DNA of 64,000 bases from Frateuria defendens. Lineage in GTDB: Bacteria; Pseudomonadota; Gammaproteobacteria; Xanthomonadales; Rhodanobacteraceae. The DNA lies in NCBI RefSeq assembly GCF_001182895.1, contig NZ_LFQR01000004.1:62001-126000 (forward strand), in the 5' to 3' direction. Positions 1 to 64,000 of this stretch are shown one piece after another. Both the position numbers and the translations under genes were made by a program. Each line of letters begins with the position of its first letter. Position 1 is the stretch's first letter. Below the pieces are notes generated by a model. It had not been told where the DNA came from. It saw only the letters and a program-made list of their open reading frames with translations, and did not search any database.

Positions 1-244
1 GCTCCCCGAAAATGGTCTCCCTCCACATCGACCACTCGGACTGGTCCGTGGTCAGCATGGGCGTGTCGATCTGGTTGCGGAACGCGCCGTCGGCATAGTG
101 GGGCGAGCGCTCGATCCGGGCCAGGCGCTCGCCCTTGGGCAACGCCCCGAACAGCGGATGCTGCAGGTAGGTGGCGGCCCCGGCCACACCCAGGATGGCG
201 ATGCCGGCGCAGGTCTTGAGTAGACGAGACCAGAACTTTTTCAT
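1..244 (-). CDS. MBL-fold metallo-hydrolase, N-terminal part
   Basis: Only the first 81 codons lie in the window; the gene continues past the left edge. The ATG at 244 opens a lysine-rich start and a hydrophobic segment (residues 8-25), so the protein is membrane-anchored or exported. The following stretch, with LPKGERLARIERSPHYADG and FRNQ, resembles the N-terminal region of UlaG/YcfN-like beta-lactamase-fold hydrolases that begin with a single membrane helix. The metal-binding HxHxDH motif would lie outside the window and cannot be checked. It starts 22 bases after the SDR stop on the same strand, so it is probably the last gene of that operon. No strong ribosome binding site is visible. 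Confidence 0.6.
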   Translation of the reverse strand, partial: MKKFWSRLLKTCAGIAILGVAGAATYLQHPLFGALPKGERLARIERSPHYADGAFRNQIDTPMLTTDQSEWSMWRETIFGE

Positions 245-266
245 GCAGTGGGTACCGCCGGTGCCT

Positions 267-1151
267 TCACGCCAGTGTCGTACCGGTGGCGCGCGCGAGT
301 TCGGCCAGCAACTGATCCTGGAACCGGGTGTCGGCGGCGGCGGGATGTGGCTTCTGGCGCTGCTGGTGGTACCAGTACCCGCCGCTGGTCAGTGCTTCGG
401 GATCGTTGCTGGTGGCGAGCCACTCCTGGGTCAGATGCCCCAGCCGCAGGTCGTCCGGCGCGTTCGGGCCGCCCATCCTGGTCGGCACCCAGCCCGGGTC
501 GACGGCGTTGCTGAAGACGTTCGGCCACCGCCGTGCCACGGCCATGGCCAGCGTGGTGACGAACAGCTTGCTGTCCGAGTAGCTGCCCGTGGCCGTGCGG
601 CCTGACCAGTCCATGCCGGCCAGGCTGGCACGTCCGCCCCTGTGCATGCTGCTGCTCAGGTAGATCAGGCGCTTGGGACGCTGGACCAGGGCCGTGAGCA
701 GGTACGGCGCGACAACGTTGACGACCAGCACAGACGAACCGGAATAGACCCCCGCGTTGTGGATGACGGCGTCCATCGTGCCGATGGCATTGACCTGGCG
801 GGCGAGATCGCGGATTTGCGCGAGATCCGACAGATCGCCGATCGTCGCGGTGGCGCCCTGGTCCACGAGTTCCTTCACGGCCGGCAGCCGGGCCTGGGAG
901 CGCACATGCACGACGACGTCGTGGCCCTGGGCGAGCAGCGCCTTGGCCGCGGCATGGCCCAGCCCGTCGGCCGAGCCGGTGATGAACACGCGGGCCTTTC
1001 GGCCCGCGCCCCGTTGAGCATGGGACATGGAAACCTCCTTGCGGGCATTCGGCGGGGTCTGCGCCAGGGCGGGCATGGCGGCGATCAGCGTACCCGCGAC
1101 CAGTCCCGAGCCCAGCTCGATGCCCGCGGCGAGAAATCTGCGGCGATCCAT
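267..1151 (-). CDS. SDR-family oxidoreductase with an in-frame Tat signal
   Basis: A 294-residue short-chain dehydrogenase. The core begins near residue 47 with the Rossmann motif ITGSADGLG. It has an NNAG-type motif as HNAGVY and an S...YSDSK catalytic region where the usual YxxxK reads YSDSK. The N-terminus chosen here (ATG at 1151, GGAG 8 bases upstream) is a twin-arginine signal, MDRRRFLAAG plus a hydrophobic stretch ending ALAQ. A second ATG in the same frame at 1028 (MSHAQRG) has a near-perfect AAGGAGG site 7 bases upstream and would give a normal 253-residue cytoplasmic SDR. Either start could be used. The internal site suggests that an old gene start was fused to a Tat leader. Substrate unknown. 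It follows the SMP-30 gene by 68 bases on the same strand. Confidence 0.75.
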   Translation of the reverse strand: MDRRRFLAAGIELGSGLVAGTLIAAMPALAQTPPNARKEVSMSHAQRGAGRKARVFITGSADGLGHAAAKALLAQGHDVVVHVRSQARLPAVKELVDQGATATIGDLSDLAQIRDLARQVNAIGTMDAVIHNAGVYSGSSVLVVNVVAPYLLTALVQRPKRLIYLSSSMHRGGRASLAGMDWSGRTATGSYSDSKLFVTTLAMAVARRWPNVFSNAVDPGWVPTRMGGPNAPDDLRLGHLTQEWLATSNDPEALTSGGYWYHQQRQKPHPAAADTRFQDQLLAELARATGTTLA

Positions 1152-1219
1152 AGGCGTGTGCTCCACTCAGGTCATCCGGTCCTTCGGGGCATCCGGCGCC
1201 CGAGCGTCGTCGATGCGAA

Positions 1220-2248
1220 TCACCGGGGCACGCCCTTGCTGAACACCTTGGCGTGAAACACCGTCGCGCCCTGCCCGCCGTCCCCGTCGCTGTCCACGAC
1301 GTAGACATCGTTGCTGGCAGGGTCGATGGCCATGCTGGTCGTCAGCAGGTTGTGCCCGCGCTCGCGGCCCGGCAGCAGCACCTGGCCGATGGGAATGCCG
1401 TTACGGTTGAGCACCATCACGCGGCCTTGCCCGTACATCGCCACGTACACGTTGCCATCGGCATCGGTGCGCATCGAGTCCGGGGCCGGGCCGACGAACT
1501 GGTAGGCGATGGCCGAGCCGATCGGCGCGATGGTAGCCGCGCCGGCCAGTTCGACCCGGTGCAGCAAGTTGCGGCCGAACTCCGTGGCCCACAGCGTCTT
1601 GCCGTCGGCGCTAAGCGCGACACCGTTGGCCATCGCCAAGTGGGGCATTACCGGCTTGATCGTCGAGAGATCCGGCGCGACGTAGTAAACGCCGCCCTTG
1701 GGCTCGGTCGCGGTGCCCTTGAAGTCGGTGAAGTAGAAGCCGCCCCGGGCGTCGAACACCAGGTCGTTGGGCATGAACCCAGCCGCAGGCGGAATGATCG
1801 CCCGCAAGCCCGATCCGTCCGGGTTGGCCGCAAAGATCGCGCCGCGATCGTTCGGGATGTCCAGGGCCGCGATGAACAGGCGGCCGTCCCTGGCGAAGGC
1901 CAGGCCGCCCGGCGCCAGCGCACCCTCAAGGGCTACGACCGTGGAAAGCCGCTTGTCCGGCGTGAGGCGCAGCACGCGGTGGGCGGTCACGTCGCAGAAG
2001 AGTAGATCGCCGTTGTGGTCGAAGATCGCCCCTTCCAAGACGTGGCCTTCCTCCGATGCCTTAAACCAGGGCGATGCCACCACGGCCTGCAGCGCCCGCT
2101 CGGAAGGCGGAATGGGCACCGGGCCCTGGGTCTGCGCATCGTAGGCCAGCCCTGCCGACACGGCGCGCTGTTGGGCCGAGGCTTCCGTGGCAAGACAGGC
2201 TCCGGCGACAACGCATGCCACCGCGACGATGGTCTTAATCCTCCCCAT
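1220..2248 (-). CDS. SMP-30/gluconolactonase-like exported protein
   Basis: A 342-residue six-bladed beta-propeller of the SMP-30/gluconolactonase/LRE family, which are calcium or zinc lactonases. Residues 1-25 form a signal peptide ending ATEASAQ, so the protein should be periplasmic. Metal-ligand candidates occur in the family order: Glu in LEGAIFDHNG, Asn in MPNDLVFD and ANGVALS, and Asp in PDSMRTDADG. The frame is open 127 codons further upstream, but that part encodes the remains of an SDR, so I start at the ATG at 2248 just before the signal peptide. A more upstream ATG at 2314 is possible. The ribosome binding site is weak. Lactone substrate unknown. Confidence 0.7.
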   Translation of the reverse strand: MGRIKTIVAVACVVAGACLATEASAQQRAVSAGLAYDAQTQGPVPIPPSERALQAVVASPWFKASEEGHVLEGAIFDHNGDLLFCDVTAHRVLRLTPDKRLSTVVALEGALAPGGLAFARDGRLFIAALDIPNDRGAIFAANPDGSGLRAIIPPAAGFMPNDLVFDARGGFYFTDFKGTATEPKGGVYYVAPDLSTIKPVMPHLAMANGVALSADGKTLWATEFGRNLLHRVELAGAATIAPIGSAIAYQFVGPAPDSMRTDADGNVYVAMYGQGRVMVLNRNGIPIGQVLLPGRERGHNLLTTSMAIDPASNDVYVVDSDGDGGQGATVFHAKVFSKGVPR

Positions 2249-2316
2249 CGGTGCGCCGCCGCGTCCCGCGGCGACTTCCAAAGTCTGATGCCGTGGCAAT
2301 GCGTCTCTCCTCATGA

Positions 2317-2629
2317 TCAGTACACGGCGAACTCTCCATCCACGGCCAATGCCTAGCCGGTCGCGAAGGCCGAGCCCGAACTGCGCAGTCAGAGCATGGC
2401 GTCGACAATTCCTTGTCGCGCCCAGGGCGCTATCGCACACCACATTGATCGTTCGGCCGCCAGCGGCCGTGATCTCGTCCACCGCCCTGTGCAAGTCGGC
2501 CTCGCTGCGGCACGCCAGCGCGACCGCCGCACGGACCTTGGCGAAAGCCCGCGCCACCACGAGTCCCATACCCGAAGAGGCGCCGCTGGCCAGCGCAGCT
2601 TGTCCTTTGAAGTCGTAGGTAACGCTCAT
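2317..2629 (-). pseudogene. SDR dehydrogenase remnant with central deletion
   Basis: The ATG at 2629 has a good GGGAG site and starts a classic SDR N-terminus: TYDFKGQAALASGASSGMG, with the TGxxxGxG motif partly eroded to SGASSGMG. After about 70 codons the match stops. The last codons of an SDR (AFATG, one stop in place of a codon, then ALAVDGEFAVY and TGA) are readable in another frame at 2370-2317. The catalytic Ser-Tyr-Lys core is missing. The gene is therefore a two-ended remnant with the middle deleted, a frame change and a nonsense codon. Its first residues closely resemble the SDR remnant at 8631-9144, so the two come from related genes. Confidence 0.75.
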
Positions 2630-2690
2630 GGCAATCTCCCTATCAGGTCGAGCCGCCAGCGACAGGCGAATCCGACCTCATGTCTGCGTG

Positions 2691-3464
2691 TCAGCGATAC
2701 GCCGCCGGTCTATCGCCGTCGGTACCAGGCTGGCTGATTCCCAGGTTCTCGTTGGCATGAAGCGCCGGGTTCTTCACGACGTCGGCCACAAAGCGGCCAA
2801 TGCTTGCGCGTGAAGTTTCCGTGCCCTTGTAGGTCTCGCCCTTCTTCGTCAGCTGGAACACTTCCGTCGGCTTGTCGGTCAGCCAAACCGGGCGCAGGAT
2901 GGTGTAGGTCAGTGATGATTGCTCCACCACCTGCGCCGTTCTCAGATTGACGGGGCGGTACTGGCCGGCCATGCGTTTGTCCCACGCATTGAACGGCTCG
3001 GGCAGCTCGTCATAGATGCCGCCGGCACTGATGACGATGATGCGGCGAGCACCCTCGTCTTTCATGGCGCTCACGATATTCGCCGTCTTGACGTCGAGAT
3101 CCATGCCGCCCATGGTGCTGACCACGATGTCTTGTCCCCGGATGGCTTCCCGGAGATCCGCCATGTTGGTGGCATCGCCCTCAACGAGGCGGACGCGATC
3201 GCTCTGGAGGAACTGCAGACGGCTGGCACGGCGCAGGAACAGGGTCAGCCGCACATCGTCCTGCTCGAGCAGACGAGGGATGATCTCGCGGGAGGTGCGC
3301 CCATTGGCGCCGATCAAAATCACGTTCTTCATCTTGGGATTGGCCTGCTGTACATCGCGTGCCTGCCCACTCGCCGGAAGATCGCCCGCGCCATTGGACA
3401 TATCCGCGCCGATCGCCAAGGATGAAATGGCTAGGAAACTCAGTAGAAAAAGGATCTTCTTCAT
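2691..3464 (-). CDS. NAD(P)H-binding (NmrA/SDR-a type) protein with signal peptide
   Basis: A 257-residue protein. Residues 1-20 are a typical signal peptide (MKKILFLLSFLAISSLAIGA). The rest is a Rossmann domain of the NAD(P)H-binding NmrA-like family starting at VILIGANGRTSREI, with STMGGMD and VISAGGIYDE as in atypical SDRs. An internal ATG at residue 45 (MKNVILIG) would give the usual cytoplasmic form, but its ribosome binding site is weaker than the one inside the SDR at 267-1151. An exported nucleotide-binding dehydrogenase is unusual, and the true location is uncertain. It is upstream of the SMP-30 and SDR genes on the same strand. Confidence 0.7.
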   Translation of the reverse strand: MKKILFLLSFLAISSLAIGADMSNGAGDLPASGQARDVQQANPKMKNVILIGANGRTSREIIPRLLEQDDVRLTLFLRRASRLQFLQSDRVRLVEGDATNMADLREAIRGQDIVVSTMGGMDLDVKTANIVSAMKDEGARRIIVISAGGIYDELPEPFNAWDKRMAGQYRPVNLRTAQVVEQSSLTYTILRPVWLTDKPTEVFQLTKKGETYKGTETSRASIGRFVADVVKNPALHANENLGISQPGTDGDRPAAYR

Positions 3465-3519
3465 GGGCCCGCGTCTCGCACTTCATGGATGGATGGCCGC
3501 ACGTTCGTCCGTTCAAAAT

Positions 3520-4044
3520 CTAGTCTTTGGAAAACACGATCCGCACACCGCGCCGGCCGAGGCTTTCGGCCAAGCCTGTAGGGTCGTCCACGCGACCGAG
3601 GCGCGTATACGCATACGACGAGCTGAAGGTCAGGTAGAACACGACCAGGGTGTCCGAGCCGTACAGCATGAGGTCGCCGTTGTGGAGCGTTCCTGGCCGG
3701 CTTGCATTCGTCGGCAGCGCCTTGGGCAGTTGAGCGTACTTTTCATTGCCGTTGAGTTCGGTCATGTCCAAGGTCAACGGCAGCAGCGCGGCAAACGCGC
3801 GGGCCGGCTTGTTATCGCCCAGGGTGATGGCGAAACGACGTTCGCCGACGGTCATCCACATGCGAGATTCCTCTGGTTTGCCAATGGCCACCGCAGCGGC
3901 AGCTGGCGAACCTGGCGCCCCGGACTGTGCAGCATCGCACCCCGCGAGCACGAGCAGGCCGCAAAGAAGACTCAGCCCGCGCGAAGCACACAGACCACGG
4001 GCTTGGCGCCGAACGCTGCGATGGATGCTCAGGCCCATGGTCAT
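3520..4044 (-). CDS. cyclophilin-like fold lipoprotein
   Basis: A 174-residue protein with an N-terminal signal sequence ending in the lipobox LAGC (Cys around residue 36), so it is probably a periplasm-facing lipoprotein. The C-terminal 110 residues match the pattern of the small bacterial cyclophilin-like fold family: MWMTVGERRFAITLGDN, the strand ALLPLTLDM, GDLMLYGSDTLVVFY and a final R-VRIVFSKD strand. The family lacks proven prolyl isomerase activity, and its function is unknown. GGAGAAGCC precedes the ATG. It is a paralog of the equally long protein at 4423-4947. I rely on motif order, not on an alignment. Confidence 0.65.
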   Translation of the reverse strand: MTMGLSIHRSVRRQARGLCASRGLSLLCGLLVLAGCDAAQSGAPGSPAAAAVAIGKPEESRMWMTVGERRFAITLGDNKPARAFAALLPLTLDMTELNGNEKYAQLPKALPTNASRPGTLHNGDLMLYGSDTLVVFYLTFSSSYAYTRLGRVDDPTGLAESLGRRGVRIVFSKD

Positions 4045-4422
4045 GGCTTCTCCGGATTCGACACGCCGTTCAGGTCGCTTGCGATGATTGCGAACGCGAG
4101 GTCAGGAAGGTCAGGAATGCCGCAGCGGCATGGCCGCGCTTGCCACGAAAGTGTTCGATAATCCGCCGAGCCGAACAGCGGGCCGTCCACGGCCGAGCCC
4201 AGGGCGATGGCCAGCTGACTCCATCAGGCCGCCTCCGGCCTCCGCGTTCCAGGGCATGGCTTGTGCGATCCAGCTCAACCAGCCCACCAGGGCAGCTATC
4301 CAGCTATCGCCATCAGGCCCCCCAGCCTCAGCAACGCCACGATGGCCGCGACCCACTGCCCATGAAGAAGGCACTACCGCGGCCATGCTCAGCGCGACGG
4401 ACATGAAAAATTGAGCTGCCGA
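4045..4422 (-). other. Inter-gene stretch, possibly a degraded small membrane protein
   Basis: No intact gene is convincing here. On the minus strand, hydrophobic segments are spread over different frames (MSVALSMAAVVPSSWAVG in one, VAAIVALLRLGGLMAIAG in the next, LVGWLSWIAQAMPW back in the first), as expected if a short multi-pass membrane protein had suffered frameshifts. A continuous 97-codon frame at 4404-4111 exists but does not resemble a known family. Treat it as a likely gene remnant. Confidence 0.3.
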
Positions 4423-4947
4423 CTACTTCACCGCCTCGATCCGGACACTGAACTCGCCGTCCATCTTTGCGAGTTGTTCGATACCCGAGGTGAAGTGGCC
4501 GAGATGGACCAGATCGTTGGAGTGTCGAAAACCGCGGTAGTAAGCCACCAGGTTCCCCCACGGCGCATACAGGGCAAAGTCACCCACCGATGGCGTCAAA
4601 CCAAAGGGCGCGTTTGCAGTCGAAAGCTTGCGCGGCGGATAGGCGACTTTCTCGACGTTGTTGTAGTCGCTGAACTTCAGCGTCAGCGGCAGCATGGACA
4701 CAAGGTCACGGCTGGTGGGGTTGTCGTTGAGCACCGCCACTGCTTCACCCCCGTCGAAACTCAGCTTGATCCGCGTCAGTTCGGTTGATCTAGTCGACAT
4801 GGTCGCTCCCTCTTTTGCTGGAGCAGTCTGAACCTCTTCCGCGCCGGGCTTTCCTTCCTGTGCCATCGCGCCATGGCTCACAAAAGCGACAGCAACTGCG
4901 GCCAGTACGGCAGCCAGCGCAGCTGACCGACAAATTCTCGTTTTCAC
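4423..4947 (-). CDS. exported cyclophilin-like fold protein
   Basis: A 174-residue protein starting at GTG (4947), chosen because AGGAGGTGG lies 6-8 bases upstream and a clean signal peptide follows (KTRICRSAALAAVLAAVAV to SHGAMAQ). The mature part has the same order of elements as the lipoprotein at 3520-4044: IKLSFDGGEAVAVLNDN, SMLPLTLKFSDY, GDFALYAPWGNLVAYYRGF and a terminal FSVRIEAV strand. This one keeps the longer canonical loops, and HSNDLVHLGHF is typical of the family. It faces the LysR gene at 5247 across a shared AT-rich intergenic region and may be controlled by that regulator. Confidence 0.7.
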   Translation of the reverse strand: MKTRICRSAALAAVLAAVAVAFVSHGAMAQEGKPGAEEVQTAPAKEGATMSTRSTELTRIKLSFDGGEAVAVLNDNPTSRDLVSMLPLTLKFSDYNNVEKVAYPPRKLSTANAPFGLTPSVGDFALYAPWGNLVAYYRGFRHSNDLVHLGHFTSGIEQLAKMDGEFSVRIEAVK

Positions 4948-5246
4948 AATGCCACCTCCTATGCGTGGGTGATCGGCTCTGAAGCTGCCGACGAGGACGC
5001 CTGTTCCGGCCGATGTCGCCCAGGGGACGGTCGATGCCGCGGCCGAGAAACACCGGAGGCGCAGGCCGCAGGCATCGATACGCCCGCGACCAGCGGCAGA
5101 GCGCTGCCCCTGAGCCATAGCGAGGCAGTCGGCATTGGCCTTTTCATGGCTTTGAATGCTCGCGCAGGAAAGTCAACTCGACTAGATAATTAATACTTAA
5201 AGAGGCTGTTAGCTGCACTAATTAATTTCCCGTGGGAAACTTCATC
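4948..5246. promoter_or_regulatory. Divergent promoter region between cyclophilin-like gene and LysR gene
   Basis: This gene-free stretch ends in a conspicuous AT-rich segment (about 5175-5230) in otherwise GC-rich DNA. The segment TAATTAAT occurs twice (near 5188 and 5219), about 30 bases apart. Such paired AT-rich boxes next to a lysR gene are where a LysR-type T-N11-A operator and divergent promoters are expected. No exact site can be fixed by eye. Confidence 0.4.
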
Positions 5247-6161
5247 ATGATCAGACGCAACCTCAACGATCTCCTGTACTTCGTGACGGTGGCGCGGGCA
5301 GGCAGCTTCACGCGCGCCGCCTCGCTGCTGGGCGTAACCCAGTCCGCGCTCAGCCAGGCGATCAGCGGCCTGGAGACGCGGCTTAAGATCCGGCTGCTGA
5401 CGCGCACCACGCGCAGCGTCTCGCCCACCGCCGCCGGCGAGCGCTTGCTCTATGCCATCGGCCACCGATTCGATGAGATTGAGACGGAGCTGGATGAATT
5501 GACGGCGATGCGGGACAAACCGGCCGGCACGGTGCGGATCACCTGCGGCGAGCACGTCCTGCGCACGATCCTGCTGCCCAAGCTCACGCCATTGCTGCAC
5601 GAGCAGCCCGACATCAAGGTCGAGTTCGACATCAACTACGGATTCCGCGACATCGTGGCCGATCGCTTCGACGCGGGCGTGCGCCTGGGCGACACCATCG
5701 ACAAGGACATGATCGCAGCCCCCATCGGGCCACAACTTCGCATGGCGGTGGCGGCCGCACCGGCGTACTTCGAGACCCATCCCGTCCCCAAGGCCCCGCG
5801 CGACCTGATCAAGCACAACTGCATCAATCAGCGTATGCAGACTGCCGGGGGTGTCTACGTCTGGGACTTCGAGCGTCGTGGCAAGCAATTGAGCGTGCGA
5901 GTGGAAGGGCAACTCATCTTCAACACCTCGCCCAGCATGGTCGATTCGGCACTTGCCGGGCTGGGCATCGCGTTCCTGCCCGAAGACGAATTCGCACCGC
6001 ACATCCAGGAAGGCCGGCTGGTGCGTGTGCTGGAGGACTGGTGTCCTCCTTTTCCCGGCTACTACCTGTATTACCCAAGCCGCCGACAGCCTTCACCCGC
6101 GTTCTCGCTGGTGGTCGACGCATTGCGGGTGACCGGTGCTTCGAGCGCGAAGCACCGGTAG
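5247..6161 (+). CDS. LysR-family regulator (CrgA-like)
   Basis: A 304-residue LysR-type regulator. Residues 1-62 form the winged helix-turn-helix (FTRAASLLGVTQSALSQAIS), followed by the linker helix and a substrate-binding domain. MRDKPAGTVRIT and RFDAGVRLGD are signatures of the CrgA/PA-type subgroup that usually regulates a neighbouring oxidoreductase gene. I start at the ATG at 5247; an in-frame GTG at 5232 would add five residues. It is a clear paralog of the LysR at 9658-10563. Candidate targets are the divergent cyclophilin-like gene or the MFS gene downstream. Confidence 0.85.
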   Translation: MIRRNLNDLLYFVTVARAGSFTRAASLLGVTQSALSQAISGLETRLKIRLLTRTTRSVSPTAAGERLLYAIGHRFDEIETELDELTAMRDKPAGTVRITCGEHVLRTILLPKLTPLLHEQPDIKVEFDINYGFRDIVADRFDAGVRLGDTIDKDMIAAPIGPQLRMAVAAAPAYFETHPVPKAPRDLIKHNCINQRMQTAGGVYVWDFERRGKQLSVRVEGQLIFNTSPSMVDSALAGLGIAFLPEDEFAPHIQEGRLVRVLEDWCPPFPGYYLYYPSRRQPSPAFSLVVDALRVTGASSAKHR

Positions 6162-6242
6162 CGCCGCAGCACCGAGCCGGCGCGGCACTGCTGGCCCCGA
6201 GCGGTATCGGACCAGCAGGTTACTGGCGGGCTCGTCTTGGCA

Positions 6243-7433
6243 ATGGAATCAGAACCGATGACGCTGTCCCAACGCTCGACCGCGCAAGCGAACCATCCAC
6301 CACTGTCCCAGTTAGCCTGCGTGTTCACCGTATTTCTGGTTACGGGCGCGGCATTGCCGGCCTTGCCGCTGCATATCCATGGCGATCTTGGCTTCAGCGC
6401 GTTCACCGTCGGGCTCGTCTCCGGCGTCCAGTTCGTCTCCTCACTGCTCTGCCGCCTGTGGTCCGGCACGATTTCGGACCGCAGGGGGGCGAAATTTGCG
6501 GTGACGGTTGGCCTCGTGATGGCGGTGCTCGCCGGACTGCTGTACCTCGTCTCGCTGATGCCCACGAACAGTCCCAGCCTGTCGATCATGATCCTGGTGA
6601 CCGGACGCGTGCTGCTTGGTGGGGCCGAGAGCTTCACCATGATCGGGGCACAGAGTTGGAGCCTGGCGCTGGCTGGGCCGGGCAGCGTCGGCAGGATGAT
6701 CGCGTGGATCGGCACGGCAATGTTCGTGGCCCTGGCCCTTGGCGCACCCCTTGGCAGTTTCCTGTTTGCTCACTTCGGCTTTGCGTCGATCGGGCTGGCA
6801 ACCTGCATCGGCGCAGGGCTCATCCTGCCGCTGATCGTCGCCACACCGGCCACCGGACACAGGCCCCAGATCCGGCAATCCGCCCCCCGGATATTGAAAT
6901 CGGTTTGGATGCCGGGCGTCGCCATGGCCTTTTCAAGCGTGGGCTACGGAATCATGACTGCATTTGCCGTGCTGCTGTTTGTCCAGCGCGGCTGGCAACC
7001 GGCGTGGCTGTCTTTCACCGCCTTCGCCACCGCCTTGATGGTGGCGCGCGTGTTCTTCGGCCCGCTGCCAGACCGGCTTGGCGGCGCACGGACCGCGATT
7101 ATCTTCATCATCATCCATAGTGCCGGCCTGGCCCTGATCTGGCTCTCGCCGCATGCGTGGCTCGGCTTCGTCTCCGCGGGCATGGCCGGCTTCGGCTATG
7201 CGCTCGTGTATCCGGGCCTGGGCATGGAAGCCGTTGCGCGTGCACCGGCGAATGCCAGGGGTCTCGCCATGGGCGTCTATACGGCCTTCATCGACCTGGC
7301 ACTGGGCATACTCGCGCCCCTTCTTGGTCTGGTTGCCAACGCGGTCGGACTGGGCCCGGTCTTTCTCATCGCGGCGCTTCTCGCACTGTGCGCCGTGCCG
7401 ATCGCGATGTGGCTGCACCGACACCCATCTTAA
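6243..7433 (+). CDS. MFS transporter, YhhS-like
   Basis: A 396-residue major facilitator protein with 12 predicted membrane segments. The first-loop motif reads LWSGTISDRRGAK (variant of GxLaDrxGrr). The motif-C region GRVLLGGAESFTMIGAQSW and the WIGTAMFVALALGAPLG segment match the YhhS/UPF0226 group of small-molecule exporters. The ATG at 6243 is preferred; an in-frame TTG two codons upstream is also possible. It follows the LysR gene on the same strand after 81 bases. Substrate cannot be deduced. Confidence 0.8.
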   Translation: MESEPMTLSQRSTAQANHPPLSQLACVFTVFLVTGAALPALPLHIHGDLGFSAFTVGLVSGVQFVSSLLCRLWSGTISDRRGAKFAVTVGLVMAVLAGLLYLVSLMPTNSPSLSIMILVTGRVLLGGAESFTMIGAQSWSLALAGPGSVGRMIAWIGTAMFVALALGAPLGSFLFAHFGFASIGLATCIGAGLILPLIVATPATGHRPQIRQSAPRILKSVWMPGVAMAFSSVGYGIMTAFAVLLFVQRGWQPAWLSFTAFATALMVARVFFGPLPDRLGGARTAIIFIIIHSAGLALIWLSPHAWLGFVSAGMAGFGYALVYPGLGMEAVARAPANARGLAMGVYTAFIDLALGILAPLLGLVANAVGLGPVFLIAALLALCAVPIAMWLHRHPS

Positions 7434-7463
7434 GGCGTAGCCCGACGACAGCCTCCACCCTCA

Positions 7464-8333
7464 TCAGCCCCGTGGCGCGGCGGCATTGAGTTCGGCCAAT
7501 TCCTCATCGCTCAGCTCGATTGCCGCGGCGGCCACGTTCTCCTCGAGGTGCACCACCTTGCTGGTGCCCGGGATAGGAAGGATCACGGGGCTACGCTTCA
7601 GCAGCCAGGCCAAGGCGATCTGACCGGCCGTCGCCCCCTTCGCCCTGGCGAGCGCGTCCACCGCGCCGCCCGGTCTGGCGAGATCGCCGGCCGCCAGCGG
7701 GAACCACGGGATGAAGCCGATGCCGTTGGCCTCGCAATAATCGAGAACGTCCTCATCCGCGCGGTCGGCCAGGTTGTAGCGGTTCTGCACCGTCGCGACC
7801 GGGAAGTGCTTGCGCGCTTCCTCGATGACCTCGACCGAAACCTGGCTCAGCCCGGCATGGCGGATAAGACCCTCGTCGATGAAGCCGCGGATGGCGTCGA
7901 ACTGCTCGGCCTGAGGCACTTTCGGATCGATGCGGTGGAGCTGCCAGAGATCGATCTGTTCCACCTTCAGGCGCCGCAGGCTCATATAGACGCATTGGCG
8001 TAGATACTCCGGGTTTCCAACTTGCGGCCATGGAGTCGGATTGCCCGGGAAGCGGACAAGCCCGCCCTTGGTCGCGACCCTAATCCCATCGTAGGGATAT
8101 AGCGCCTCGGCGATGAGCTGCTCGCTCACATGCGGGCCGTAGCTGTCGGCGGTGTCGATGAGATCGATGCCAACCTCCGGCAGCCGCTTCAGCACCCGGA
8201 TCGCTTCCTCGCGATCCTCCGGTTCGCCCCAGATGTCGGGACCGGTGACGCGCATCGCGCCGAAGCCAAGGCGATTGACCGCCAGGTCGCCGCCGATGGC
8301 GAACTGGCCTGAAAGACCGGCATCAATTTTCAT
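7464..8333 (-). CDS. aldo/keto reductase (YdbC-like)
   Basis: A 289-residue NADPH-dependent aldo/keto reductase with the catalytic tetrad visible: Asp60 and Tyr65 in IDTADSYGP, Lys89 in VATKGG and His133 in LWQLHRID. C-terminal cofactor-binding residues lie in [16 protein letters not shown]. It reduces aldehydes or ketones in the cytoplasm; the substrate is unknown. It is convergent with the MFS gene (30 bases between stops) and is followed upstream by the remains of a tautomerase and an SDR, a set commonly found together in oxidoreductase clusters. Confidence 0.85.
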
Positions 8334-8405
8334 CTCGATTCTCCTGTGAATTGTCCCCCGGCGGGCTCGACGTCGCGGATAAAGCCGGTGGCATGGCGCG
8401 CGGAC

Positions 8406-8615
8406 CTAGCCCGGGCGCGCTTGAGCAAGCGATCGGCCGCCGCTTTGATGTCGGGGCCATAGACCTGCCGCATCCAGTCCCTGCGTCGGCACCTCTTCCA
8501 CCGCGCTGGCATTGACGCCCAGCACGGCCGTCAGGGCGGTGGCCAGTTTGTCGGCCAGCGACTGCTTGACCGCATCGCTGCGGCCTTGGGCGATCTTGAG
8601 GATGGGGTGATGCAT
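8406..8615 (-). pseudogene. 4-oxalocrotonate tautomerase-family gene, frameshifted
   Basis: The N-terminal 45 residues read as a tautomerase of the 4-oxalocrotonate/PptA type (HPILKIAQGRSDAVKQSLAD, VEEVPTQ), although the family has Pro directly after Met and here it is displaced. The expected DWMRQVYGPDIKAAADRLL continues in the neighbouring frame, because the run GGGACTGG has one G too many. Near the end the original frame returns and stops with ARPG, echoing the family's terminal KPGY. A few residues around AVEEV also seem deleted. The gene is almost certainly inactive. Confidence 0.65.
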
Positions 8616-8630
8616 GGTTTCGTTGCACGC

Positions 8631-9144
8631 TCATTGCACCGTCAAACCGCCGTCCACGGTCAATGCCTCGCCGAGGGCATAGCTCGCGGCGGGGCTGCAC
8701 AGCCACACACCGCCGCGGCGATTTCCTCGGGGCGGCCCGCGCGGCCGATGGGTACGCCCTTTTCCAGCTCAGCGAAGCCTTGCTCGCTGCCGCCGACGAC
8801 GTCCTGTGCAATCTGCGTGGCGATCGTGCCGGGGTTCACCGCATTCACACGGATGCCCTGTCTGGCATGCTCCAGTCCGGCCGTCCGGGTGAGACGACGA
8901 CACCGTGCTTGGAAGCGATGTAGGCGCCGATGCCGGGATTGCCGGTCAAGGCGCCGACCGTGGCGTTGTTGACGATGGCGCTACCGCCCTGGCGCTGCAT
9001 CTGCTGCATGCGCCCGCCGTCGCGGTCGGCCAGGACCACGGAGGCGCCGCGCCGGGCGAAGGCGCGGGCAGTCGCCAGGCCCATACCCATGGTGGCCCCC
9101 GTTACCAGGGCCACCTGACCCTTGAAGTCGTAGGTGGGATTCAC
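8631..9144 (-). pseudogene. SDR dehydrogenase remnant with central deletion
   Basis: From a GTG at 9144 the frame encodes TYDFKGQVALVTGATMGMG, a perfect SDR cofactor motif. After RMQQM it jumps directly to SAIVNNATVGALTGNPGIG and AYIASKHGV, so about 80 residues are missing, including the NNAG region. Further on the frame changes. The NAVNPGTIATQI segment is in another frame, and the C-terminus SYALGEALTVDGGLTVQ ends at TGA 8631. The original would have been a 250-residue SDR like the one from which the 2317-2629 remnant derives. Confidence 0.8.
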
Positions 9145-9657
9145 GTTTTTTTCCTGGTTTCTGGAAAGACGCCGTCCGATCCGTGATCGTGCGACGGTGC
9201 CCTGGCATGCATGGAACAACCGGTCTGCATTCACGCTGCGTGCGCTTGCGTTGCGTCGGCTTCGGGATTGGCCGCGTTCTCCTTAAGATGATAGCGAGCG
9301 AACAGCGGACGCCGTTCCGGTTTTATCGAAAGCATCCATGAATACGAGCGATAGATGGATCCGTCGATGGGGTGAACGGGGGACCACGTCCGCCAATGCT
9401 TCAAAGCAGGCGCCATGTGCTGCTAGCAGGGACTGGCTGGCCGCGGCGTCGAGCGAACCCCCGACCACTCGGCGTGATTGGCCTGGACGACTCGGCTATA
9501 TGGCAGCCGAATCAGACCTAGCAAATGGTCGACTACCGCGCCGCGCGAAAATATTCAAGCGGACATCGAGCACTGCGCCGCCGACCAAGGTCAACACAGG
9601 CCGGCGAGCTATCCCGCCCCTTGCACGGCAACCACCACGTTCACGTGCCCTACGGCG
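9145..9657. other. Gene-free stretch between SDR remnant and LysR gene
   Basis: About 510 bases without a recognisable gene. Short open frames exist on both strands (a 61-codon one on the minus strand at 9416-9231), but none shows a family motif, a good ribosome binding site or sensible composition. It is probably decayed coding DNA of the island. Confidence 0.4.
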
Positions 9658-10563
9658 TCATGAATCGTAACGCAGCGCGGCGATGAGCATGGCCATTGCA
9701 CCCGATGGCTGTCGACGGCTGGGGTAGTAGAGATGAAAGCCCGACCAAAAAGGGCACCACTCCTGTAGCACCGGCACCAGATGTCCTGCACGGACATAAG
9801 GCTCGGCAAGTTCGCTTGGTACGTAGGCGACACCTAGTCCAGCCACCGCGGCAGCAAGGCAATCGAAGAGGCTGTTATAGATGAGTTGGCCGTCGACGTG
9901 GACATTGACCTGCTGTCCACCCTTCTCGAACTCCCAGGCCCATAGCCCGCGATGTGTCATCGTGCGCACGTTGATGCAATTGTGGTGCATCAAGTCCGCG
10001 GGCTTTTGAGGATGCTCGCGCTTGGAAAAATAACGCTTGGTGGCGACGACCGTGAATTGAACCGGCGGCCCAATGCGCACGGCGATCATGTCTTGCGCCA
10101 CCAGTTCGCCGAGACGAACTCCGGCATCGAACTGCTCAGCTGCAAGATCCACATACCCGTTGTCCAGAAAGAGCTCCAACTTGATATCCGGGTACTCCTT
10201 CAAGAAGTTCTTCAGCTTGGGCGCAAGAAGAAGCCGGATCGCATCTTCCGGTGCGGTGATCCTGATCGATCCGGCCGGCTTGTCTCGCAGCTCCGACACT
10301 TCAAGTAGCCCGGCGTCGATTTCTTCCAGCCGAGGGGCAACGGTAAGCAACAGATGCTCGCCCGCTTCGGTAGGGATGACGGCGCGGGAGTTGCGCGCCA
10401 ACAGCCGGACACCCAAGGTCTTCTCGAGCGAGCGCACGGAGTGACTCACCGCCGTCTGCGATAAACCTAGTCGAGCCGCCGCCCGAGTAAAGCTCTTCTC
10501 ACGAGCTACAGCGAAGAAGGCTGTCAGGCCACCAAAGGAGTTGTGTAGAAGGTTGTCTTTCAT
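9658..10563 (-). CDS. LysR-family regulator (CrgA-like)
   Basis: A 301-residue LysR-type regulator with the N-terminal helix-turn-helix (FTRAAARLGLSQTAVSHSVR) and the subgroup markers LRDKPAGSIRIT and QFDAGVRLGE. It is similar to the LysR at 5247-6161 over its whole length and ends with the same HLYYPSRRQPS-type segment. Its ATG overlaps the stop of the truncated integrase (ATGA), and the integrase codons supply its GAGGTG ribosome binding site. Transcription now probably depends on what remains of the integrase promoter. The target is unknown; the SDR/tautomerase remnants downstream are candidates. Confidence 0.85.
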   Translation of the reverse strand: MKDNLLHNSFGGLTAFFAVAREKSFTRAAARLGLSQTAVSHSVRSLEKTLGVRLLARNSRAVIPTEAGEHLLLTVAPRLEEIDAGLLEVSELRDKPAGSIRITAPEDAIRLLLAPKLKNFLKEYPDIKLELFLDNGYVDLAAEQFDAGVRLGELVAQDMIAVRIGPPVQFTVVATKRYFSKREHPQKPADLMHHNCINVRTMTHRGLWAWEFEKGGQQVNVHVDGQLIYNSLFDCLAAAVAGLGVAYVPSELAEPYVRAGHLVPVLQEWCPFWSGFHLYYPSRRQPSGAMAMLIAALRYDS

Positions 10564-10658
10564 GATTCACGCACCTCGATCCATAGGCCATTGGTGTCGG
10601 CCATGCGATAGACCTTCTCGCGGGGTTTCATCGCGCGCAGCTTGGCGTCGGAGAGCAT
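10560..10658 (-). pseudogene. Tyrosine integrase remnant (first 32 codons)
   Basis: From the ATG at 10658 the frame reads MLSDAKLRAMKPREKVYRMA, then DTNGLWIEVRES and stops at the LysR start. This is the start of the arm-binding (DUF4102-type) domain of P4/phage-like tyrosine integrases, which normally continue for about 400 residues to the R-H-R-Y catalytic domain. Everything after residue 30 is gone. The gene points away from tRNA-Arg, 179 bases from it, the usual place for a genomic-island integrase. The match is by motif recognition only. Confidence 0.75.
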
Positions 10659-10659
10659 T

Positions 10660-10723
10660 GTGAGTAACACCCGAGTGAGTACGGGGCACCCGAGACAGCC
10701 CCCTTACTCACCACCTTACTCAC
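10660..10723. repeat. Four GTGAGTAA-type repeats upstream of the integrase
   Basis: GTGAGTAA at 10660-10667 and GTGAGTAC at 10675-10682 are followed by two inverted copies TTACTCAC at 10704-10711 and 10716-10723. Repeats of this size and spacing beside an integrase start are typical of arm-type integrase binding sites or an integrase autoregulation site. The sequence is direct evidence; the role is inferred. Confidence 0.5.
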
Positions 10724-10770
10724 TTTCGGACTGGATGCGACTGGACACCCTTGGCCCCCAAGAGACAAGA

Positions 10771-10794
10771 AACCCCGCATGGCGCGGGGCTTTC
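10771..10794 (-). terminator. Rho-independent terminator after tRNA-Arg
   Basis: Read on the minus strand, a GC-rich stem (GCCCCGC / GCGGGGT, loop GCCAT) is flanked by A-rich and T-rich runs (AAAG before, TTTCTTG after). It lies about 43 bases downstream of the tRNA 3' end and should terminate its transcript. Confidence 0.6.
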
Positions 10795-10836
10795 TCGTGA
10801 TCCTTGGACTTCGTTGGACGCCCCTGGATCGGCATG

Positions 10837-10913
10837 TGGCGCGCTCGGCGGGATTCGAACCCACGACCTTTGCCTTCGGAGGGCAACACTCTATCCAGCT
10901 GAGCTACGAGCGC
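10837..10913 (-). tRNA. tRNA-Arg(CCG)
   Basis: A 77-base cloverleaf on the minus strand. The acceptor stem GCGCTCG pairs with CGAGCGC, the D-arm is GCTCAGCTGGATAGAGT, the anticodon stem TTGCC/GGCAA encloses loop CTCCGAA with anticodon CCG, the T-arm contains GGTTCGAATCC and the CCA end is encoded. It is the apparent integration target of the island to its left, as the integrase remnant lies just beyond its 3' end. Confidence 0.95.
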
Positions 10914-11068
10914 GTTGGAGGGCCGGCCGCGGCCTGGGCGGCAGCGGCGGAGGCGCAGTATAGCGGACTTGGACGGAGGCTGTGGAACGGCCGCCCGGGC
11001 GGCCTGCGCGAACGCGGCGGGGGCGGCCGCGCGACGTCTCTATGGCTGCGCTCCCGACCGATACGGAA

Positions 11069-11100
11069 CGGCCCGCGCCACGAAACCGTGGCGCGGGCCG
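11069..11100. terminator. 14-bp hairpin after the first M61 gene
   Basis: Perfect inverted repeat with arms 11069-11082 and 11087-11100 and loop AAAC, 18 bases past the peptidase stop. There is no clear T-run, so it may act as a 3' stabiliser or a factor-dependent stop. A hairpin with the same arm length follows the second M61 gene at 13881-13910. Confidence 0.5.
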
Positions 11101-11118
11101 CGGGCTGCGCGAGCGGCC

Positions 11119-13017
11119 TCAGCGGGCCTTGATCAGCTCGGCCAGGCGGTCGGGCTTGCCGGCGTCGCGCTCCAGGTGCGGGTACTTCAAGCCCTCGTGG
11201 TAGGGCACGGCGAGCGTCTGGTACTCGTCGAAGTTCTTCACCAGCAGCTGGATCGGCGCGTTCTTGTCCTTGGCGGCGGCGGTGATGGCGTCCTTGATGG
11301 TGTCGCCGGAGAACTCCTTGCCGTTGACCGCCACGATCTTCATGCCCGGCGAGAGGCCGGCCTTGAAGGCGGGGCCATCCCACAGCACGTCGGCGATGTC
11401 GCCGTCCTTCGCCACCGACACGCCGAGCGAGAAGCTGAGGTCGGTGAAGCCGCGGCGCGCCTCCACCGCCTTCACCGCGGCCGAGGGCTGGTCGTTGTAG
11501 ACCAGCTTCCAGCCGTGCGAGGCAATGCCGCCGATCAGCGGGCCGTGGCCGTCCAGGCGCTGGCGCAGGTACGGCGCCCAGTCGTAGTGGGCGATGCCCT
11601 CGAGCGTCTTCACCACCTCGTCGAAGGTGTACGGGTTGACCTTCCAGTCGCCGTTGTTCATGCCGAAGAAGGCCTTGCCGAAGTCGTCGATGGTCTTCTT
11701 GTTGCCGGTCAGCTCGCGCAGCTTGCCGTCCACGTCGAGCCAGATCATCTGGCCGGCCGAGTAGTAGTCCTCGCTGGCCTGGTAGTTGCGGTAGGGCAGC
11801 GGGCGGCGCTGGGCGATGATGGGGTCGTTGGTGGTGTCCTGCACGTTGCGCCAGCTGGCCAGGCCCGGGCGGCCCTTGTCGTAGGTGGCGGCGACGAAGG
11901 CGAGCATGTCGCGGGTCTGGTCGGCGTTCCACAGGCCCGAGCGGGCGGCCATCACGTAGCCCCAGAACTGGGTCTGGCCCTCGTACACCCACAGCAGCGA
12001 ATCCTGCATGGGCACGTTGAAGCTCGGCGTGGCGAGGTCGGCGCCGCGGCGGTACTTGCCGTCCCAGGAGTGGTTGTACTCGTGCGCGAGCAGGTCGCGG
12101 CCGAGCGCGGTCTTCTCCCAGTCGGTGAAGTAGCCGGTGCCCACGCCGTTCTCGCTGGAGCGGTGGTGCTCCAGGCCCTGGCCGCTCATCTTCTCGCTCA
12201 GCGAGAGCAGGAAGTCATAGTGGTTGTAGTGGTGCGCGCCGTACATCTTGTACATCTGCTGCACCAGGTTCTGGTGCGCCTTGAGCTGCTCGGGCTTGAT
12301 CTCGAGGAACTTCGGGTCGTCGGCCACGATGTTCAGGTGCACCGGCGCCGCGGCGCCCGGGTCGAGGTCCACGCGCTTGAAGTACTTGCCGGCGTAGACG
12401 GGCGAGTCCACCAGGTCGTCGAAGTCGATGGACTTGTAGGTCACGGTGTTGCCGCGGGTGGAGGCCACGTCCAGCGCGGTGGCCGACTGCCAGCCGGCCG
12501 GATAGGTGGCGCTGACCTCGGCAGGGATGCGGCTGGCGTAGTAGCCGGCCGGGTACAGCGTGGTGGAGCTCCACTGCAGGTTGAGCATCTCCGGCGTCAT
12601 GGTGACGCGGCCCTGGCTCTTGTCCTGCGCGGAGAGGAATTCGAAGTACACCTCCACCTGGCTCGCGCCCTGCGGCACCTCGACGTGGAAGGCGTAGACG
12701 TCGAGCGGGTCGCGCGTCCACGGCAGCACCTGGCCGTTGGCCTTCACCACCAGGCCGGCGAGCTTGTCGATCGGGCCGCTGGGCGAGTGGTGGCCGGGCA
12801 GCCATTCCGGGTAGAGCAGGGTCAGCGGCCCGGGTTGCGCCGGCACCGTCTCGGTGACGCGGAACACGCGGTGGGCGATGTCGGTGGCGTCCACGTGGAT
12901 CTTCAGCGTGCCGTTGAACGACACGTCCTGCGGCGACGGCACGGCGGCGAGGGTGGCGAGACTGGCCGAGCCCAGCACGGCGGCGGCGAGGGCGGAAGCG
13001 AGACGGGTGGCTTTCAA
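11119..13017 (-). CDS. M61-family metallopeptidase with PDZ domain
   Basis: A 632-residue exported peptidase of family M61 (glycyl aminopeptidase-like). The start is taken as TTG at 13017, because GGAG lies 7 bases upstream and a signal peptide follows directly (KATRLASALAAAVLGSAS). An N-terminal beta domain (about 30-250) with the family motif LLYPEWLPGHHSPSGP precedes the zinc site HEYNH at 312-316 and its third ligand Glu346 in WVYEG. A PDZ domain with GPAFKAGLSPGMKIVAVNG covers roughly 510-600. It probably trims peptides in the periplasm. It is a close paralog of the gene at 13930-15840, with the same architecture and a similar C-terminal YHEGLKYPHLER. Confidence 0.85.
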   Translation of the reverse strand: MKATRLASALAAAVLGSASLATLAAVPSPQDVSFNGTLKIHVDATDIAHRVFRVTETVPAQPGPLTLLYPEWLPGHHSPSGPIDKLAGLVVKANGQVLPWTRDPLDVYAFHVEVPQGASQVEVYFEFLSAQDKSQGRVTMTPEMLNLQWSSTTLYPAGYYASRIPAEVSATYPAGWQSATALDVASTRGNTVTYKSIDFDDLVDSPVYAGKYFKRVDLDPGAAAPVHLNIVADDPKFLEIKPEQLKAHQNLVQQMYKMYGAHHYNHYDFLLSLSEKMSGQGLEHHRSSENGVGTGYFTDWEKTALGRDLLAHEYNHSWDGKYRRGADLATPSFNVPMQDSLLWVYEGQTQFWGYVMAARSGLWNADQTRDMLAFVAATYDKGRPGLASWRNVQDTTNDPIIAQRRPLPYRNYQASEDYYSAGQMIWLDVDGKLRELTGNKKTIDDFGKAFFGMNNGDWKVNPYTFDEVVKTLEGIAHYDWAPYLRQRLDGHGPLIGGIASHGWKLVYNDQPSAAVKAVEARRGFTDLSFSLGVSVAKDGDIADVLWDGPAFKAGLSPGMKIVAVNGKEFSGDTIKDAITAAAKDKNAPIQLLVKNFDEYQTLAVPYHEGLKYPHLERDAGKPDRLAELIKAR

Positions 13018-13259
13018 GATGCGCTCCGGAGCGGCGGCCGCGCGTGCGGCCGGATGGAATGAGACCTGAACGGACGATGCTAGCCGCGCCGCCCGCCGCG
13101 CCACCCTGCCAAAGGTCATGCCCGAGCCTGAACGCAAGCCCCCACGCGCGCCGCGCCGAAAGACTCGCGCAAGCCGGGGAACCGAAGGTGACACCCGCCG
13201 CGCTCCCCGAGCGGCCACCGTTTCCCCCAAACGGCTGACATACAACAAGGAGCATTCCC

Positions 13260-13838
13260 ATGAACAAGTTCGTTCTTTCGGCCGCGCTGGCCGGCCTCGC
13301 CCTCTCCCCGCTGCTGACGCAGACCGCCCGCGCCGACAGCAGCAACCAGCTGGACAACTTCTACGTCGCCGGCAACCTGGGCCAGACCCAGTACCGCGAC
13401 AGCCTCAGCCACGACCACAGCGTGTTCCAGAACGTGCGCTTCGGCTGGCGCTGGAACGGCATCGTCGGCCCCGAGATCGGCTACGCCTACCTCGGCCGTC
13501 CCAAGGACGTGATCGGCAACGACCGCTTCTCGGTGAAGCCGCGCGCCGCCACCGTTGGCGTCAACGCCAAGTACGACTTCTACCAGAACTGGTTCGTCAC
13601 CGGCCATGCCGGCTACATGCGCTCGCGCAGCAACCTGAAGGCCACCGTCGACGGCGTGACCGACAGCAGCAAGAGCTGGAACAACGGCTGGTACGGCGGC
13701 GTGGGCGTGGGCTACAACCTCACCCCGTCGGTGAGCCTGGGCCTCAACTACGACAACTACCACCTCAAGGTCGGCCGTGGCTCGCAGTCGAGCGCCAACG
13801 TGGCCGCGTACTCCGCCTCGGTGGAATACCGCTTCTGA
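13260..13838 (+). CDS. Small outer-membrane beta-barrel protein
   Basis: A 192-residue protein with a signal peptide ending TARA. About eight amphipathic strands follow, and the last residue is Phe (EYRF), the usual signature for BAM-assembled barrels. It resembles the OmpW/opacity-like eight-stranded barrel group in size and in the glycine- and aromatic-rich strand pattern (GWYGGVGVGYNL). AAGGAG lies 7 bases before the ATG. It is transcribed opposite to both M61 genes that flank it. Function unknown; it could be an adhesin, a porin-like or a structural barrel. Confidence 0.7.
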   Translation: MNKFVLSAALAGLALSPLLTQTARADSSNQLDNFYVAGNLGQTQYRDSLSHDHSVFQNVRFGWRWNGIVGPEIGYAYLGRPKDVIGNDRFSVKPRAATVGVNAKYDFYQNWFVTGHAGYMRSRSNLKATVDGVTDSSKSWNNGWYGGVGVGYNLTPSVSLGLNYDNYHLKVGRGSQSSANVAAYSASVEYRF

Positions 13839-13880
13839 CCGGTCGCCCCGGCGACCCGGCCGCCGCGCGGCCGCTGAAAG

Positions 13881-13910
13881 GACGACGGCCGCCCCAGGGC
13901 GGCCGTCGTC
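13881..13910. terminator. 14-bp hairpin between convergent genes
   Basis: Perfect inverted repeat GACGACGGCCGCCC / GGGCGGCCGTCGTC with a two-base centre, lying between the convergent ends of the barrel gene (13838) and the second M61 gene (13930). It probably serves as a shared bidirectional terminator, although T-runs are absent. Confidence 0.55.
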
Positions 13911-13929
13911 GCATGCGGAACCGGCGGCG

Positions 13930-15840
13930 TTACTTGCGCGGGGCCGCGATCTCGCCGATCAGGTCCTTGCCCTTGGCGCGCTCCAGGTGCGCGTACTTGA
14001 GGCCCTCGTGGTAGTCGACCTTGACGGTGCTGTACTCGTCCACGTTCTTCACCAGGAGCTCGATCGGCGCCTGCGTGCCCTTGGCCGCCTTCACCGCGTT
14101 CTTGAGCGCGTCGGGCGAGTAGTCCTTGCCGTTCACGGCCACCAGCTTGAGCCCGGGCACCAGGCCGGCGCGGAAGGCCGGGCCGTCCCACTGCACGTCG
14201 CGCACGCGGCCGTCCTGCGCCACCGACAGGCCCAGCGAGAAGGCCAGGTTCACGCTGTGGGTGAGCGACTCCATGCCCTTGTCGAAGTCGGTCTGCTGGT
14301 CGGTGTAGACCAGCTTCCAGCCGCCGCGCTCGATGCCGTGCTCGGGCAGCTCCGGGCCGGTGTAGTCCAGGCGCTGGCGCAGGAAGCCCTGCCAGTCGTA
14401 GGGCTGCACCTGATCGAGGCCGGCGATCACGTCCTCGAAGGTGTAGGTGCGGGTGACGTAGCTGCCGGGGTCGACGCCGAAGAAGGCGCGGGCGAAATCG
14501 TCCAGCGAGCGCTTGCCGCCGGAGAGCGCGCGGATCTGCGTGTCCACGTCCAGCCACAGCAGCTGGCCCTCGGGGTAGAAGTCGGTGCCGCGGCGCCAGT
14601 TGGCCCAGCCGCCGCCGCCGTAGTAGGTGAGCGGGGCGGCATCCGCGGTGTCCTGCAGCGGGCGCCAGGCGCGGCCGGTGCGATGGCTCATGCTGCCGGC
14701 GATGCCGGCCAGCGAGTCGCGCCACTGCGCCGTGCTCCACAGGCCCGAGCGGGCCGACAGCACGCCGCTCCAGTAGTCGGTGAGGCCCTCGTACACCCAC
14801 AGCAGGTCGTCTTCCTCCACCGTGTTGAAGTCCGGCGCCCACAGCTTGGCCGGGCGGCGGAACTTGCCGTTCCACGAGTGCACGTACTCGTGCGGCATCA
14901 GGCTGGCCAGCAGCGCGTAGGAGGGCTTGTCGGTGAGGAAGTTGGCCGGCAGGCGGTCGTCGCTTGACTGGTGGTGCTCCAGGCCGAAGTGGCCGGTGTG
15001 GTCGGAGAGCGTGAGCAGGAAATCGTAGTGGTCGTAGTGGTGCGTGCCGAACAGCTTCTCCGTCTGCGCGATCAGCGCCTGGTGCTGCTTGAGCTGGGCG
15101 TCGGTCAGCTTGACCTGGTCGGCCTCGTCGGCGATCACGTCCAGGTGCACCAGCACCTTGCCGCCGGGGTTCAAATCCACGCGGTTGAAGTGGCTGCCGG
15201 CGATCAGCGGCGAATCCACGAAATGGTCGAAGCCGAGCGGTTTGAAGGTGGTGGTGGCGCCTTCGCTGCCCGTCGCCTCCAGCGCGCTGGCGTACTTCCA
15301 GCCGGCCGGCAGGGTCACGCTGGGCTGGATCTGGATCTGCCGCGTGTAGTGCCCGGCCGGGTAGAAGGCCACCTGGTTGAACTCCACGTCCACCAGTTGC
15401 GGCGTGGAGGAGGCGCTGGCACCGAACATGCCGCCGTCGCCGGGCGAGAGGAACTGGAAAGAGAGATCGAGCCGGCTCACGCCCGCGGGCACGTCCACAT
15501 GCAGCGCGAACATGTCGCGCAGGTCGCGCCGCCACGGCAGCTGCTTGCCGTTGGCGCGGATGATCAGGCCCGACACGTTGGCGATCGGGCCGGAGGGCGA
15601 ATGCTCGCCCGGGATCCACTCGGGGTAGTACAGCGTGAGCGGGCCGGCGACGACCGGGATGCTCTCCTGCACGCGGAACACGCGCTTGGGCGCGTCGGTG
15701 AGGTCCACCTTCACCGCCAGCGTGCCCGGATAGGGCTGATCGACCGGCGGCGCCTTCTCGGCGGAGGCGGCGGCGGAGAGGGACAGGGTTGCGCCCACCG
15801 ACAGGGCGAGCAGGCTGGCGCGCAGGGAAGGAAGCGTCAC
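13930..15840 (-). CDS. M61-family metallopeptidase with PDZ domain, paralog
   Basis: A 636-residue paralog of the peptidase at 11119-13017. I start at GTG 15840, as it has GGAG 8 bases upstream and opens a signal peptide (TLPSLRASLLALSVGATLSL to AASA). The zinc site reads HEYVHSW, the third ligand is in WVYEGLTDYW, the N-terminal motif is LYYPEWIPGEHSPSGP, and the PDZ part contains GPAFRAGLVPGLKLVAVNG. The open frame runs on upstream into the permease region by chance. It likely acts on short or glycine-rich peptides in the periplasm. Confidence 0.85.
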   Translation of the reverse strand: MTLPSLRASLLALSVGATLSLSAAASAEKAPPVDQPYPGTLAVKVDLTDAPKRVFRVQESIPVVAGPLTLYYPEWIPGEHSPSGPIANVSGLIIRANGKQLPWRRDLRDMFALHVDVPAGVSRLDLSFQFLSPGDGGMFGASASSTPQLVDVEFNQVAFYPAGHYTRQIQIQPSVTLPAGWKYASALEATGSEGATTTFKPLGFDHFVDSPLIAGSHFNRVDLNPGGKVLVHLDVIADEADQVKLTDAQLKQHQALIAQTEKLFGTHHYDHYDFLLTLSDHTGHFGLEHHQSSDDRLPANFLTDKPSYALLASLMPHEYVHSWNGKFRRPAKLWAPDFNTVEEDDLLWVYEGLTDYWSGVLSARSGLWSTAQWRDSLAGIAGSMSHRTGRAWRPLQDTADAAPLTYYGGGGWANWRRGTDFYPEGQLLWLDVDTQIRALSGGKRSLDDFARAFFGVDPGSYVTRTYTFEDVIAGLDQVQPYDWQGFLRQRLDYTGPELPEHGIERGGWKLVYTDQQTDFDKGMESLTHSVNLAFSLGLSVAQDGRVRDVQWDGPAFRAGLVPGLKLVAVNGKDYSPDALKNAVKAAKGTQAPIELLVKNVDEYSTVKVDYHEGLKYAHLERAKGKDLIGEIAAPRK

Positions 15841-16073
15841 GGGCGGGTCTCCAGGCAAACGGGCGGCCCTGCGCAAGGCACGGCCGCGAAAACACGTGCG
15901 CCGCCCGCAAGGCGGACGGCGCGTTGGCCCGATGGTAGGCCGCCACCGCGCCACCACCCCCTGCCAGAGGTCATGGCGCAAGACGTGCTTGCGGGAAAGG
16001 CGGCCCGGCTCACTGTTCCGGCCGGCGCGCAAGCCACCCCCGGCCGCCCCCGCCGGAAGAGGAAGCCGCCGCG

Positions 16074-17567
16074 CTACGACCGGCGCGACGCCTCCAGCTT
16101 GCTGTGCCGGATGCCGTAGCCGAAGTACACCACCAGCCCCAGCGCCATCCACACCAGGAAGCGCTCGATGGTGATCCACGGCAGGCCGCCGAGCATCGTC
16201 GGGCGGCCGTCCGCGAACCACGGCCAGCCGATGATGAGGAACAGCGAGAACAGCATGCCCGCCGGCGCCACCAGCCACAGCGCCGGGGTGCGGAAGCTGC
16301 GCGGCAGCTCGGGGCGGCGGATACGCAGCAGCAGCACCGAGCCGCAGATGATGATGAAGGCGGCCAGCGTGCCGATGTTGACCAGCTCGGCCACCTGCCC
16401 GATCGGCAGGAAGCCGGCCACCGCCGCGGTGAACACGCCGAGGATCAGGGTAGGACGCGCCGGCGTGCCGTACTTGGGGTGCACCTGGGCGAACCACTTC
16501 GGCAGCAGGCCGTCGCGCGCCAGCGCGAACCAGATGCGCGCCGCGCCCAGCATGAAGGCGAACAGCACACTGGTGATGCCGGTGATGGCCGCGAGCGAGA
16601 TCACCCCGCGCACCCAGTCCAGCCCCAGCGCCTTGAAGGCGGCGTCCACCGGCGCGGGGCTGTCCAGCTGCGCGTACGGCACCATGCCGGTCAGCACCAG
16701 CGAGATCAGCACGTAGAGCGCCATCGACACCGCCAGCGACAGCAACACCGCGCGCGGCAGGTCGCGCTGCGGGTGGCGGGCCTCCTCCGCCGCGGTGGTC
16801 AGCGTGTCGTAGCCGAACACGGCGAAGAACACGATGCTGGAGGCGGTGAGCACGCCGCCCCAGCCGAAGTGGCTGCCGCCGGCATCGGCGACGGCGGCGG
16901 GAATGAAGGGGTGCCAGTTGGCGGTGTTGACGTAGAACGCGCCCACGCCGATCACCAGCGCCACGCCGATCACCTTGATCGCCACGATCAGCGTGTTGAA
17001 GCGCGCGCCCCATTCGGTGCGCAGCGTGAGCAGCACCGCGATCAGCAGCGCGATGGCCGCGGCGACCACGTTGAACACCTTGCCGCTGCCCGGGTGCGCC
17101 GGGTCGTAGGCGCCCTGCGCCCATGCCGGCAGCTGGACATGGAACAGCTGCTCCAGCAGCGCCTGCACGTAGCCGGACCAGCCGATCGCCACCACCGCCG
17201 AGACCAGCGCGTACTCGATCAGGAGATCCCAGCCGATGATCCACGCGAACAGTTCGCCCAGCACCGCGTAGCCGTAGGTGTAGGCGCTGCCGGTGACCGG
17301 GATCATGCCGGAGAATTCCGCATAGGCCAGCGCCGCGCACGCGCTGCCCAGGCCCGCGACCAGGAAGGACAGCACCACCGCCGGCCCCGCGTTCACCGCC
17401 GCCTGCTGGCCGGCGAGCACGAACACGCCCACGCCGATGATCGCGCCGATGCCGATGGCGGTGAGCTGCCACACCCCCAGCACGCGGCGGAAGTCGCGCG
17501 CGCCGCCGGCCTCCGCCTGCAATTGCTCGACCGACTTGTGGCGCGTCAGCTTGCTCAAGAAGCCCAT
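16074..17567 (-). CDS. APC-family amino acid permease
   Basis: A 497-residue inner-membrane transporter of the amino acid/polyamine/organocation family, YfnA/cationic amino acid transporter branch. Twelve or more hydrophobic helices are visible. Helix 1 carries the substrate-binding GIGAIIGVGVFVLAG, and helix 6 has FFAVFGYDTLTTAAEEARHP, where the family has FDxxxxxaEE. GGGAAAGG lies just before the ATG. It sits 233 bases upstream of the second M61 peptidase on the same strand, so released amino acids could be its cargo, but its exact substrate is not evident. Confidence 0.85.
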   Translation of the reverse strand: MGFLSKLTRHKSVEQLQAEAGGARDFRRVLGVWQLTAIGIGAIIGVGVFVLAGQQAAVNAGPAVVLSFLVAGLGSACAALAYAEFSGMIPVTGSAYTYGYAVLGELFAWIIGWDLLIEYALVSAVVAIGWSGYVQALLEQLFHVQLPAWAQGAYDPAHPGSGKVFNVVAAAIALLIAVLLTLRTEWGARFNTLIVAIKVIGVALVIGVGAFYVNTANWHPFIPAAVADAGGSHFGWGGVLTASSIVFFAVFGYDTLTTAAEEARHPQRDLPRAVLLSLAVSMALYVLISLVLTGMVPYAQLDSPAPVDAAFKALGLDWVRGVISLAAITGITSVLFAFMLGAARIWFALARDGLLPKWFAQVHPKYGTPARPTLILGVFTAAVAGFLPIGQVAELVNIGTLAAFIIICGSVLLLRIRRPELPRSFRTPALWLVAPAGMLFSLFLIIGWPWFADGRPTMLGGLPWITIERFLVWMALGLVVYFGYGIRHSKLEASRRS

Positions 17568-17650
17568 CGGCCTTTCCCCATGGCAAAGCCCAGGATCATA
17601 GCGAACGCCGGCCGGCACGCCATGCTGCGATGCGCGGACCGGCCTGGTTG

Positions 17651-17812
17651 CCCTGCGCCGCCTTCGGCGCAGGGCGAAACGTGGCGCCTTGCTCTGCTTC
17701 CTCTCCCTCTGGGGAGAGGACCGAGGTGAGGGGCGGGTGCTCGCGGGAAAGCTCGCCCGAAGCCGCGCCATCGCCAGCGTGCCCCCTCGCCCCAACCCTC
17801 GGGGGAGAGGGA
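17651..17812. repeat. Palindromic intergenic repeat cluster
   Basis: The 309-base gap before pmbA's end contains a 10-bp hairpin (CCCTGCGCCG / CGGCGCAGGG, 17651-17674). It also holds an inverted pair of CT-rich elements: CCTCTCCCTCTGGGGAGAGG near 17700 and CCCTCGCCCCAACCCTCGGG near 17784. Similar CTCTCCC/GGGAGAG elements occur at 26.1, 37.5, 39.8 and 57.4 kb. They are non-coding REP-like repeats. No gene is seen in the rest of the gap. Confidence 0.6.
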
Positions 17813-17876
17813 GCAGTCCGCGCAGCACATCGCATCCCGTTCTCGCCATGCCCCGGAAAGCAGGCAAGAACGACAC

Positions 17877-19238
17877 TCAAGTCCCCGCCACCGTCATCCG
17901 CTCGACCAGGATCGAACCCGAGGCGATGGCGCCGCGCCGATCCACGTCGTTGCCCACCGCCGCGATGCCGAGGAACATCTCGCGCAGGTTGGAGGCGATG
18001 GTGATGCCTTCCACCGGGTAGGCGATCTCGCCGCCCTCGACCCAGAAGCCGCTGGCGCCGCGCGAGTAGTTGCCGGAAACCGGCGACACGCCCTGCCCCA
18101 TCAGCTGCGTCACCACCAGACCCGTGCCCATCTCGCGCAGCAACGCCTGGAAACCGTGCATGCCCGGTTCCAGCAGCAGGTTGCGCACGCCGCCGGCGTT
18201 GCCGGTGCTGCGCAGGCCGAGCTTGCGGGCGGCGTAGCTGTCCAGCACGTAGCGTTGCAGCACGCCGCCGTCCACCAGCAGCGAGCCCTGGGTGGCCACG
18301 CCCTCCTCGTCGAAGACGGCGGACGCCATGCCGCGCGCGAGGTGCGGGTGCTCCACCAGGCGCACGAAGGCGGGAAACAGGCGCTTGCCGAGGTGGTCCG
18401 CATACAGCGTGGCGCCGTTGTAGAGCGCCTTGCCCTCCACCGCCGCGACGAAGTGGCCGAGCAGGCCGCGCGCCAGCTCCGGCACGAACAGCACCGGGCA
18501 CTGCCGCGTGCCCAGGCCGCGCGCGCCCAGCCGCGCCAGCGCGCGCTCGGCGGCCAGGCGGCCGATGCGCCCGGGCAACTCCAGGTCGCCCGGCGCGCGG
18601 GCGATGTCGTACCAGCTGCCGCGCTGCATGCCCTCGCCGTGGCCGGCGAGCAGGGAGCAGGACAGCTCGTGCCAGCTCTCGCGCCGGCGGCCGACGAAGC
18701 CGTGGCTGTTGGCGTAGCCGCGCAGCACGCTGCCGCTCTCCACCTCGGCGCCGTCCGAGTTGGTGATGCCTTCCTCCTCGCGCCCGGCGGCCTCGATGCC
18801 GCGGGCCAGTTCCACCGCCTCGTCCACCTCCAGCGCCCACGGGTGCCAGAGGTCGAGCTCGGGCGCCTCGGTGGGGTACAGGGTGGGATCGGGCAGGCCG
18901 TTGAACACGTCCGGCTCGGCCAGCCTGGCGATGGCGCAGGCCTTGGCCACGGTCTGGCGCACCGACCCGGGGTCGAAGTCGGCGGTGCTCGCCACGCCGA
19001 GGCTGCGGCCGACCTGGGCGCGCACCACCAGCTGGCGGTCGAGCCGGCGGGTGAGGGTTTCCACCTCGCCGTGGCGCACGCCCACGGCCAGGCTGCGGCG
19101 CAGGTGCGAGGACGCCGAGGCCTCATTGGCGCCGGCGGCGCGACACTGCGCCACCGCCTCCCGGCACAGCTGCGCCAGGGCGGCCGCGTCGTCGGCCGGC
19201 GCCGGCGGCCGCGCCGCCGCATGCATCACGCTGTTCAT
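17877..19238 (-). CDS. pmbA: Metalloprotease subunit PmbA (TldE)
   Basis: A 453-residue member of the TldD/PmbA family, the non-catalytic half of the TldD-TldE protease that trims unfolded or modified peptides in the cytoplasm (microcin B17 leader and CcdA in E. coli). Length and features match canonical Pmb[42 protein letters not shown], and a C-terminal [20 protein letters not shown]. As expected for PmbA, it lacks the HExxxH motif. Its ATG overlaps the tldD stop (ATGA), so the two are translationally coupled. Confidence 0.93.
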
Positions 19239-20677
19239 GCCGCGGTCCCTCCCACCGTCATGCCGTCGATCTTGAGCGTGGGCTGGCCCACGCCCACCGG
19301 CACGCTCTGGCCCTGCTTGCCGCACATGGCGATGCCCTCGTCCAGGGCGAGGTCGTTGCCGATCATCGACACCCGCGAGAGCACCTCCGAGCCGGCGCCG
19401 ACCAGGGTGGCGCCCTTCACCGGCGCGGTGATGCGGCCGTCCTCGATCAGGTAGGCCTCGTTGGCACAGAACACGAACTTGCCGGTGACGATGTCCACCT
19501 GGCCGCCGGCGAAGTTCACCGCGTAGAGGCCCTTCTTCACCGAGCGGATGATCTCCTCCGGGTCGCGCTCGCCGGGCCACATGTAGGTGTTGGTCATGCG
19601 CGGCATCGGCAGCTGCGAGAAGGATTCGCGCCGGCCGTTGCCGGTGGGCGCCGTGCCCATCAGGCGCGCGTTCATGCGGTCCTGCATGTAGCCCTTCAGG
19701 ATGCCGTCCTCGATCAGCACGGTGCAGGCACTCGCCGTGCCCTCGTCGTCCACGCCGAGCGAGCCGCGGCGGCCCTCCAGCATGCCGTCGTCCACGATGG
19801 TGACGCCGGGCGCGGCCACGCGCTCGCCGAGGCGGCCGGCGAACACCGAGGTGCCCTTGCGCGCGTAGTCGCCCTCCAGCCCGTGGCCCACCGCCTCGTG
19901 CAGCAGCACGCCGGGCCAGCCGGGGCCGACCACCACCGGCATGCTGCCGGCCGGGGCGTCCACCGCGTCGAGGTTGACCAGCGCGCGGCGCACCGCCTCG
20001 CGCGCCCAGGCCTGGGCGCGGCCGCCGCAGCGCAGGGCGTTCAAGCCGTAGCGGCCGCCGCCGCCGGCCGTGCCTTCCTCGCGGCGCCCGTGCTGCTCGG
20101 CGATCACGCGCACGTTGAGGCGCACCAGCGGGCGCACGTCGGCGGCGAGGGTGCCGTCGGAGGCGGCCACCAGCACGGTGTCGGCGTTGGCCGAGAGCGA
20201 CACCATCACCTGCTTCACGCGCGGGTCCTGCGCGCGGGCGTAGGCGTCCAGCTCGCGCAGCAGGGCGATTTTGTCGGCGTCGGGCAGGCTGTCCACCGGG
20301 TCGAGCGCCGGGTACAGCGCGTGCGCGCCGGCCACCGCCAGCGCGCGGCCGGCGCCCTGGCCGCCGTCGCGCGCGATGCCGCGCGCCGCCCCGGCCGCCT
20401 CCATCAGCGCCGGCAGGTCGATGGATTCGGCGTAGGCGAAGCCGGTCTTCTCGCCGCTCATGGCGCGCACGCCCACGCCCTTGCGCAGCGCGTGGCGGCC
20501 GCTCTTGACGAGGCCGTCCTCCAGCGACCACGCCTCGTGGCGCTCGTGCTGGAAGTAGAGGTCGGCGGCGTCGATGGCGGGCCCCATCAAGCGTGCGAAC
20601 ACGCCGTCGAGGTCGCGGACATCGAGGCCGCCGGCGCCGAGCAGCTGTTGCCCGGCCTGGATCATGGCTTGGTTCAT
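19235..20677 (-). CDS. tldD: Metalloprotease subunit TldD
   Basis: A 480-residue catalytic subunit of the TldD-TldE peptidase. The zinc motif HEAVGH (His260, Glu261, His265) is intact, and the C-terminal Cys ligand is in [10 protein letters not shown]-terminal [17 protein letters not shown] and [13 protein letters not shown] are typical of TldD. It starts 50 bases after the TonB receptor on the same strand and overlaps pmbA by four bases, so all three may be one operon. The open frame extends far upstream through the receptor gene by chance; the ATG at 20677 follows the family start. Confidence 0.93.
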
Positions 20678-20727
20678 CGCAACCGTTCCCGTGCGCGGGC
20701 GCCGCCGGCGGCGCCCGCGGCTTGCTT

Positions 20728-23472
20728 TCAGTCGAAGTGCTTGTTGAATTCCAGGCTCACCGCGCGGCCCAGTGCGTTGTAGACCTGCGAGTTGTAGCGC
20801 GGGTAGGACACCCAGCCCTTGTGCGGCGGGTCGCGGTCGAACAGGTTGTTGACGTACAGGCCCAGCGACATCTGCCGGGGCAGCTGGTAGCTCACGCTGG
20901 CGTTGAACACCGTCCACGCGCCGGTGTGGCCCGGGTCGCCGTAGACGCGGCGGTTGGCGTCGGAGATGCCGTAGCCGAAGGCGGCCAGCGCGAGGTTGGG
21001 CGTGCGGCCGTAGCGCACCGCGAACAGCGTGGTGGACACCGGACCCACGGTCCAGTTGGCGCTGGCGTTGACGATGCTCTTGAACTGGCTCACCTGCCCC
21101 GTCGGGTTGTGCAGCACGTCGATCATCGGCTGGTTGCTGGCCGACTGCACCTTGTGGCGGAGCATGTCGTTCCAGTTGAGCGAGAACTGGAACTGGCCGA
21201 GGTGCTCCGTGCGCAGGCGGTAGTCCGCGCCGGCGGTGATGGTGGCCAGCGTCTCCTGCGCCACGTTGAAGTAGCCGCCGGTGATCATCGCGATGCGACC
21301 GGTGGCCGGGTCGCGCTGCACGCGCGCGATGGCGTCGCCGCAACCCGGTAGCACCGCGGCGGTGCCGCCCGCGCGGCAGCTCGCCTCGTCGGCCAGGATG
21401 GTGGGCACGGTGATGGCGCGGATCTCGTCCTGGATGCCGATGCGCAGGTAGTCCGCGTGCAGGCTGAAGGCGTCGCTGGGCGACCACACCGCGCCCACCG
21501 TCCACGACTTGGCCGTGGTGGGCTTCAAGCCGAGGTTGCCGGTGACGGTGGAGCCCATCACGTAGCGGCAGCGCGAGCTGGTGCGCGACACGCCGAGCTG
21601 GTCGCACCGGTACAGGTCGTAGGTGTTCTGCCGGCCCACGGTGGTGCCGGTGTAGAGGTAGGCCAGGTCCGGCGCGCGGAAGGCGGTGGAGTAGCTGCCG
21701 CGGATCAAGAGGCTGTCGAACGGGCGGAATTGCAGGCCCGCCTTCCAGGTCGGCTTGGAGCTTTGCACGCCGGAATAGCTGAAGCGGTCGTAGCGGCCGG
21801 CGAAGGTGGCGGTGAGCATCGGCCACAGCGGCAGGTCCAGCTCCGCCGTCAGCGCGCCGTGGTTGCGCTTGCCCAGGCTCGGCTGCTGCGAGCCGTACTG
21901 GAACAGGCCATTGACGTAGTCGGGCTCGGGCTGGTCGCGCCAGGATTCCTTGCCGCCCTCGGCCAGCACCGCGAGGCCGGCCGCGCCGCCGGGCAGCTGG
22001 AACAGCTCGGTATTGGTGAGCTTGCCGTACACCGACTGCGTCCAGGTGAGGGCGCGGCGGGTGCGGTAGTCGGCGAAGGCGGCGTACTGGTCCGGCGTGA
22101 GCGGCACGAACACGTTCTGGATGTTGCCGCCGTAGAGGCCGTTGAGGTACGCCTCCATCTTGCCCATCACCGGCAGGTAGGCGGACTGGCTCAGCCGGTA
22201 CTCGGACAGCACGTAGTACAGGTCGTAGTTCCACTTGCTCTCGCCGATGCCGCCGCGCAGGCCCGCGGTGAGGTCGTACTGGTTCGAGCTGTTGTTGACG
22301 AAGTTGGCCTGCCGCCCGCCCGTCTCCTCCGGCGCGAACTCGCGCGAGACGAAGTAGTCCTCGCCCGCGGGGCTGGTCACGGTGTCGTAGAAATACGTGG
22401 TGCCGGCGTTGGAGCCGTTGCGCGCCACGGTGTAGTCCGCGTCGGCGTAGGCGGTGAGATGGGGGGTGAAGTCGTGGCTGACCGAGAGGTAGCCCGACAC
22501 CGACTTGCTGGCCGGCACGAAGGTGCTGGTGTAGGAGCCGGCGTAGGGCGAGGCGCACCAGTCGCCGGCGTCGGCCACGCTGCCGCCGAACAGCCCTCCC
22601 ATCGCGCGGCAGCCGTCGGCCGGGCGGATGTAGTTGTCGTGGCTGTCCTGCGCGTAGGCGTCGTCGTCGTAGGGGTAGTACTTGGTCAGGCGGCGGTCGG
22701 TGCCGTACACCGGGTTGCTCTTGCGCCACTGCAGGGCGTAGACCACGCGGGTGTCCCGGTTGCTGAAGCCGCCCACCAGCTGCGCCTGGCGGTTGAAGCC
22801 GCCGCCCTGGGTGTAGTTGCCCACGCGCACGTTGAGGTCGATGCCCTTCACGTCCTTCTTGAGCACGATGTTGACCACGCCGGCGATGGCGTCGGAGCCG
22901 TAGATGGCCGACTGGTTGCCGGGCAGGATGTCGATGTGGTCCACCATCGCCATCGGGATGTTGGCCAGGTCGGTGATGTTGCCGCCGCCGCCGGTGTTGT
23001 AGGTGAGCGGGTAGTTGGCCACCGGGTGGCCGTTGATCAGCACCTTGGTGAAGCTGGGCGAGAGGCCGAACAGGCTCACGACCTTGGCGTTCTGGGTATT
23101 GCCCGAGCCGATCGGCGAGCCGTCGCGCACGCCGCCGGTGGCGAACGGCGTGGCGCGCAGCGCCTCGGCCACGGTGGCGAAGCCGTTCTGCTTGATCTGC
23201 GCCGCATCGAGCGTGAGCGTGGGCGAGGCGCCCTCGCTCTGCGAGGCCGGCAGCAGGCTGCCGGTGACGGCCACCACGTCGAGCTTGTCGGCGTGCTCGG
23301 CCATCGCCGCGCAGGTCTTCTGCTGCGCTGCCTTCTTCAGCGGATCGGCGCACGAACCCTGCCCGTCCGATGGCGGCGCGGCGTCCTGCGCCGGTACCGC
23401 GGCGGCATGCACGGCCGCCATCCCTCCCCACTGCAAGGCCAGGCCGATGGCCACGAACAAACGCTTCTTCAT
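20728..23472 (-). CDS. TonB-dependent outer-membrane receptor
   Basis: A 914-residue receptor. Signal peptide 1-24, then an N-terminal Cys-containing segment ([14 protein letters not shown]), a plug domain ([38 protein letters not shown]) and a large beta-barrel ending in FNKHFD. The TonB box is probably [18 protein letters not shown] precedes the ATG. It is directly followed by tldD and pmbA. About 220 bases upstream, on the same strand, lies an SbmA/YddA-type ABC transporter, which suggests a peptide-like ligand. No siderophore or vitamin gene lies nearby, and the ligand is unproven. Confidence 0.88.
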
Positions 23473-23692
23473 ACGGTCCCCTCCAACCCTCTCGATCAAA
23501 CGAATCAGACGTGCTCCGCGCCGGAAAAAGGCACGCAGCGACTCCCCGGCCGCTGCGCCATGCGAAGCGGCACCCATGCGTTCCTCTTGTCGCCGCCGCA
23601 GCCGCGCCCCCCACGGCATCGGCGGCCTTCTCCTTTGGCCGGCATGGAGGCGTCCCTCCGCCGGCGATCCCCGGGCCAGGCCCGGCCTTGCC

Positions 23693-25456
23693 TCAAGAGC
23701 CCACGGCGACGGCCGCGGGCGTCGTACAGCCGCCGCCCAGGACCTCGCCCGTCCGCGGCGGCGAAAACGACAGCTTGCGCTGGTGCAGCGCGATCACCGA
23801 CTCGCGGTGCGCCACGCTGATCACGGTGCAGGCGGGCAGCCGCTCGCGCACCTGCTGGTAGAGCCAGGCCTCGTTGGCGCTGTCGAGCGCCGAGGTGGAT
23901 TCGTCCAGGAACAGCGTGTCCGGCCGCTGCAGCAGCACGCGCGCGAAGGCCAGGCGCTGCTGCTCGCCGGGCGAGAGGCGCTTGCTCCAGTGCGCCGTCT
24001 CGCCCAGCAGTGCGGCGTAGTGGCCCAGCCGGCAGGTCTGCAGCGCCTCGGCGCAGGCCTCGTCGCCGAATTCGTCGGCCATGCCGGGGTAGCACAGTGC
24101 ATCCTTGAGCGTGCCGATGGGCACGTAGGGCCGCTGCGGGATGAACATGCTGCGGCGCCCGGACGGCATCTCGATGCGCCCGCTGCCGTGCTGCCACAGC
24201 CCGGCCAGCGACAGCAGGAAGGTGCTCTTGCCGCAGCCGGAGGGCCCGACGATGACGGAGGTGGAACCGGCCTTGATGTCCATCGAGGCCGGCTCGCTCA
24301 GCACGCGGCCGTCCGGGCAATGCAGCGCGAGGTCGTAGGTGCGCAGCACCTCGTCCTGGCTGTCGGCCACCACGATGTCGCGCGGATTCTCCGGCTCGTC
24401 CAGCAGGCGGTCGAACTCGACCAGGCGCGACAGCGCCGCGCGCACGTCGGCCAGGTCCGGATAGTTCTGGATGAACCACAGCAGGCCGATGCGCATCTGG
24501 TTGCAGGTCTGGAACAGCCGGGTCACCCCGCCCAGCGACAGCGTGCCGGCGAAATAGGCGCCCGCGCCGAGCAGCCACGGCACCACCTGCGCGGCCTGGC
24601 TGCTGCCCCAGCTGGAGAGGTTGACGCCGAAGGTGCTGCGCACGACGTGGCGCCAGTTCTGGCGGATCGCGGCGAAGGCGCCGTCGAGCCGGCGCTGCTC
24701 GGCGCGCTCGCCGGCATACAGCGCGATCGGCTCGCTGTTCTCGCGCACGCGCACCAGCGCGAAGCGGTAGTCGCCCTCGCGCGCCTGCTGGTGGTAGCGC
24801 GCGCGCAGCAGCGGCCGCCCCAGCCATTCGACCAGGCCGGTGCTGGCCAGGCAGAACAACAGGAACACGAACACCACCAGGCCGGGCATGGCCACCGTAT
24901 GGCCGCCCAACTGGTACTGGATGGTGCGCGAGAGGTTCCACAGCACGCCGGTGAAGACCACGACGATGCCCATCTGGTGCAGGAAATCGAAGGCGTTCTT
25001 GAGCCCCTTGTCGCCGGTGAGGATCAGCATGTCCTCGGACAGGCGCTGGTCGGGGTTGTCGATCGCGCCGCTGCGGTCCAGGCGGTAATAGGTTTTCTTG
25101 TCCAGCCAGCGGCCCAGGAAATGCGCGTTCATCCAGGTGCGCCAGCGCATCTGCAGCCGCTGGATGATCCACTGGTTCACGGTGTAGGTGACCACCCAGG
25201 CCGCCATGATCGCCGCCTCCAGCGCGATCTGCCGCCAGAACACGCCGGCATGGCGCGCGCCGAGGGCGTCGAACATCACCCCGTTGATGCGGTTCTGCAG
25301 CAGGCTCTGGTAGACCATGACGCCGTTCAGCGCCGGCACCAGCAGCAAGAGCCCCCACGCCATCCACTTGTCGTCCGAGCGCCAGTAGCCGCTCAGCAGG
25401 CGCCAGGCCGCGCGCGGCGTGGTCTTGGGTGTCGGCTTGTCGGTGCTGGCGTTCAT
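23693..25456 (-). CDS. ABC transporter, fused permease/ATPase (YddA/SbmA-like)
   Basis: A 587-residue half-transporter with an N-terminal ABC_membrane_2-type domain (about six helices; LLQNRINGVMFDALGAR, WRTWMNAHFLGRWL and YYRL are hallmarks shared with SbmA/BacA) and a C-terminal ATPase: Walker A GPSGCGKST, signature LSPGEQQR, Walker B TLFLDEST, and switch His in SVAHRES. SbmA/BacA relatives import antimicrobial peptides, bleomycin or cobalamin. This version carries its own ATPase, as in YddA and Mycobacterium Rv1819c. The ATG at 25456 has GGAG 5 bases upstream; an in-frame ATG 15 codons earlier is less likely. It belongs with the receptor and tldD/pmbA by position. Confidence 0.85.
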   Translation of the reverse strand: MNASTDKPTPKTTPRAAWRLLSGYWRSDDKWMAWGLLLLVPALNGVMVYQSLLQNRINGVMFDALGARHAGVFWRQIALEAAIMAAWVVTYTVNQWIIQRLQMRWRTWMNAHFLGRWLDKKTYYRLDRSGAIDNPDQRLSEDMLILTGDKGLKNAFDFLHQMGIVVVFTGVLWNLSRTIQYQLGGHTVAMPGLVVFVFLLFCLASTGLVEWLGRPLLRARYHQQAREGDYRFALVRVRENSEPIALYAGERAEQRRLDGAFAAIRQNWRHVVRSTFGVNLSSWGSSQAAQVVPWLLGAGAYFAGTLSLGGVTRLFQTCNQMRIGLLWFIQNYPDLADVRAALSRLVEFDRLLDEPENPRDIVVADSQDEVLRTYDLALHCPDGRVLSEPASMDIKAGSTSVIVGPSGCGKSTFLLSLAGLWQHGSGRIEMPSGRRSMFIPQRPYVPIGTLKDALCYPGMADEFGDEACAEALQTCRLGHYAALLGETAHWSKRLSPGEQQRLAFARVLLQRPDTLFLDESTSALDSANEAWLYQQVRERLPACTVISVAHRESVIALHQRKLSFSPPRTGEVLGGGCTTPAAVAVGS

Positions 25457-25814
25457 CGGGACTCCATCGCTGCGGACAGCGGGTGGCCGGGTGTCTGGCA
25501 TGTCCGGCGGGCGGACACTCGGTCATGACTCCCGTTGCGGCTCCGCGAGGAGGCGACGGTTGGCATGGATATGCATGTCGAGGGCGTCCGGGCGGCGCGC
25601 GCCCGGAGCCTCGACCCTGATGCGCTACGGCTCCCCTGGCCCGCCGCGGCGGGCCGGTCGGTGCCGAGGGTGGCCGACGCCCCCTGGCGCGCTTCACCCG
25701 TCTTGCAGATGGCCCACCCGCCGGCATTCGGCATGCTGCGCAGTGTGCGGGGCGGCCCCATGTCCAGGGTCCAATGGCGATGGGTCATATGCATATGGCC
25801 CATCGCCATTCCGG
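25457..25814. repeat. Gene-free stretch with a 38-bp near-perfect palindrome
   Basis: No gene is evident between the ABC transporter and copZ. At 25773-25810 lies an inverted repeat. The outer arms AATGGCGATGGG and CCCATCGCCATT are exact complements, the core ATATGCATAT is self-complementary, and only one of 19 pairs (T/G) mismatches. It starts 4 bases after the copZ stop. As RNA it would form a long hairpin without a T-run. It could be a 3' end or processing structure for the cop transcript or a protein binding site. Confidence 0.65.
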
Positions 25815-26027
25815 TCAGGCGGCCAGCACGGTGAAGCCGGCGTCCTCGATGAGGGTCTTGATCGCCGATTCGTTGATCGCGCCGTCCTCGTAGCTCACGC
25901 TCACCTGCTTGGTCTCCAGCACGATGTCGGTGTTGTTCACGCCGTCGGTGCCGTCGAGCAGGCGCTTCAGGCGGCCCGAGCAGCCGCCGCACTTCATGCC
26001 GTCGACCTTCAGTTCGATCTGGCTCAT
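25815..26027 (-). CDS. copZ: Heavy-metal-binding chaperone (CopZ-like)
   Basis: A 70-residue single HMA domain. The metal site is MKCGGCSGR with Cys13 and Cys16 (MxCxxC), and the C-terminal part EDAGFTVL matches the usual fold end. It carries Cu(I), or another soft metal, to the ATPase encoded upstream in the operon. AGGAGG is 8 bases before the ATG. It follows copA by 153 bases on the same strand; a hairpin lies in the gap. Confidence 0.88.
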   Translation of the reverse strand: MSQIELKVDGMKCGGCSGRLKRLLDGTDGVNNTDIVLETKQVSVSYEDGAINESAIKTLIEDAGFTVLAA

Positions 26028-26116
26028 GGTGTTGTCCTCCTGGGGTGAGTGGATGGATGGGGAAACGGGGGCGGGGTGTTGGCGCCGGCTCCCGAGGTGT
26101 TCAAAACCCGCTGCCT

Positions 26117-26146
26117 GCCCCCTCCCCTGCCTGCAGGGGGAGGGGC
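26117..26146. repeat. CT-rich hairpin between copA and copZ
   Basis: CCCCTCCCC and GGGGAGGGG arms around CTGCCTGCA-type loop sequence. It is one of the window's recurrent CT/GA-rich intergenic palindromes and might attenuate transcription from copA into copZ. Confidence 0.5.
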
Positions 26147-26180
26147 CGCGGGCCTCGATGGCAGGTGTTCGGGCACGCAC

Positions 26181-28619
26181 TCAGGCCCGGGCGCGCCAGC
26201 GGTTGAGCAGCAGCGAGTTGCTCACCACCGAGATGGAGCTCATCGCCATCGCCGCGCCCGCGATCACCGGGTTGAGCAGGCCGAAGGCCGCCAGCGGGAT
26301 GCCGAGCACGTTGTAGAGGAAGGCGAAGAACAGGTTCTGGCGGATCTTGCGCAGGGTGGCGGCGGAGAGGTCGATGGCCGCGGCCACGCCGTTCAAGTCG
26401 CCCTTCACCAGCACGATGTCGGCCGCCTCCACCGCCACGTCCGAGCCCGCGCCGATGGCGAAGCTGACGTCCGCGGCGGCCAGCGCCGGCGCATCGTTGA
26501 TGCCATCGCCGACCATGCCCACCTGGCCCTTGCCCCGGTGGCCGGCCTGCAGGCGCCTGACCTCCTCCGCCTTGTCCTGCGGCAGCACCTCGGCGCGGAA
26601 GGCGCCGATGCCGGCCTGCGCGGCGATGGCGGCGGCGGTGTGGCGGTTGTCGCCGGTGAGCATCACCACGTCGAGGCCGAGCTGCTTGAGGCGCTGGACC
26701 GCGGCGGGCGAACTGTCGCGCAACCGGTCGGCGATGCCGAGGTAGCCGATGGCGACGCCGTCCACCGCCACGCCCACCACCGTCTTGCCCTGGCCCTGCA
26801 AGGCCTCGGCCTGGGCGCGCAGCGCGGCCAGCGGCGCGGGCTCGGCGGCCGGGTCGCCGGCGAACCAGCCCGGCGCGCCGAGCTGCACGCGGCGGCCCTC
26901 GACCTCGGCCTGAAGGCCCTTGCCCGGCACGGTGTCCATGTGCGCCATCGGCCGCGGCGCGATGCCCTCGGCCTTGCCGTGCTCGGTGACGGCGCGGGCC
27001 AGCGGGTGCTCGGAGCCGCTCTCCAGCGTCACCGCCAGGGCCAGCAGGTCCGCGCGCGCCACGCCCGGCGCGGGCAGCACGTCGGTAAGCTCGGGGCGGC
27101 CGCGGGTCAGCGTGCCGGTCTTGTCCACGATCAGCGCGCGCAGCGCACGGGCGCGCTCCAGCACCTCGGCGTTGCGGATCAGGATGCCGGCCTTGGCGCC
27201 CATGCCGGTGCCCACCATGATCGCCGTGGGCGTGGCCAGGCCCAGCGAGCACGGGCAGGCGATCACCAGCACCGCCACGGCGTGCACCAGCGCGGTGGCG
27301 AATTCGTGCGTGAGCGCCCAGGTGGCGAGCAGGGTGATCAGCGCGATGCCCACCACCACCGGCACGAACACCGCGGCGATCTTGTCCACCAGGTGCTGGA
27401 TCGGCGCCTTGGAACCCTGCGCCTCGTCCACCAGGCGGATGATCTGCGCCAGCAGCGTGTCGGCGCCCACGCCGGTGGCGCGCGCGCGCAGCAGGCCGTT
27501 CTGGTTCACCGTGGCGGCGTAGACCTTGCTGCCCGGCTCCTTCTTCACCGGCATGCTCTCGCCCGAGAGCATCGCCTCGTCCACGCTGGAGCGGCCGCTC
27601 AACACCTCGCCGTCCACCGGCATGCTCTCGCCGGCGGCCACCACGAACACGTCGCCCACCATCAGGGTGCCCGCATCCACCTCCACCAGCTCGCCGCCGC
27701 GCTCCACCTTGGCGGTGCGCGGGCGCAGCGTGAGCAGGGCGCGGATGGCGGAGGACGTCTTGCGCTTGGCGCGCGCCTCCAGCATGCGGCCGCACAGGAT
27801 CAGCATGATGATCGCCGCGCTGGCCTCGAAATAGACGTGCCCCGGCAGGGCGAACAGCGTGAGCACGGTGCTGTAGAGGTAGGCCATGCTGGTGCCCAGC
27901 ACCACCAGCACGTCCATGTTGGCGGTGCCCGCGCGCAGCGACTTGAACGCCGCCTGGTAGAAGCGCGCGCCGATCCAGAACTGCACCGGCGTGGCCAGCA
28001 GCCACTGCACCCAGCGCGGCAGCATGTCCGCCATGGCGTGGCCGGGCATCGACAGGCCGTGGCCGAACATGGCGACCATCTGCGCCAGCAGCGGCAGCGT
28101 GAGCGCCACCGCCGCGGCGAACATCAGGAGCTGTTTGCGCCAGGCCTTGAGTTCCCTGGCCTCGCGCGCGGCCAGCTCGGCGCCGTCGAGGTCGCGCTGC
28201 TCACTGGCGTCGAAGCCGCCCTTGCGGATGCGCGCGATCAGCCCGGCCACGTCGATCAGCGCTGGGTTGTACTCCACGCGCGCCTTGGCCGAGGCGAAGT
28301 TCACCGCCGCGTTCACGCCCGGCAGCTTGTTGAGGCCCGACTCGATGCCGGCGGCACAGGCCGCGCAGCTCATGCCGGCCACGTCCAGCATCGCCACCTC
28401 GGTGGGCACCGAGAAGCCCGCCTTGCCGATGCTCTCCACCAACCTGGCCGGCTCCACCTGGCGCTGGTCGTACTCCAGGTGCACCCGCTCGCTGGCGAAG
28501 TTCACCTGCGCCTTCACCGAGGGCAGCTTGTTCAGCACCTTCTCGATGGTGGTGGCGCACGCCGCGCAGCTCATGCCGCGCACGGGGAAAGTGGCAACGG
28601 TGGCGGTCGCCTGACTCAT
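26181..28619 (-). CDS. copA: Copper-translocating P1B-type ATPase
   Basis: An 812-residue inner-membrane pump with two N-terminal HMA domains (Cys18/Cys21 and Cys85/Cys88, both GMSCAAC), eight membrane helices, the Cu(I) site CPC at 455-457 (IACPCSLGLATP), the phosphorylation motif DKTGT at 499-503, HP in SEHPLARAV, and MVGDGINDAPAL. This is the P1B-1 pattern specific for Cu(I)/Ag(I) export. Its ATG overlaps the stop of the MerR-type regulator gene (ATGA), so the two are coupled. Length is normal for the family. Confidence 0.95.
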   Translation of the reverse strand: MSQATATVATFPVRGMSCAACATTIEKVLNKLPSVKAQVNFASERVHLEYDQRQVEPARLVESIGKAGFSVPTEVAMLDVAGMSCAACAAGIESGLNKLPGVNAAVNFASAKARVEYNPALIDVAGLIARIRKGGFDASEQRDLDGAELAAREARELKAWRKQLLMFAAAVALTLPLLAQMVAMFGHGLSMPGHAMADMLPRWVQWLLATPVQFWIGARFYQAAFKSLRAGTANMDVLVVLGTSMAYLYSTVLTLFALPGHVYFEASAAIIMLILCGRMLEARAKRKTSSAIRALLTLRPRTAKVERGGELVEVDAGTLMVGDVFVVAAGESMPVDGEVLSGRSSVDEAMLSGESMPVKKEPGSKVYAATVNQNGLLRARATGVGADTLLAQIIRLVDEAQGSKAPIQHLVDKIAAVFVPVVVGIALITLLATWALTHEFATALVHAVAVLVIACPCSLGLATPTAIMVGTGMGAKAGILIRNAEVLERARALRALIVDKTGTLTRGRPELTDVLPAPGVARADLLALAVTLESGSEHPLARAVTEHGKAEGIAPRPMAHMDTVPGKGLQAEVEGRRVQLGAPGWFAGDPAAEPAPLAALRAQAEALQGQGKTVVGVAVDGVAIGYLGIADRLRDSSPAAVQRLKQLGLDVVMLTGDNRHTAAAIAAQAGIGAFRAEVLPQDKAEEVRRLQAGHRGKGQVGMVGDGINDAPALAAADVSFAIGAGSDVAVEAADIVLVKGDLNGVAAAIDLSAATLRKIRQNLFFAFLYNVLGIPLAAFGLLNPVIAGAAMAMSSISVVSNSLLLNRWRARA

Positions 28620-29137
28620 GGGGACGCTTTCCTTTTGTCGCTTTGGCAGCAGGAGGCTTCGGCCGTCTGGGCGGGCCGGGGGCTCCTGGCTTCCAGGTTC
28701 TGGAACTCGACCACGGGCACGTCACCGCGCTGCATGGACTGGATGATCGGGCAGCCATCGGGCGAGCCCTCGCCGGGGCAGGCCTCGACCAGCCGCGCCA
28801 GGCCGTTGCGGATCTCGGTGAGCTGGGCGATGCGCTCGTCCAGCTCCGCCAGCCGCTCGCGGGCGCGCTGGTTGACGCCTGCCACGCCGGCGTCGTGGTC
28901 GCAAGAAAGGCTGAGCAGGTCGCGGATTTCCTCGAGGGTGAAGCCGAAATACTTGGCGCGGCGGATGAAGCGCACCTGCTCCACCGCCTGCCGGTCGTAC
29001 TGGCGGTAGCCCGAGGCGCTGCGCACCGGCGGCGGCAGCAGCCCTTCGCGCTCGTAGAAGCGGATGGTGTCGATGGCCACGTCGGTCTCCTTGGCCAGGA
29101 CGCCGATCGTGATGCGTGCGGTGTTCGTTCGCGACAT
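28616..29137 (-). CDS. MerR-family metal-responsive regulator
   Basis: A 173-residue MerR-type regulator. N-terminal helix-turn-helix with ITIGVLAKETDVAIDTIRFY, then GYRQYD and the long dimerisation helix. Metal-binding candidates are Cys79 (LSLSCDHDAG), Cys120 and Cys129 (ACPGEGSPDGCP), plus a Cys163-Cys164 pair in the tail. Cys at position 79 with two later Cys nine residues apart recalls MerR/ZntR-type sensors of divalent metals more than CueR, which has Ser there. It is nevertheless the first gene of a Cu-ATPase operon and presumably activates the promoter at 29176-29207. Confidence 0.85.
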   Translation of the reverse strand: MSRTNTARITIGVLAKETDVAIDTIRFYEREGLLPPPVRSASGYRQYDRQAVEQVRFIRRAKYFGFTLEEIRDLLSLSCDHDAGVAGVNQRARERLAELDERIAQLTEIRNGLARLVEACPGEGSPDGCPIIQSMQRGDVPVVEFQNLEARSPRPAQTAEASCCQSDKRKASP

Positions 29138-29175
29138 GTGCCCACCCTCGTGTGGTTGCCGATGCCTTGGGACCC

Positions 29176-29207
29176 ATCCTAGGGTCTGGAGGCAAGTCCA
29201 GTGTCAA
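29176..29207 (-). promoter_or_regulatory. MerR-type promoter and operator of the cop operon
   Basis: On the minus strand: -35 TTGACA (29207-29202), an over-long 20-base spacer, and -10 TAGGAT (29181-29176), 39 bases before the regulator's ATG. The spacer holds the dyad CTGGA-N6-TCCAG (29186-29201). A 19-20 base spacer with a central dyad is the hallmark of MerR-activated promoters. The regulator gene is inside its own controlled operon. Upstream (29208-29465) I see no gene or other clear site. Confidence 0.8.
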
Positions 29208-29465
29208 GCGCTTTTTTTCGGCCCGCCGCCGGGGCGGCGGTGCGCCCACGGCAGCGGCGGGCCGGCCGGGAAACGGCCTGGCGCAACGGTTCGACGGGCG
29301 CGCCACGCGCGACGGCACCGGCGAGACTAGCGTCTGGACGTCCAAACGGGATGGCGTAAAGGCTTACGGCAGGACGCGGCAGTTTGTCGCATGCCGGCGT
29401 AGCGCGGCGCGCGGCGGCCCCGCCCAGCGGCACGGCGGTTCGCGCGGCCGCGGCGAGCCGCCCGC

Positions 29466-30384
29466 TCAGCCCGCGGCGAGGCGCCTTGGCGGCGAACGGG
29501 CATCGCGGATGCGCAGCCACCACGGGAGCGGCGCGGCGGCCGCCATCGCCACTGCCAGCGGCACCGCGATACGGACGTCCAGACGTCCGTCGTCCATGGC
29601 GGCAACCGCCAGCAGGGCCAGCACCCCCGCCAGCAGGCGCACACTCTCCGGCCAGGCCGCCCAGCGGCGCCCTTCCAGCAGGGCGCCCAGCGCCCACAGC
29701 GCGAAGGCGAGATAGGCCGCGCAGCCCAGCAGCCGCGGCAGCGAAGCGGTGGCGGCCAACGCGAGGAAGCCCATGCCCAGCGCCAGCAGCAGCGCGAACT
29801 GCAGCAGGCAGTAGGCCGCCATGCCGCGCGACAGCGGCGGTTCGAACGCCTCTCGGTGCAGGTCGAACGGCGGCTTGGGAAACCGCGCGGCCACGTCCGC
29901 CGGCCCGGCGGCTTCAGCCACACCAGCAGCTTGTCGCGCCAGCGGCGCGCATGCCGCATGTCCCTGGCCCAGTACACCTCCAGGTTCGCCCACAGCGGGT
30001 TCCAGCTGCGCAGCGGCGCGCGGGTGCCGTACCCCGGCGGGCCGGCGTCGTCTTCCTCGACGAAGGTGCCGAACAGGCGGTCCCACAGGATCAGGATGCC
30101 GCCGTAGTTCTTGTCGAGGTAGCGCGCGTTCGCCCACGTCCACACGCTGTCCGCCGGCAGATGGAACAGCGCGAAGTGCGCGACGCACCGGCATAGATGC
30201 CGATGTTGAGCACCTTGGCGAACACGCCGGCGATCTGCGAGAGCATGCCCAGGCTCAAGCTGTTGATCGCATCGTCCAGCCGGTACGCCTTGCGCCCGCG
30301 CCGGCGCGCGAGCAGCCATTCGACGGCGATCAGCACGAAGAAGCCGGGGATGGCCCAGGCCATGATGCGTTCGGCGGTGTCCAT
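29466..30384 (-). pseudogene. Sterol desaturase/fatty acid hydroxylase, decayed
   Basis: The ATG at 30384 opens an intact N-terminus of a sterol-desaturase-superfamily membrane hydroxylase (MAWAIPGFFVLIAVEWLLAR to NIGIYAG). A frame change leads to FALFHLPADSVWTW, which joins directly to NARYLDKNYGGILILWDRLF. In intact relatives the whole di-iron histidine-box domain lies between these two segments, so the catalytic part is deleted. Another frameshift near 29895 precedes a membrane-rich C-terminal tail (YCLLQFALLLALGMGFLAL) ending at 29466. The product cannot be active. Confidence 0.8.
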
Positions 30385-30448
30385 GGCCGCACTATGTGGC
30401 CGCCGCGCGGCGCTCGAAAGCGGCGGCGCAGCACGCCGCGGCGCCGCG

Positions 30449-31378
30449 TCAGCCGATGCTCCCCGCGAAGCGCTCGGCCAGTCGCTCGCGCCGGAAGCAT
30501 GCCGCCACGTGGTCGACGAAGACGCGCGTCTTCGCCGGCAGCAGGGTGCGGGTGGCGTAGTAGATCGAGAGCGGGCCAGCGTCGGCGTACCACCTGGGGC
30601 AAAGCCGCACGAGCGCGCCGCTTTCCAGGTGGGGCAGCGCGTGCGGCATGGCGATCAGCGCCACGCCGAGCCCCAGCAGCGCGGCCCGGCACATCGCCTC
30701 CGGGTCGTTGAACACCAGTGTCTCGCGCGTGGTGGCGGCGTGCTCCTCGCCCGCCGCGTTGCGCATCGTCCAGTGGCGGATGCGCCCGGTGCGGGCCGAG
30801 CGCATCGCGATGCCGTCGAAGTCGAGCAGCCCCGCCGGGTCGGCCGGCGGCACGCGGCCCTGCATGGTGGCCGGCGCGGCCACGGCGATCACGTGCACCG
30901 GCGCGAGCGTGCGCGAGACGACGCCCGGCGCCAGCTCGATGCCACCGCCGATGGCCGCGTCGAAACCCTCCGCGACCAGGTCCACCTGGCGGTTCTCGAA
31001 CTGCCAGTCCACGCGGATGCGCGGGTACTGCGCGAGGAAGGCGGGCAGCATCGGCAGCAGGTAATCGACGCCGAAGGTGGGCGCCAGGCTGACCTTGAGC
31101 ACGCCCGCCGGCTCGCCGCCGTCGGCAGCGGCGTCGGCGATGGCGCCCTGCAACGGGTCGAGGTGCGGCCGGATCGCCTGCAGGAACCGCTCGCCCGCCT
31201 CGGTCAGGGTGAGCTGGCGGGTGCTGCGGTGGAACAGCCGCACGCCGAGGTTGCGCTCCAGCATCGCCACGTTGCGGCTCACCGCCGAGGGCGTGAGCCC
31301 AAGTTGCCGCGCGGCGGACGAGAAGCCGCCGCTTTCCGCGCTGCGCACGAAGGATTCGAGGTTGGCGAGGGTTTCCAC
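30449..31378 (-). CDS. LysR-family regulator
   Basis: A 309-residue LysR-type regulator: helix-turn-helix FSSAARQLGLTPSAVSRNVA, linker LFHRSTRQLTLTEAGERFL, and an effector domain with FDAAIGGGIEL and GVALIAMPHALPHL. It diverges from an SDR gene starting at 31496, the common LysR/SDR arrangement in which the regulator controls the oxidoreductase. Effector unknown. Confidence 0.87.
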   Translation of the reverse strand: METLANLESFVRSAESGGFSSAARQLGLTPSAVSRNVAMLERNLGVRLFHRSTRQLTLTEAGERFLQAIRPHLDPLQGAIADAAADGGEPAGVLKVSLAPTFGVDYLLPMLPAFLAQYPRIRVDWQFENRQVDLVAEGFDAAIGGGIELAPGVVSRTLAPVHVIAVAAPATMQGRVPPADPAGLLDFDGIAMRSARTGRIRHWTMRNAAGEEHAATTRETLVFNDPEAMCRAALLGLGVALIAMPHALPHLESGALVRLCPRWYADAGPLSIYYATRTLLPAKTRVFVDHVAACFRRERLAERFAGSIG

Positions 31379-31399
31379 GCGGCCGCCTTCAACGATCAG

Positions 31400-31437
31400 T
31401 CACAAGTGATTCCAGCCATTGCCGACTAATCATCGGC
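31400..31437. promoter_or_regulatory. Dyads in the LysR/SDR intergenic region
   Basis: TCAC-AA-GTGA at 31400-31409 and GCCGA-N7-TCGGC at 31421-31437 lie between the divergent LysR and SDR genes. They are plausible LysR recognition and activation sites; this is inferred from symmetry and position only. Confidence 0.4.
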
Positions 31438-31495
31438 TATCGGAAGGCGAAAAATCCACGCCGCAAGCCACCCATCACCCTCCGGAGCTACTCCC

Positions 31496-32251
31496 ATATC
31501 CCATACCGCCTCCCTCCCGCTCGCCGGCAAGACTGCCCTCGTCACCGGCGGCTCCCGCTCCATCGGCGCGGCCGTCGCCAGGCGCCTGGCCGCCGACGGC
31601 GCCGCCGTCGCCTTCACCTACAGCGCCTCGCCCGCCAGGGCTCAAGAGGTGGTCGCCGCCATCGAGGCCGCCGGCGGCCGCGCGCTCGCCATCCAGGCCG
31701 ACGCCGGCGACCCGGCGGCGGTGCGCGCCGCCGTCGCCCGGACGGTGGAGGCCTTCGGCGGCCTCGACATCCTGGTCAACAACGCCGGCATCGCGCTGGG
31801 CGGCCCGATTGGCGAGATCACCTTCGAGGACTACCAGCGGATGATCGCGGTGAACGTCACCGGCGTGTTCGTGGCCACCCAGGAGGCCGCGCGCCACATG
31901 CAGGCGGGCGGGCGCATCGTGCACATCGGCAGCTCCATGACGCGCTACGCCGCCTTCCCCGGCGCCTCGCTCTACACCCTCACCAAGGGCGCGGTGGCCG
32001 GCTTCAACCGCAGCCTGGTGCGCGACCTGGGGCCCCGCGGCATCACCGTCAACACCGTGCACCCCGGCCCCACCGACACCGACATGAACCCCGACGGCGG
32101 CCCCGTCTCCAAGATCGTCGGCCCCGGCATGGCCATCGGCCGCTACGGCAAGGCGGAGGAAGTGGCCAGCGTGGTGGCCTACCTCGCCAGCCCGGAGGCT
32201 TCCTTCGTGACCGGCGCCGACCTGGTGGCGGACGGCGGCTTCACCGCCTGA
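31496..32251 (+). CDS. SDR-family oxidoreductase with an apparent ATA start
   Basis: A complete SDR core of about 251 residues: cofactor motif LVTGGSRSIGAAVAR, ILVNNAGIALGG, catalytic Ser in HIGSSMTRYA, Tyr-Lys in SLYTLTKGAVAG, and the usual end GADLVADGGFTA. No ATG, GTG or TTG precedes the cofactor motif in frame. The natural start (preceded by GGAG, 7 bases away, and followed by SHTASLPLAGKTALVTG) reads ATA at 31496. The first ordinary start codon, GTG 31649, would remove the NAD(P)-binding loop. A start mutation, a very weak AUA start or a base error are the options. It is divergent from LysR. Confidence 0.75.
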   Translation: MSHTASLPLAGKTALVTGGSRSIGAAVARRLAADGAAVAFTYSASPARAQEVVAAIEAAGGRALAIQADAGDPAAVRAAVARTVEAFGGLDILVNNAGIALGGPIGEITFEDYQRMIAVNVTGVFVATQEAARHMQAGGRIVHIGSSMTRYAAFPGASLYTLTKGAVAGFNRSLVRDLGPRGITVNTVHPGPTDTDMNPDGGPVSKIVGPGMAIGRYGKAEEVASVVAYLASPEASFVTGADLVADGGFTA

Positions 32252-32694
32252 CCCGCGCCCACGCCCCACCACTCACTTCCTGAAGGAGCACGATCATGAG
32301 CATCGGCATCATCGGCGCAGGCGTCGATCAGGTCCGTCACCAGCCGCTCGCTGACATCGAGCTGGCCTTCGTACTCGGCCACGTTGCGCTGGTGGTGGCA
32401 CTTGTCCAGCACGCGCCACACCTCCGGCCCAAGCCCGAGCGTGTGGGGCAGCACCTGGAACACGATGTAGCGATGGCCCGCGCGATAGCCCTTGCCGCGT
32501 AGGGCCGCCAGGCTCAGGGCATGGGCCGCGTTGTAGGCCAGGTCGAAGCGGCTCTCGAGCGAAAGCGATACGTTCTTGGCGTCCTTGAGGCGGGCCAGGC
32601 CCGAGCGCTTCAGGCCTTCCAGTTCGCGCGCATCCGGCGGCTCGGCCGACAGCGCCTTGCCGGGGCCGGCGAGGTTTTCAAGCGGCGAGGTCAT
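32179..32694 (-). CDS. HEPN-type toxin of a TA pair, C-terminus replaced
   Basis: The first about 125 residues resemble the HEPN partner of nucleotidyltransferase toxin-antitoxin modules: FDLAYNAAHALSLAALRGKG, HRYIVFQVLPHTLGL, HHQRNVAEYEGQLD and LVTDLIDAC. At that point (about 32320) the sequence switches into the antisense of MSIGIIGAG and then of the SDR 3' end, so the last 45 or so residues are foreign and the genuine end is missing. The frame closes only at 32179, inside the SDR gene. GGAGGACAGG precedes the ATG, and its start overlaps the antitoxin stop by 17 bases. The product may be inactive. Confidence 0.65.
   Translation of the reverse strand: MTSPLENLAGPGKALSAEPPDARELEGLKRSGLARLKDAKNVSLSLESRFDLAYNAAHALSLAALRGKGYRAGHRYIVFQVLPHTLGLGPEVWRVLDKCHHQRNVAEYEGQLDVSERLVTDLIDACADDADAHDRAPSGSEWWGVGAGQAVKPPSATRSAPVTKEASGLAR
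32296..32322 (+). pseudogene. Nine-codon start of a lost Rossmann-type gene
   Basis: GAAGGAG, a spacer and ATG are followed by MSIGIIGAG, the invariable beginning of NADP/F420-type or pyrroline-carboxylate-like reductases. The coding sense then breaks off and the DNA belongs to the minus-strand HEPN gene. It appears to be the front end of a gene once co-transcribed with the SDR, cut off at about 32322. Confidence 0.6.
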
Positions 32695-33313
32695 CCTGTC
32701 CTCCGATCACCCAGATCTTGGCCTGCTGCATCACCCGCACCAGGAAGGCGTTCTCGTCCTTCAGCCGCTGGTCGTATTCGGCACGCGAGTAGAGCGTGGG
32801 GTTGACCGGGCGGCCCAGGCGCGCTTCCGCGCCGTCCAGCGCGCGCATCAGGTCGGCGCAGCCCAGCGTATCGGAGATCACCATCAGGTCGATGTCGCTG
32901 TGCGCCGTATCGCTGCGCTTGGCCACCGAACCGTAGACGAAGGCGACGAGGATCTGGTCGGCCAAGGGCTGCAAGGCTTCGCGCAAGGGAACGGCCAGGC
33001 CGACGGTCTTCTGCACGATCGCCACCAGCTCGTCGTAGATCGGCGACTGCGGATTGGCGCGGTAACGTTTCTGGTTGCCGACCCGCTGCACGGCGAGCAG
33101 GCCGCTGCCGGCCAGCGTGGCCAGTTCGCGCTGCACGGCGCCGGAGCCGGCCCCGGTGGCGGCGATCAGCTCGGACACGCCGAAGTCGCGCTGCGCCTGC
33201 CCGAACAGCAGGCCCAGCACGCGCTGCTGGGTCTGCGTGAACAAGGCATCGGCCAGGCCGGCCGTGCGGGTACGGTCCCCGGGGCGTGCAGAGCTGGAGC
33301 GGGCGCGGCTCAT
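32678..33313 (-). CDS. Nucleotidyltransferase (MNT) antitoxin with winged helix
   Basis: A protein of about 211 residues. The N-terminal part carries a MarR/ArsR-like winged helix (GVSELIAATGAGSGAVQREL, LLAVQRVGNQKRYRAN). The C-terminal part is a minimal nucleotidyltransferase domain with the catalytic GSVAKRSDTAHSDIDLMV motif. Such proteins pair with HEPN toxins, which they AMPylate, and repress their own operon. I start at ATG 33313; in-frame ATGs at 33319 and further up lie inside the operator. No good ribosome binding site is seen, so leaderless translation is possible. Confidence 0.75.
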   Translation of the reverse strand: MSRARSSSARPGDRTRTAGLADALFTQTQQRVLGLLFGQAQRDFGVSELIAATGAGSGAVQRELATLAGSGLLAVQRVGNQKRYRANPQSPIYDELVAIVQKTVGLAVPLREALQPLADQILVAFVYGSVAKRSDTAHSDIDLMVISDTLGCADLMRALDGAEARLGRPVNPTLYSRAEYDQRLKDENAFLVRVMQQAKIWVIGGQDDLAA

Positions 33314-33315
33314 AC

Positions 33316-33349
33316 CCATTTCGGGCATGTTAATGCCCAAATTGGGCAT
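33316..33349. promoter_or_regulatory. Operator of the MNT/HEPN operon
   Basis: Alternating half-sites: GGGCAT (33323-33328), GTTA, ATGCCC (33333-33338), then ATGCCCAA-A-TTGGGCAT (33333-33349), a perfect 8-bp dyad. A degenerate CCCAT copy lies at 33316. It covers the translation start of the antitoxin gene and is well placed for autorepression by its winged helix. The dyads are directly visible; the binder is inferred. Confidence 0.65.
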
Positions 33350-33447
33350 AAGCAATGCAAGCCATGGGCGCGCCGATTCACCGTGACGGCTCGATCGGCG
33401 GTGCCGCCTTGCCCTGCTGCCCGGGAGCCGGCTCGTGCGATGCCCGC

Positions 33448-35766
33448 TCAGAACTTCGCATTGAGGTTGACGAAGTACTGCCGCGGCGCCCCCGCCATCA
33501 GCGTCTGGTTGTAGCCGTCGGGGTCGGAGGCCACGTAGCCGTTGGTGCCGGTGCTGGCGAAGTAGTGCTTGCCGGTGAGATTGGTGACGTTGAGGCCGAT
33601 GCTGAGGTCCTGGAACACCGACACCGCGCCGGCGTCATAGGTGAGGCCCGCGTTGAAGAGCCAGTACGCGGGCACCGAGGAGTCGTTGGTGTAGGTGATG
33701 TAGCGGCGGCCGGTGTACTTGCCTTCGAGGTTGGCGGTCCAGTGGCCCAGCGTGTAGCTCGCATTGCTGGCGAACATCGTCCTGGGGATGCCCACCACGT
33801 ACTTGCCGGCCGTCGCCACCACACCGTTGTTGCTGTAGTCGTCCTGGTACTTGGTATCGGTGTAGGAGAGCGAGTTGAGCCAGCGCAGGCCGCGCAGCGG
33901 GCGCCAGATCAGCACGAGGTCCACGCCCTTGCTCTTCACGCTGCCGACGTTGCTGAGCACGGAGGCGCAGGTCTGCACCGCGCTGCACGGGGAGACCACC
34001 AGCAGGCGGTTGGCGAAGCGCGTGACGTAGCCGTCCACCGAGGCCTCGAAGGTCTCGCCGCGCACGCGGTAGCCGAGCTGGTAGGTCTGCGACTGCTCCG
34101 GCTTGAGCTGGTGCCGGGCCGCGTCGAACGCCGCCTGCGAGGTGGCGAACGGGGTGAAGCCGTAGGCGGCGATGTTCTTGCTGTAGGAGGCATACACCTC
34201 CTGCCGCTCGTCGAGGCGGTAGTCGATGCCCGCCTGCGGCAGGAAACCCTTGCTGGCCTTCATGCTGCCCTGGGCGAAGGCGCTGGTGGGCACCAGCGAA
34301 TCGGCCTTGACCCTGATGCCGAGCGCCTTGGCGCCGAAGTCGAGGGTGAGGCGGTCGTCCAGCAGGTGCAGCGTGTCCTGCGCGTAGGCCATCCGCGTGG
34401 TGGTCTTGTAGCGCTGCAGGAAGCCGCGCAGGAACGGCGTCTGGTCGTTGTAGAAGTTGTACAGCGCGGTGTACGGGCCGCCGAGCGGGAAGTAGTTGCG
34501 CTCCTGGTTGGTGTTGGCCTCCTCCGCCCAGCCACCCACTTCGATGTCGTGGTTGCCCACGCTGAACTGCAGCGAGCCGGTGCCGCCGTAGCGATCCAGG
34601 CCGTAGTCGGTGGTGCGCATGGCGATGGGCACCGTGGCCGAGGACGGTACGTAGGGCGTGGCCCACTGCCCTTCGCCGCGGTCGCCGTGGTAGTAGCTGC
34701 CGAGGTTGAGCGTGGCGCCGCCCAGGTTGAACACGCCGCTCAGGCCGGCGAGGTCGTCGCGGCGGATGCCGCCGCCGGCGTAGTAGCTGGCGTCGAGCAA
34801 GTCGTAGTCGGCGGGCAGCCGGGCGAGCGAGGCCGGGTAGCCGTTGGCCACGCCGCCGTACTGGCCGCTGCCCTGGTAGGCGCGGGCCATCTGTGCGGCG
34901 GTGTTCCAGTCCGGCTGCAGGTAGTCCCAGTGCCAGCCCAGCGCCTTCTGGCTGGCCAGGGACAGGTCCATGTAGTCGTATTCCTTGCGCTTGGAACTGT
35001 CGGCGAACAGGCTGACCTGATTGCCGTCGCCCCACTGGTAGAGCGCCTTCAGGTTGGCCTGGTTGGACTTCTGGTCGCCGTAGCCCTTCCACTTGTCGGT
35101 GTCGGCGTGGGCAAAGGAGACGTACATGGAAAAGCCGCCATGCCGGCCGCTGTCGGCGCGCACGAAGGTGCGGCGGGTGGAGTCCGAGCCCAGCACCTGG
35201 CTGATGCGCACGCCGGCCCGGGCGTCCGGATCGGCCGAGTAGAAGCGCACGGTGCCGCCGAGGTTGGTGTTGGAGGCGGTGCCCAGCGCGCCGGCGCCCT
35301 GCGCCAGCTCTACCTGGCTCAGGTTCTCCGAGGTGATCGCGCGGGTCACCTGCAGGCCGTTGGTGACGCCGTAGCTCATGTTGCCGAGCGGGATGCCGTC
35401 CAGGGTGAAGCCCAGGCGGCTCTGGTCGAAGCCGTGCAGGGTGATCTGCGTGCTCCACTCGTAGCTGCCCCACGGGTCGGCGGACTGGAACTGCACGCCG
35501 GGCAGTTCGTCCAGCACCTTGAGGCCGCTGGTGCCGGGCGCGGCGGCCTGGATGTCCTGGCTGCTGATGTGCTGCACCTGGCGAGTGGCGCCCTGCGCCA
35601 CCACCGACACCTGATCGAGCGTGCGGGTCTTGGCCTTGTCGGCGGCGGCGGGCGCGACGGCGGGAGCCGTCTCGTCGGCGGATGCGGCGACGGCGGCGCC
35701 GTGCAGGGCGAACAGGAGGGCCAGCGCGAGGCCGGTGCGGCGGGTCGGAAAGCGGCGAGCGTGCAT
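33448..35766 (-). CDS. TonB-dependent outer-membrane receptor
   Basis: A 772-residue receptor: signal peptide to about residue 24, TonB box region TLDQVSVVAQG, a plug with LKVLDELPGVQFQ and LGTASNTNLGGTVRFY, and a barrel ending APRQYFVNLNAKF. GAAGGAC precedes the ATG chosen at 35766. In order and content it parallels the 769-residue receptor at 40138-42447 (both share VSVxxQGxTRQVQ and the KYTGRRYxTYTND segment), so they are paralogs. Between them lie a glycerophosphodiesterase and a broken phosphatase, hinting at phosphorylated ligands. The ligand is unknown. Confidence 0.88.
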   Translation of the reverse strand: MHARRFPTRRTGLALALLFALHGAAVAASADETAPAVAPAAADKAKTRTLDQVSVVAQGATRQVQHISSQDIQAAAPGTSGLKVLDELPGVQFQSADPWGSYEWSTQITLHGFDQSRLGFTLDGIPLGNMSYGVTNGLQVTRAITSENLSQVELAQGAGALGTASNTNLGGTVRFYSADPDARAGVRISQVLGSDSTRRTFVRADSGRHGGFSMYVSFAHADTDKWKGYGDQKSNQANLKALYQWGDGNQVSLFADSSKRKEYDYMDLSLASQKALGWHWDYLQPDWNTAAQMARAYQGSGQYGGVANGYPASLARLPADYDLLDASYYAGGGIRRDDLAGLSGVFNLGGATLNLGSYYHGDRGEGQWATPYVPSSATVPIAMRTTDYGLDRYGGTGSLQFSVGNHDIEVGGWAEEANTNQERNYFPLGGPYTALYNFYNDQTPFLRGFLQRYKTTTRMAYAQDTLHLLDDRLTLDFGAKALGIRVKADSLVPTSAFAQGSMKASKGFLPQAGIDYRLDERQEVYASYSKNIAAYGFTPFATSQAAFDAARHQLKPEQSQTYQLGYRVRGETFEASVDGYVTRFANRLLVVSPCSAVQTCASVLSNVGSVKSKGVDLVLIWRPLRGLRWLNSLSYTDTKYQDDYSNNGVVATAGKYVVGIPRTMFASNASYTLGHWTANLEGKYTGRRYITYTNDSSVPAYWLFNAGLTYDAGAVSVFQDLSIGLNVTNLTGKHYFASTGTNGYVASDPDGYNQTLMAGAPRQYFVNLNAKF

Positions 35767-36022
35767 GCGTGTCCTTCGCGCGGAACACGACGACGCCGTG
35801 CGGCCGCGGCATGGTTGGAGATCGGGAGACGTCCAGGCCGCGCCAGCGACCATGCGCGCCAGCATGGCCGCCGAGTGTGAAAGAACGTTGACGCGCGCGT
35901 GTCAGCGCCCGCCGGTGTCCCTTGCGCGGCACGTCCTCAAAGGCTTCCCATCTTGCCGTGGATGCGTCATGGCCCCTCGCCCCGTTCGCAGGGAGCGGAA
36001 GCAGATCGCACCCGGACAGCCC

Positions 36023-36619
36023 TCAGCGCGGCGGCAGCGCGGCGTCCAGCAGCAGGCCCAGCGCCTGCGGCAGGTGCTTGAGCGGCCCCGGGTCGGCCAC
36101 GCTCATGCGCGTGAACGAGGCGCCCTCCAGCAGCAGCAGCAGCGCATCGCCGAGCATGGCCGGATCGCCTGCGCCCGCCTCGCGCGCCAGGGCGCGCAGG
36201 CGCCGGCGCAGGCTCGCCTTCTGCGCGACGATCAGCGTGCGCGCCTCGGGCAGCTCCTCGCGCAACTCGACGGCGGCGTTGCCGAACACGCAGCCCGCGC
36301 TGCCGGCGGCGCCGAGCCGGCGCGCGTGCGAGGCGAACAGCGCCTCGATCTGCGCCCGTGCATCGCCCGCATGGGGCCCGACGGTGGCCTTCCACCAGGC
36401 GTCATAGTCCGCGTGGAAGCTGCCCAGGCATTCGGCCAGCAGCGCGTCCTTGGATTCGAAGTGGCGGTAGAAGCTCATCTTGTTGGTGCCGGCCGCCTCG
36501 ACGATCGCGTCCACGCAGACCCCGCGCATGCCCTGGCGATAGAACAGCTCCCGCGCGGCGTCGAGGATGCGCTGGCGGATGCGCGAGGGTCGCGCCGGCG
36601 TGCGGGTGGCGGGCTTCAT
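36023..36619 (-). CDS. TetR/AcrR-family regulator
   Basis: A repressor of about 198 residues. The N-terminal helix-turn-helix reads ILDAARELFYRQGMRGVCVD with AAGTNKMSFYRHFESKDALL. The C-terminal ligand domain contains GCVFGNAAVELREELPEA, as in the TetR_C group that regulates small oxidoreductases. The ATG at 36619 is preferred; a GTG six codons upstream is an alternative. It diverges from the SDR at 36742, which is its likely target. Confidence 0.87.
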   Translation of the reverse strand: MKPATRTPARPSRIRQRILDAARELFYRQGMRGVCVDAIVEAAGTNKMSFYRHFESKDALLAECLGSFHADYDAWWKATVGPHAGDARAQIEALFASHARRLGAAGSAGCVFGNAAVELREELPEARTLIVAQKASLRRRLRALAREAGAGDPAMLGDALLLLLEGASFTRMSVADPGPLKHLPQALGLLLDAALPPR

Positions 36620-36645
36620 GGCATCAGGGGTTTCCACGGCTGACG

Positions 36646-36690
36646 TTGACAGGTTACCACTCGGTCACTATGGTCAAAATGTGACTGACA
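36646..36690 (+). promoter_or_regulatory. Promoter with overlapping TetR-type dyad
   Basis: -35 TTGACA (36646-36651), a 17-base spacer and -10 TATGGT (36669-36674) face the SDR gene at 36742. GTCAC (36664-36668) and GTGAC (36681-36685) form inverted half-sites around the -10 box, a place where a TetR repressor would block RNA polymerase. Confidence 0.5.
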
Positions 36691-36741
36691 AGTAACATCA
36701 CGATCCGCTCGCTCCCCCACCCCAGCCAGGATGTGAAGACC

Positions 36742-37476
36742 ATGAGCACCACGAAGGCGAAAATCGCGCTGATCACCGGCGCCAACAAGGGCATCGGCCT
36801 GGAGACCGCGCGCCAGCTCGGCAAGCAGGGCGTGCACGTGATCGTCGGCGCACGCGACGCCGCCAAGGCCGAGCAGGCGGTGGCCGAGTTGAAGCAGGCC
36901 GGCGTGGCGGCCGAGGCGCTCGATATCGACGTCGGCGATTCGGCCAGCATCGAGGCCGCCGCGCAGGAGGTCGAACGCCGGCACGGCCGGCTGGACATCC
37001 TGGTCAACAATGCCGGCATCCTGCTCGACGACTTCGCGCTCAAGCCCTCCGAGCAGTCCATCGCGACCTGGCGCAAGACCTTCGACACCAACCTGTTCGG
37101 GCTGGTGGAGACCACCCAGGCCTTCCTGCCGCTGCTGCGCAAGTCCGCGGCCGGGCGCATCGTCAACCTGTCCAGCATCCTCGGCTCCAACGCCGCCCAC
37201 CTCGATCCGCAGTCGCCGATCTACGAGTACAAGCTGCCGGCCTACGACGTGTCCAAGAGCGCGGTGAACGCATGGACGGTGCACCTGGCCCATGAACTGC
37301 GCGACACGCCGATCAAGGTCAATGCGGTACATCCGGGCAGCGTGAAGACCGACATGAACGCGCAGGGCGACCTGACCCTGGAGGAAGGCGCGCGCAGCAG
37401 CGTGGAGCTGGCGCTGATCGGCGCGGACGGCCCCACCGGCAGCTTCAGCCATCTTGGGCAGACGCTGCCCTGGTAA
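36742..37476 (+). CDS. SDR-family oxidoreductase (carbonyl reductase-like)
   Basis: A 244-residue classical SDR. Cofactor motif ALITGANKGIGLETARQL, LDILVNNAGILLDD, catalytic Ser in NLSSILGS and Tyr-Lys in YDVSKSAVN, then VHPGSVKTDMNAQGD. ANKGIG is typical of carbonyl reductase/menthone-reductase-like SDRs. I use ATG 36742; the GTG at 36733 lies too close to its only purine-rich sequence. It is divergent from and probably repressed by the TetR gene. Confidence 0.88.
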   Translation: MSTTKAKIALITGANKGIGLETARQLGKQGVHVIVGARDAAKAEQAVAELKQAGVAAEALDIDVGDSASIEAAAQEVERRHGRLDILVNNAGILLDDFALKPSEQSIATWRKTFDTNLFGLVETTQAFLPLLRKSAAGRIVNLSSILGSNAAHLDPQSPIYEYKLPAYDVSKSAVNAWTVHLAHELRDTPIKVNAVHPGSVKTDMNAQGDLTLEEGARSSVELALIGADGPTGSFSHLGQTLPW

Positions 37477-37493
37477 GTACGCGGCGCCGACGC

Positions 37494-37640
37494 CGATGCA
37501 GCGACGTGAAGCTCCTCTCCCGCCGGCCTGATTGGGGCTGAATCTCAGCGATGGCCTGCGCATGTGGCAAAGGCTGTCGATGCAGCGACGTGAAACCCCG
37601 CTCCCGTCGGGAGAGGGGCTTGGGGTGAGGGTTCGGGCGG
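37494..37640. repeat. 17-bp direct repeat with CT-rich palindromes
   Basis: CGATGCAGCGACGTGAA occurs at 37494-37510 and again at 37578-37594. Each copy is followed by a CTCTCCCG/CGGGAG-type element, the second as a hairpin (CTCCCGTCGGGAG) running into GGGGTGAGGG. It is non-coding and belongs to the recurrent CT-rich intergenic family of this window. Confidence 0.55.
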
Positions 37641-37748
37641 AGCGAGGGGCTGTGCTCCGGCCGCACCCTCATCCGCCTGCCGGCACCGGCTCCCGAGTGG
37701 AGAAGGGCTTCAACCCGAGACAACGAGGTTGACGCAAGGCCCCCAACC

Positions 37749-38454
37749 TCAATGCCCGCCCAACGCGCCGGCCGCCTCGCGCGGCGCCAGCGCGCAGAGC
37801 GCGTGGCCCTGCGCCTGCGGCAACGAAACGCCGAGCAGCTGCGCCAGGGTCGGCGCGATGTCGCGCATGTCGACGAGGCCGAGATCGCGCCCCGCCGGCA
37901 CGCCCGGCCCGGCGATCAGAAAGGTGGACTGCATCGCCGGCTGCGCGGGGTCGTAGCCATGCATGCCGCGGCTGCCGCGGCGTGCGGGCCGTGGCGCGTC
38001 GGGCTTGGCGGCCATCTCGTAGCCGTCCTTAGAACAGCACGAACCAGCTCGCCCGCGCGGTGCCGCCCTTGGCTTCGAGCTGCGCGGCGTCGAGCACGCG
38101 CGCGATGCCGAAGGCCGGGTCCTTCGCCAGCCCCGCCAGCAGCGCGCCGACCCTGGCCCGCAGCACCCAGTCGTCCGGCCGGCGCAGCACGACGGCGGCG
38201 CTGCCGCCATCGTTCCACGGCATCGCCTGCCAGTCGGCCACCGCGCCGTCCTTGAGTGTGATCAGCCCGGCCGCGAGGAACGGCGCATAGAGGTTCACGT
38301 CCTGCTCCACCGGCGCGAAGCCGTGGTCGGACACCACCGCTACCACGCCGTCCGGACCGTCGATGGAGATCAGCAGCACCGGCGCGGCGGTGACGGGCGC
38401 CGCGCCGGCGAGCGAGCGCAGCGCGGCGGCGAGGTAGCGGGTCGCGTGACGCAT
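37749..38454 (-). pseudogene. Type I phosphodiesterase/nucleotide pyrophosphatase-like gene, decayed
   Basis: From ATG 38454 a signal peptide-like start leads to APVLLISIDG, the first metal-binding strand of alkaline-phosphatase-superfamily phosphodiesterases. It jumps at once to VVAVVSDHGFAP, which in intact members lies some 200 residues later, so the nucleophile region is deleted. Near 38030 a frameshift moves the remainder (KDGYEMAAKPDAPRPARRGS, MHGYDPAQPAMQSTFLIAGP, LGLVDMRDIAPTLAQLLG) into another frame, ending at 37749. Intact relatives occur beside TonB receptors in xanthomonads. Confidence 0.8.
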
Positions 38455-38565
38455 GGAACGGCTCCTGGCTGGCGAAGGCTTAGCGGCGGCAGGCGTGCCC
38501 CGCGGGTGCGGGCCGCGCCGCCCCGCGCCCGTCCGGCGCGGCTGGGCAGCGCGGCGGCGAGGCGA

Positions 38566-39669
38566 TCAGCGATGGCTCTCCAGCGCCCGGCGCCCCAGCG
38601 CCGGATCGTCGGTGAAGAAGGCATCGATGCCAGCGTCGAGGTAGGCGTGCATCTCGGCCACCGAGCCTTGTGCGTTGAAGGTCTTGGCGTCGCCGCCGCG
38701 CCAGAAGTTCTTCGCCTGGAAGTAGTTCTCGGGGCGGAAGGTGTAGGGATGCACCTCGAGCCGCGCCGCATGCGCGTCGTGCACCAGCGGCGCCGGCGCG
38801 GCCAGCGTGCCGTCGGCGGCGAGCGGGATCACCTCGCGCAGGTTCGGGCCGATGGCGTCGGCGTAGGCGGCGATGGCGCGCAGGCCGGCCGGGGTCATCA
38901 TGTCGGCGTAGCGCAGCATGCCGCCGGCGGCGATCACGTCGCCCGGCTGCTGGTCGGCGTCATCGAGCAGTTGCAGCAGGCGAATGTTGGCGTGGTCCTG
39001 GCCGAGCCTGCCGCGCAGGTACTTCAAGTTGGCGACCTCGAACGACTGGATCTCCACCGGCGCCGTGCGCGTATAGGCGTGCGCGGCCAGCGTGGCGAGC
39101 AGCTTGTCCTCCATCGCCAGGCCGTGCTGCTGGAAGTAGGTGCCGTGCTTGATCTCGGGGATGAGGCCGATCACCCGCCCGCGCGCCGCCGACTCGGCCG
39201 CCACGAAGTCGATGATCTCCTCCAGCGTGAGCAGCTGGAACTGGCCGTCGTAGCGCGTGCCGCGCAGCTGCGGCAGGCGCTCGCGGGCGCGCAGGGTTTT
39301 CAGTTCCGCGAGGGTGAAGTCCTCGGTGAACCAACCGGTGACGGCCTTGCCGTCGATGGTCTTGGTGGTCTTGCGCGCGGCGAACTCCGGGTGCGCGGCC
39401 ACGTCGGTGGTGCCGCCGATCTCGTTCTCGTGGCGCGCCACCAGCACGCCGTCCCTGGTCGACACCAGGTCCGGCTCGACGAAGTCGGCGCCGTCCTCGA
39501 TCGCCTTGGCGTAGGCGGCCAGCGTGTGCTCCGGCCGCAGCGCGCTGGCGCCGCGGTGGGCGTAGACCAGCACCTTGGCCGCCAGCGGCTTCTCGTTGGC
39601 GTGGACGGCGGCAGGCATTGCCAGCGTTCCGATCAGCGGGAGGAGTGCGAGCCAGCTTAGCGATTTCAT
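38566..39669 (-). CDS. glpQ: Glycerophosphodiester phosphodiesterase
   Basis: A 367-residue periplasmic GlpQ-type enzyme with a signal peptide ending AAVHAN. The active site is clear: YAHRGASALRPEHTLAAY (His-Arg and Glu) and VEPDLVSTRDGVLVARHENE (Glu, Asp, His). C-terminal DAGIDAFFTDDP is the usual end of the TIM barrel. It hydrolyses deacylated phospholipids to glycerol-3-phosphate and an alcohol. AAGGATCACG lies before the ATG. It sits between two TonB receptor genes on the same strand and may work on ligands or products of theirs. Confidence 0.9.
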   Translation of the reverse strand: MKSLSWLALLPLIGTLAMPAAVHANEKPLAAKVLVYAHRGASALRPEHTLAAYAKAIEDGADFVEPDLVSTRDGVLVARHENEIGGTTDVAAHPEFAARKTTKTIDGKAVTGWFTEDFTLAELKTLRARERLPQLRGTRYDGQFQLLTLEEIIDFVAAESAARGRVIGLIPEIKHGTYFQQHGLAMEDKLLATLAAHAYTRTAPVEIQSFEVANLKYLRGRLGQDHANIRLLQLLDDADQQPGDVIAAGGMLRYADMMTPAGLRAIAAYADAIGPNLREVIPLAADGTLAAPAPLVHDAHAARLEVHPYTFRPENYFQAKNFWRGGDAKTFNAQGSVAEMHAYLDAGIDAFFTDDPALGRRALESHR

Positions 39670-39734
39670 CGTGATCCTTGGTGGGGCGCGGCCCTGAGAG
39701 CCGGTTCAAAGTCTGCCAATGGCGCGGCATGACT

Positions 39735-39850
39735 CCTCCCCTTGGCTTGCATGGCTTGCAGGGGGAGGTCGGGAGGGGGTGGAACCTTGCCTCGAGGCAA
39801 GTGTTCACCCCTCCCCAACCCTCCCCTGCACGCAGGGGAGGGAGCGGGCC
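39735..39850. repeat. Inverted CT-rich intergenic repeat pair
   Basis: CTCCCCTTG...CAGGGGGAGG (about 39736-39770) and CCCCTCCCC...GCAGGGGAGGGAG (about 39809-39842) are related palindromic elements in opposite orientation. No gene is seen in 39670-39875. Confidence 0.5.
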
Positions 39851-39875
39851 GTGGGCATTGAGCAGGCTCTAAGTC

Positions 39876-40136
39876 CTAGCCCAGCGCCCCGGAAAGGTCG
39901 AGTGGGCCTGGCGTCGCATGCAGCGCCCGGGCGAAGCTCGCCCCGCCGCGCAGCCGGCCCACCGCGAACAGCGGCAGGAACATCCGCGCGTCGCTGCCGG
40001 CCGCGCCGAAGCGCGGTGCCGGCACCGGCGCGGCCGCTTCCGCCCACGGCGCCAGCGGCGCGACGCGGGCGCTGGCGGCGGGCCCGGGCGTCGCCGCCTC
40101 GCGCTTCACGATGCCCATCGGCGACGGCGCCCCCAT
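39876..40136 (-). CDS. Small protein of unknown function after the TonB receptor
   Basis: An 86-codon frame whose ATG lies one base after the receptor's TGA, suggesting translational coupling. The product is alanine- and proline-rich and ends RMFLPLFAVGRLRGGASFAR with a few more residues. I do not recognise a family. It could be a truncated remnant of a longer gene or a chance frame; a CT-rich repeat follows it. Confidence 0.3.
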   Translation of the reverse strand: MGAPSPMGIVKREAATPGPAASARVAPLAPWAEAAAPVPAPRFGAAGSDARMFLPLFAVGRLRGGASFARALHATPGPLDLSGALG

Positions 40137-40137
40137 G

Positions 40138-42447
40138 TCAGAACTTCGCCTCCAGCGTCACGAAGGTCTGCCGCGGCGCGCTGGCATGGAAGGCGAGCTG
40201 CTTGCCGGCGGGGTCGGTGTTGGCGAAGGCGCCGAGGTTGGAGGCGTAGCGCTTGTCGGTGAGGTTGCTCACGTTGAGCGCGGCGCGCAGGTCCTTGGCG
40301 AACCAGGCCGGGCCGAAGTCGTAGCCCACGCCGAGGTCGAAGCTGGTGTAGCCGCCGAAGCCGCGGTCGTTGGTGTAGGTGTAGTAGCGCCGGCCGGTGT
40401 ACTTGCCGCGCAGGCTGGCGTTCCACGGCCCGTAAGTCCAGCTGAGCTCGCTGGCGAACAGCTTGTCGGGCGTGTCCACCGTGACCTTGCCGCGGGTGGG
40501 CACCACGGCGCCGTTCTGCACGTAGTTGTCGTCGTAGGTGGCGCGGTTGAAGGAGGCGGAGTTGTACCACTGGAAGTGCGCGTCCGGCTTCCAGATGAAG
40601 GTGAACTCCGCGCCGTGGCTGCTCACCGAGCCCACGTTGTAGAAGCGCGTGGTGCACGCGGGCGAGGTGCCGGCCTGGATGCTCGGGCAGGGGTTGAGCG
40701 AGAGCAGGCGGTTGTCGAACTTCACGTCGTACACCGCCGCCGAGGCCTCGAACTTCGGCTGCACGATGCGCCAGCCGCCCTCGAGGGTGCGCGACTCTTC
40801 GGGCTTCAACTTGCCGCGGGTGGCGTCGAAGGAGGCCTGCGTCACCAGCAGCGGGCCGCCCGCGCCGCCGCCCTGGAAGGCGGCGATGTTCTTGGCGTAA
40901 GAGGCGAACAGCTCCTGCCCGCCGCCCAGCCGGTAGCCGAGGCCGAGCTGCGGCAGCAGCGCCTTGCCGGCGTCCAGGCGGCCGTTGGCCACCGGCGCCT
41001 CGTACTGGCCGGGCAGCTGGTGCGCGGTCATGGTGGTGTGCGGGCTCTTCACGCCCACGTCCACGCTCAGGCGATCCTCGAACAGCTTGAAGCTGTCCTG
41101 CAGGTAGGCCTGGCGGGTGATGATCAGGTAGTCCTGGTTGAACAGCAGGCGGTCCGGGCCGGTGAGGAACTTGTCGTCGCTCACCGGGCCGTCGATGTAG
41201 TAGAAGTTGCGCTGCACGTTGTGGTGGTTGTTCTCGTACCACACGCCGCCTTCGAGGTGATGCGCGCCGAGCTCCCATGCCAGCGAGGCGATGGCGCCGT
41301 TGCGGTTGATCACGTAGTTGGTGCTGCGGATGGAGATCGGCAGCGCCTGCGCCGTGCCCGGGTAGGAGGCCTGGCCCGGCGACCACCAGTGGCCCTGGCC
41401 GGCGTTCTCGTGGTGATAGACCTGCGTGTGCAGGGTAACGCCGTCGGCGGGGTAGAAGTCGCCGGCGAGGTAGTAGAGGTCGTCGCTGCGGACCGCGCGG
41501 CTCTGGTAGTAGGCGTCGTCGATGTTGGTGACGCCACCGGAGAAGCCGCAGCGCGCCGCGTTGTAGGTGGCCGGCGCGCAGTAGGCCGCGGCCAGCGCGC
41601 GGTTCCAGTCCGGCGCGTAGAGGTTCCAGTCCCAGCCCAGGCCGCGCGCCATGCCGCTCTTGGAGAGGTAGGCGTAGTCCGCCTGCGAGGTGCGCGAGGT
41701 GTCGACGAAGCCGGTGATGCGGCCGCCGCCGAAGTCGTACACCGCCTTGGCGTTGAACTGCTTGGTGGTGGTGGGCGAATGGGGCCGCGCCCACATGTCG
41801 GCGGTGGCGCGGATGCCCGACACGTACATCGAGAAGCCGTGGTAGTCGCCGGTGTCCAGGCGCACGTAGGTGCGGCGGTTCTGGTCGCTGCCGAAGGTCT
41901 GCGCCGCGCGGCCGCCGAAGGTGCTGGCCGGGTCGTCGGAGTAGTACTGGATGGTGCCGCCCAGGTTGCTGGTGGAGGCCGTGCCCAGGCCGCCGATGCC
42001 CTCGGCCAGTTCGGCGCCGCCGAAGTTCTCGGCGATCAGCGCGCGGCTGACGTTGAGGCCGTTGTAGTTGCCGTAGGCGTTGTCGCCCAGCGGCAGGCCG
42101 TCGAAGGTGTAGCCCAGGCGGGTGGTGCTGAAGCCGCGCAGGCTGATCGACTGCGATTCCTCGTTGGCGCCGAAGGCGTCGTTGGACTGCACGTTCACGC
42201 CCGGCAGGCGGTTCAGCACCTTCTGGATGCTGGTGCCCGGCGGCAGCACCGCCACGTCCTTGGTGGTCACGCGCTGCACCTGGCGCGTCTCGCCCTGGCC
42301 GATCACCGACACCGCGTCGAGGTTCTTCGCGCCGTCCTTGGCGGCCGCATCCGCCGCCGCGGGCGTGGCCGCCTCGTCGGCGAAAACCTCCGGGGTCAGG
42401 GTGGTGAAGACAAGGGCCAGCGCGGCCGCGAGTGCGGTCTTGGACAT
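40138..42447 (-). CDS. TonB-dependent outer-membrane receptor
   Basis: A 769-residue receptor starting at ATG 42447 (GGAGTTGC upstream). Signal peptide ending EVFADE, TonB box region LDAVSVIGQG, a plug with GTSIQKVLNRLPGVNVQ and LGTASTSNLGGTIQYY, and a barrel with the terminal motif RQTFVTLEAKF. It is a paralog of the receptor at 33448-35766. The glycerophosphodiesterase and the phosphatase remnant lie downstream on the same strand. Ligand unknown. Confidence 0.88.
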   Translation of the reverse strand: MSKTALAAALALVFTTLTPEVFADEAATPAAADAAAKDGAKNLDAVSVIGQGETRQVQRVTTKDVAVLPPGTSIQKVLNRLPGVNVQSNDAFGANEESQSISLRGFSTTRLGYTFDGLPLGDNAYGNYNGLNVSRALIAENFGGAELAEGIGGLGTASTSNLGGTIQYYSDDPASTFGGRAAQTFGSDQNRRTYVRLDTGDYHGFSMYVSGIRATADMWARPHSPTTTKQFNAKAVYDFGGGRITGFVDTSRTSQADYAYLSKSGMARGLGWDWNLYAPDWNRALAAAYCAPATYNAARCGFSGGVTNIDDAYYQSRAVRSDDLYYLAGDFYPADGVTLHTQVYHHENAGQGHWWSPGQASYPGTAQALPISIRSTNYVINRNGAIASLAWELGAHHLEGGVWYENNHHNVQRNFYYIDGPVSDDKFLTGPDRLLFNQDYLIITRQAYLQDSFKLFEDRLSVDVGVKSPHTTMTAHQLPGQYEAPVANGRLDAGKALLPQLGLGYRLGGGQELFASYAKNIAAFQGGGAGGPLLVTQASFDATRGKLKPEESRTLEGGWRIVQPKFEASAAVYDVKFDNRLLSLNPCPSIQAGTSPACTTRFYNVGSVSSHGAEFTFIWKPDAHFQWYNSASFNRATYDDNYVQNGAVVPTRGKVTVDTPDKLFASELSWTYGPWNASLRGKYTGRRYYTYTNDRGFGGYTSFDLGVGYDFGPAWFAKDLRAALNVSNLTDKRYASNLGAFANTDPAGKQLAFHASAPRQTFVTLEAKF

Positions 42448-42698
42448 GCGATGCAACTCCAGGGGGATCGGGGCGCCGTCGGCGGCGCAGGGATCGCACT
42501 AGGGTGGCGGTGTCGCATGTAGTTACGTTGACGCTTGTGTTGCGGCGCGGGGGTGGCCGTGTGTCATGGGTGTTACAGCGCCTGCTGCGCGGAACATGCG
42601 GCTGGGTCGCAGTTCGCCAGTCGCACTACCGCTACAGTCGGCCCATGAAGGTTCATGGCTCGATCACTCCGCCATACCATCGACAAGGAAGCAGACGC

Positions 42699-43097
42699 AT
42701 GATCCGTTGGGTTATCGGTGCTGGCCTGTGGGTGGTCGCCGTGACGGCCTCATATGGCCAGGACGCCGCTGCGGCGAATACGCCACTGCGGCCGACCTAT
42801 TACACGTGCGTCAAAGCGGCCCGTGGCGTGACGCTGGCGCTCAACGACTGCATTGGTGCCGAGCACGATTACCAGGACAAGCGCCTGAATACCGCCTACC
42901 AGCGGCTGCGCACGACGTTGCCTGCCGCACAGCGCACCGCATTGCGCGATGAAGAGCGGGCGTGGATCGTCCAGCGGGACAAGGCCTGCGCCCCAGACGG
43001 CAGCGGGGGCACGGCCAGCCTGCTCGACGCCAATCAGTGCCAGTTGGACCAAACCGCCGCCCGGGCGGCGACCCTTGAAGGGCGTTCAAGCCGATAG
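42699..43097 (+). CDS. LprI/DUF1311-type lysozyme-inhibitor-like protein, probable immunity
   Basis: A 132-residue exported protein. Signal peptide 1-20, four cysteines (37, 51, 97, 114) for two disulfides, and the LprI-family pattern NDCIGAEHDYQDKRLNTAY, then LRDEERAWIVQRDKAC. LprI-like proteins inhibit lysozymes in the periplasm. It starts after AAGGAAG and ends 50 bases before the lysozyme-like secreted effector gene on the same strand, so I infer that it protects the producer from that effector. The pair is less GC-rich than its flanks. Confidence 0.8.
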   Translation: MIRWVIGAGLWVVAVTASYGQDAAAANTPLRPTYYTCVKAARGVTLALNDCIGAEHDYQDKRLNTAYQRLRTTLPAAQRTALRDEERAWIVQRDKACAPDGSGGTASLLDANQCQLDQTAARAATLEGRSSR

Positions 43098-43147
43098 CTT
43101 CATTCCGACGCAACGGACGACACGGACACCAAGCCGGAGTGGCGAGC

Positions 43148-44518
43148 ATGACGGACCAGCTAGAACAGGCCAGGCGCGAAGCAGAGCAATGGCATCTCGG
43201 GCAAACCTCCGCAAGCTATGAATCAGGTCTCGCAGGAGCCGGGGCGATCTCCACCGGCAAGGGAGATCATGGAGGCGTGTCCTACGGCTCGTATCAGTTC
43301 TCCAGCGTCACCGGCACCTTGAAGGAATATCTGGACCAATCGCCCTACGGGCCGCAGTTCCATGGGCTGACACCGGTCACGCCGGCGTTCGATGCCAAAT
43401 GGCAAGAACTGGCCCGCACCGACCCCGGCTTTGGCCAGGACCAACACGACTTTGTCGGCCGCTCGCATTACAGCGCGCAAGCCAGGGCCTTGCAGGCGCG
43501 CGGCCTCGACCTGTCGGGGCGTGGCATGGCTGTTCAGGACGCGCTATGGAGCACGGCGGTGCAATGCCGCGACCTGACGCCCAGCATCTTCAGCAAAGGC
43601 CTGGCCGAAAAGTTTGGCGATCACTACGACTTGGCCGCACTGAGCGACAAAGACATCGTGGACGCGGTGCAGGACTACAAAATCGCCCACGTCAAAACGC
43701 TGTTCAGCCATTCGCCCAAGCTGCACGATTCGCTCAAAGACCGTTTTTCTGATGAGAAGGTGGCGCTCGAACGCCTGGCAGACAGTGATGCGGTGCTTCG
43801 GGCCAACGGGGTGACGGTGGAACATCGCGGTACCGCGCCGGCAGTCGCCATCGCGCATCACCCCTCGCACGCCAGGCATGATGGCACCCACCCGGGTACG
43901 TTCCGGTTCAACGATCATTCCGAGAGAGTGCGGGACCTGCAAGCCCGGCTCGCGGCGCTCGGTTATGCCGGGGCCGGTGGCCGGCCACTCCAGGCGGACG
44001 GGCACTTTGGGGCCAGTACCCAAGCCGCGGTCGAAGCCTTCCAACGCGACCACCAGCTTCACGTTGATGGAGTGGCCGGGGCCCGAACCTTGGATGCCTT
44101 GCACCGCGCCCAGCAGGCCCCCGCAGCATCACTGGACAGCCCTGCGCATGCGGGCCACGGCATGTATGCGCAGGCCCTGCGGATGGTCCATGAGCTGGAT
44201 GCGCAACAAGGCCGAACGCCGGACCAACTGAGCGTCAACTTTGCCGGCACACTGGCCGCCCACTCGCGGGCCGAAGGCATGACGCGCATCGACCACCTGC
44301 TGCTGAGCGAGGATGCGAGCCGGGCCTTTGCCGTTCAGGGGGATCTGAACTCACCCTTCAAGCAATATGCCTCGGTGGACATAGCCAAAGCCGTGGTCCA
44401 GCCGCTTGACCAGAGCAGTCGGGCGTGGACCCTAGCGCACCAGCAACAACCGCAGGTGGCGGCGTCCGCCATGGAGGCGCCGCAACAAGCGCCCACGGCA
44501 CCCACGATGATGCGTTGA
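43148..44518 (+). CDS. Type IV secretion antibacterial effector with XVIPCD tail
   Basis: A 456-residue protein without a signal peptide. Residues 20-205 resemble the lysozyme-like peptidoglycan hydrolase domain found in secreted and phage-type effectors (SASYESGLAG with Glu25 as probable catalytic acid, GKGDHGGVSYGSYQFSS). Residues 257-318 are a peptidoglycan-binding_1 domain (VRDLQARLAALGY, GHFGASTQAAVEAFQ). Residues 335-430 fit the XVIPCD secretion domain of Xanthomonadales T4SS effectors: GMTRIDHLLLSEDA, AFAVQGDL, VDIAKAVVQPLDQSS, followed by a Gln-rich tail. It is predicted to be injected by a VirB/D4 system into rival bacteria and cut their cell wall. GGAG lies 9 bases before ATG 43148. 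No T4SS genes are in the window. Confidence 0.82.
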   Translation: MTDQLEQARREAEQWHLGQTSASYESGLAGAGAISTGKGDHGGVSYGSYQFSSVTGTLKEYLDQSPYGPQFHGLTPVTPAFDAKWQELARTDPGFGQDQHDFVGRSHYSAQARALQARGLDLSGRGMAVQDALWSTAVQCRDLTPSIFSKGLAEKFGDHYDLAALSDKDIVDAVQDYKIAHVKTLFSHSPKLHDSLKDRFSDEKVALERLADSDAVLRANGVTVEHRGTAPAVAIAHHPSHARHDGTHPGTFRFNDHSERVRDLQARLAALGYAGAGGRPLQADGHFGASTQAAVEAFQRDHQLHVDGVAGARTLDALHRAQQAPAASLDSPAHAGHGMYAQALRMVHELDAQQGRTPDQLSVNFAGTLAAHSRAEGMTRIDHLLLSEDASRAFAVQGDLNSPFKQYASVDIAKAVVQPLDQSSRAWTLAHQQQPQVAASAMEAPQQAPTAPTMMR

Positions 44519-44740
44519 TCCGGCTGCCTGATCGGCGACGACGCTCAGCTGTGAAATGGTCGACGGCCGACGCACGGCTTGCGGCCGAACAGGCCAAGTG
44601 ATCGACGCGACTTCCGCCGGACCGCCAGCGGCCAGTGATCGGTGTTTGCGCTTTCTCAGCCTTTCAACGCGATGTACGTCTTGTCGAAGGCCTGGAATGT
44701 CGGCACATCGCTCATCCTGCATTGAAGCCTTAACTCCTGT
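44519..44740. other. Short gene-free stretch after the effector
   Basis: No gene of normal size. A 19-codon minus-strand frame (44715-44656, MSDVPTFQAFDKTYIALKG) looks protein-like but is too short to judge and has a poor ribosome binding site; it may be the front end of a lost gene. Confidence 0.3.
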
Positions 44741-45856
44741 TCAAAGCTTGAGATAAACCCGCCGCCTATCCATCACCCACACGATCCCCCACCACACCCC
44801 CACGAACCCCAGCGCCCACGCCAGCGAGGCCGCATACGGCCCCGCCAGCGGCACGATCCAGCCCGCGAACAAGCCGCGGTACAGCGGCTCCTGCCAGCCC
44901 AGCGCCGGCAGCAGGATCTGCATCAGTTCCGACCCGGCATACGCGGCGATGGCGTTGACGCCGAAACGCCGCCCCAGCGCCGGCCAGCCGCGCACGTCGA
45001 TCAGCGCGTGGCACAGCCACAGCGCCAGCGCCGCCCAGCCCGCCGTCCACAGCGCGAACGAGGGCGTCCACAGGTTCTTGTTGAAGGGCAGCCAGTGCGA
45101 CCACGCCAGGCCGAGCACCAGCGCTACCGCACCCGCGAGCGGCAGCATGCGCGCCCTGCCCGCGCGCAGCGCGCGGCCGGCGGCGAGGCCGAGCAGCGTG
45201 GTGGCGAGCGAGGGCAGCGTGCCGGGCAGGCCTTCCGGGTCGTGGCCGCGGCCGGTGGCGGGATCGGTCAGGTAGACGTAATGGCCGAACAGCGCACTGT
45301 CGCTGCGGCTGACGAGGTTGGCGAAGGGCTCCAGCGAACCGCCGGCCACGAGCAGCCCGGCATAGCCGAGCAGCAGCGCGACGATCGCTGCCCACTGCGC
45401 GCGCGGCGAGGTGTACAGCGCGAAGGCCGCCGCCGCGGCGAAGCACAACCCGATCCGCTGCAGCACGCCGGGCAGGCGCAGGTGCGCGCCGGGCAGCAGC
45501 CAGGCGGCGAGCAGGTTGATCGCCAGCCCCAGCGCCACGATGCGCAGCGCCCGCCACAATGCCGTGCGCAGCAGCGCGGCCGGCGCGGCGCCCTGCTCCA
45601 GCCGCGGGCCGAAGGCCAGGGCGATGGACACGCCGACGATGAAAAGGAAGAACGGGAACACCAGGTCGGTCGGCGTGCAGCCGTGCCAGGCGGCGTGTTC
45701 GAGCGGCGCGTAGACGTGGCTCCAGTCGCCCGGATCGTTGACCAGCAGCATCGCCGCCACGGTGAGGCCGCGCAGCGCATCGACCGAGCGCAGCCGGGGC
45801 GCGCCATCGGAGTGGCCCGTACTTCGCGTGCCCACCGTGCCGTGCATGCCCGTCAT
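44741..45856 (-). CDS. nagX: Membrane acyltransferase NagX-like (COG4299)
   Basis: A 371-residue inner-membrane protein with about ten helices, of the heparan-alpha-glucosaminide N-acetyltransferase/DUF5009 type. Markers: RLRSVDALRGLTVAAMLLVN, GCTPTDLVFPFFLFIVGVSI and GVLQRIGLCF. In nag clusters it is thought to acetylate glucosamine-containing sugars at the membrane. It starts at ATG 45856, overlapping the hexosaminidase stop by four bases (ATGA), so it is translated together with that enzyme. The same frame stays open into the hexosaminidase region by chance. Confidence 0.85.
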   Translation of the reverse strand: MTGMHGTVGTRSTGHSDGAPRLRSVDALRGLTVAAMLLVNDPGDWSHVYAPLEHAAWHGCTPTDLVFPFFLFIVGVSIALAFGPRLEQGAAPAALLRTALWRALRIVALGLAINLLAAWLLPGAHLRLPGVLQRIGLCFAAAAAFALYTSPRAQWAAIVALLLGYAGLLVAGGSLEPFANLVSRSDSALFGHYVYLTDPATGRGHDPEGLPGTLPSLATTLLGLAAGRALRAGRARMLPLAGAVALVLGLAWSHWLPFNKNLWTPSFALWTAGWAALALWLCHALIDVRGWPALGRRFGVNAIAAYAGSELMQILLPALGWQEPLYRGLFAGWIVPLAGPYAASLAWALGFVGVWWGIVWVMDRRRVYLKL

Positions 45857-48156
45857 GGTTTCGCCGTGCCGGATGCCGCTGCCGGTTGCAGCGCCACTCG
45901 CGCGAAGGCGTACAACGGCCCGTCGGTCGGCGCGGCGAACAGCAGGCACAGCGTGTGTGCGCCGCGTTGCGCGGGCAGCGGCGCGGTGAGCGTGAAGCGT
46001 GCAGGCGTGGTGGCCGGATCGGGCAGCGGCACCTGTGCCAGCGGCGGGCCGTCGCAGCGGTCCACGCGCACCTCCAGCTCGCCGTGCGGCGTGTCGGAGG
46101 CGCGCTGCACCACCAGCTTCGCCTCGTGCGCGAGCTGGAAGTTGCGCGGCAGCCGCGCCAGTTCGAAGTGGATCGTGCCGATGCCGTCCAGCACGGCATC
46201 GGGCCAGCGCTGGCAGTTGTCGAACACGTTGACCGCGTACACCGGCGCCAGCGAGGCCGCCTCCGGCAGCGGCTGCACGCGCAGGCGGAAATCGCTGCCG
46301 GGGCAGTTGGGCAGCTCGGTGCCGAGGCGGCTGCGCAGCGTGGCGGCGTCGAGGGTGTACGTGCGCGCGGCGGCCAGCGGCGTGCCGTCGTCGGCGAAGC
46401 TGGCCGCGCGCAGCGTGTGCGGCAGCGCCACGGCGAACGGCGCGCCGTAGCGCGGCGAGGCCGGCGTGGGTGCGCTGCCGTCCAGCGTGTAGTGCAGCGC
46501 GCCGTAGCCGGCCTGGTTGCCCAGCGTGACCGTCGCGGTGCCGGTGTCGAGCGCGGCGTCGCGGTCGAACTGCGGCTGCACGGCGAAGGCGCTGTCGGAG
46601 GCCTCGATGCCGGCGCGGCGGTAGCGCGCGAGCTGCGCGGGCAGCCTTGCGAGGAAGCCCGGCCAGTCGCGCCGGGCCGGCGGCGTCCACAGCACCTCGG
46701 CCAGCGCGTCCAGGCGCGGGAACACCGCGCGCTCCACGTGGCGCGGGGTCGGCATGTGCTCGCTCCACACGTTGGCCTGCGCGCCCAGCACGTGGGCGGC
46801 CTGGGCGGCGTCGAGCGAGGCCGGCACCGGCTCGAAGGCGTAGATGTCGGCGAGGCTGCGCACCGGCAGGCGGCCGGCGATCTCGTCGGCGTGGTTGCTC
46901 TGCAATTGGTCGAAGTAGAGGTCGGGCGAGGGCGAGAGCACCACGTCGTGGCCAAGCCGCGCGGCCTTCACCGCGCCCGCGGTGCCGCGCCAGGACATCA
47001 CCGCCGCGTCGCCCGGCACGCCGCCGTCGAGGATCTCGTCCCAGCCGATCAGCCGCCGCCCATGCCGGACGAGGTAGGTGCCGAGCCGGCCCATCAGCCA
47101 GCCCTGCAGGGCATCCTCGTCCTTGAGGCCGAGCACGTGCAGGCGCGCCTGCACCGCGGGCGAGTCCCGCCACTGGTCCTTCACCGCCTCGTCGCCGCCC
47201 AGGTGCACGTAGCGGGAGGGGAACAGCGCCATCACTTCGTCGAGCACGTTCTCGAGGAAGCGCACGGTGGCCTCGTCGACGTTGTAGAGCGTGGTGTGCA
47301 CGCCCCAGTCCACCGACACCGGCGGCCGCCGGCCGGTGACGCCCACCTGCGGGTAGGCGGCCACCGCCGCCTGCGCATGGCCGGGCAGGTCCAGCTCCGG
47401 CACGATGGTGATCTGGCGCGCGGCGGCGTAGCGCACCAGCGCGCGGATCTCCCCTTGCGTGTAGTAGCCGCCGTAGCGCGCGGGCTCGCCGTCCCGGCCG
47501 GCCTCCGGCGGCGTGCGCCAGGCGCCGAGGCGGGTGAGTTGCGGGTAGCGCCGGATCTCGATGCGCCAGCCCTGGTCGTCGGTGAGGTGCCAGTGCAGCA
47601 CGTTGAGCTTGTGCAGCGCCATCTGGTCGAGCAGCCGGCGGATCTCGGCCGGGCTCTGCATGTGTCGGGCGGAGTCGAGCATCAGGCCGCGCCAGGCGAA
47701 GCGCGGCGCGTCCTCGATGTGCAGCGCCGGCAGCGCATCCGCGGCGGGCGTGGCGGTGAGAAGCTGCCACAGCGTCGCCGCGCCGTGGAAGAGGCCGGCC
47801 TCGTCGCGCGCCGCGAGGTGCACGCCTTGCGGCGAGACATCGAGCACGTAGCCCTCGGCGGCAACGGACGCGGCGGGGTCGAGTGCCAGCGCGATGGCGC
47901 CGGGTTCGGCGGCCCCCGTGTGCAGGGCGAGCCTGGGCCCGTGCACGGCGTCGAGCCGGTCGATCAGGAACCGGGCCGCCCGCTGCGCGGCGCGATCGCC
48001 GGCGGGCACCACCAGCGGCGTCGCCGGGCCGACGGCGAAGCGCCCCTCGCGCTCCACCAGCTGCACCGGCAGCGGAATCAGCGCGGGCGCGGCCGCCTGC
48101 GCGGCAGCGGCGGACAGGCCGAGGATCAGGCCGAACAGCAGTCGACGACAACGCAT
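45853..48156 (-). CDS. GH20 beta-N-acetylhexosaminidase
   Basis: A 767-residue exported glycoside hydrolase. Signal peptide 1-22, a GH20b N-terminal domain to about 145, and the catalytic barrel with RGLMLDSARH, HWHLTDDQGWRIEI and the Asp322-Glu323 pair in HLGGDEAVKDQW. Further on lie WDEILDG and a C-terminal beta-rich extension (FN3/CHB_HEX-like, LHYTLDGSAPTPASPRYG). It releases GlcNAc from chitooligosaccharides in the periplasm after their entry through the NAG-type receptor encoded just upstream. GGAG is 8 bases before ATG 48156. Confidence 0.93.
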   Translation of the reverse strand: MRCRRLLFGLILGLSAAAAQAAAPALIPLPVQLVEREGRFAVGPATPLVVPAGDRAAQRAARFLIDRLDAVHGPRLALHTGAAEPGAIALALDPAASVAAEGYVLDVSPQGVHLAARDEAGLFHGAATLWQLLTATPAADALPALHIEDAPRFAWRGLMLDSARHMQSPAEIRRLLDQMALHKLNVLHWHLTDDQGWRIEIRRYPQLTRLGAWRTPPEAGRDGEPARYGGYYTQGEIRALVRYAAARQITIVPELDLPGHAQAAVAAYPQVGVTGRRPPVSVDWGVHTTLYNVDEATVRFLENVLDEVMALFPSRYVHLGGDEAVKDQWRDSPAVQARLHVLGLKDEDALQGWLMGRLGTYLVRHGRRLIGWDEILDGGVPGDAAVMSWRGTAGAVKAARLGHDVVLSPSPDLYFDQLQSNHADEIAGRLPVRSLADIYAFEPVPASLDAAQAAHVLGAQANVWSEHMPTPRHVERAVFPRLDALAEVLWTPPARRDWPGFLARLPAQLARYRRAGIEASDSAFAVQPQFDRDAALDTGTATVTLGNQAGYGALHYTLDGSAPTPASPRYGAPFAVALPHTLRAASFADDGTPLAAARTYTLDAATLRSRLGTELPNCPGSDFRLRVQPLPEAASLAPVYAVNVFDNCQRWPDAVLDGIGTIHFELARLPRNFQLAHEAKLVVQRASDTPHGELEVRVDRCDGPPLAQVPLPDPATTPARFTLTAPLPAQRGAHTLCLLFAAPTDGPLYAFARVALQPAAASGTAKP

Positions 48157-48222
48157 GCGAAGACTCCATCGTCCCGGCCGTGCGCCCGCCGCCCTCGACG
48201 GCGCCGCCCGCCGGTGCCGGAC

Positions 48223-48255
48223 AAAAAGCGGGCCCGGCAAGCCTAGCCGGGCCCG
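48223..48255 (-). terminator. Rho-independent terminator after the NAG TonB receptor gene
   Basis: On the minus strand CGGGCCCGGC and GCCGGGCCCG form a 10-bp stem with a seven-base loop (48229-48255) followed by GCTTTTT (48227-48223). It lies 22 bases past the receptor stop and separates it from the hexosaminidase gene, which must then have its own promoter in the next 67 bases. Confidence 0.8.
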
Positions 48256-48276
48256 TGGCGGGGAGGTGTGCCTAAA

Positions 48277-50994
48277 TCAGAACTTGAAGCGCAGGTTGAG
48301 GTAGTACTGGCGGCCGTTGACGTAGAACGCATAGGGCTGTTTCCCGTAGGCGTCGTTCTTGGTGTAGTACTTGAGCTTGGGGTTGTTGAGGTTCATCGCG
48401 TCCAGCGACAGCGCCATCCAGTCGTTGATCTTGTAGCCGAACGAGGCGGCCAGGTTGCCGATGCCCTGCTGGAAGTAGGTGTCGGTGCGGCTCACCCCGG
48501 CGTAGAACTCCGAGCGGTAGGTGTAGCTGATGCGGCCGTTGAAGCGGTCGTTCTCGAAGTAGCCGGACACGTTGTAGGTGTTCTTCGAGGTGCCCTGCAG
48601 CGGCACGTCGCCGGTGGCGTGGCCGTCGGCATAGGTGTAGTTGGCCTGCACGCCGAAATACTCGCCGACCGGCTGGATGTAGTTCAGCTCCACGCCGCGC
48701 ACCTGCCCGTTGACGTTCTTCGGCACGCTGATGAGGTAGTCGGAGTAGACGTCCTGGCCGGCGGCGGCCGAGGCCTGCATGTCCTTGAAGCGGCGCACCT
48801 CGTTGCCGAAGTTGATGTAGTCCTTGAGGTTCATCGCGTACACGCCGGCGGAGAGCAGGCCGCGCGTGGCGAAGTACCACTCCACGGCGGCGTCGAAGTT
48901 GGTGGAGATCAGCGGCTTGAGCTGCGGGTTGCCGCCGCTGCCGGTGTGGGTGAGGTCGTCGGCGGAGACGTAGCCGGCCAGCGCCGAGTAGTCCGGCCGG
49001 GTCATCGTCTGCGAGGCGGCCAGGCGCAGCAGCAGCTCGTCGGTGAAGGCCAGCTTGAGGTTGGCGCTGGGCAGGAACTTGTCGTAGCTGTGCTTGTAGG
49101 TGTTCCAGAAGTAGTCGCCGAAGGCGGAGCCTAAGATCGGGCCGGTCACCGTGCTGGCCAGCGCGTCGGGCGCGGTGCTGGTGTAGCCGATGTCCTCCTT
49201 GGTCTTCACGTAGCGCACGCCGATGTTGCCGCTGGCGATGCCGGACTGGAAGTTGAGCTGCAGGTAGGCGGCCGAGTCCTTCTCCTCCACCTTGTAGACG
49301 TCGTTGAAGTAGAAGCGCGTGACCGGGTCGCGGTTGGCGAACGCGGCGTCGATGGCGGCCAGCTGGGCCGGCGAGTAGAACCAGATCGGGCCCGGGAAGC
49401 TGCCGCCGAGCGAGCTGCCGAAGTCGCCCGGGTAGCGGCCGTAGGTGGTGGGGTAGGCCGCCGGGTTGGTCCAGTCGCTGGCGAAGTTCGGCCCCTGCGC
49501 GATCTCGAACGGGTTCTCGCGGGTGTGCTTGGCATAGCGGGCGCCGAACTGCAGCGAGCTGAAGGCGCCGCCGTCGAAGGCAAGCTCGCCGTCGAACTGC
49601 GCCCAGTCCTCCTTGTCCTTCACCTTGATGCCCTGGCCGCCGAAGATCCAGCCGGCCGAGGGCAGGATGCCGGACGGCGAGGCGTTGTCGCCGCCCAGGG
49701 TCCAGTTGATCGGCTTGTCGAGGCCGCGCATGTTCCAGCTGGCGCCCGCGCCGCCGGCCGTGCCCAGCTCGATCACGTCCTGGGTGGGGCTGGAGCCGGT
49801 GCCGCGGGTGGTGCCGACCTGGCCGGTGAAGGTGAGGTGGTCGGTGGCGCGCCAGTTGGCCTCCAGGGTGAGGTACTTCGACTCCGACGCCGCCCCCGGG
49901 CGCGAGATCTGGTCGTACACGCCGTACGCGCCGGTGCCGCCGGCGATGGAGCCGCTGGTGACCACGTTGTTGCGGATCGCATTGGGCGTGAGCACGCCGC
50001 CGTTGGCCAGCGCGTTGCTGGCCCACATCATGTAGTTGCGGTTGTAGTTGTCGGCCTCGAGCTTGGAGTAGAAGCCGTTGAGGTCGAGGGTGAGGTTGTC
50101 GGTGGGCTTGAACTCCAGGTCGATCACGCCGCCCTTGCGCTTGCGCTGCTGGGTGAACAGCACCGCGCCAATCTCGTTCGGGTAGTACACGGTGTTGCCG
50201 CCCACGGTGGTGGGCAGGTAGCCGCCCACCACCTCCTGGCCGTTGCGCTGCAGGCTGCGCTTCTCGTAGAAGCCCTGCAGCATCACGCCCAGGGTGTTGG
50301 CGTCGTTCTTCCAGTTGAACAGGCCGCTGAACTGCGGCTTGGTCTTGTCCGGCAGGTCCGAGTACACGCCGCCCACCGAGACCTCGCCGGTGATGGGCTT
50401 GGCGAACTCCAGCGGCTTGCGCGTGACGATGTCCACCGAGCCGGCGGCGCCGCCTTCGACGATGCGCGCCTCGGAGGACTTGTGCACCACCACCTGGCTC
50501 ACGATCTCCGAGGGCAGCAGGGTGTAGCTCACGCTGCGGCCCACCGTCTGCACCTGGCTCAGCACGAACCAGTCGCCGGTGCCGATGGTATGGCCGTTGA
50601 CCAGGGTCTGGGTGAGGCTGGGGTTGGTGCCGCGCAGGCTCACGCGGTCGTTCTCGTCGAAGCCGCCCTCGCTGGCGCTGGACGAGCTGATGTTGACGCC
50701 GGGCAGGCGCTGCAGGGTGTCGGCCACGTTCTTGGCCGGCAGCTTGCCGATGTCCTCGGCGGTGACGATCTCCACGTGCGAGTCGGCGGCCTGCTTGAGC
50801 TGCAGCGATTCGGCCTCGCTGTTGCGGATGCCGACGACGGTGACGGTGGCCAGCTCCTTGGCCTTGGCCTGGTCGGCGCGGCTCTGGGCGCTGGTGGTGC
50901 CACTCGGCTGGGTGGCGTCCTGGGCCTGCAGCGAACCGTTGAAACACAGGCTGGCGATGATGCTTGCGGCTAACAGCGTCTTGCGGTGTGACAT
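48277..50994 (-). CDS. TonB-dependent receptor, NAG/chitooligosaccharide type
   Basis: A 905-residue outer-membrane receptor with a signal peptide ending LQAQ, TonB box region ELATVTVVGIR, and a plug with IVTAEDIGKLPAKNVADTLQ and VVHKSSEARIVEGGAAGSVD, which is characteristic of the carbohydrate receptors found in nag, maltose and xylan loci of xanthomonads. The barrel ends QYYLNLRFKF. It lies 106 bases downstream of the kinase gene on the same strand and is flanked by nag genes, which supports chitooligosaccharides as ligand. GGAGGGGAGC precedes the ATG. Confidence 0.92.
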   Translation of the reverse strand: MSHRKTLLAASIIASLCFNGSLQAQDATQPSGTTSAQSRADQAKAKELATVTVVGIRNSEAESLQLKQAADSHVEIVTAEDIGKLPAKNVADTLQRLPGVNISSSSASEGGFDENDRVSLRGTNPSLTQTLVNGHTIGTGDWFVLSQVQTVGRSVSYTLLPSEIVSQVVVHKSSEARIVEGGAAGSVDIVTRKPLEFAKPITGEVSVGGVYSDLPDKTKPQFSGLFNWKNDANTLGVMLQGFYEKRSLQRNGQEVVGGYLPTTVGGNTVYYPNEIGAVLFTQQRKRKGGVIDLEFKPTDNLTLDLNGFYSKLEADNYNRNYMMWASNALANGGVLTPNAIRNNVVTSGSIAGGTGAYGVYDQISRPGAASESKYLTLEANWRATDHLTFTGQVGTTRGTGSSPTQDVIELGTAGGAGASWNMRGLDKPINWTLGGDNASPSGILPSAGWIFGGQGIKVKDKEDWAQFDGELAFDGGAFSSLQFGARYAKHTRENPFEIAQGPNFASDWTNPAAYPTTYGRYPGDFGSSLGGSFPGPIWFYSPAQLAAIDAAFANRDPVTRFYFNDVYKVEEKDSAAYLQLNFQSGIASGNIGVRYVKTKEDIGYTSTAPDALASTVTGPILGSAFGDYFWNTYKHSYDKFLPSANLKLAFTDELLLRLAASQTMTRPDYSALAGYVSADDLTHTGSGGNPQLKPLISTNFDAAVEWYFATRGLLSAGVYAMNLKDYINFGNEVRRFKDMQASAAAGQDVYSDYLISVPKNVNGQVRGVELNYIQPVGEYFGVQANYTYADGHATGDVPLQGTSKNTYNVSGYFENDRFNGRISYTYRSEFYAGVSRTDTYFQQGIGNLAASFGYKINDWMALSLDAMNLNNPKLKYYTKNDAYGKQPYAFYVNGRQYYLNLRFKF

Positions 50995-51100
50995 GGTTTG
51001 CTCCCCTCCGAGCGGATCTGCGTCAGCGGTGCCGGAACGGCCGGTGCCGCGTGGTTGATTGGGCTCGTGCCCCGGTACAAAGCTGAAACTCCCCCGCGCC

Positions 51101-52153
51101 TCATGCGCCCTGCCCCCCGTCCTGCGCGCGGCCGTCCAGGAACATCCCGGCCGCCCCGATCACCCCGTGCTGGCCGTGCTCCATCAGGCGCACGGGCACC
51201 TGCCGCAGAAAGGCGCGCATCACGCCCTTGTTGAAGAAGCGCTCGGCAAAGCGGCTGGCCAGCAGCAGTTCGCGGATCTGCGGCAGGATCCCGCCGGCGA
51301 GGAACACGCCGCCGCGCGCGCCGTAGAGCAGCACCAGGTCGCCCGCGAAGCTGCCCAGCAGGCCGCAGAACACGTCCACCGCCTCCACCGCGGCCGCATC
51401 ACTCCTGACCAGCGCGGCCTGCGTGATCGCGGCCGGCTCGGCGAGCGCGGGCGCCAGGCCGCGCAGCGTGCAGATGGCGCGATAGAGGTTGAGCAGGCCC
51501 GGGCCCGACAGCGCGTGCTCGAAGGAGACGTGCGCGCGCTCGCGCGCCAGCAGGCGCAGGATCTCGATCTCCAGCTCGTTGCCGGGCGCCAGCGCGATCT
51601 GGCCCGCCTCGGTGGCGAGCACGCTGGCGCGCGGCCGGCCCGGCAACAGCACCGCCGAGCCCAGGCCGGTGCCCGGCCCCATCACCAGCACCGGGCCGGG
51701 CGAGCGCGGCGCGCTGGGCTCGATCACCGGCAGCGTGTCCGACTCGTCGAGGAACTGGGTGGCGTAGGCCACCGCCTCGAAGTCGTTGACCACGACGAGC
51801 CGCTGGAGGCCCAGGCCCGCACGGATCTCGCCGATGGACACCGGCCAGGGCAGGTTGTCGTTGACGATGGCGTCGTCCAGCACGTAGCCGGCGCTGGCCA
51901 CCGCGCACTCCACCGGGGCGGCGTCGCCGAGGCCGGCGGCGAAGTCCTTGAGGATCGCGGTGAGGCTCGGCCACTCGGCGCATACGTAGCGCCGGTAGCG
52001 CAGCATGCTGACCGGCCGCGCGCCGTCGGGCCGGCGGCCGAGCAGGCCGATGCGCGCATGCGTGCCGCCCACGTCCGCGGCGAGCAGCAGCGGCTCCTGC
52101 GCCGCGTCGCGCGCCGCCGTCTCTCCGTGCCCGGCCAGATCCGCCACACCCAT
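51101..52153 (-). CDS. glk: Glucokinase-family sugar kinase, probably GlcNAc kinase
   Basis: A 350-residue kinase of the Glk (not ROK) family: phosphate loop LAADVGGTHARIG, VVNDFEAVAYATQFL with the catalytic Asp, VMGPGTGLGSAVL, and FLAGGILPQI near the end. In GlcNAc clusters of xanthomonads, Glk-type kinases phosphorylate free GlcNAc brought in by NagP to feed NagA. Here no other kinase is in the cluster, so I infer that role. It starts at ATG 52153, 66 bases from the NagR-like palindrome at 52219-52232, and is divergent from nagP. Confidence 0.88.
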   Translation of the reverse strand: MGVADLAGHGETAARDAAQEPLLLAADVGGTHARIGLLGRRPDGARPVSMLRYRRYVCAEWPSLTAILKDFAAGLGDAAPVECAVASAGYVLDDAIVNDNLPWPVSIGEIRAGLGLQRLVVVNDFEAVAYATQFLDESDTLPVIEPSAPRSPGPVLVMGPGTGLGSAVLLPGRPRASVLATEAGQIALAPGNELEIEILRLLARERAHVSFEHALSGPGLLNLYRAICTLRGLAPALAEPAAITQAALVRSDAAAVEAVDVFCGLLGSFAGDLVLLYGARGGVFLAGGILPQIRELLLASRFAERFFNKGVMRAFLRQVPVRLMEHGQHGVIGAAGMFLDGRAQDGGQGA

Positions 52154-52218
52154 GCCCGTGTTCTCCCCCGTCACGCGCCTGCATGACCATCGAATGACGG
52201 CGGCATATGGCCATAGCA

Positions 52219-52232
52219 TGACAACGTTGTCA
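52219..52232. promoter_or_regulatory. NagR operator 1
   Basis: TGACAACGTTGTCA is a perfect 14-bp palindrome, identical to the core of the NagR binding motif described for GlcNAc regulons of gammaproteobacteria. It lies upstream of the kinase gene and probably controls the minus-strand kinase-receptor transcript. Confidence 0.85.
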
Positions 52233-52450
52233 ACACGACTTTTTGAGGTCGCCGCAAAATCCGGCGAACGGCCATGGAAGGCCGCCCGGGCAAGGCCGGC
52301 CGGACCACGCACCAAGCCTTATTCAACAAGGCTTGCACCCTCAATGATCCACACCAGGTGGCGGCGCCTTGTGCATGCTGCGATGCCGCACCGGAGCCGC
52401 CCTACCGGTTCCCGCCGCAGACCTTATCGAAAGTTCTTTGCAGAAAAAAT

Positions 52451-52464
52451 TGACAACGTTATGC
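52451..52464. promoter_or_regulatory. NagR operator 2 (imperfect)
   Basis: TGACAACGTTATGC keeps the left half and centre of the NagR palindrome and loses the right arm (ATGC in place of GTCA). The TTGACA inside (52450-52455) can be the -35 box of the nagP promoter, 84 bases before nagP. Repressor binding there would block the promoter. The rest of 52154-52538 shows no gene. Confidence 0.65.
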
Positions 52465-52538
52465 CTCCCGCTCCATAAAGCCGCCACGGGGAGTGCCGGC
52501 AGCGGCACCAGGGATCACATCACGCGGGGAGCTTGACC

Positions 52539-53822
52539 ATGTCATCCACGACGCTCGCCACCGGTACGTCGCGCACGGCCCTCGGGCCGATGCTGATCAT
52601 CGGCCTGCTGTTCTTCATCTTCGGCTTCGTTACTTGGCTCAACGGGCCGCTGATCACCTTCGTCAAGCTCGCCTTCCAGGTCTCGGACACCTACGCCTTC
52701 CTGGTGCCGTTCGCGTTCTACCTCTCCTACTTCTTCCTCGCCCTGCCGGCCTCGGCGGTGCTGCGCCGCACGGGCATGAAGAAGGGCATGGGACTGGGCC
52801 TGTTCGTGATGGCGATCGGCGCGGTGATGTTCGGCCAGTTCGCCACCATGCGCCTGTTCGGCGGCACCCTGGTCGGGCTGTTCGTGATCGGCGCGGGCCT
52901 CGCGCTGCTGCAGACCGCCTCCAACCCGTACATCAGCATCGTCGGGCCGATCGAGAGCGCGGCGCAGCGCATCGCCTTCATGGGCATCTGCAACAAGGCC
53001 GCCGGCATCCTCGCCCCGCTGGTGGTCGGCGCGCTGGTGTTGCGCGGCATCGGCGACCTCGACCAGCAGGTGAAGGCGGCGGCGACGCCGCAGGCGCGCG
53101 AGGCCCTGCTCGACGCCTTCGCGGCCAAGGTGCACGTGCCCTACCTCGCCATGGCCGGGCTGCTGGCGCTGCTCGCGGCGTGGGTGGTGCGCTCCTCGCT
53201 GCCGGAGGTGAAGCCGGCCGGCGACAACCGCGAGGAGACCATCGGCCACCGCGACGGCAGCCTCTTCTCGTTCCCGCACGTGTGGCTGGGCGCGCTGTGC
53301 ATCTTCGTCTACGTGGGCGTGGAGGTGATGGCGGGCGACGCCATCGGCACCTACGGCGCCGGCTTCGACCTGCCGCTGGACCAGACCAAGCTGTTCACCG
53401 CCTTCACCCTGGCCGCGATGCTGGTGGGCTACGTGGCCGGCCTGATCCTGATCCCACGCTTCGTCTCGCAGCAGCGCTACCTCGCCATCTCGGCGGTGCT
53501 CGGCGTGCTGTTCACGCTGGGCGCCTACGTCACCCACGGCTACGTGTCGGTGGGCTTCGTAGCGGCGCTGGGCTTCGCCAACGCGATGATGTGGCCGGCG
53601 ATCTTCCCGCTCGGCATCCACGGCCTGGGCCGGCACACCGAGGCGGGCTCGGCGCTGCTGATCATGGGCATCGCCGGCGGCGCGATCATCCCGCAGCTGT
53701 TCGTGCACCTGAAGCAGCACCTGGACTTCCAACTGGTGTTCGCGCTGCTGATGGTGCCCTGCTACCTGTACATCCTCTACTACGGCCTGCGCGGGCATCG
53801 CGCGGGCACCGCGCGCGCGTGA
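52539..53822 (+). CDS. nagP: GlcNAc MFS transporter NagP
   Basis: A 427-residue MFS permease of the FucP/NagP family: GLLFFIFGFVTWLNGPLITF, FYLSYFFLALPASAVLRRTG, LLQTASNPYISIVGP and GFANAMMWPAIFPLGIHGLG are typical of the GlcNAc-specific branch. It brings free GlcNAc across the inner membrane. GGGGAGC is 6 bases before ATG 52539 (an in-frame TTG lies two codons earlier). First gene of the plus-strand nagP-nagR-nagB-nagA group. Confidence 0.93.
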   Translation: MSSTTLATGTSRTALGPMLIIGLLFFIFGFVTWLNGPLITFVKLAFQVSDTYAFLVPFAFYLSYFFLALPASAVLRRTGMKKGMGLGLFVMAIGAVMFGQFATMRLFGGTLVGLFVIGAGLALLQTASNPYISIVGPIESAAQRIAFMGICNKAAGILAPLVVGALVLRGIGDLDQQVKAAATPQAREALLDAFAAKVHVPYLAMAGLLALLAAWVVRSSLPEVKPAGDNREETIGHRDGSLFSFPHVWLGALCIFVYVGVEVMAGDAIGTYGAGFDLPLDQTKLFTAFTLAAMLVGYVAGLILIPRFVSQQRYLAISAVLGVLFTLGAYVTHGYVSVGFVAALGFANAMMWPAIFPLGIHGLGRHTEAGSALLIMGIAGGAIIPQLFVHLKQHLDFQLVFALLMVPCYLYILYYGLRGHRAGTARA

Positions 53823-53910
53823 CCGATGCCGGCTGTGACCTTACGACACACTGCCCTCTCCCCCGGCCGGCCGGCTACGATGGCCGGTCGAGTCACCGGA
53901 GTGCCTGCCG

Positions 53911-54945
53911 TTGCAAGCTGTCACCATCAAGGAGGTCGCCCAGCGCGCGGGCGTGTCGCTGAAAACCGTGTCGCGCGTGATCAACCGCGAGGCCTCGGTA
54001 CGGCAGGACACGCGCGAGAAGGTGCAGCGCGCGATCGACGCGCTGGGCTACCGCCCCAACCTCTCCGCGCGCAGCCTGCGCAGCACGCACTCCTACGCGA
54101 TCGGCCTGGTCTACGACAACCCGAACGCGCACTACGTGATCAGCATGCAGGACGGCGTGCTCTCGGCCTGCCGCGAGCGCGGCTACGGTTTGCAGATCCA
54201 TCCCTGCGATTCGGATTCGCCCACGCTGGCGCAGGAGCTGGTGGCGCTGGTGCGCCGTTCGCGCCTGGCCGGGCTGGTGCTGGCGCCACCGATGTCCGAG
54301 CAGGCGGAACTGATCGCCGCGCTGAAGGCGCAGAAGATCGCCTTCGTGCGCATCATCGCCGCGCGCACCGACCCGGAGGACGGCTCGCCCTGCGTGTGGG
54401 TGGACGACCGCGACGCGGCCTACGCCATCACCGAGCACTTGATCCAGCTCGGCCACGCGCGCATCGGCTTCCTGTGGGGCGACCCGCACCACCGCTCCAG
54501 CCCCGAGCGCTACCAGGGCTACGCCGATGCGCTGAAGGACTACGGCCTGCCGCTCAACAAGAAGCTGGTGCTGCCCGGCCGCTACGCCTTCGACGACGGC
54601 TTCCGCGGCGCGCGCAAGCTGCTGGCGCTGAAGGAGCCGCCCACCGCCATCTTCGGCAGCAACGACGAGATCGCCGCCGGCGTGCTGGCCGCGGCGCGCT
54701 CGGCGGGGCTGGACGTGCCGTGGGATCTCTCCATCGCCGGCTTCGAGGACAACCCGTTCTCCAAGCAGGCCTGGCCCGCGCTGACCACCGCGCGCCAGTC
54801 CACCAGCGAGATCGGCCGCCACGCCGCGCTGCGCCTGATCACCGCGCTGCATCAGCCCGAGGACGGCTCGGCGCCGATCGCCAACGAAGGCTTCGTGCCG
54901 GAGCTGGTGGTGCGCGGCTCCACCGCGCCGCCGCGCAAGGGCTGA
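53911..54945 (+). CDS. nagR: LacI-family repressor NagR
   Basis: A 344-residue LacI-type regulator. The DNA-binding head reads VTIKEVAQRAGVSLKTVSRV with the hinge LSARSLRS, followed by a periplasmic-binding-like effector domain. It starts at TTG 53911 with GGAG 10 bases upstream; no ATG fits. Placed among nag genes and with matching operators at 52.2 and 52.45 kb, it is almost certainly the GlcNAc-6-P-responsive repressor of this system. Confidence 0.9.
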   Translation: MQAVTIKEVAQRAGVSLKTVSRVINREASVRQDTREKVQRAIDALGYRPNLSARSLRSTHSYAIGLVYDNPNAHYVISMQDGVLSACRERGYGLQIHPCDSDSPTLAQELVALVRRSRLAGLVLAPPMSEQAELIAALKAQKIAFVRIIAARTDPEDGSPCVWVDDRDAAYAITEHLIQLGHARIGFLWGDPHHRSSPERYQGYADALKDYGLPLNKKLVLPGRYAFDDGFRGARKLLALKEPPTAIFGSNDEIAAGVLAAARSAGLDVPWDLSIAGFEDNPFSKQAWPALTTARQSTSEIGRHAALRLITALHQPEDGSAPIANEGFVPELVVRGSTAPPRKG

Positions 54946-55096
54946 GCGGCGGCGCGCCGCGCGCCGCGTCCCTCGCCCGACATCTCCTCGCCGTACCGAC
55001 CCGCCGCGCCGCTGCGCGGCAGCGCCGGCGCGCGCCCTTTGCCATCCCCCGCCCCCTAGCCGGGCCCAGGCCTCGCGCCGGCCCGCGGACCTTGCC

Positions 55097-56131
55097 ATGA
55101 CCGAACCCAGCAGCACCCTGATGTACCAGGAGGCGCACGCCAGCGCCGAGGTGATCACCCGCCAGCTCGAAGCCAACGCGCCCATCGCCGCCGCGCTCGG
55201 CGAGCGCCTGCGCGCCAGGCCGCCGCGCTTCATCGTCACCTGCGCGCGCGGCAGTTCCGACCACGCGGCGGCCTACGCCAAGTACGTGTTCGAGACGCAC
55301 CTGGGCCTCGTCACCGCCTCCGCCTCGCCGTCGGTGGCCTCGATCTACGACAGCCGGCTGCAGCTGGAAGACGCGCTGTTCGTGGCGATCTCGCAGTCCG
55401 GCAAGAGCCCGGACCTGCTGCGCAGCGCGCAGGCGGCGAAGGAGGCCGGCGCCCACGTCGTGGCCCTGGTCAACGTGGAAGATTCGCCCCTGGCCGCGCT
55501 GGCCGACACCGTGCTGCCGCTGCGCGCCGGCCCCGAGCGCAGCGTGGCGGCGACCAAGAGCTACCTCGCCACGCTGGCGGCGATCCTCCAGCTCACCGCG
55601 CACTGGCGCGGCGACGACGCCGTGCACGCCACGCTGGCGCAGCTGCCCGAAGCGCTGCGCCAGGGCTGGGACGCCGACTGGCGTTCGCTCGGCGAGGGCC
55701 TGCGCGGCGCGCACAACCTGTTCGTGGTGGGCCGCGGCTATGGCTTGGGCGCGGCGCTGGAGGCCGCGCTCAAGCTCAAGGAAACCTGCGGCCTGCACGC
55801 CGAGGCGTTCAGCGCCGCGGAGGTGAAGCACGGCCCGATGGCGCTGATCGGCGAAGGCTTCCCGGTGCTGTTCTTCGCCCAGGACGACGGCACGCTGGAC
55901 AACACGCTGAAGGTGGCCGAGGAGTTCCGCGCCCGCGGCGCCCGCGTGTGGGTGGCCGCGCCCGGCGTCGACGGCGTGGACGCGCTGCCGCTGGCCGCCG
56001 GCCTCGCGCCGGTGGCGACGCCGCTGCTGGCGGTGCAGAGCTTCTACCGCGTCGCCAATGCACTGGCGCTAGCGCGCGGCTACGATCCGGACGTGCCGCC
56101 CAGCCTCAACAAGGTCACGGAGACGATGTAA
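55097..56131 (+). CDS. nagB: SIS-domain glucosamine-6-phosphate deaminase, NagB-II type
   Basis: A 344-residue protein with two SIS sugar-isomerase domains, like the C-terminal half of GlmS: VTCARGSSDHAAAY, AISQSGKSPDLLRSAQ, and LKLKETCGLHAEAFSAAEVK with HGPMALI. It lacks the glutaminase domain and stands next to nagA, as the alternative (NagB-II) deaminases that replace classical NagB in Shewanella and Xanthomonas. It converts GlcN-6-P to fructose-6-P and ammonia. Its TAA overlaps the nagA ATG by one base. Confidence 0.9.
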   Translation: MTEPSSTLMYQEAHASAEVITRQLEANAPIAAALGERLRARPPRFIVTCARGSSDHAAAYAKYVFETHLGLVTASASPSVASIYDSRLQLEDALFVAISQSGKSPDLLRSAQAAKEAGAHVVALVNVEDSPLAALADTVLPLRAGPERSVAATKSYLATLAAILQLTAHWRGDDAVHATLAQLPEALRQGWDADWRSLGEGLRGAHNLFVVGRGYGLGAALEAALKLKETCGLHAEAFSAAEVKHGPMALIGEGFPVLFFAQDDGTLDNTLKVAEEFRARGARVWVAAPGVDGVDALPLAAGLAPVATPLLAVQSFYRVANALALARGYDPDVPPSLNKVTETM

Positions 56132-57288
56132 TGAGCGAGACGCTGCGCGCCCTGGTCAATGCGCGCGTGATGACCGACGCCGGCCTGCGCCGCGACCTCG
56201 CCGTGCTGGTGCGCGGCGCGCGCATCGAGGCGCTGGCCGCGGGCGACGACGCGCGCCTGGCCGGCGCCCCGGTGCACGATCTCGGCGGGCGCCTGCTGCT
56301 GCCCGGCTTCATCGACGTGCAGGTCAACGGCGGCGGCGGCCTGCTGTTCAACGACGCGCCCACGGTGGCGACGCTGCGCGGCATCGCCGCCGCCCACCGC
56401 CGCTACGGCACCACCGGCCTGCTGCCCACGCTGATCACCGACACCGCGCAAGCCATGCACGCGGCGCTGGAGGCGGTGGACGCGGCGATCGAGGCCGGCG
56501 TGCCCGGCGTGCTCGGCATCCATCTCGAAGGGCCGTTCCTCGCGCCCGCGCGCAAGGGCATCCACGACGCTCGGCTGTTCCGCCAGCCGAGCGCCGAGGA
56601 GATCGCCGACATCGCCCGCCGCCACCGCGGCGTGGTGATGCTCACGCTCGCGCCCGAGCAGGTGCCGCTGGCGGCCATCCGCAGCCTGGCCGAGGCCGGC
56701 GTGATCGTCTGCGCCGGCCACACCGCCGCCGACTACGCCACCACCCGCGCCGCGCTGGACGCCGGCGTGCGCGGCTTCACCCACCTCTACAACGCCATGA
56801 CCCCGCTGGGCAGCCGCGAGCCCGGCGTGGTCGGCGCCGCGCTGGACGACGAGGCGAGCTGGTGCGGCCTGATCGTGGACGGCCACCACGTGCACCCGGC
56901 CAGCCTGCGCGTGGCGATCGCCGCCAAGGCGCGCGGCAAGAGCGTGCTGGTCACCGACGCGATGCCGCCGGTGGGCAGCGCGCGCGCCGACTACGTGCTC
57001 AACGGCCAGACCATCGTGGCGCGCGAGGGCATCTGCCAGAACGAGGCCGGCGTGCTCGCCGGCTCCGCGCTCGACATGGCGACCGGCCTGCGCAACCTGG
57101 TGCAGCGAGTCGGCCTGCCGCTGGAGGAAGCCTCGCGCATGGCCAGCGCCTACCCCGCCGCATGGCTCGGCCTGGCGGCCACGCACGGGCGCATCGCGCC
57201 GGGGCTGCAGGCGGACTTCGCGGTGCTGGACGACGGGCTGGTGGTGCGCGAGACGTGGATCGGCGGCGTGGCGTATCCGGCGGGTTGA
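56131..57288 (+). CDS. nagA: N-acetylglucosamine-6-phosphate deacetylase
   Basis: A 385-residue amidohydrolase. Metal and substrate motifs are complete: HLEGPFLAPARKGIHD (Glu ligand), CAGHTAADY and GFTHLYNAM (His ligands), VDGHHVHP, and VTDAMPPVG with the catalytic Asp. It removes the acetyl group of GlcNAc-6-P before the deaminase encoded just upstream acts. Start codon and the deaminase stop overlap (TAATG), so they are coupled. Confidence 0.95.
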   Translation: MSETLRALVNARVMTDAGLRRDLAVLVRGARIEALAAGDDARLAGAPVHDLGGRLLLPGFIDVQVNGGGGLLFNDAPTVATLRGIAAAHRRYGTTGLLPTLITDTAQAMHAALEAVDAAIEAGVPGVLGIHLEGPFLAPARKGIHDARLFRQPSAEEIADIARRHRGVVMLTLAPEQVPLAAIRSLAEAGVIVCAGHTAADYATTRAALDAGVRGFTHLYNAMTPLGSREPGVVGAALDDEASWCGLIVDGHHVHPASLRVAIAAKARGKSVLVTDAMPPVGSARADYVLNGQTIVAREGICQNEAGVLAGSALDMATGLRNLVQRVGLPLEEASRMASAYPAAWLGLAATHGRIAPGLQADFAVLDDGLVVRETWIGGVAYPAG

Positions 57289-57377
57289 AGGGCTTCGCGT
57301 CGCGGCGACGGGTGCGAGCAATCGGTCCCTCGATGCGGAAAGCAGACGAAGCCCGCCCGCCCCAAGCCACCGCAACC

Positions 57378-57415
57378 TGCTCCCTCTCCGCGTGCCCCGA
57401 CGGAGAGAGGAGGCA
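57378..57415. repeat. CT-rich palindromic element
   Basis: CTCCCTCTCCGCGTG followed by CGACGGAGAGAGGAG forms a hairpin of the same CT/GA family as at 17.7, 26.1, 37.5 and 39.8 kb. It lies in the 241-base gap between nagA and the phosphodiesterase gene. Confidence 0.45.
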
Positions 57416-57529
57416 AAGCTCGACACGCCTTGGCCTCGCTGAATCCGCGCACGGCTTTCCCACTGCCACCAAACCGCAAACTCCGTCGGCCACCATGGCG
57501 AGCTGCTCACGCCCCGATCGAGGTCGCCC

Positions 57530-59506
57530 ATGCCCATCCGCCCCCGCCTGCCGCGCCGCGCCGTCGCCGCGCTGCTGCTCACGCTCGCCGCTGCCACGCC
57601 GGCCCTCGCCGCCAAGCGGGTGATCGTATTCGTGTGGGACGGCATGCACCCGGACGCGATCAGCGCGGAGGACACGCCCAACCTGCTCGCACTCTCCCGG
57701 CGCGGCGTCACCTTCGAAGACAACCACGCCACCTACCCCACCTTCACCATGGCGAATGCGTCGAGCTTCGCCACCGGCGCGTTCCCGGGGCCGCTCGGCT
57801 TCTACGGCAACCGCTTCTGGGCACCGCACGGGGAAGGGCTGGACGCCAAGGGCGGCGCGGTGGATTTCCGCCAGCCGGTGTACACCGAGGACTACGCCCT
57901 GCTGCGCGACCTCGACGCGCACGAGGACGGCCACGCCCTGCTGGAACTCCCCACGCTGTTCGCCGCCGCGCACAAGGCGGGCCTCAGCACCGCGCTGGTC
58001 GGCAAGTCCGGCCCGGCCTTCCTGCAGGACTACCGGCTCGCCAACGACGGCCGCGGCGAGGGCGTGCTGCTGGACGAGAACACCGCGCTGCCGCGGTCCT
58101 TCGCCAGGGCGCTGCAGCAGGCCGGCTACCCGCTGCCGGCCCGCGTCGTGCACACCTATGGCGCGGGCCTGATCAGCCTGCGCGAGGACAACGGCGAACC
58201 CACCGCGCAGGGCAAGGCCGCGTGGCTCAAGGACGGCGTGAGTTCCGACGCCACCGCCGCCGGCGACACCACGCCCGAGGCGGCCAACGCCTGGATGATG
58301 AAGGTGTACCTGGACGAGGTGCTGCCCAAGCGCCGGCCCGACCTCAGCATCGTGTGGCTGCGCAACCCCGACACCACCGAGCACGTCTACGGCGTGGGCT
58401 CGCCCGAGTTCCACCGCGCACTGCAGGCGCAGGACGCGCTGCTCGGCGAACTGCAAGCCAAGCTCGAGGCGCTCGGCATGGCCGGCGACACCGACCTGGT
58501 CGTGGTCTCCGACCATGCCCACAGCAACGTGGCCGGCCCGCGCGACCTGTTCCCGCTGCGCCAGATCAACGACGGCCGCGTGGCCGGCGTGGATCCCGAA
58601 TGGGGCTACTCCGTCTCCGGCGGCGTGCGCCTGGCCGACGAACTCACCCGCGCCGGCTTCGCCGCCTTCGACGGCTTCGGCTGCATCTATGCGCCGGTGA
58701 TGAGCGGCCTGCGCGCCGACGGCAGCCCGCTCCGCCCCACCCGCTACGACGACGACGGCCGCCTCTGCGGCAAACCCGGCCCCTACACCACGCCAGGCTA
58801 CAAGGTGCCCGACGAACTGCCCAGGGGCGCGCTGGTGATCGCCCCCAACGGCGGCACCGAATACCTCTACCAGCCCGAGCACGACGCGGCCACGGTGAAG
58901 CGCGCGGTGCGTTACCTGCAATCGCGCGAATACGTGGGCGCGATCTTCGTGGCGCGCCGCTACGGCAAGCTTCCCGGCACGCTGCCGGCGGAGGACGTGC
59001 ACCTGGAGAACGCCGCGCGCGGGCCGGACATCATCCTGAGCTACGCCTGGGACGCGGACGCGCTGATCCAGGGCTTCCGCGGCACCGAGTACGAGAGCCT
59101 CTCGAACGAGCGCGGCCAGCACGGCAGCTTCAGCCCCATCGACGTGCACAACACCCTGCTCGCCGCCGGCCCGGGCTTCCGCGGCGGCTTCCGCGACCCG
59201 CTGCCCAGCGGCAACGTGGACGTGGCGCCCACCGTCGCCGCCCTGCTCGGCCTGCCGCTGCCCACCGCACAGGGCCGCGTGCTGCGCGAGGCGCTGCGCG
59301 GCGAGGCCGGCCGCGCGCTGGACGCCTACCGCGTGGCGCCGGCGGCGCTGCGCCCGCGCGAGGCGGCGGCGGGGCTGCGCACGCAGCGCCTCGACGGCAG
59401 CGCCCTGCCCGCCACGCGCTACAGCTTCCGCGTGCAGCTCAAGCGCCTCACCGTCGAGGGCAGGACCTACACCTACTTCGACTACGCCGCACCGGAGCGG
59501 CACTGA
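57530..59506 (+). CDS. Exported type I phosphodiesterase/alkaline-phosphatase superfamily protein
   Basis: A 658-residue protein with a signal peptide ending TPALAA. The superfamily metal sites are visible: FVWDGMHPDAI, nucleophile region YPTFTMANASSFATG (Thr), LRNPDTTEHVYG (Asp/His), VVSDHAHSN and GQHGSF with the last His. This order matches nucleotide pyrophosphatase/phosphodiesterases but the central insert is long. It is probably a periplasmic phosphoesterase of unknown substrate. The ribosome binding site is weak (AGGTCGCCC). Confidence 0.82.
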   Translation: MPIRPRLPRRAVAALLLTLAAATPALAAKRVIVFVWDGMHPDAISAEDTPNLLALSRRGVTFEDNHATYPTFTMANASSFATGAFPGPLGFYGNRFWAPHGEGLDAKGGAVDFRQPVYTEDYALLRDLDAHEDGHALLELPTLFAAAHKAGLSTALVGKSGPAFLQDYRLANDGRGEGVLLDENTALPRSFARALQQAGYPLPARVVHTYGAGLISLREDNGEPTAQGKAAWLKDGVSSDATAAGDTTPEAANAWMMKVYLDEVLPKRRPDLSIVWLRNPDTTEHVYGVGSPEFHRALQAQDALLGELQAKLEALGMAGDTDLVVVSDHAHSNVAGPRDLFPLRQINDGRVAGVDPEWGYSVSGGVRLADELTRAGFAAFDGFGCIYAPVMSGLRADGSPLRPTRYDDDGRLCGKPGPYTTPGYKVPDELPRGALVIAPNGGTEYLYQPEHDAATVKRAVRYLQSREYVGAIFVARRYGKLPGTLPAEDVHLENAARGPDIILSYAWDADALIQGFRGTEYESLSNERGQHGSFSPIDVHNTLLAAGPGFRGGFRDPLPSGNVDVAPTVAALLGLPLPTAQGRVLREALRGEAGRALDAYRVAPAALRPREAAAGLRTQRLDGSALPATRYSFRVQLKRLTVEGRTYTYFDYAAPERH

Positions 59507-59581
59507 GCCACCGGCGCGCCAGAGCGGCACGTCCAGGCCCGCTCATCGGGCAAGGGCGGCTGCGCACCGCCACCCGGCCCC

Positions 59582-59664
59582 GTGTAAGGAGCGCGCTCGC
59601 GCGCGACCGCCACGTTGCCGCGTCATCGCTGCGTAGGCTTTTCGCGCACAAGGTGCGCTCCTAC
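59582..59664. repeat. REP-like inverted doublet
   Basis: GTAAGGAGCGCGCTCGCGCG at about 59584 and, in inverse orientation, TCGCGCACAAGGTGCGCTCC up to 59664 are two copies of the GTAGGAGCGC-type REP palindrome common in Rhodanobacteraceae/Xanthomonadaceae, separated by about 35 bases. The right copy includes the stop codon of the sulfatase-like gene. Confidence 0.7.
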
Positions 59665-61385
59665 TGGAACACGTGCAGGTGGCCGAAGATCCAGGCGTGG
59701 TAGGAATCGAGCAGCCCCGGCACCGGGCAGCCGGTGTAGCGGCCGTCGCAGCGCTCGCGCAGCGCGTCGGCGGCGGAGAAGTACGGGTCGGCCGGCAGCC
59801 CCGCCGCCTGCAGCACCATGCCGGGCAGGTAGGCGATGTCGAGCGCGGGGTAGGTCGGCAGCGGCGCGCCGGCGAAGTTGCTCTTCACCATGTAGTAGGT
59901 GAGGTAGTGCTGCAGCGGCTGCAGCGCCGGCGGCCAGGTGCGCGGCAGGCTGCGGATGCGCCCGTCGAAGGACGGCTGGTGGTCGCCGAAGTGCACCAGC
60001 ACGGTGGGCTGGCCGCGGTCGAGGAAGTCGTGTTCCAGCTGCTGCATGCCGCGGTCGGAGGCGCGCAGCTGGGCCAGGTAGGTGCTCACGTTGAGTTCGG
60101 TCTGCGCCGGCAGGCCGGGCACGATGCCGCGGTTGAACGGCGGCGGCAGGTTCTCCAGCGGGTCGAGGTCGTGCGGGCCGTGCTGGTTGATGGTGAGCAC
60201 CATCAGGAATACCGGCTGGCCAGGCTTCTTCACCTTGTCGTAGACGCGCTTGGCGGCGGCGAACATCTGCGCGTCGCTCTCCTCCCACGGGTCGAGGCCC
60301 AACTCGTCGGCGTCGTGGAACTGGCTGAAGCCGTAGGCGGTGTAGGCGTTGCGGCCATTCAAGAAGGCGCCGTTGGTGGGATACACCGCCACCGTGAGGT
60401 AGCCCAGCCGCTCCAGCTGCTGCGCCAGCGCGTCGCGCATGCGCGGTGCCAGCACGTAGGGCGCGTACATGCCGCCGGGGCCGAAGACGTCCTGCGGCAG
60501 GCCGGTGAGCGCGGCGAACTCGCTCACCCAGGTGCCGCCGCCGAAGGTATGCACGCGCAGCACGCCGTGGCCGCGCGTGCGCGCGTCCGGCTCGAACAGG
60601 TGCGGCGCGCGGCACTCGGGCAGGCCCTGGCACATGGCGAAGTTGGAGGGGTCGAAGGTGCTTTCCTCCAGCACCTCGACGATGTCCGGGTACGGGGCCG
60701 TGGCCACGCTGGCGCGGCCTGGGGCGGTGGCCGCCCAGTCGCGCTCGGCCTGCGCGGCACCGGCGAGCGGCGGCAGCCGCACGCCCGAGTCGTAGAAGTA
60801 GACGAAGAAGTTGGTGAGCAGCGCATCGTCGGAGAACTTCTCCCACGCGCTGCGCGCATACACGCGCCCGTACGGCCCCGCTGGCAGCAGGCACAGCCAG
60901 AACGCCAGCGCGCACAGCGCCACGCCGCCCAGGCGCAGGCCGAACGTGCGGCCCCGCCGCGCCCCGGTGAACAGGCGCCGGTCCAGCCACCAGGTCAACC
61001 CCAGCAGCAGCGGCACGCTCAGGCATACGGCCAGCCCCAGGCCGTACAGGTGCGGGTAGCGGCGCAGCGTCTCCAGCAGGCTGCTGTGCGTGTAGTAGAC
61101 GAAGTCCTGCGGCATCAGCCCCGAGTCGAGGTATTGCAGCTTGAGCGCGGAGACGAAGCGCAGCCCGAGGAAGGCGCCGCCGCTCGCCACCAGCGTCAGC
61201 GCCGGACGGCCGGTGACGAACAGCAGCACGCCGCTGGTGCACAGCATCAGGCTCAGCACGAAGGCGCGCTGCAAGGGCTGCGGCTCGCTCCAGGCGGAGA
61301 AGGCGACACAAAGTACGAAGACGGCCAGCGCGCAGGCCAGCACTACGGCGCGCGGGCGCACGGAACGGAACGGACGAAACGACAT
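59661..61385 (-). CDS. LtaS/MdoB-like sulfatase-superfamily membrane protein
   Basis: A 574-residue inner-membrane protein. About five helices in residues 10-170 precede a large periplasmic sulfatase-type domain: DIVEVLEESTFDPSNF (metal Glu), FGGGTWVSEFAALTG with the nucleophile Thr, LTINQHGPHD and VHFGDHQPSFDG. This arrangement is that of lipoteichoic-acid synthase and phosphoglycerol (OpgB/MdoB) transferases. In gram-negatives such proteins decorate periplasmic glucans or lipid A with phosphoglycerol or phosphoethanolamine; the acceptor here is unknown. The TAG stop lies in a REP element. Confidence 0.85.
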   Translation of the reverse strand: MSFRPFRSVRPRAVVLACALAVFVLCVAFSAWSEPQPLQRAFVLSLMLCTSGVLLFVTGRPALTLVASGGAFLGLRFVSALKLQYLDSGLMPQDFVYYTHSSLLETLRRYPHLYGLGLAVCLSVPLLLGLTWWLDRRLFTGARRGRTFGLRLGGVALCALAFWLCLLPAGPYGRVYARSAWEKFSDDALLTNFFVYFYDSGVRLPPLAGAAQAERDWAATAPGRASVATAPYPDIVEVLEESTFDPSNFAMCQGLPECRAPHLFEPDARTRGHGVLRVHTFGGGTWVSEFAALTGLPQDVFGPGGMYAPYVLAPRMRDALAQQLERLGYLTVAVYPTNGAFLNGRNAYTAYGFSQFHDADELGLDPWEESDAQMFAAAKRVYDKVKKPGQPVFLMVLTINQHGPHDLDPLENLPPPFNRGIVPGLPAQTELNVSTYLAQLRASDRGMQQLEHDFLDRGQPTVLVHFGDHQPSFDGRIRSLPRTWPPALQPLQHYLTYYMVKSNFAGAPLPTYPALDIAYLPGMVLQAAGLPADPYFSAADALRERCDGRYTGCPVPGLLDSYHAWIFGHLHVFQ

Positions 61386-61576
61386 GAAGACTGCTAGCCC
61401 CCTGAGGCCGGCGCGAAAGGGTGCGCCATCTTAGAGCCTGCCAGCCGTCGCGGCGCTTTCGCTCGCCAACGCCATGCAGCGCCACCGCATCGCCTGCCGC
61501 GCCGGCCCGCGGCATCGGATCGCCACGACGATCTGCTAGGGTGCCCGCCATTGTTTTGCGCACCGATGGAACGCCG

Positions 61577-63562
61577 ATGTCCCTCCGCCTCGCCCCGCTG
61601 GCCCTCGCCGCCGCCCTGCTCGCCGGCTGCGCCGGCCAGACCTTCCGGCCCGGCCAGCTGCCCGACGGCGCGCGCGCCGACGTGGCGATCCTGGAAACCA
61701 CCGACGTGCACGCCAACGTGCTCAGCTACGACTACTTCAAGCAGAAGGCCGACGCCTCGCTGGGCTACGAGCGCACCGCCACCCTGATCCGCCGCGCCCG
61801 CGCGGAGTTTCCCAACACCGTGCTGCTGGACAGCGGCGACACCATCCAGGGCACCGTGCTGGCCGACTGGCAGGCCAGGGTGAAGCCGGTCGGCTGCGGC
61901 GAGGAGCTGGCCATCTACAAGGCCATGGACGCGCTCGGCTACGACGGCGGCACCGCCGGCAACCACGAGTTCAACTACGGCCTGCCGTTCCTCTCCCAGG
62001 TCACCGGCACGCCGATGAACGTGGACGGCGGCGTCGCGCAGCGCTGCGCCGGACCGCATTTCCCGCTGGTGCTGGCCAACGTGTACAGCGCCCGCGACGG
62101 CCAGCCGATCTTCCCGCCGTGGACGGTGATCACCAAGACCGTCGCGGCCTACACGCCCGACGGCAGCAAGCTCGAAGTGCCGCTGAAGATCGGCCTGATC
62201 GGCTTCACCCCGCCGCCGATCCTGCAGTGGGACCGGCAGAACCTCGCCGGCAAGGTCACCGTGAGCGGCGTGGTGGAGGCGGCGAAACGCTACCTGCCGC
62301 CGCTTCAGGCCCAGCACCCGGACCTGATCGTGGCCGTGCTGCACGGCGGCCTCGACACCCACCCCTACGACGGCGGCATGGAGAACGGCGGCTGGTACCT
62401 CGCCGGCCTGCCCGGCATCGACGCGCTGCTGCTCGGCCACGCCCACACCGAATTCCCCGGCCCGCACTACGCCGGCCTGAAGGACGTGGACGCCACGCGC
62501 GGCTTCGTGCGCGGCACGCCGGCGGTGATGGGCGGCTTCTTCGGCAAGGACCTCGGCGTGATCAAGCTGGCGCTGGAACGCCACGGCGGCCGCTGGACGG
62601 TGGACAAGGCCGACACCCACAGCGAGGTGCGCCCGATCTGCCCGAAGAAGAACGACTGCGTACCGGCCGACCCCGCCATCGCGCCGCTGGTGGCCCCGGC
62701 GCACCGGGCGGCGATGGCCTATGTCGACACGCCCATCGGCGAGAGCGCGCTGCGCCTGTCCAGCTACTTCGCCGACGAAGGCGACAGCAGCGCGCTGGCC
62801 GCCGTCAACGCGGCGCAGGCCGACTACGTGCGGCGCGAGTTGCCCAAGTTCCACCCGGAGCTGGCCGGCATGCCGGTGCTCTCGGCCGCCGCCGCCTTCC
62901 GCACCGGCTTCGGCGGCCCGGAGGACTACACCGACGTGCCGCCCGGCCCGCTCACCCTGCGCAACGCGGCCGACCTGTACTTCTATCCGAACACGCTGAG
63001 CGCGGTGAAGGTGGACGGCGCCGGGCTCCGCGCCTGGCTGGAGAAGGCCGCCGAGCGCTTCAACCGCCTCGACCCCGCGCAGGCCGGCGAGCAGCCGCTG
63101 ATCGGCAAGGACCTGCCCGGCTACAACTTCGACCAGTTGCAAGGCGCGGGCCTGGCCTACGTGATCGACCCCAGCCGGCCGGCCGGTGCGCGCATCACCG
63201 CGCTCACCTGGCAGGGCCGGCCGGTGCCGGCGGCGCAGACCTTCGTGGTCGCCACCAACAACTACCGCGCCAGCGGCGGCGGCAACTTCCCGGGCCTCGA
63301 CGGCCGCAACGTCGTGCTGGCCGCGCCCGACGGCGCGCGCGAGATCCTGGCCGCCTGGCTCAAGCGCCAGGGCCGCCTCGACGCCGCCGCCCTGCCCCCG
63401 CGCGCCTGGCGCTTCGCGCCGCTGAAGACCCGCGGCCCGGTGGTCTTCACCAGCGCCAGCGGCAAGCAGGCCATCGCCCGCGCGGCCGGCCTCGAAGGCA
63501 TCCGCCAGCTGCGTGACCACGGCGACGGCACCGCCACCTACGCGATCGACCTTTCGCGCTGA
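61577..63562 (+). CDS. cpdB: 2',3'-cyclic-nucleotide 2'-phosphodiesterase/3'-nucleotidase
   Basis: A 661-residue CpdB-type enzyme. Lipobox LLAGC with Cys18 suggests a lipoprotein, where E. coli CpdB is soluble. Metallophosphatase motifs: LETTDVHANV, LLDSGDTIQG, GGTAGNHEFNYG, VAVLHGGLDTHP, LLGHAHTEFP. The C-terminal nucleotidase domain includes ADLYFYPNTLSAVKVDG and ATNNYRASGGGNFPG. It breaks down cyclic and 3'-nucleotides outside the cytoplasm and lets the cell scavenge phosphate and nucleosides. Start ATG 61577 is chosen for the lipoprotein signal. Confidence 0.92.
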   Translation: MSLRLAPLALAAALLAGCAGQTFRPGQLPDGARADVAILETTDVHANVLSYDYFKQKADASLGYERTATLIRRARAEFPNTVLLDSGDTIQGTVLADWQARVKPVGCGEELAIYKAMDALGYDGGTAGNHEFNYGLPFLSQVTGTPMNVDGGVAQRCAGPHFPLVLANVYSARDGQPIFPPWTVITKTVAAYTPDGSKLEVPLKIGLIGFTPPPILQWDRQNLAGKVTVSGVVEAAKRYLPPLQAQHPDLIVAVLHGGLDTHPYDGGMENGGWYLAGLPGIDALLLGHAHTEFPGPHYAGLKDVDATRGFVRGTPAVMGGFFGKDLGVIKLALERHGGRWTVDKADTHSEVRPICPKKNDCVPADPAIAPLVAPAHRAAMAYVDTPIGESALRLSSYFADEGDSSALAAVNAAQADYVRRELPKFHPELAGMPVLSAAAAFRTGFGGPEDYTDVPPGPLTLRNAADLYFYPNTLSAVKVDGAGLRAWLEKAAERFNRLDPAQAGEQPLIGKDLPGYNFDQLQGAGLAYVIDPSRPAGARITALTWQGRPVPAAQTFVVATNNYRASGGGNFPGLDGRNVVLAAPDGAREILAAWLKRQGRLDAAALPPRAWRFAPLKTRGPVVFTSASGKQAIARAAGLEGIRQLRDHGDGTATYAIDLSR

Positions 63563-63663
63563 GCCTCGCCAGGGCCGGCCGGGGCATCCTCGGGCGGCCC
63601 CGAAAAAAATTTTCCGGCGGAGGTAGGGGGGTAGGCGGGGTCCCGCGTTTTACTGGTCAGGGA

Positions 63664-63761
63664 GATGCGTACCGCATCCGTTTTTACCGGGTCGATCCCT
63701 GCTCGACCCGGGCCCCGTGCCAGGACGTGCCGGACCAAAGCCTTCCGCAAGGATGCGGAAG
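63664..63761 (+). terminator. Terminator and two further hairpins upstream of the sigma factor gene
   Basis: GATGCG-TAC-CGCATC (63664-63678) followed by CGTTTTT is a small Rho-independent terminator, about 100 bases after cpdB. Next come a 9-bp hairpin, CCGGGTCGA/TCGACCCGG (63687-63711), and an 8-bp hairpin, CTTCCGCA/TGCGGAAG (63742-63761). The last two could be part of the sigma factor transcript's leader. Confidence 0.6.
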
Positions 63762-63841
63762 CACCCACTTCCATGTCCGCGTTACATGCCGTTACGTTAT
63801 CGTGGCAGCATCTAGACCGGGCAGCACACGGCGGTAGTGCA

Positions 63842-64000
63842 ATGGAATGGGGTACGGCCGAGCGCGACGACTCCGCGCTCCCATCGAGCAACCAGCGGGA
63901 ATTCGAAGCGTTCGTGCGCGGGCAACGCGAGACGCTGGTGGGCTTTCTGCGCCGGCGCTTGCCCTCGGAAGACGATGCCCAGGACATCGCGCAGGAAAGC
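63842..64000 (+). CDS. ECF-type RNA polymerase sigma factor, N-terminal part
   Basis: Fifty-three codons, cut by the right edge. EFEAFVRGQRETLVGFLRRR, then LPSEDDAQDIAQES is the sigma region 2 start of extracytoplasmic-function sigma factors (FecI-like; the DAQDIAQE segment forms the core-polymerase-binding helix). Such genes in this order are usually followed by a fecR-like anti-sigma gene and a TonB receptor, which would lie beyond the window. ATG 63842 is preferred, but the ribosome binding site is weak. Confidence 0.8.
   Translation, partial: MEWGTAERDDSALPSSNQREFEAFVRGQRETLVGFLRRRLPSEDDAQDIAQES

Follow-up and report, generated by a model that had tools for sequence, protein, structure and literature searches.

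Does a TonB-dependent receptor gene that runs almost directly into a second copy of tldD and pmbA, with an ABC transporter gene just upstream, belong to one system for the import and processing of a peptide? In the window (the whole stretch of DNA that was analysed, 64,000 nucleotides long), four minus-strand genes follow one another in the order ABC transporter (25456-23693, 587 aa), TonB-dependent outer-membrane receptor (23472-20728, 914 aa), tldD (20677-19235, 480 aa) and pmbA, or tldE (19238-17877, 453 aa).

Gene Order and Transcription

The ABC and receptor genes are separated by 220 bp, the receptor stop lies 50 bases before the tldD start, and the tldD and pmbA frames share 4 bases. 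An earlier sequence-only reading had reported this row, the 50-base gap and the overlap, all of which agree with the coordinates, and had omitted the 220-bp gap. The 50-bp spacing and the 4-bp overlap argue for one transcript, and receptor-tldD-pmbA is best read as one tight operon, with transcription judged from spacing. Its partner is probably, though not certainly, the ABC gene next to it on the upstream side.

Between the ABC and receptor genes lies a terminator-like hairpin followed by TTTTT (23533-23558, minus strand), which may end the ABC transcript; the scanned region holds five terminator-like sites against 3.4 (sd 1.9) in shuffles, a number within chance. An 11-pair GC hairpin between the receptor stop and the tldD start (20694-20719) has a z of -0.85 and is equalled in folding by 39 of 200 shuffles, so that it is not exceptional. 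The 220-bp gap and its hairpin would suit a division into two units, in which receptor, tldD and pmbA form one operon and the ABC transporter serves elsewhere, from its own transcript or as a general importer. Moreover, none of 19 other ABC loci has a receptor homologue within about 1.5 kb, and tldD adjoins the ABC gene at one of them (L209), in convergent orientation. Nevertheless, the ABC gene sits on the same strand and in the same block of extra DNA, and Tld proteins working in the cytoplasm would depend on an inner-membrane importer of some kind; we consider such a division unlikely.

The only same-strand small ORF between the ABC and receptor genes, 46 codons from position 23645 with a start that looks Shine-Dalgarno-like by eye, was rejected as a precursor peptide, an equally long ORF on either strand being present in 36% of 2000 base-shuffled stretches. 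This agrees with the earlier statement that no precursor gene was found. PMC5810440 assigns leader removal for microcin B17 to TldD/E, and the second TldD/E could by analogy remove the leader in a RiPP-making system. Besides the lack of a precursor beyond chance, the enzyme search, which covered YcaO, returned no YcaO protein in the genome while its E. coli control was positive. This result argues against synthesis of azole peptides by the strain itself, and we regard a RiPP-making role as extremely improbable.

A Second, Divergent Tld Pair

Both Tld proteins match PF01523, PF19290 and PF19289 above the Pfam cut-offs and thus carry the three PmbA_TldD domains. The block TldD, the metalloprotease subunit, scores 681.3 bits against a cut-off of 513 for the NCBIfam TldD equivalog. 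Aligned to 5nj5, it keeps the HEAVGH motif, the third-ligand Cys near the C terminus and the surrounding 18-residue stretch of E. coli TldD, residues whose metal-ligand roles are taken from PMC5810440; its metal ligands are intact. The block PmbA has the domain set and, by eye, no HExxxH; at 406.6 bits, under the NCBIfam PmbA cut-off of 438, it is judged to be a divergent paralogue. Elsewhere the genome carries an ordinary tldD, which adjoins yhdP and whose product is 77% identical to the block TldD, and a separate ordinary pmbA, 55% identical at the protein level. By these comparisons the block pair is a second, divergent Tld pair beside the ordinary one, and is consequently not needed for the housekeeping role.

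The divergence is pronounced in trees, the end branch of the block TldD measuring 0.44 (median 0.043) and that of the fast-evolving PmbA 1.24 (median 0.1, tree of 59), and long branches occur in single other rows too (0.48 for TldD L109, 0.72 for PmbA L122). When columns with 97% or greater conservation among the other sequences were scored, with left-out rows as controls, the block TldD kept 242 of 262 (92%; lowest of 15 control rows, 95%) and the block PmbA 158 of 185 (85%; lowest of 42, 88%). PmbA residues 266-281 have 5 of 10 conserved columns changed (P 0.007, for a region chosen after looking). dN/dS gave no decisive sign of selection on the pair: against their own ordinary copies, the block TldD has dN 0.17 and dS 0.24 and the block PmbA dN 0.41 and dS 0.52. 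These ratios are high, perhaps through relaxed constraint, although a GC3 of 0.96-0.98 limits silent change. So marked a divergence in the non-catalytic subunit, TldE, suggests a pair retuned to a particular substrate. No signal peptide is visible by eye in either protein, and the TldD/TldE heterodimer should therefore be cytoplasmic.

The Receptor and the Transporter

The receptor matches PF07715 and PF00593 above the Pfam cut-offs, that is, a Plug and a beta-barrel. Its structure model (mean pLDDT 76.7, with the N-terminal 69 residues below 50) finds PirA, PfeA, FepA, BtuB and Cir as best folds, and the best 50 folds listed are receptors of the siderophore, haem, B12, transferrin and colicin types; they point to no peptide, which counts against a peptide ligand. 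Among 299 genomes of the order, the best homologue is 41-42% identical, and related receptors of the order range from 34 to 42%. An S9 peptidase adjoins at least 3 of 20 such loci, and a TPR-sulfotransferase cluster, commoner than the peptidase, adjoins 7 of the 20 (two of the seven Pfam-checked). Upstream of the receptor no riboswitch was found: at gathering score, Rfam gave a tRNA as its sole match in the window, and the receptor leader is no more stably folded than its shuffled versions (z 0.92 and 0.54).

The ABC transporter had been labelled SbmA/YddA-like and treated as an SbmA-like inner-membrane transporter; it is not SbmA. PF06472 (3e-45), PF05992 (6.4e-19) and PF00005 (8.2e-18) all score above the Pfam cut-offs, and PF00005 is an ATPase domain, which SbmA lacks; in PMC13316013, SbmA/BacA (SLiPT) proteins are defined by the absence of a nucleotide-binding domain. 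A PF06472-type membrane domain joined to an ATPase in one chain places the protein, on sequence grounds, with the YddA/BclA/Rv1819c kind. Its best solved relative is 6tqe, matched over residues 15-563, nearly the whole length, at 9.4e-92; we take this entry to be Rv1819c. Such transporters are rare in this bacterial family: 5 of the 147 genomes, counting that of the block, have a match with E no higher than 1e-60, and the best other one is 38% identical.

A Block of Extra DNA

The four genes and a neighbouring cueR-copA-copZ set fill about 12 kb; in 4 of the 16 relatives examined, nothing lies at this position. The block is extra DNA relative to those relatives, and acquisition by the lineage is the best reading. 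No repeat of at least 18 bases pairs its two ends among those shown for region 17560-29500 (20 of 24 direct families and 16 inverted pairs).

All three copper genes lie on the minus strand. The copZ-like metallochaperone gene (25815-26027) has an HMA domain above cut-off, with CopZ models best but below theirs; the copA-like copper P-type ATPase gene (26181-28619) exceeds the TIGR01511 cut-off; and the product of the MerR-family gene (28616-29137) matches PF13411 and is CueR-like, its best NCBIfam model, CueR, scoring 129.7 bits, below the cut-off of 147.4. Since they share both the extra DNA and the strand with the module genes, they raise the idea of copper-peptide salvage, whereby the whole block would import a copper-binding peptide, digest it in the cytoplasm and pass the copper to CopZ and CopA. 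The nearest copA relatives, found in two genomes at 70% and 68%, stand without ABC, receptor or Tld genes alongside, copZ and the ABC gene are about 360 bp apart, and no copper-named receptor figures among the 50 folds listed. Five other copA loci have neither receptor nor Tld genes; one of the five (L239, in G006) combines cueR-copA-copZ with an incomplete ABC match (31%) at a distance of roughly 4.5 kb. We hold copper salvage to be very unlikely.

On the other side of the block, two M61 peptidase genes (11119-13248 and 13930 to about 15860) and an amino-acid permease gene (16074-17570) had been cited as supporting context. The genes are real; in 14 of 16 relatives, an M61 gene lies at most 3 kb downstream of the permease although homologues of the Tld, receptor and ABC genes are absent at that place, and these neighbours are thus no evidence for the module.

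The combination itself was found in this genome only among the relatives searched, with one genome representing the genus, so that the four genes are adjacent only in this strain as far as that coverage extends, an outcome that the earlier reading had named, together with separate transcription, as counting against its module. Tld genes occur at none of the 20 nearest receptor loci, and a nearby receptor at 1 of 21 accessory-Tld loci. No description of a receptor-Tld operon was found among literature titles and abstract starts.

Such lack of conservation is what fortuitous neighbours would show: a receptor for an unrelated nutrient that landed upstream of a redundant pair of Tld genes undergoing drift, at a site that readily takes in genes, with no pathway in common. 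The genome encodes 35 Plug-domain receptors, seven of them on the 191-kb contig of the block, so that chance adjacency is not far-fetched. In relative G007, the same gap is occupied by another receptor, accompanied by FecR and an ECF sigma factor. The long PmbA branch and the dN/dS ratios could reflect relaxed constraint. However, the intergenic spacing argues for one transcript, and the frames are open, the TldD metal site is preserved and most conserved TldD columns are kept. Overall, we find mere coincidence somewhat unlikely.

A Possible Accessory Uptake-and-Trimming Unit

We tentatively favor, while granting it somewhat less than an even chance, an accessory uptake-and-trimming unit for a peptide-like ligand, gained by the lineage and consisting of the receptor-tldD-pmbA operon, probably with the ABC transporter. 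The receptor would use TonB energy to move the ligand through the outer membrane, and the transporter, if it works as an importer, would bring it into the cytoplasm. There, the TldD/TldE heterodimer would accept an unfolded N terminus and cut off short peptides at the metal site, the mechanism published for E. coli TldD/E. We count in favor of this unit the tight three-gene spacing, the intact TldD metal site, the separate ordinary pair, the long branches, the near full-length 6tqe match, the S9 peptidases beside related receptors and the absence of YcaO; it is weakened by the confinement of the combination to this genome, the abundance of receptors, the hairpin between ABC and receptor, the commoner TPR-sulfotransferase neighbours, the non-peptide folds, dN/dS and the other long branches. 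The dedicated peptide import-and-processing module first proposed is partly supported: the parts, their order, the intact TldD metal site, the presence of a second Tld pair and the absence of YcaO speak for it, whereas the M61/permease context, the ATPase domain of the transporter, the confinement of the combination to this genome and the hairpin between ABC and receptor do not.

A stronger version would couple a second TldD/TldE, its TldE retuned, to an outer-membrane receptor and a YddA/BclA-kind transporter of its own, as a dedicated pathway for importing and digesting one modified, possibly metal-binding peptide; this appears quite unlikely. If true, TldD/E would act on an imported rather than a home-made peptide, of which titles and abstract starts in the literature gave no example. 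Moreover, an extra Tld pair coupled to a receptor and lying near an ABC gene of this kind is a clean place to ask what the pair and the transporter do, since the accessory pair can be removed while the ordinary one stays intact.

Comparison With Known Systems

The block pair resembles E. coli TldD/TldE (PmbA) in having both subunits, the domain set and the metal-site residues, with TldD above its NCBIfam cut-off; it differs in being a second pair within one genome, encoded by overlapping genes behind a receptor, with PmbA below its cut-off. With the YddA/BclA/Rv1819c transporters, the ABC protein shares the single-chain fusion of membrane domain and ATPase and the extended match to 6tqe, the features on which it was assigned, whereas such proteins are rare in this bacterial family. 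Its likeness to the proton-driven SbmA/BacA peptide importers is limited to the membrane domain, where PF05992 is above cut-off, and ends at the ATPase domain. Finally, the receptor belongs to the same family as the order's other TonB receptors, which stand beside S9 peptidases or TPR-sulfotransferases, but here the neighbouring peptidase is TldD/E where theirs is S9.

Organization of the module and its flanks

The four-gene row proposed by the sequence-only reading is borne out. In the 4.19-Mb genome of Frateuria defendens (G000; the window is G000:C268:62001-126000), genes for an ABC transporter (25456-23693), a TonB receptor (23472-20728), TldD (20677-19235) and PmbA (19238-17877) all lie on the minus strand, and their products score over the Pfam cut-offs. 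The spacing of 50 bp between receptor and tldD, and of -4 bp between tldD and pmbA, argues for a single predicted transcript carrying these three genes. A GC hairpin sits in the receptor-tldD gap, and another hairpin followed by five T in the ABC-receptor gap; both the number and the stability of these hairpins are within chance.

The same reading had counted the neighbouring M61 peptidase genes and amino-acid permease as support for the module. A permease match was present in 57 of the 59 genomes of the family, taken as Rhodanobacteraceae, from which 16 permease loci were sampled. Downstream of the permease, 14 of them have one or more M61 genes no more than 3 kb away (L211 ends at a contig end and L219 carries no M61 gene), and pmbA, tldD, the window receptor, the ABC gene, copZ, copA and cueR were found in none of the 16 (E <= 1e-12, coverage > 40%). 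Since the M61-permease pairing occurs without the module, these neighbours are uninformative about it. On the other side stands window gene 29520-30393, a fatty-acid hydroxylase gene judging by PF04116 in its homologue from the relative G007. Homologues lie 0.1-0.5 kb upstream of the permease in 4/16 loci (L213, L217, L221, L226), about 2.8 kb upstream in L222, and about 8.5 kb upstream in G007, where the gap carries a receptor, FecR and an ECF sigma factor; none was found at threshold in the other 10 loci, where the broken query may have caused misses. The short hydroxylase-permease distance in four relatives and the absence of the block genes show that window 17571 to about 29500 is extra DNA, comprising pmbA, tldD, the receptor, the ABC gene, copZ, copA and cueR. 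The gene block is real, and several relatives are without it. As copA relatives at 70% and 68% occur in two genomes without the module, the block may have arrived in one step or in several.

The hydroxylase-like gene (minus strand) is broken in the window, with pieces in different frames and some 110-130 middle residues without counterpart; it is a single open frame in all six relatives compared. A near-perfect 38-bp palindrome with no loop, the sole copy in the window, lies just after copZ (25773-25810). Elsewhere, the left end (267-10563; short-chain dehydrogenase, SMP-30, MFS, aldo/keto reductase and LysR genes) has a GC3 of 0.60-0.87, against at least 0.9 in most genes to the right, and stops beside a minus-strand tRNA gene (10840-10913); it is a candidate tRNA-associated island. 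Clustered GH20 hexosaminidase, TonB receptor, glucokinase-family and MFS genes (45853-53822) look like an amino-sugar use cluster. Of 35 Plug-domain receptors encoded in the genome, seven map to the 191-kb contig G000:C268.

A second, divergent Tld pair

G000 encodes four Tld proteins, two in the window and two on contig C271, the latter looking like an ordinary pair, with tldD directly adjoining a YhdP gene (PF13116). The C271 proteins are 77% (TldD) and 55% (PmbA) identical to those of the window. An IS1595-type transposase separates the ordinary tldD and pmbA (locus L086, 12167-13174). At E <= 1e-20, a PmbA match is present in 146 of 147 family genomes and more than one in two, G000 and G043 (34%). 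The nearest PmbA beyond G000 in these 147 genomes is a partial match in G087 (62%), all others being at or below 59%. Six exact eight-residue patterns matched 391 stretches of genome contigs, 333 of them coding for relatives; the top identity among the best 80 of these was 59%, G000's own records being possibly excluded.

Trees were built from 27 of 62 TldD rows and 59 of 105 PmbA rows, picked by locus number (<= L034, L092-L125). Neither window protein is adjacent to its C271 copy: TldD groups with Dokdonella (support 85/79, not starred) and PmbA with G004 (95/92), the placement of such long rows being unsure. Their end branches measure 0.44 (median 0.043) and 1.24 (median 0.1), respectively. 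Of the columns at least 97% conserved among other rows, window TldD retains 242/262 and PmbA 158/185, both below all left-out controls (15 TldD and 42 PmbA rows). Within PmbA residues 266-281, a segment chosen after the list was seen, five of ten conserved columns are altered; it corresponds, by eye, to the stretch following the TldD metal motif. An old duplication or a within-family transfer, followed by fast change, most of all in PmbA, fits best.

Linkage in other genomes

Receptor homologues occur in 86/299 genomes of the order (E <= 1e-120), the best beyond G000 being 41-42% identical. Neither TldD nor PmbA was found in the 20 stretches around the 21 best homologues (E <= 1e-6). By eye comparison of listings, 37 family genomes besides G000 have both receptor and PmbA matches; in no case do the two share a contig at a distance of 100 kb or less, a result weakened by fragmented assemblies. 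More than two Tld C-terminal domains occur in 18/276 class genomes besides G000. Seventeen of these plus G043 gave 20 stretches, and a further one from G043 (L085) made 21, three of which, under 5 kb, could hardly show neighbours; G560 was excluded, its third match being below cut-off. By a profile made from the window receptor's relatives, which distant receptors may escape, a receptor stood near accessory Tld genes in one of the 21 stretches, L173, with an opposite-strand gene between it and the closest Tld gene. The same profile detected no receptor frame above 400 residues in the 80 loci (3.4-22 kb) of the eight-residue pattern search. The ABC transporter was matched in 5/147 family (E <= 1e-60) and 19/369 class genomes (E <= 1e-100), G000 included in both. 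Among 19 other ABC loci, none has a window-receptor homologue within about 1.5 kb, and one (L209) has an adjoining, convergent tldD. As the receptor, accessory-Tld and ABC searches show no second case, the linkage is private to F. defendens within the genomes searched.

L173, from the same order, carries three accessory Tld genes (6901-14342); one product has, by eye, a Tat-like start and is perhaps of an exported type.

Putative role and comparison with known systems

The receptor model resembles PirA, PfeA, FepA, BtuB and Cir and indicates no ligand. Among 20 loci of related receptors, an S9 peptidase adjoins the receptor in at least three (L071, L072, L080), and a gene of one TPR-sulfotransferase cluster does so in seven (L068, L069, L070, L073, L074, L075, L079); Pfam checks covered one neighbour each in eight loci, TPR-sulfotransferase in L074 and L075. 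Receptor-peptidase pairing recurs, which hints weakly at a peptide ligand. No signal peptide is visible by eye on window TldD or PmbA, so a peptide substrate would have to reach the cytoplasm, where the pair would sit. A putative role of the block in peptide import and trimming is plausible.

The arrangement is new here; the gene families are already known. The ABC transporter is of the same kind as BclA, YddA and Rv1819c, which PMC13316013 presents, respectively, as peptide transporters carrying an ATPase domain, as a protein of function not established, and as a cobalamin transporter overlapping functionally with SbmA. For E. coli TldD/E, PMC5810440 describes a heterodimer that unfolded N termini enter via a narrow channel and that cleaves without sequence preference, its metal being bound by both His of HExxxH and one Cys of TldD; these ligands are kept in window TldD.
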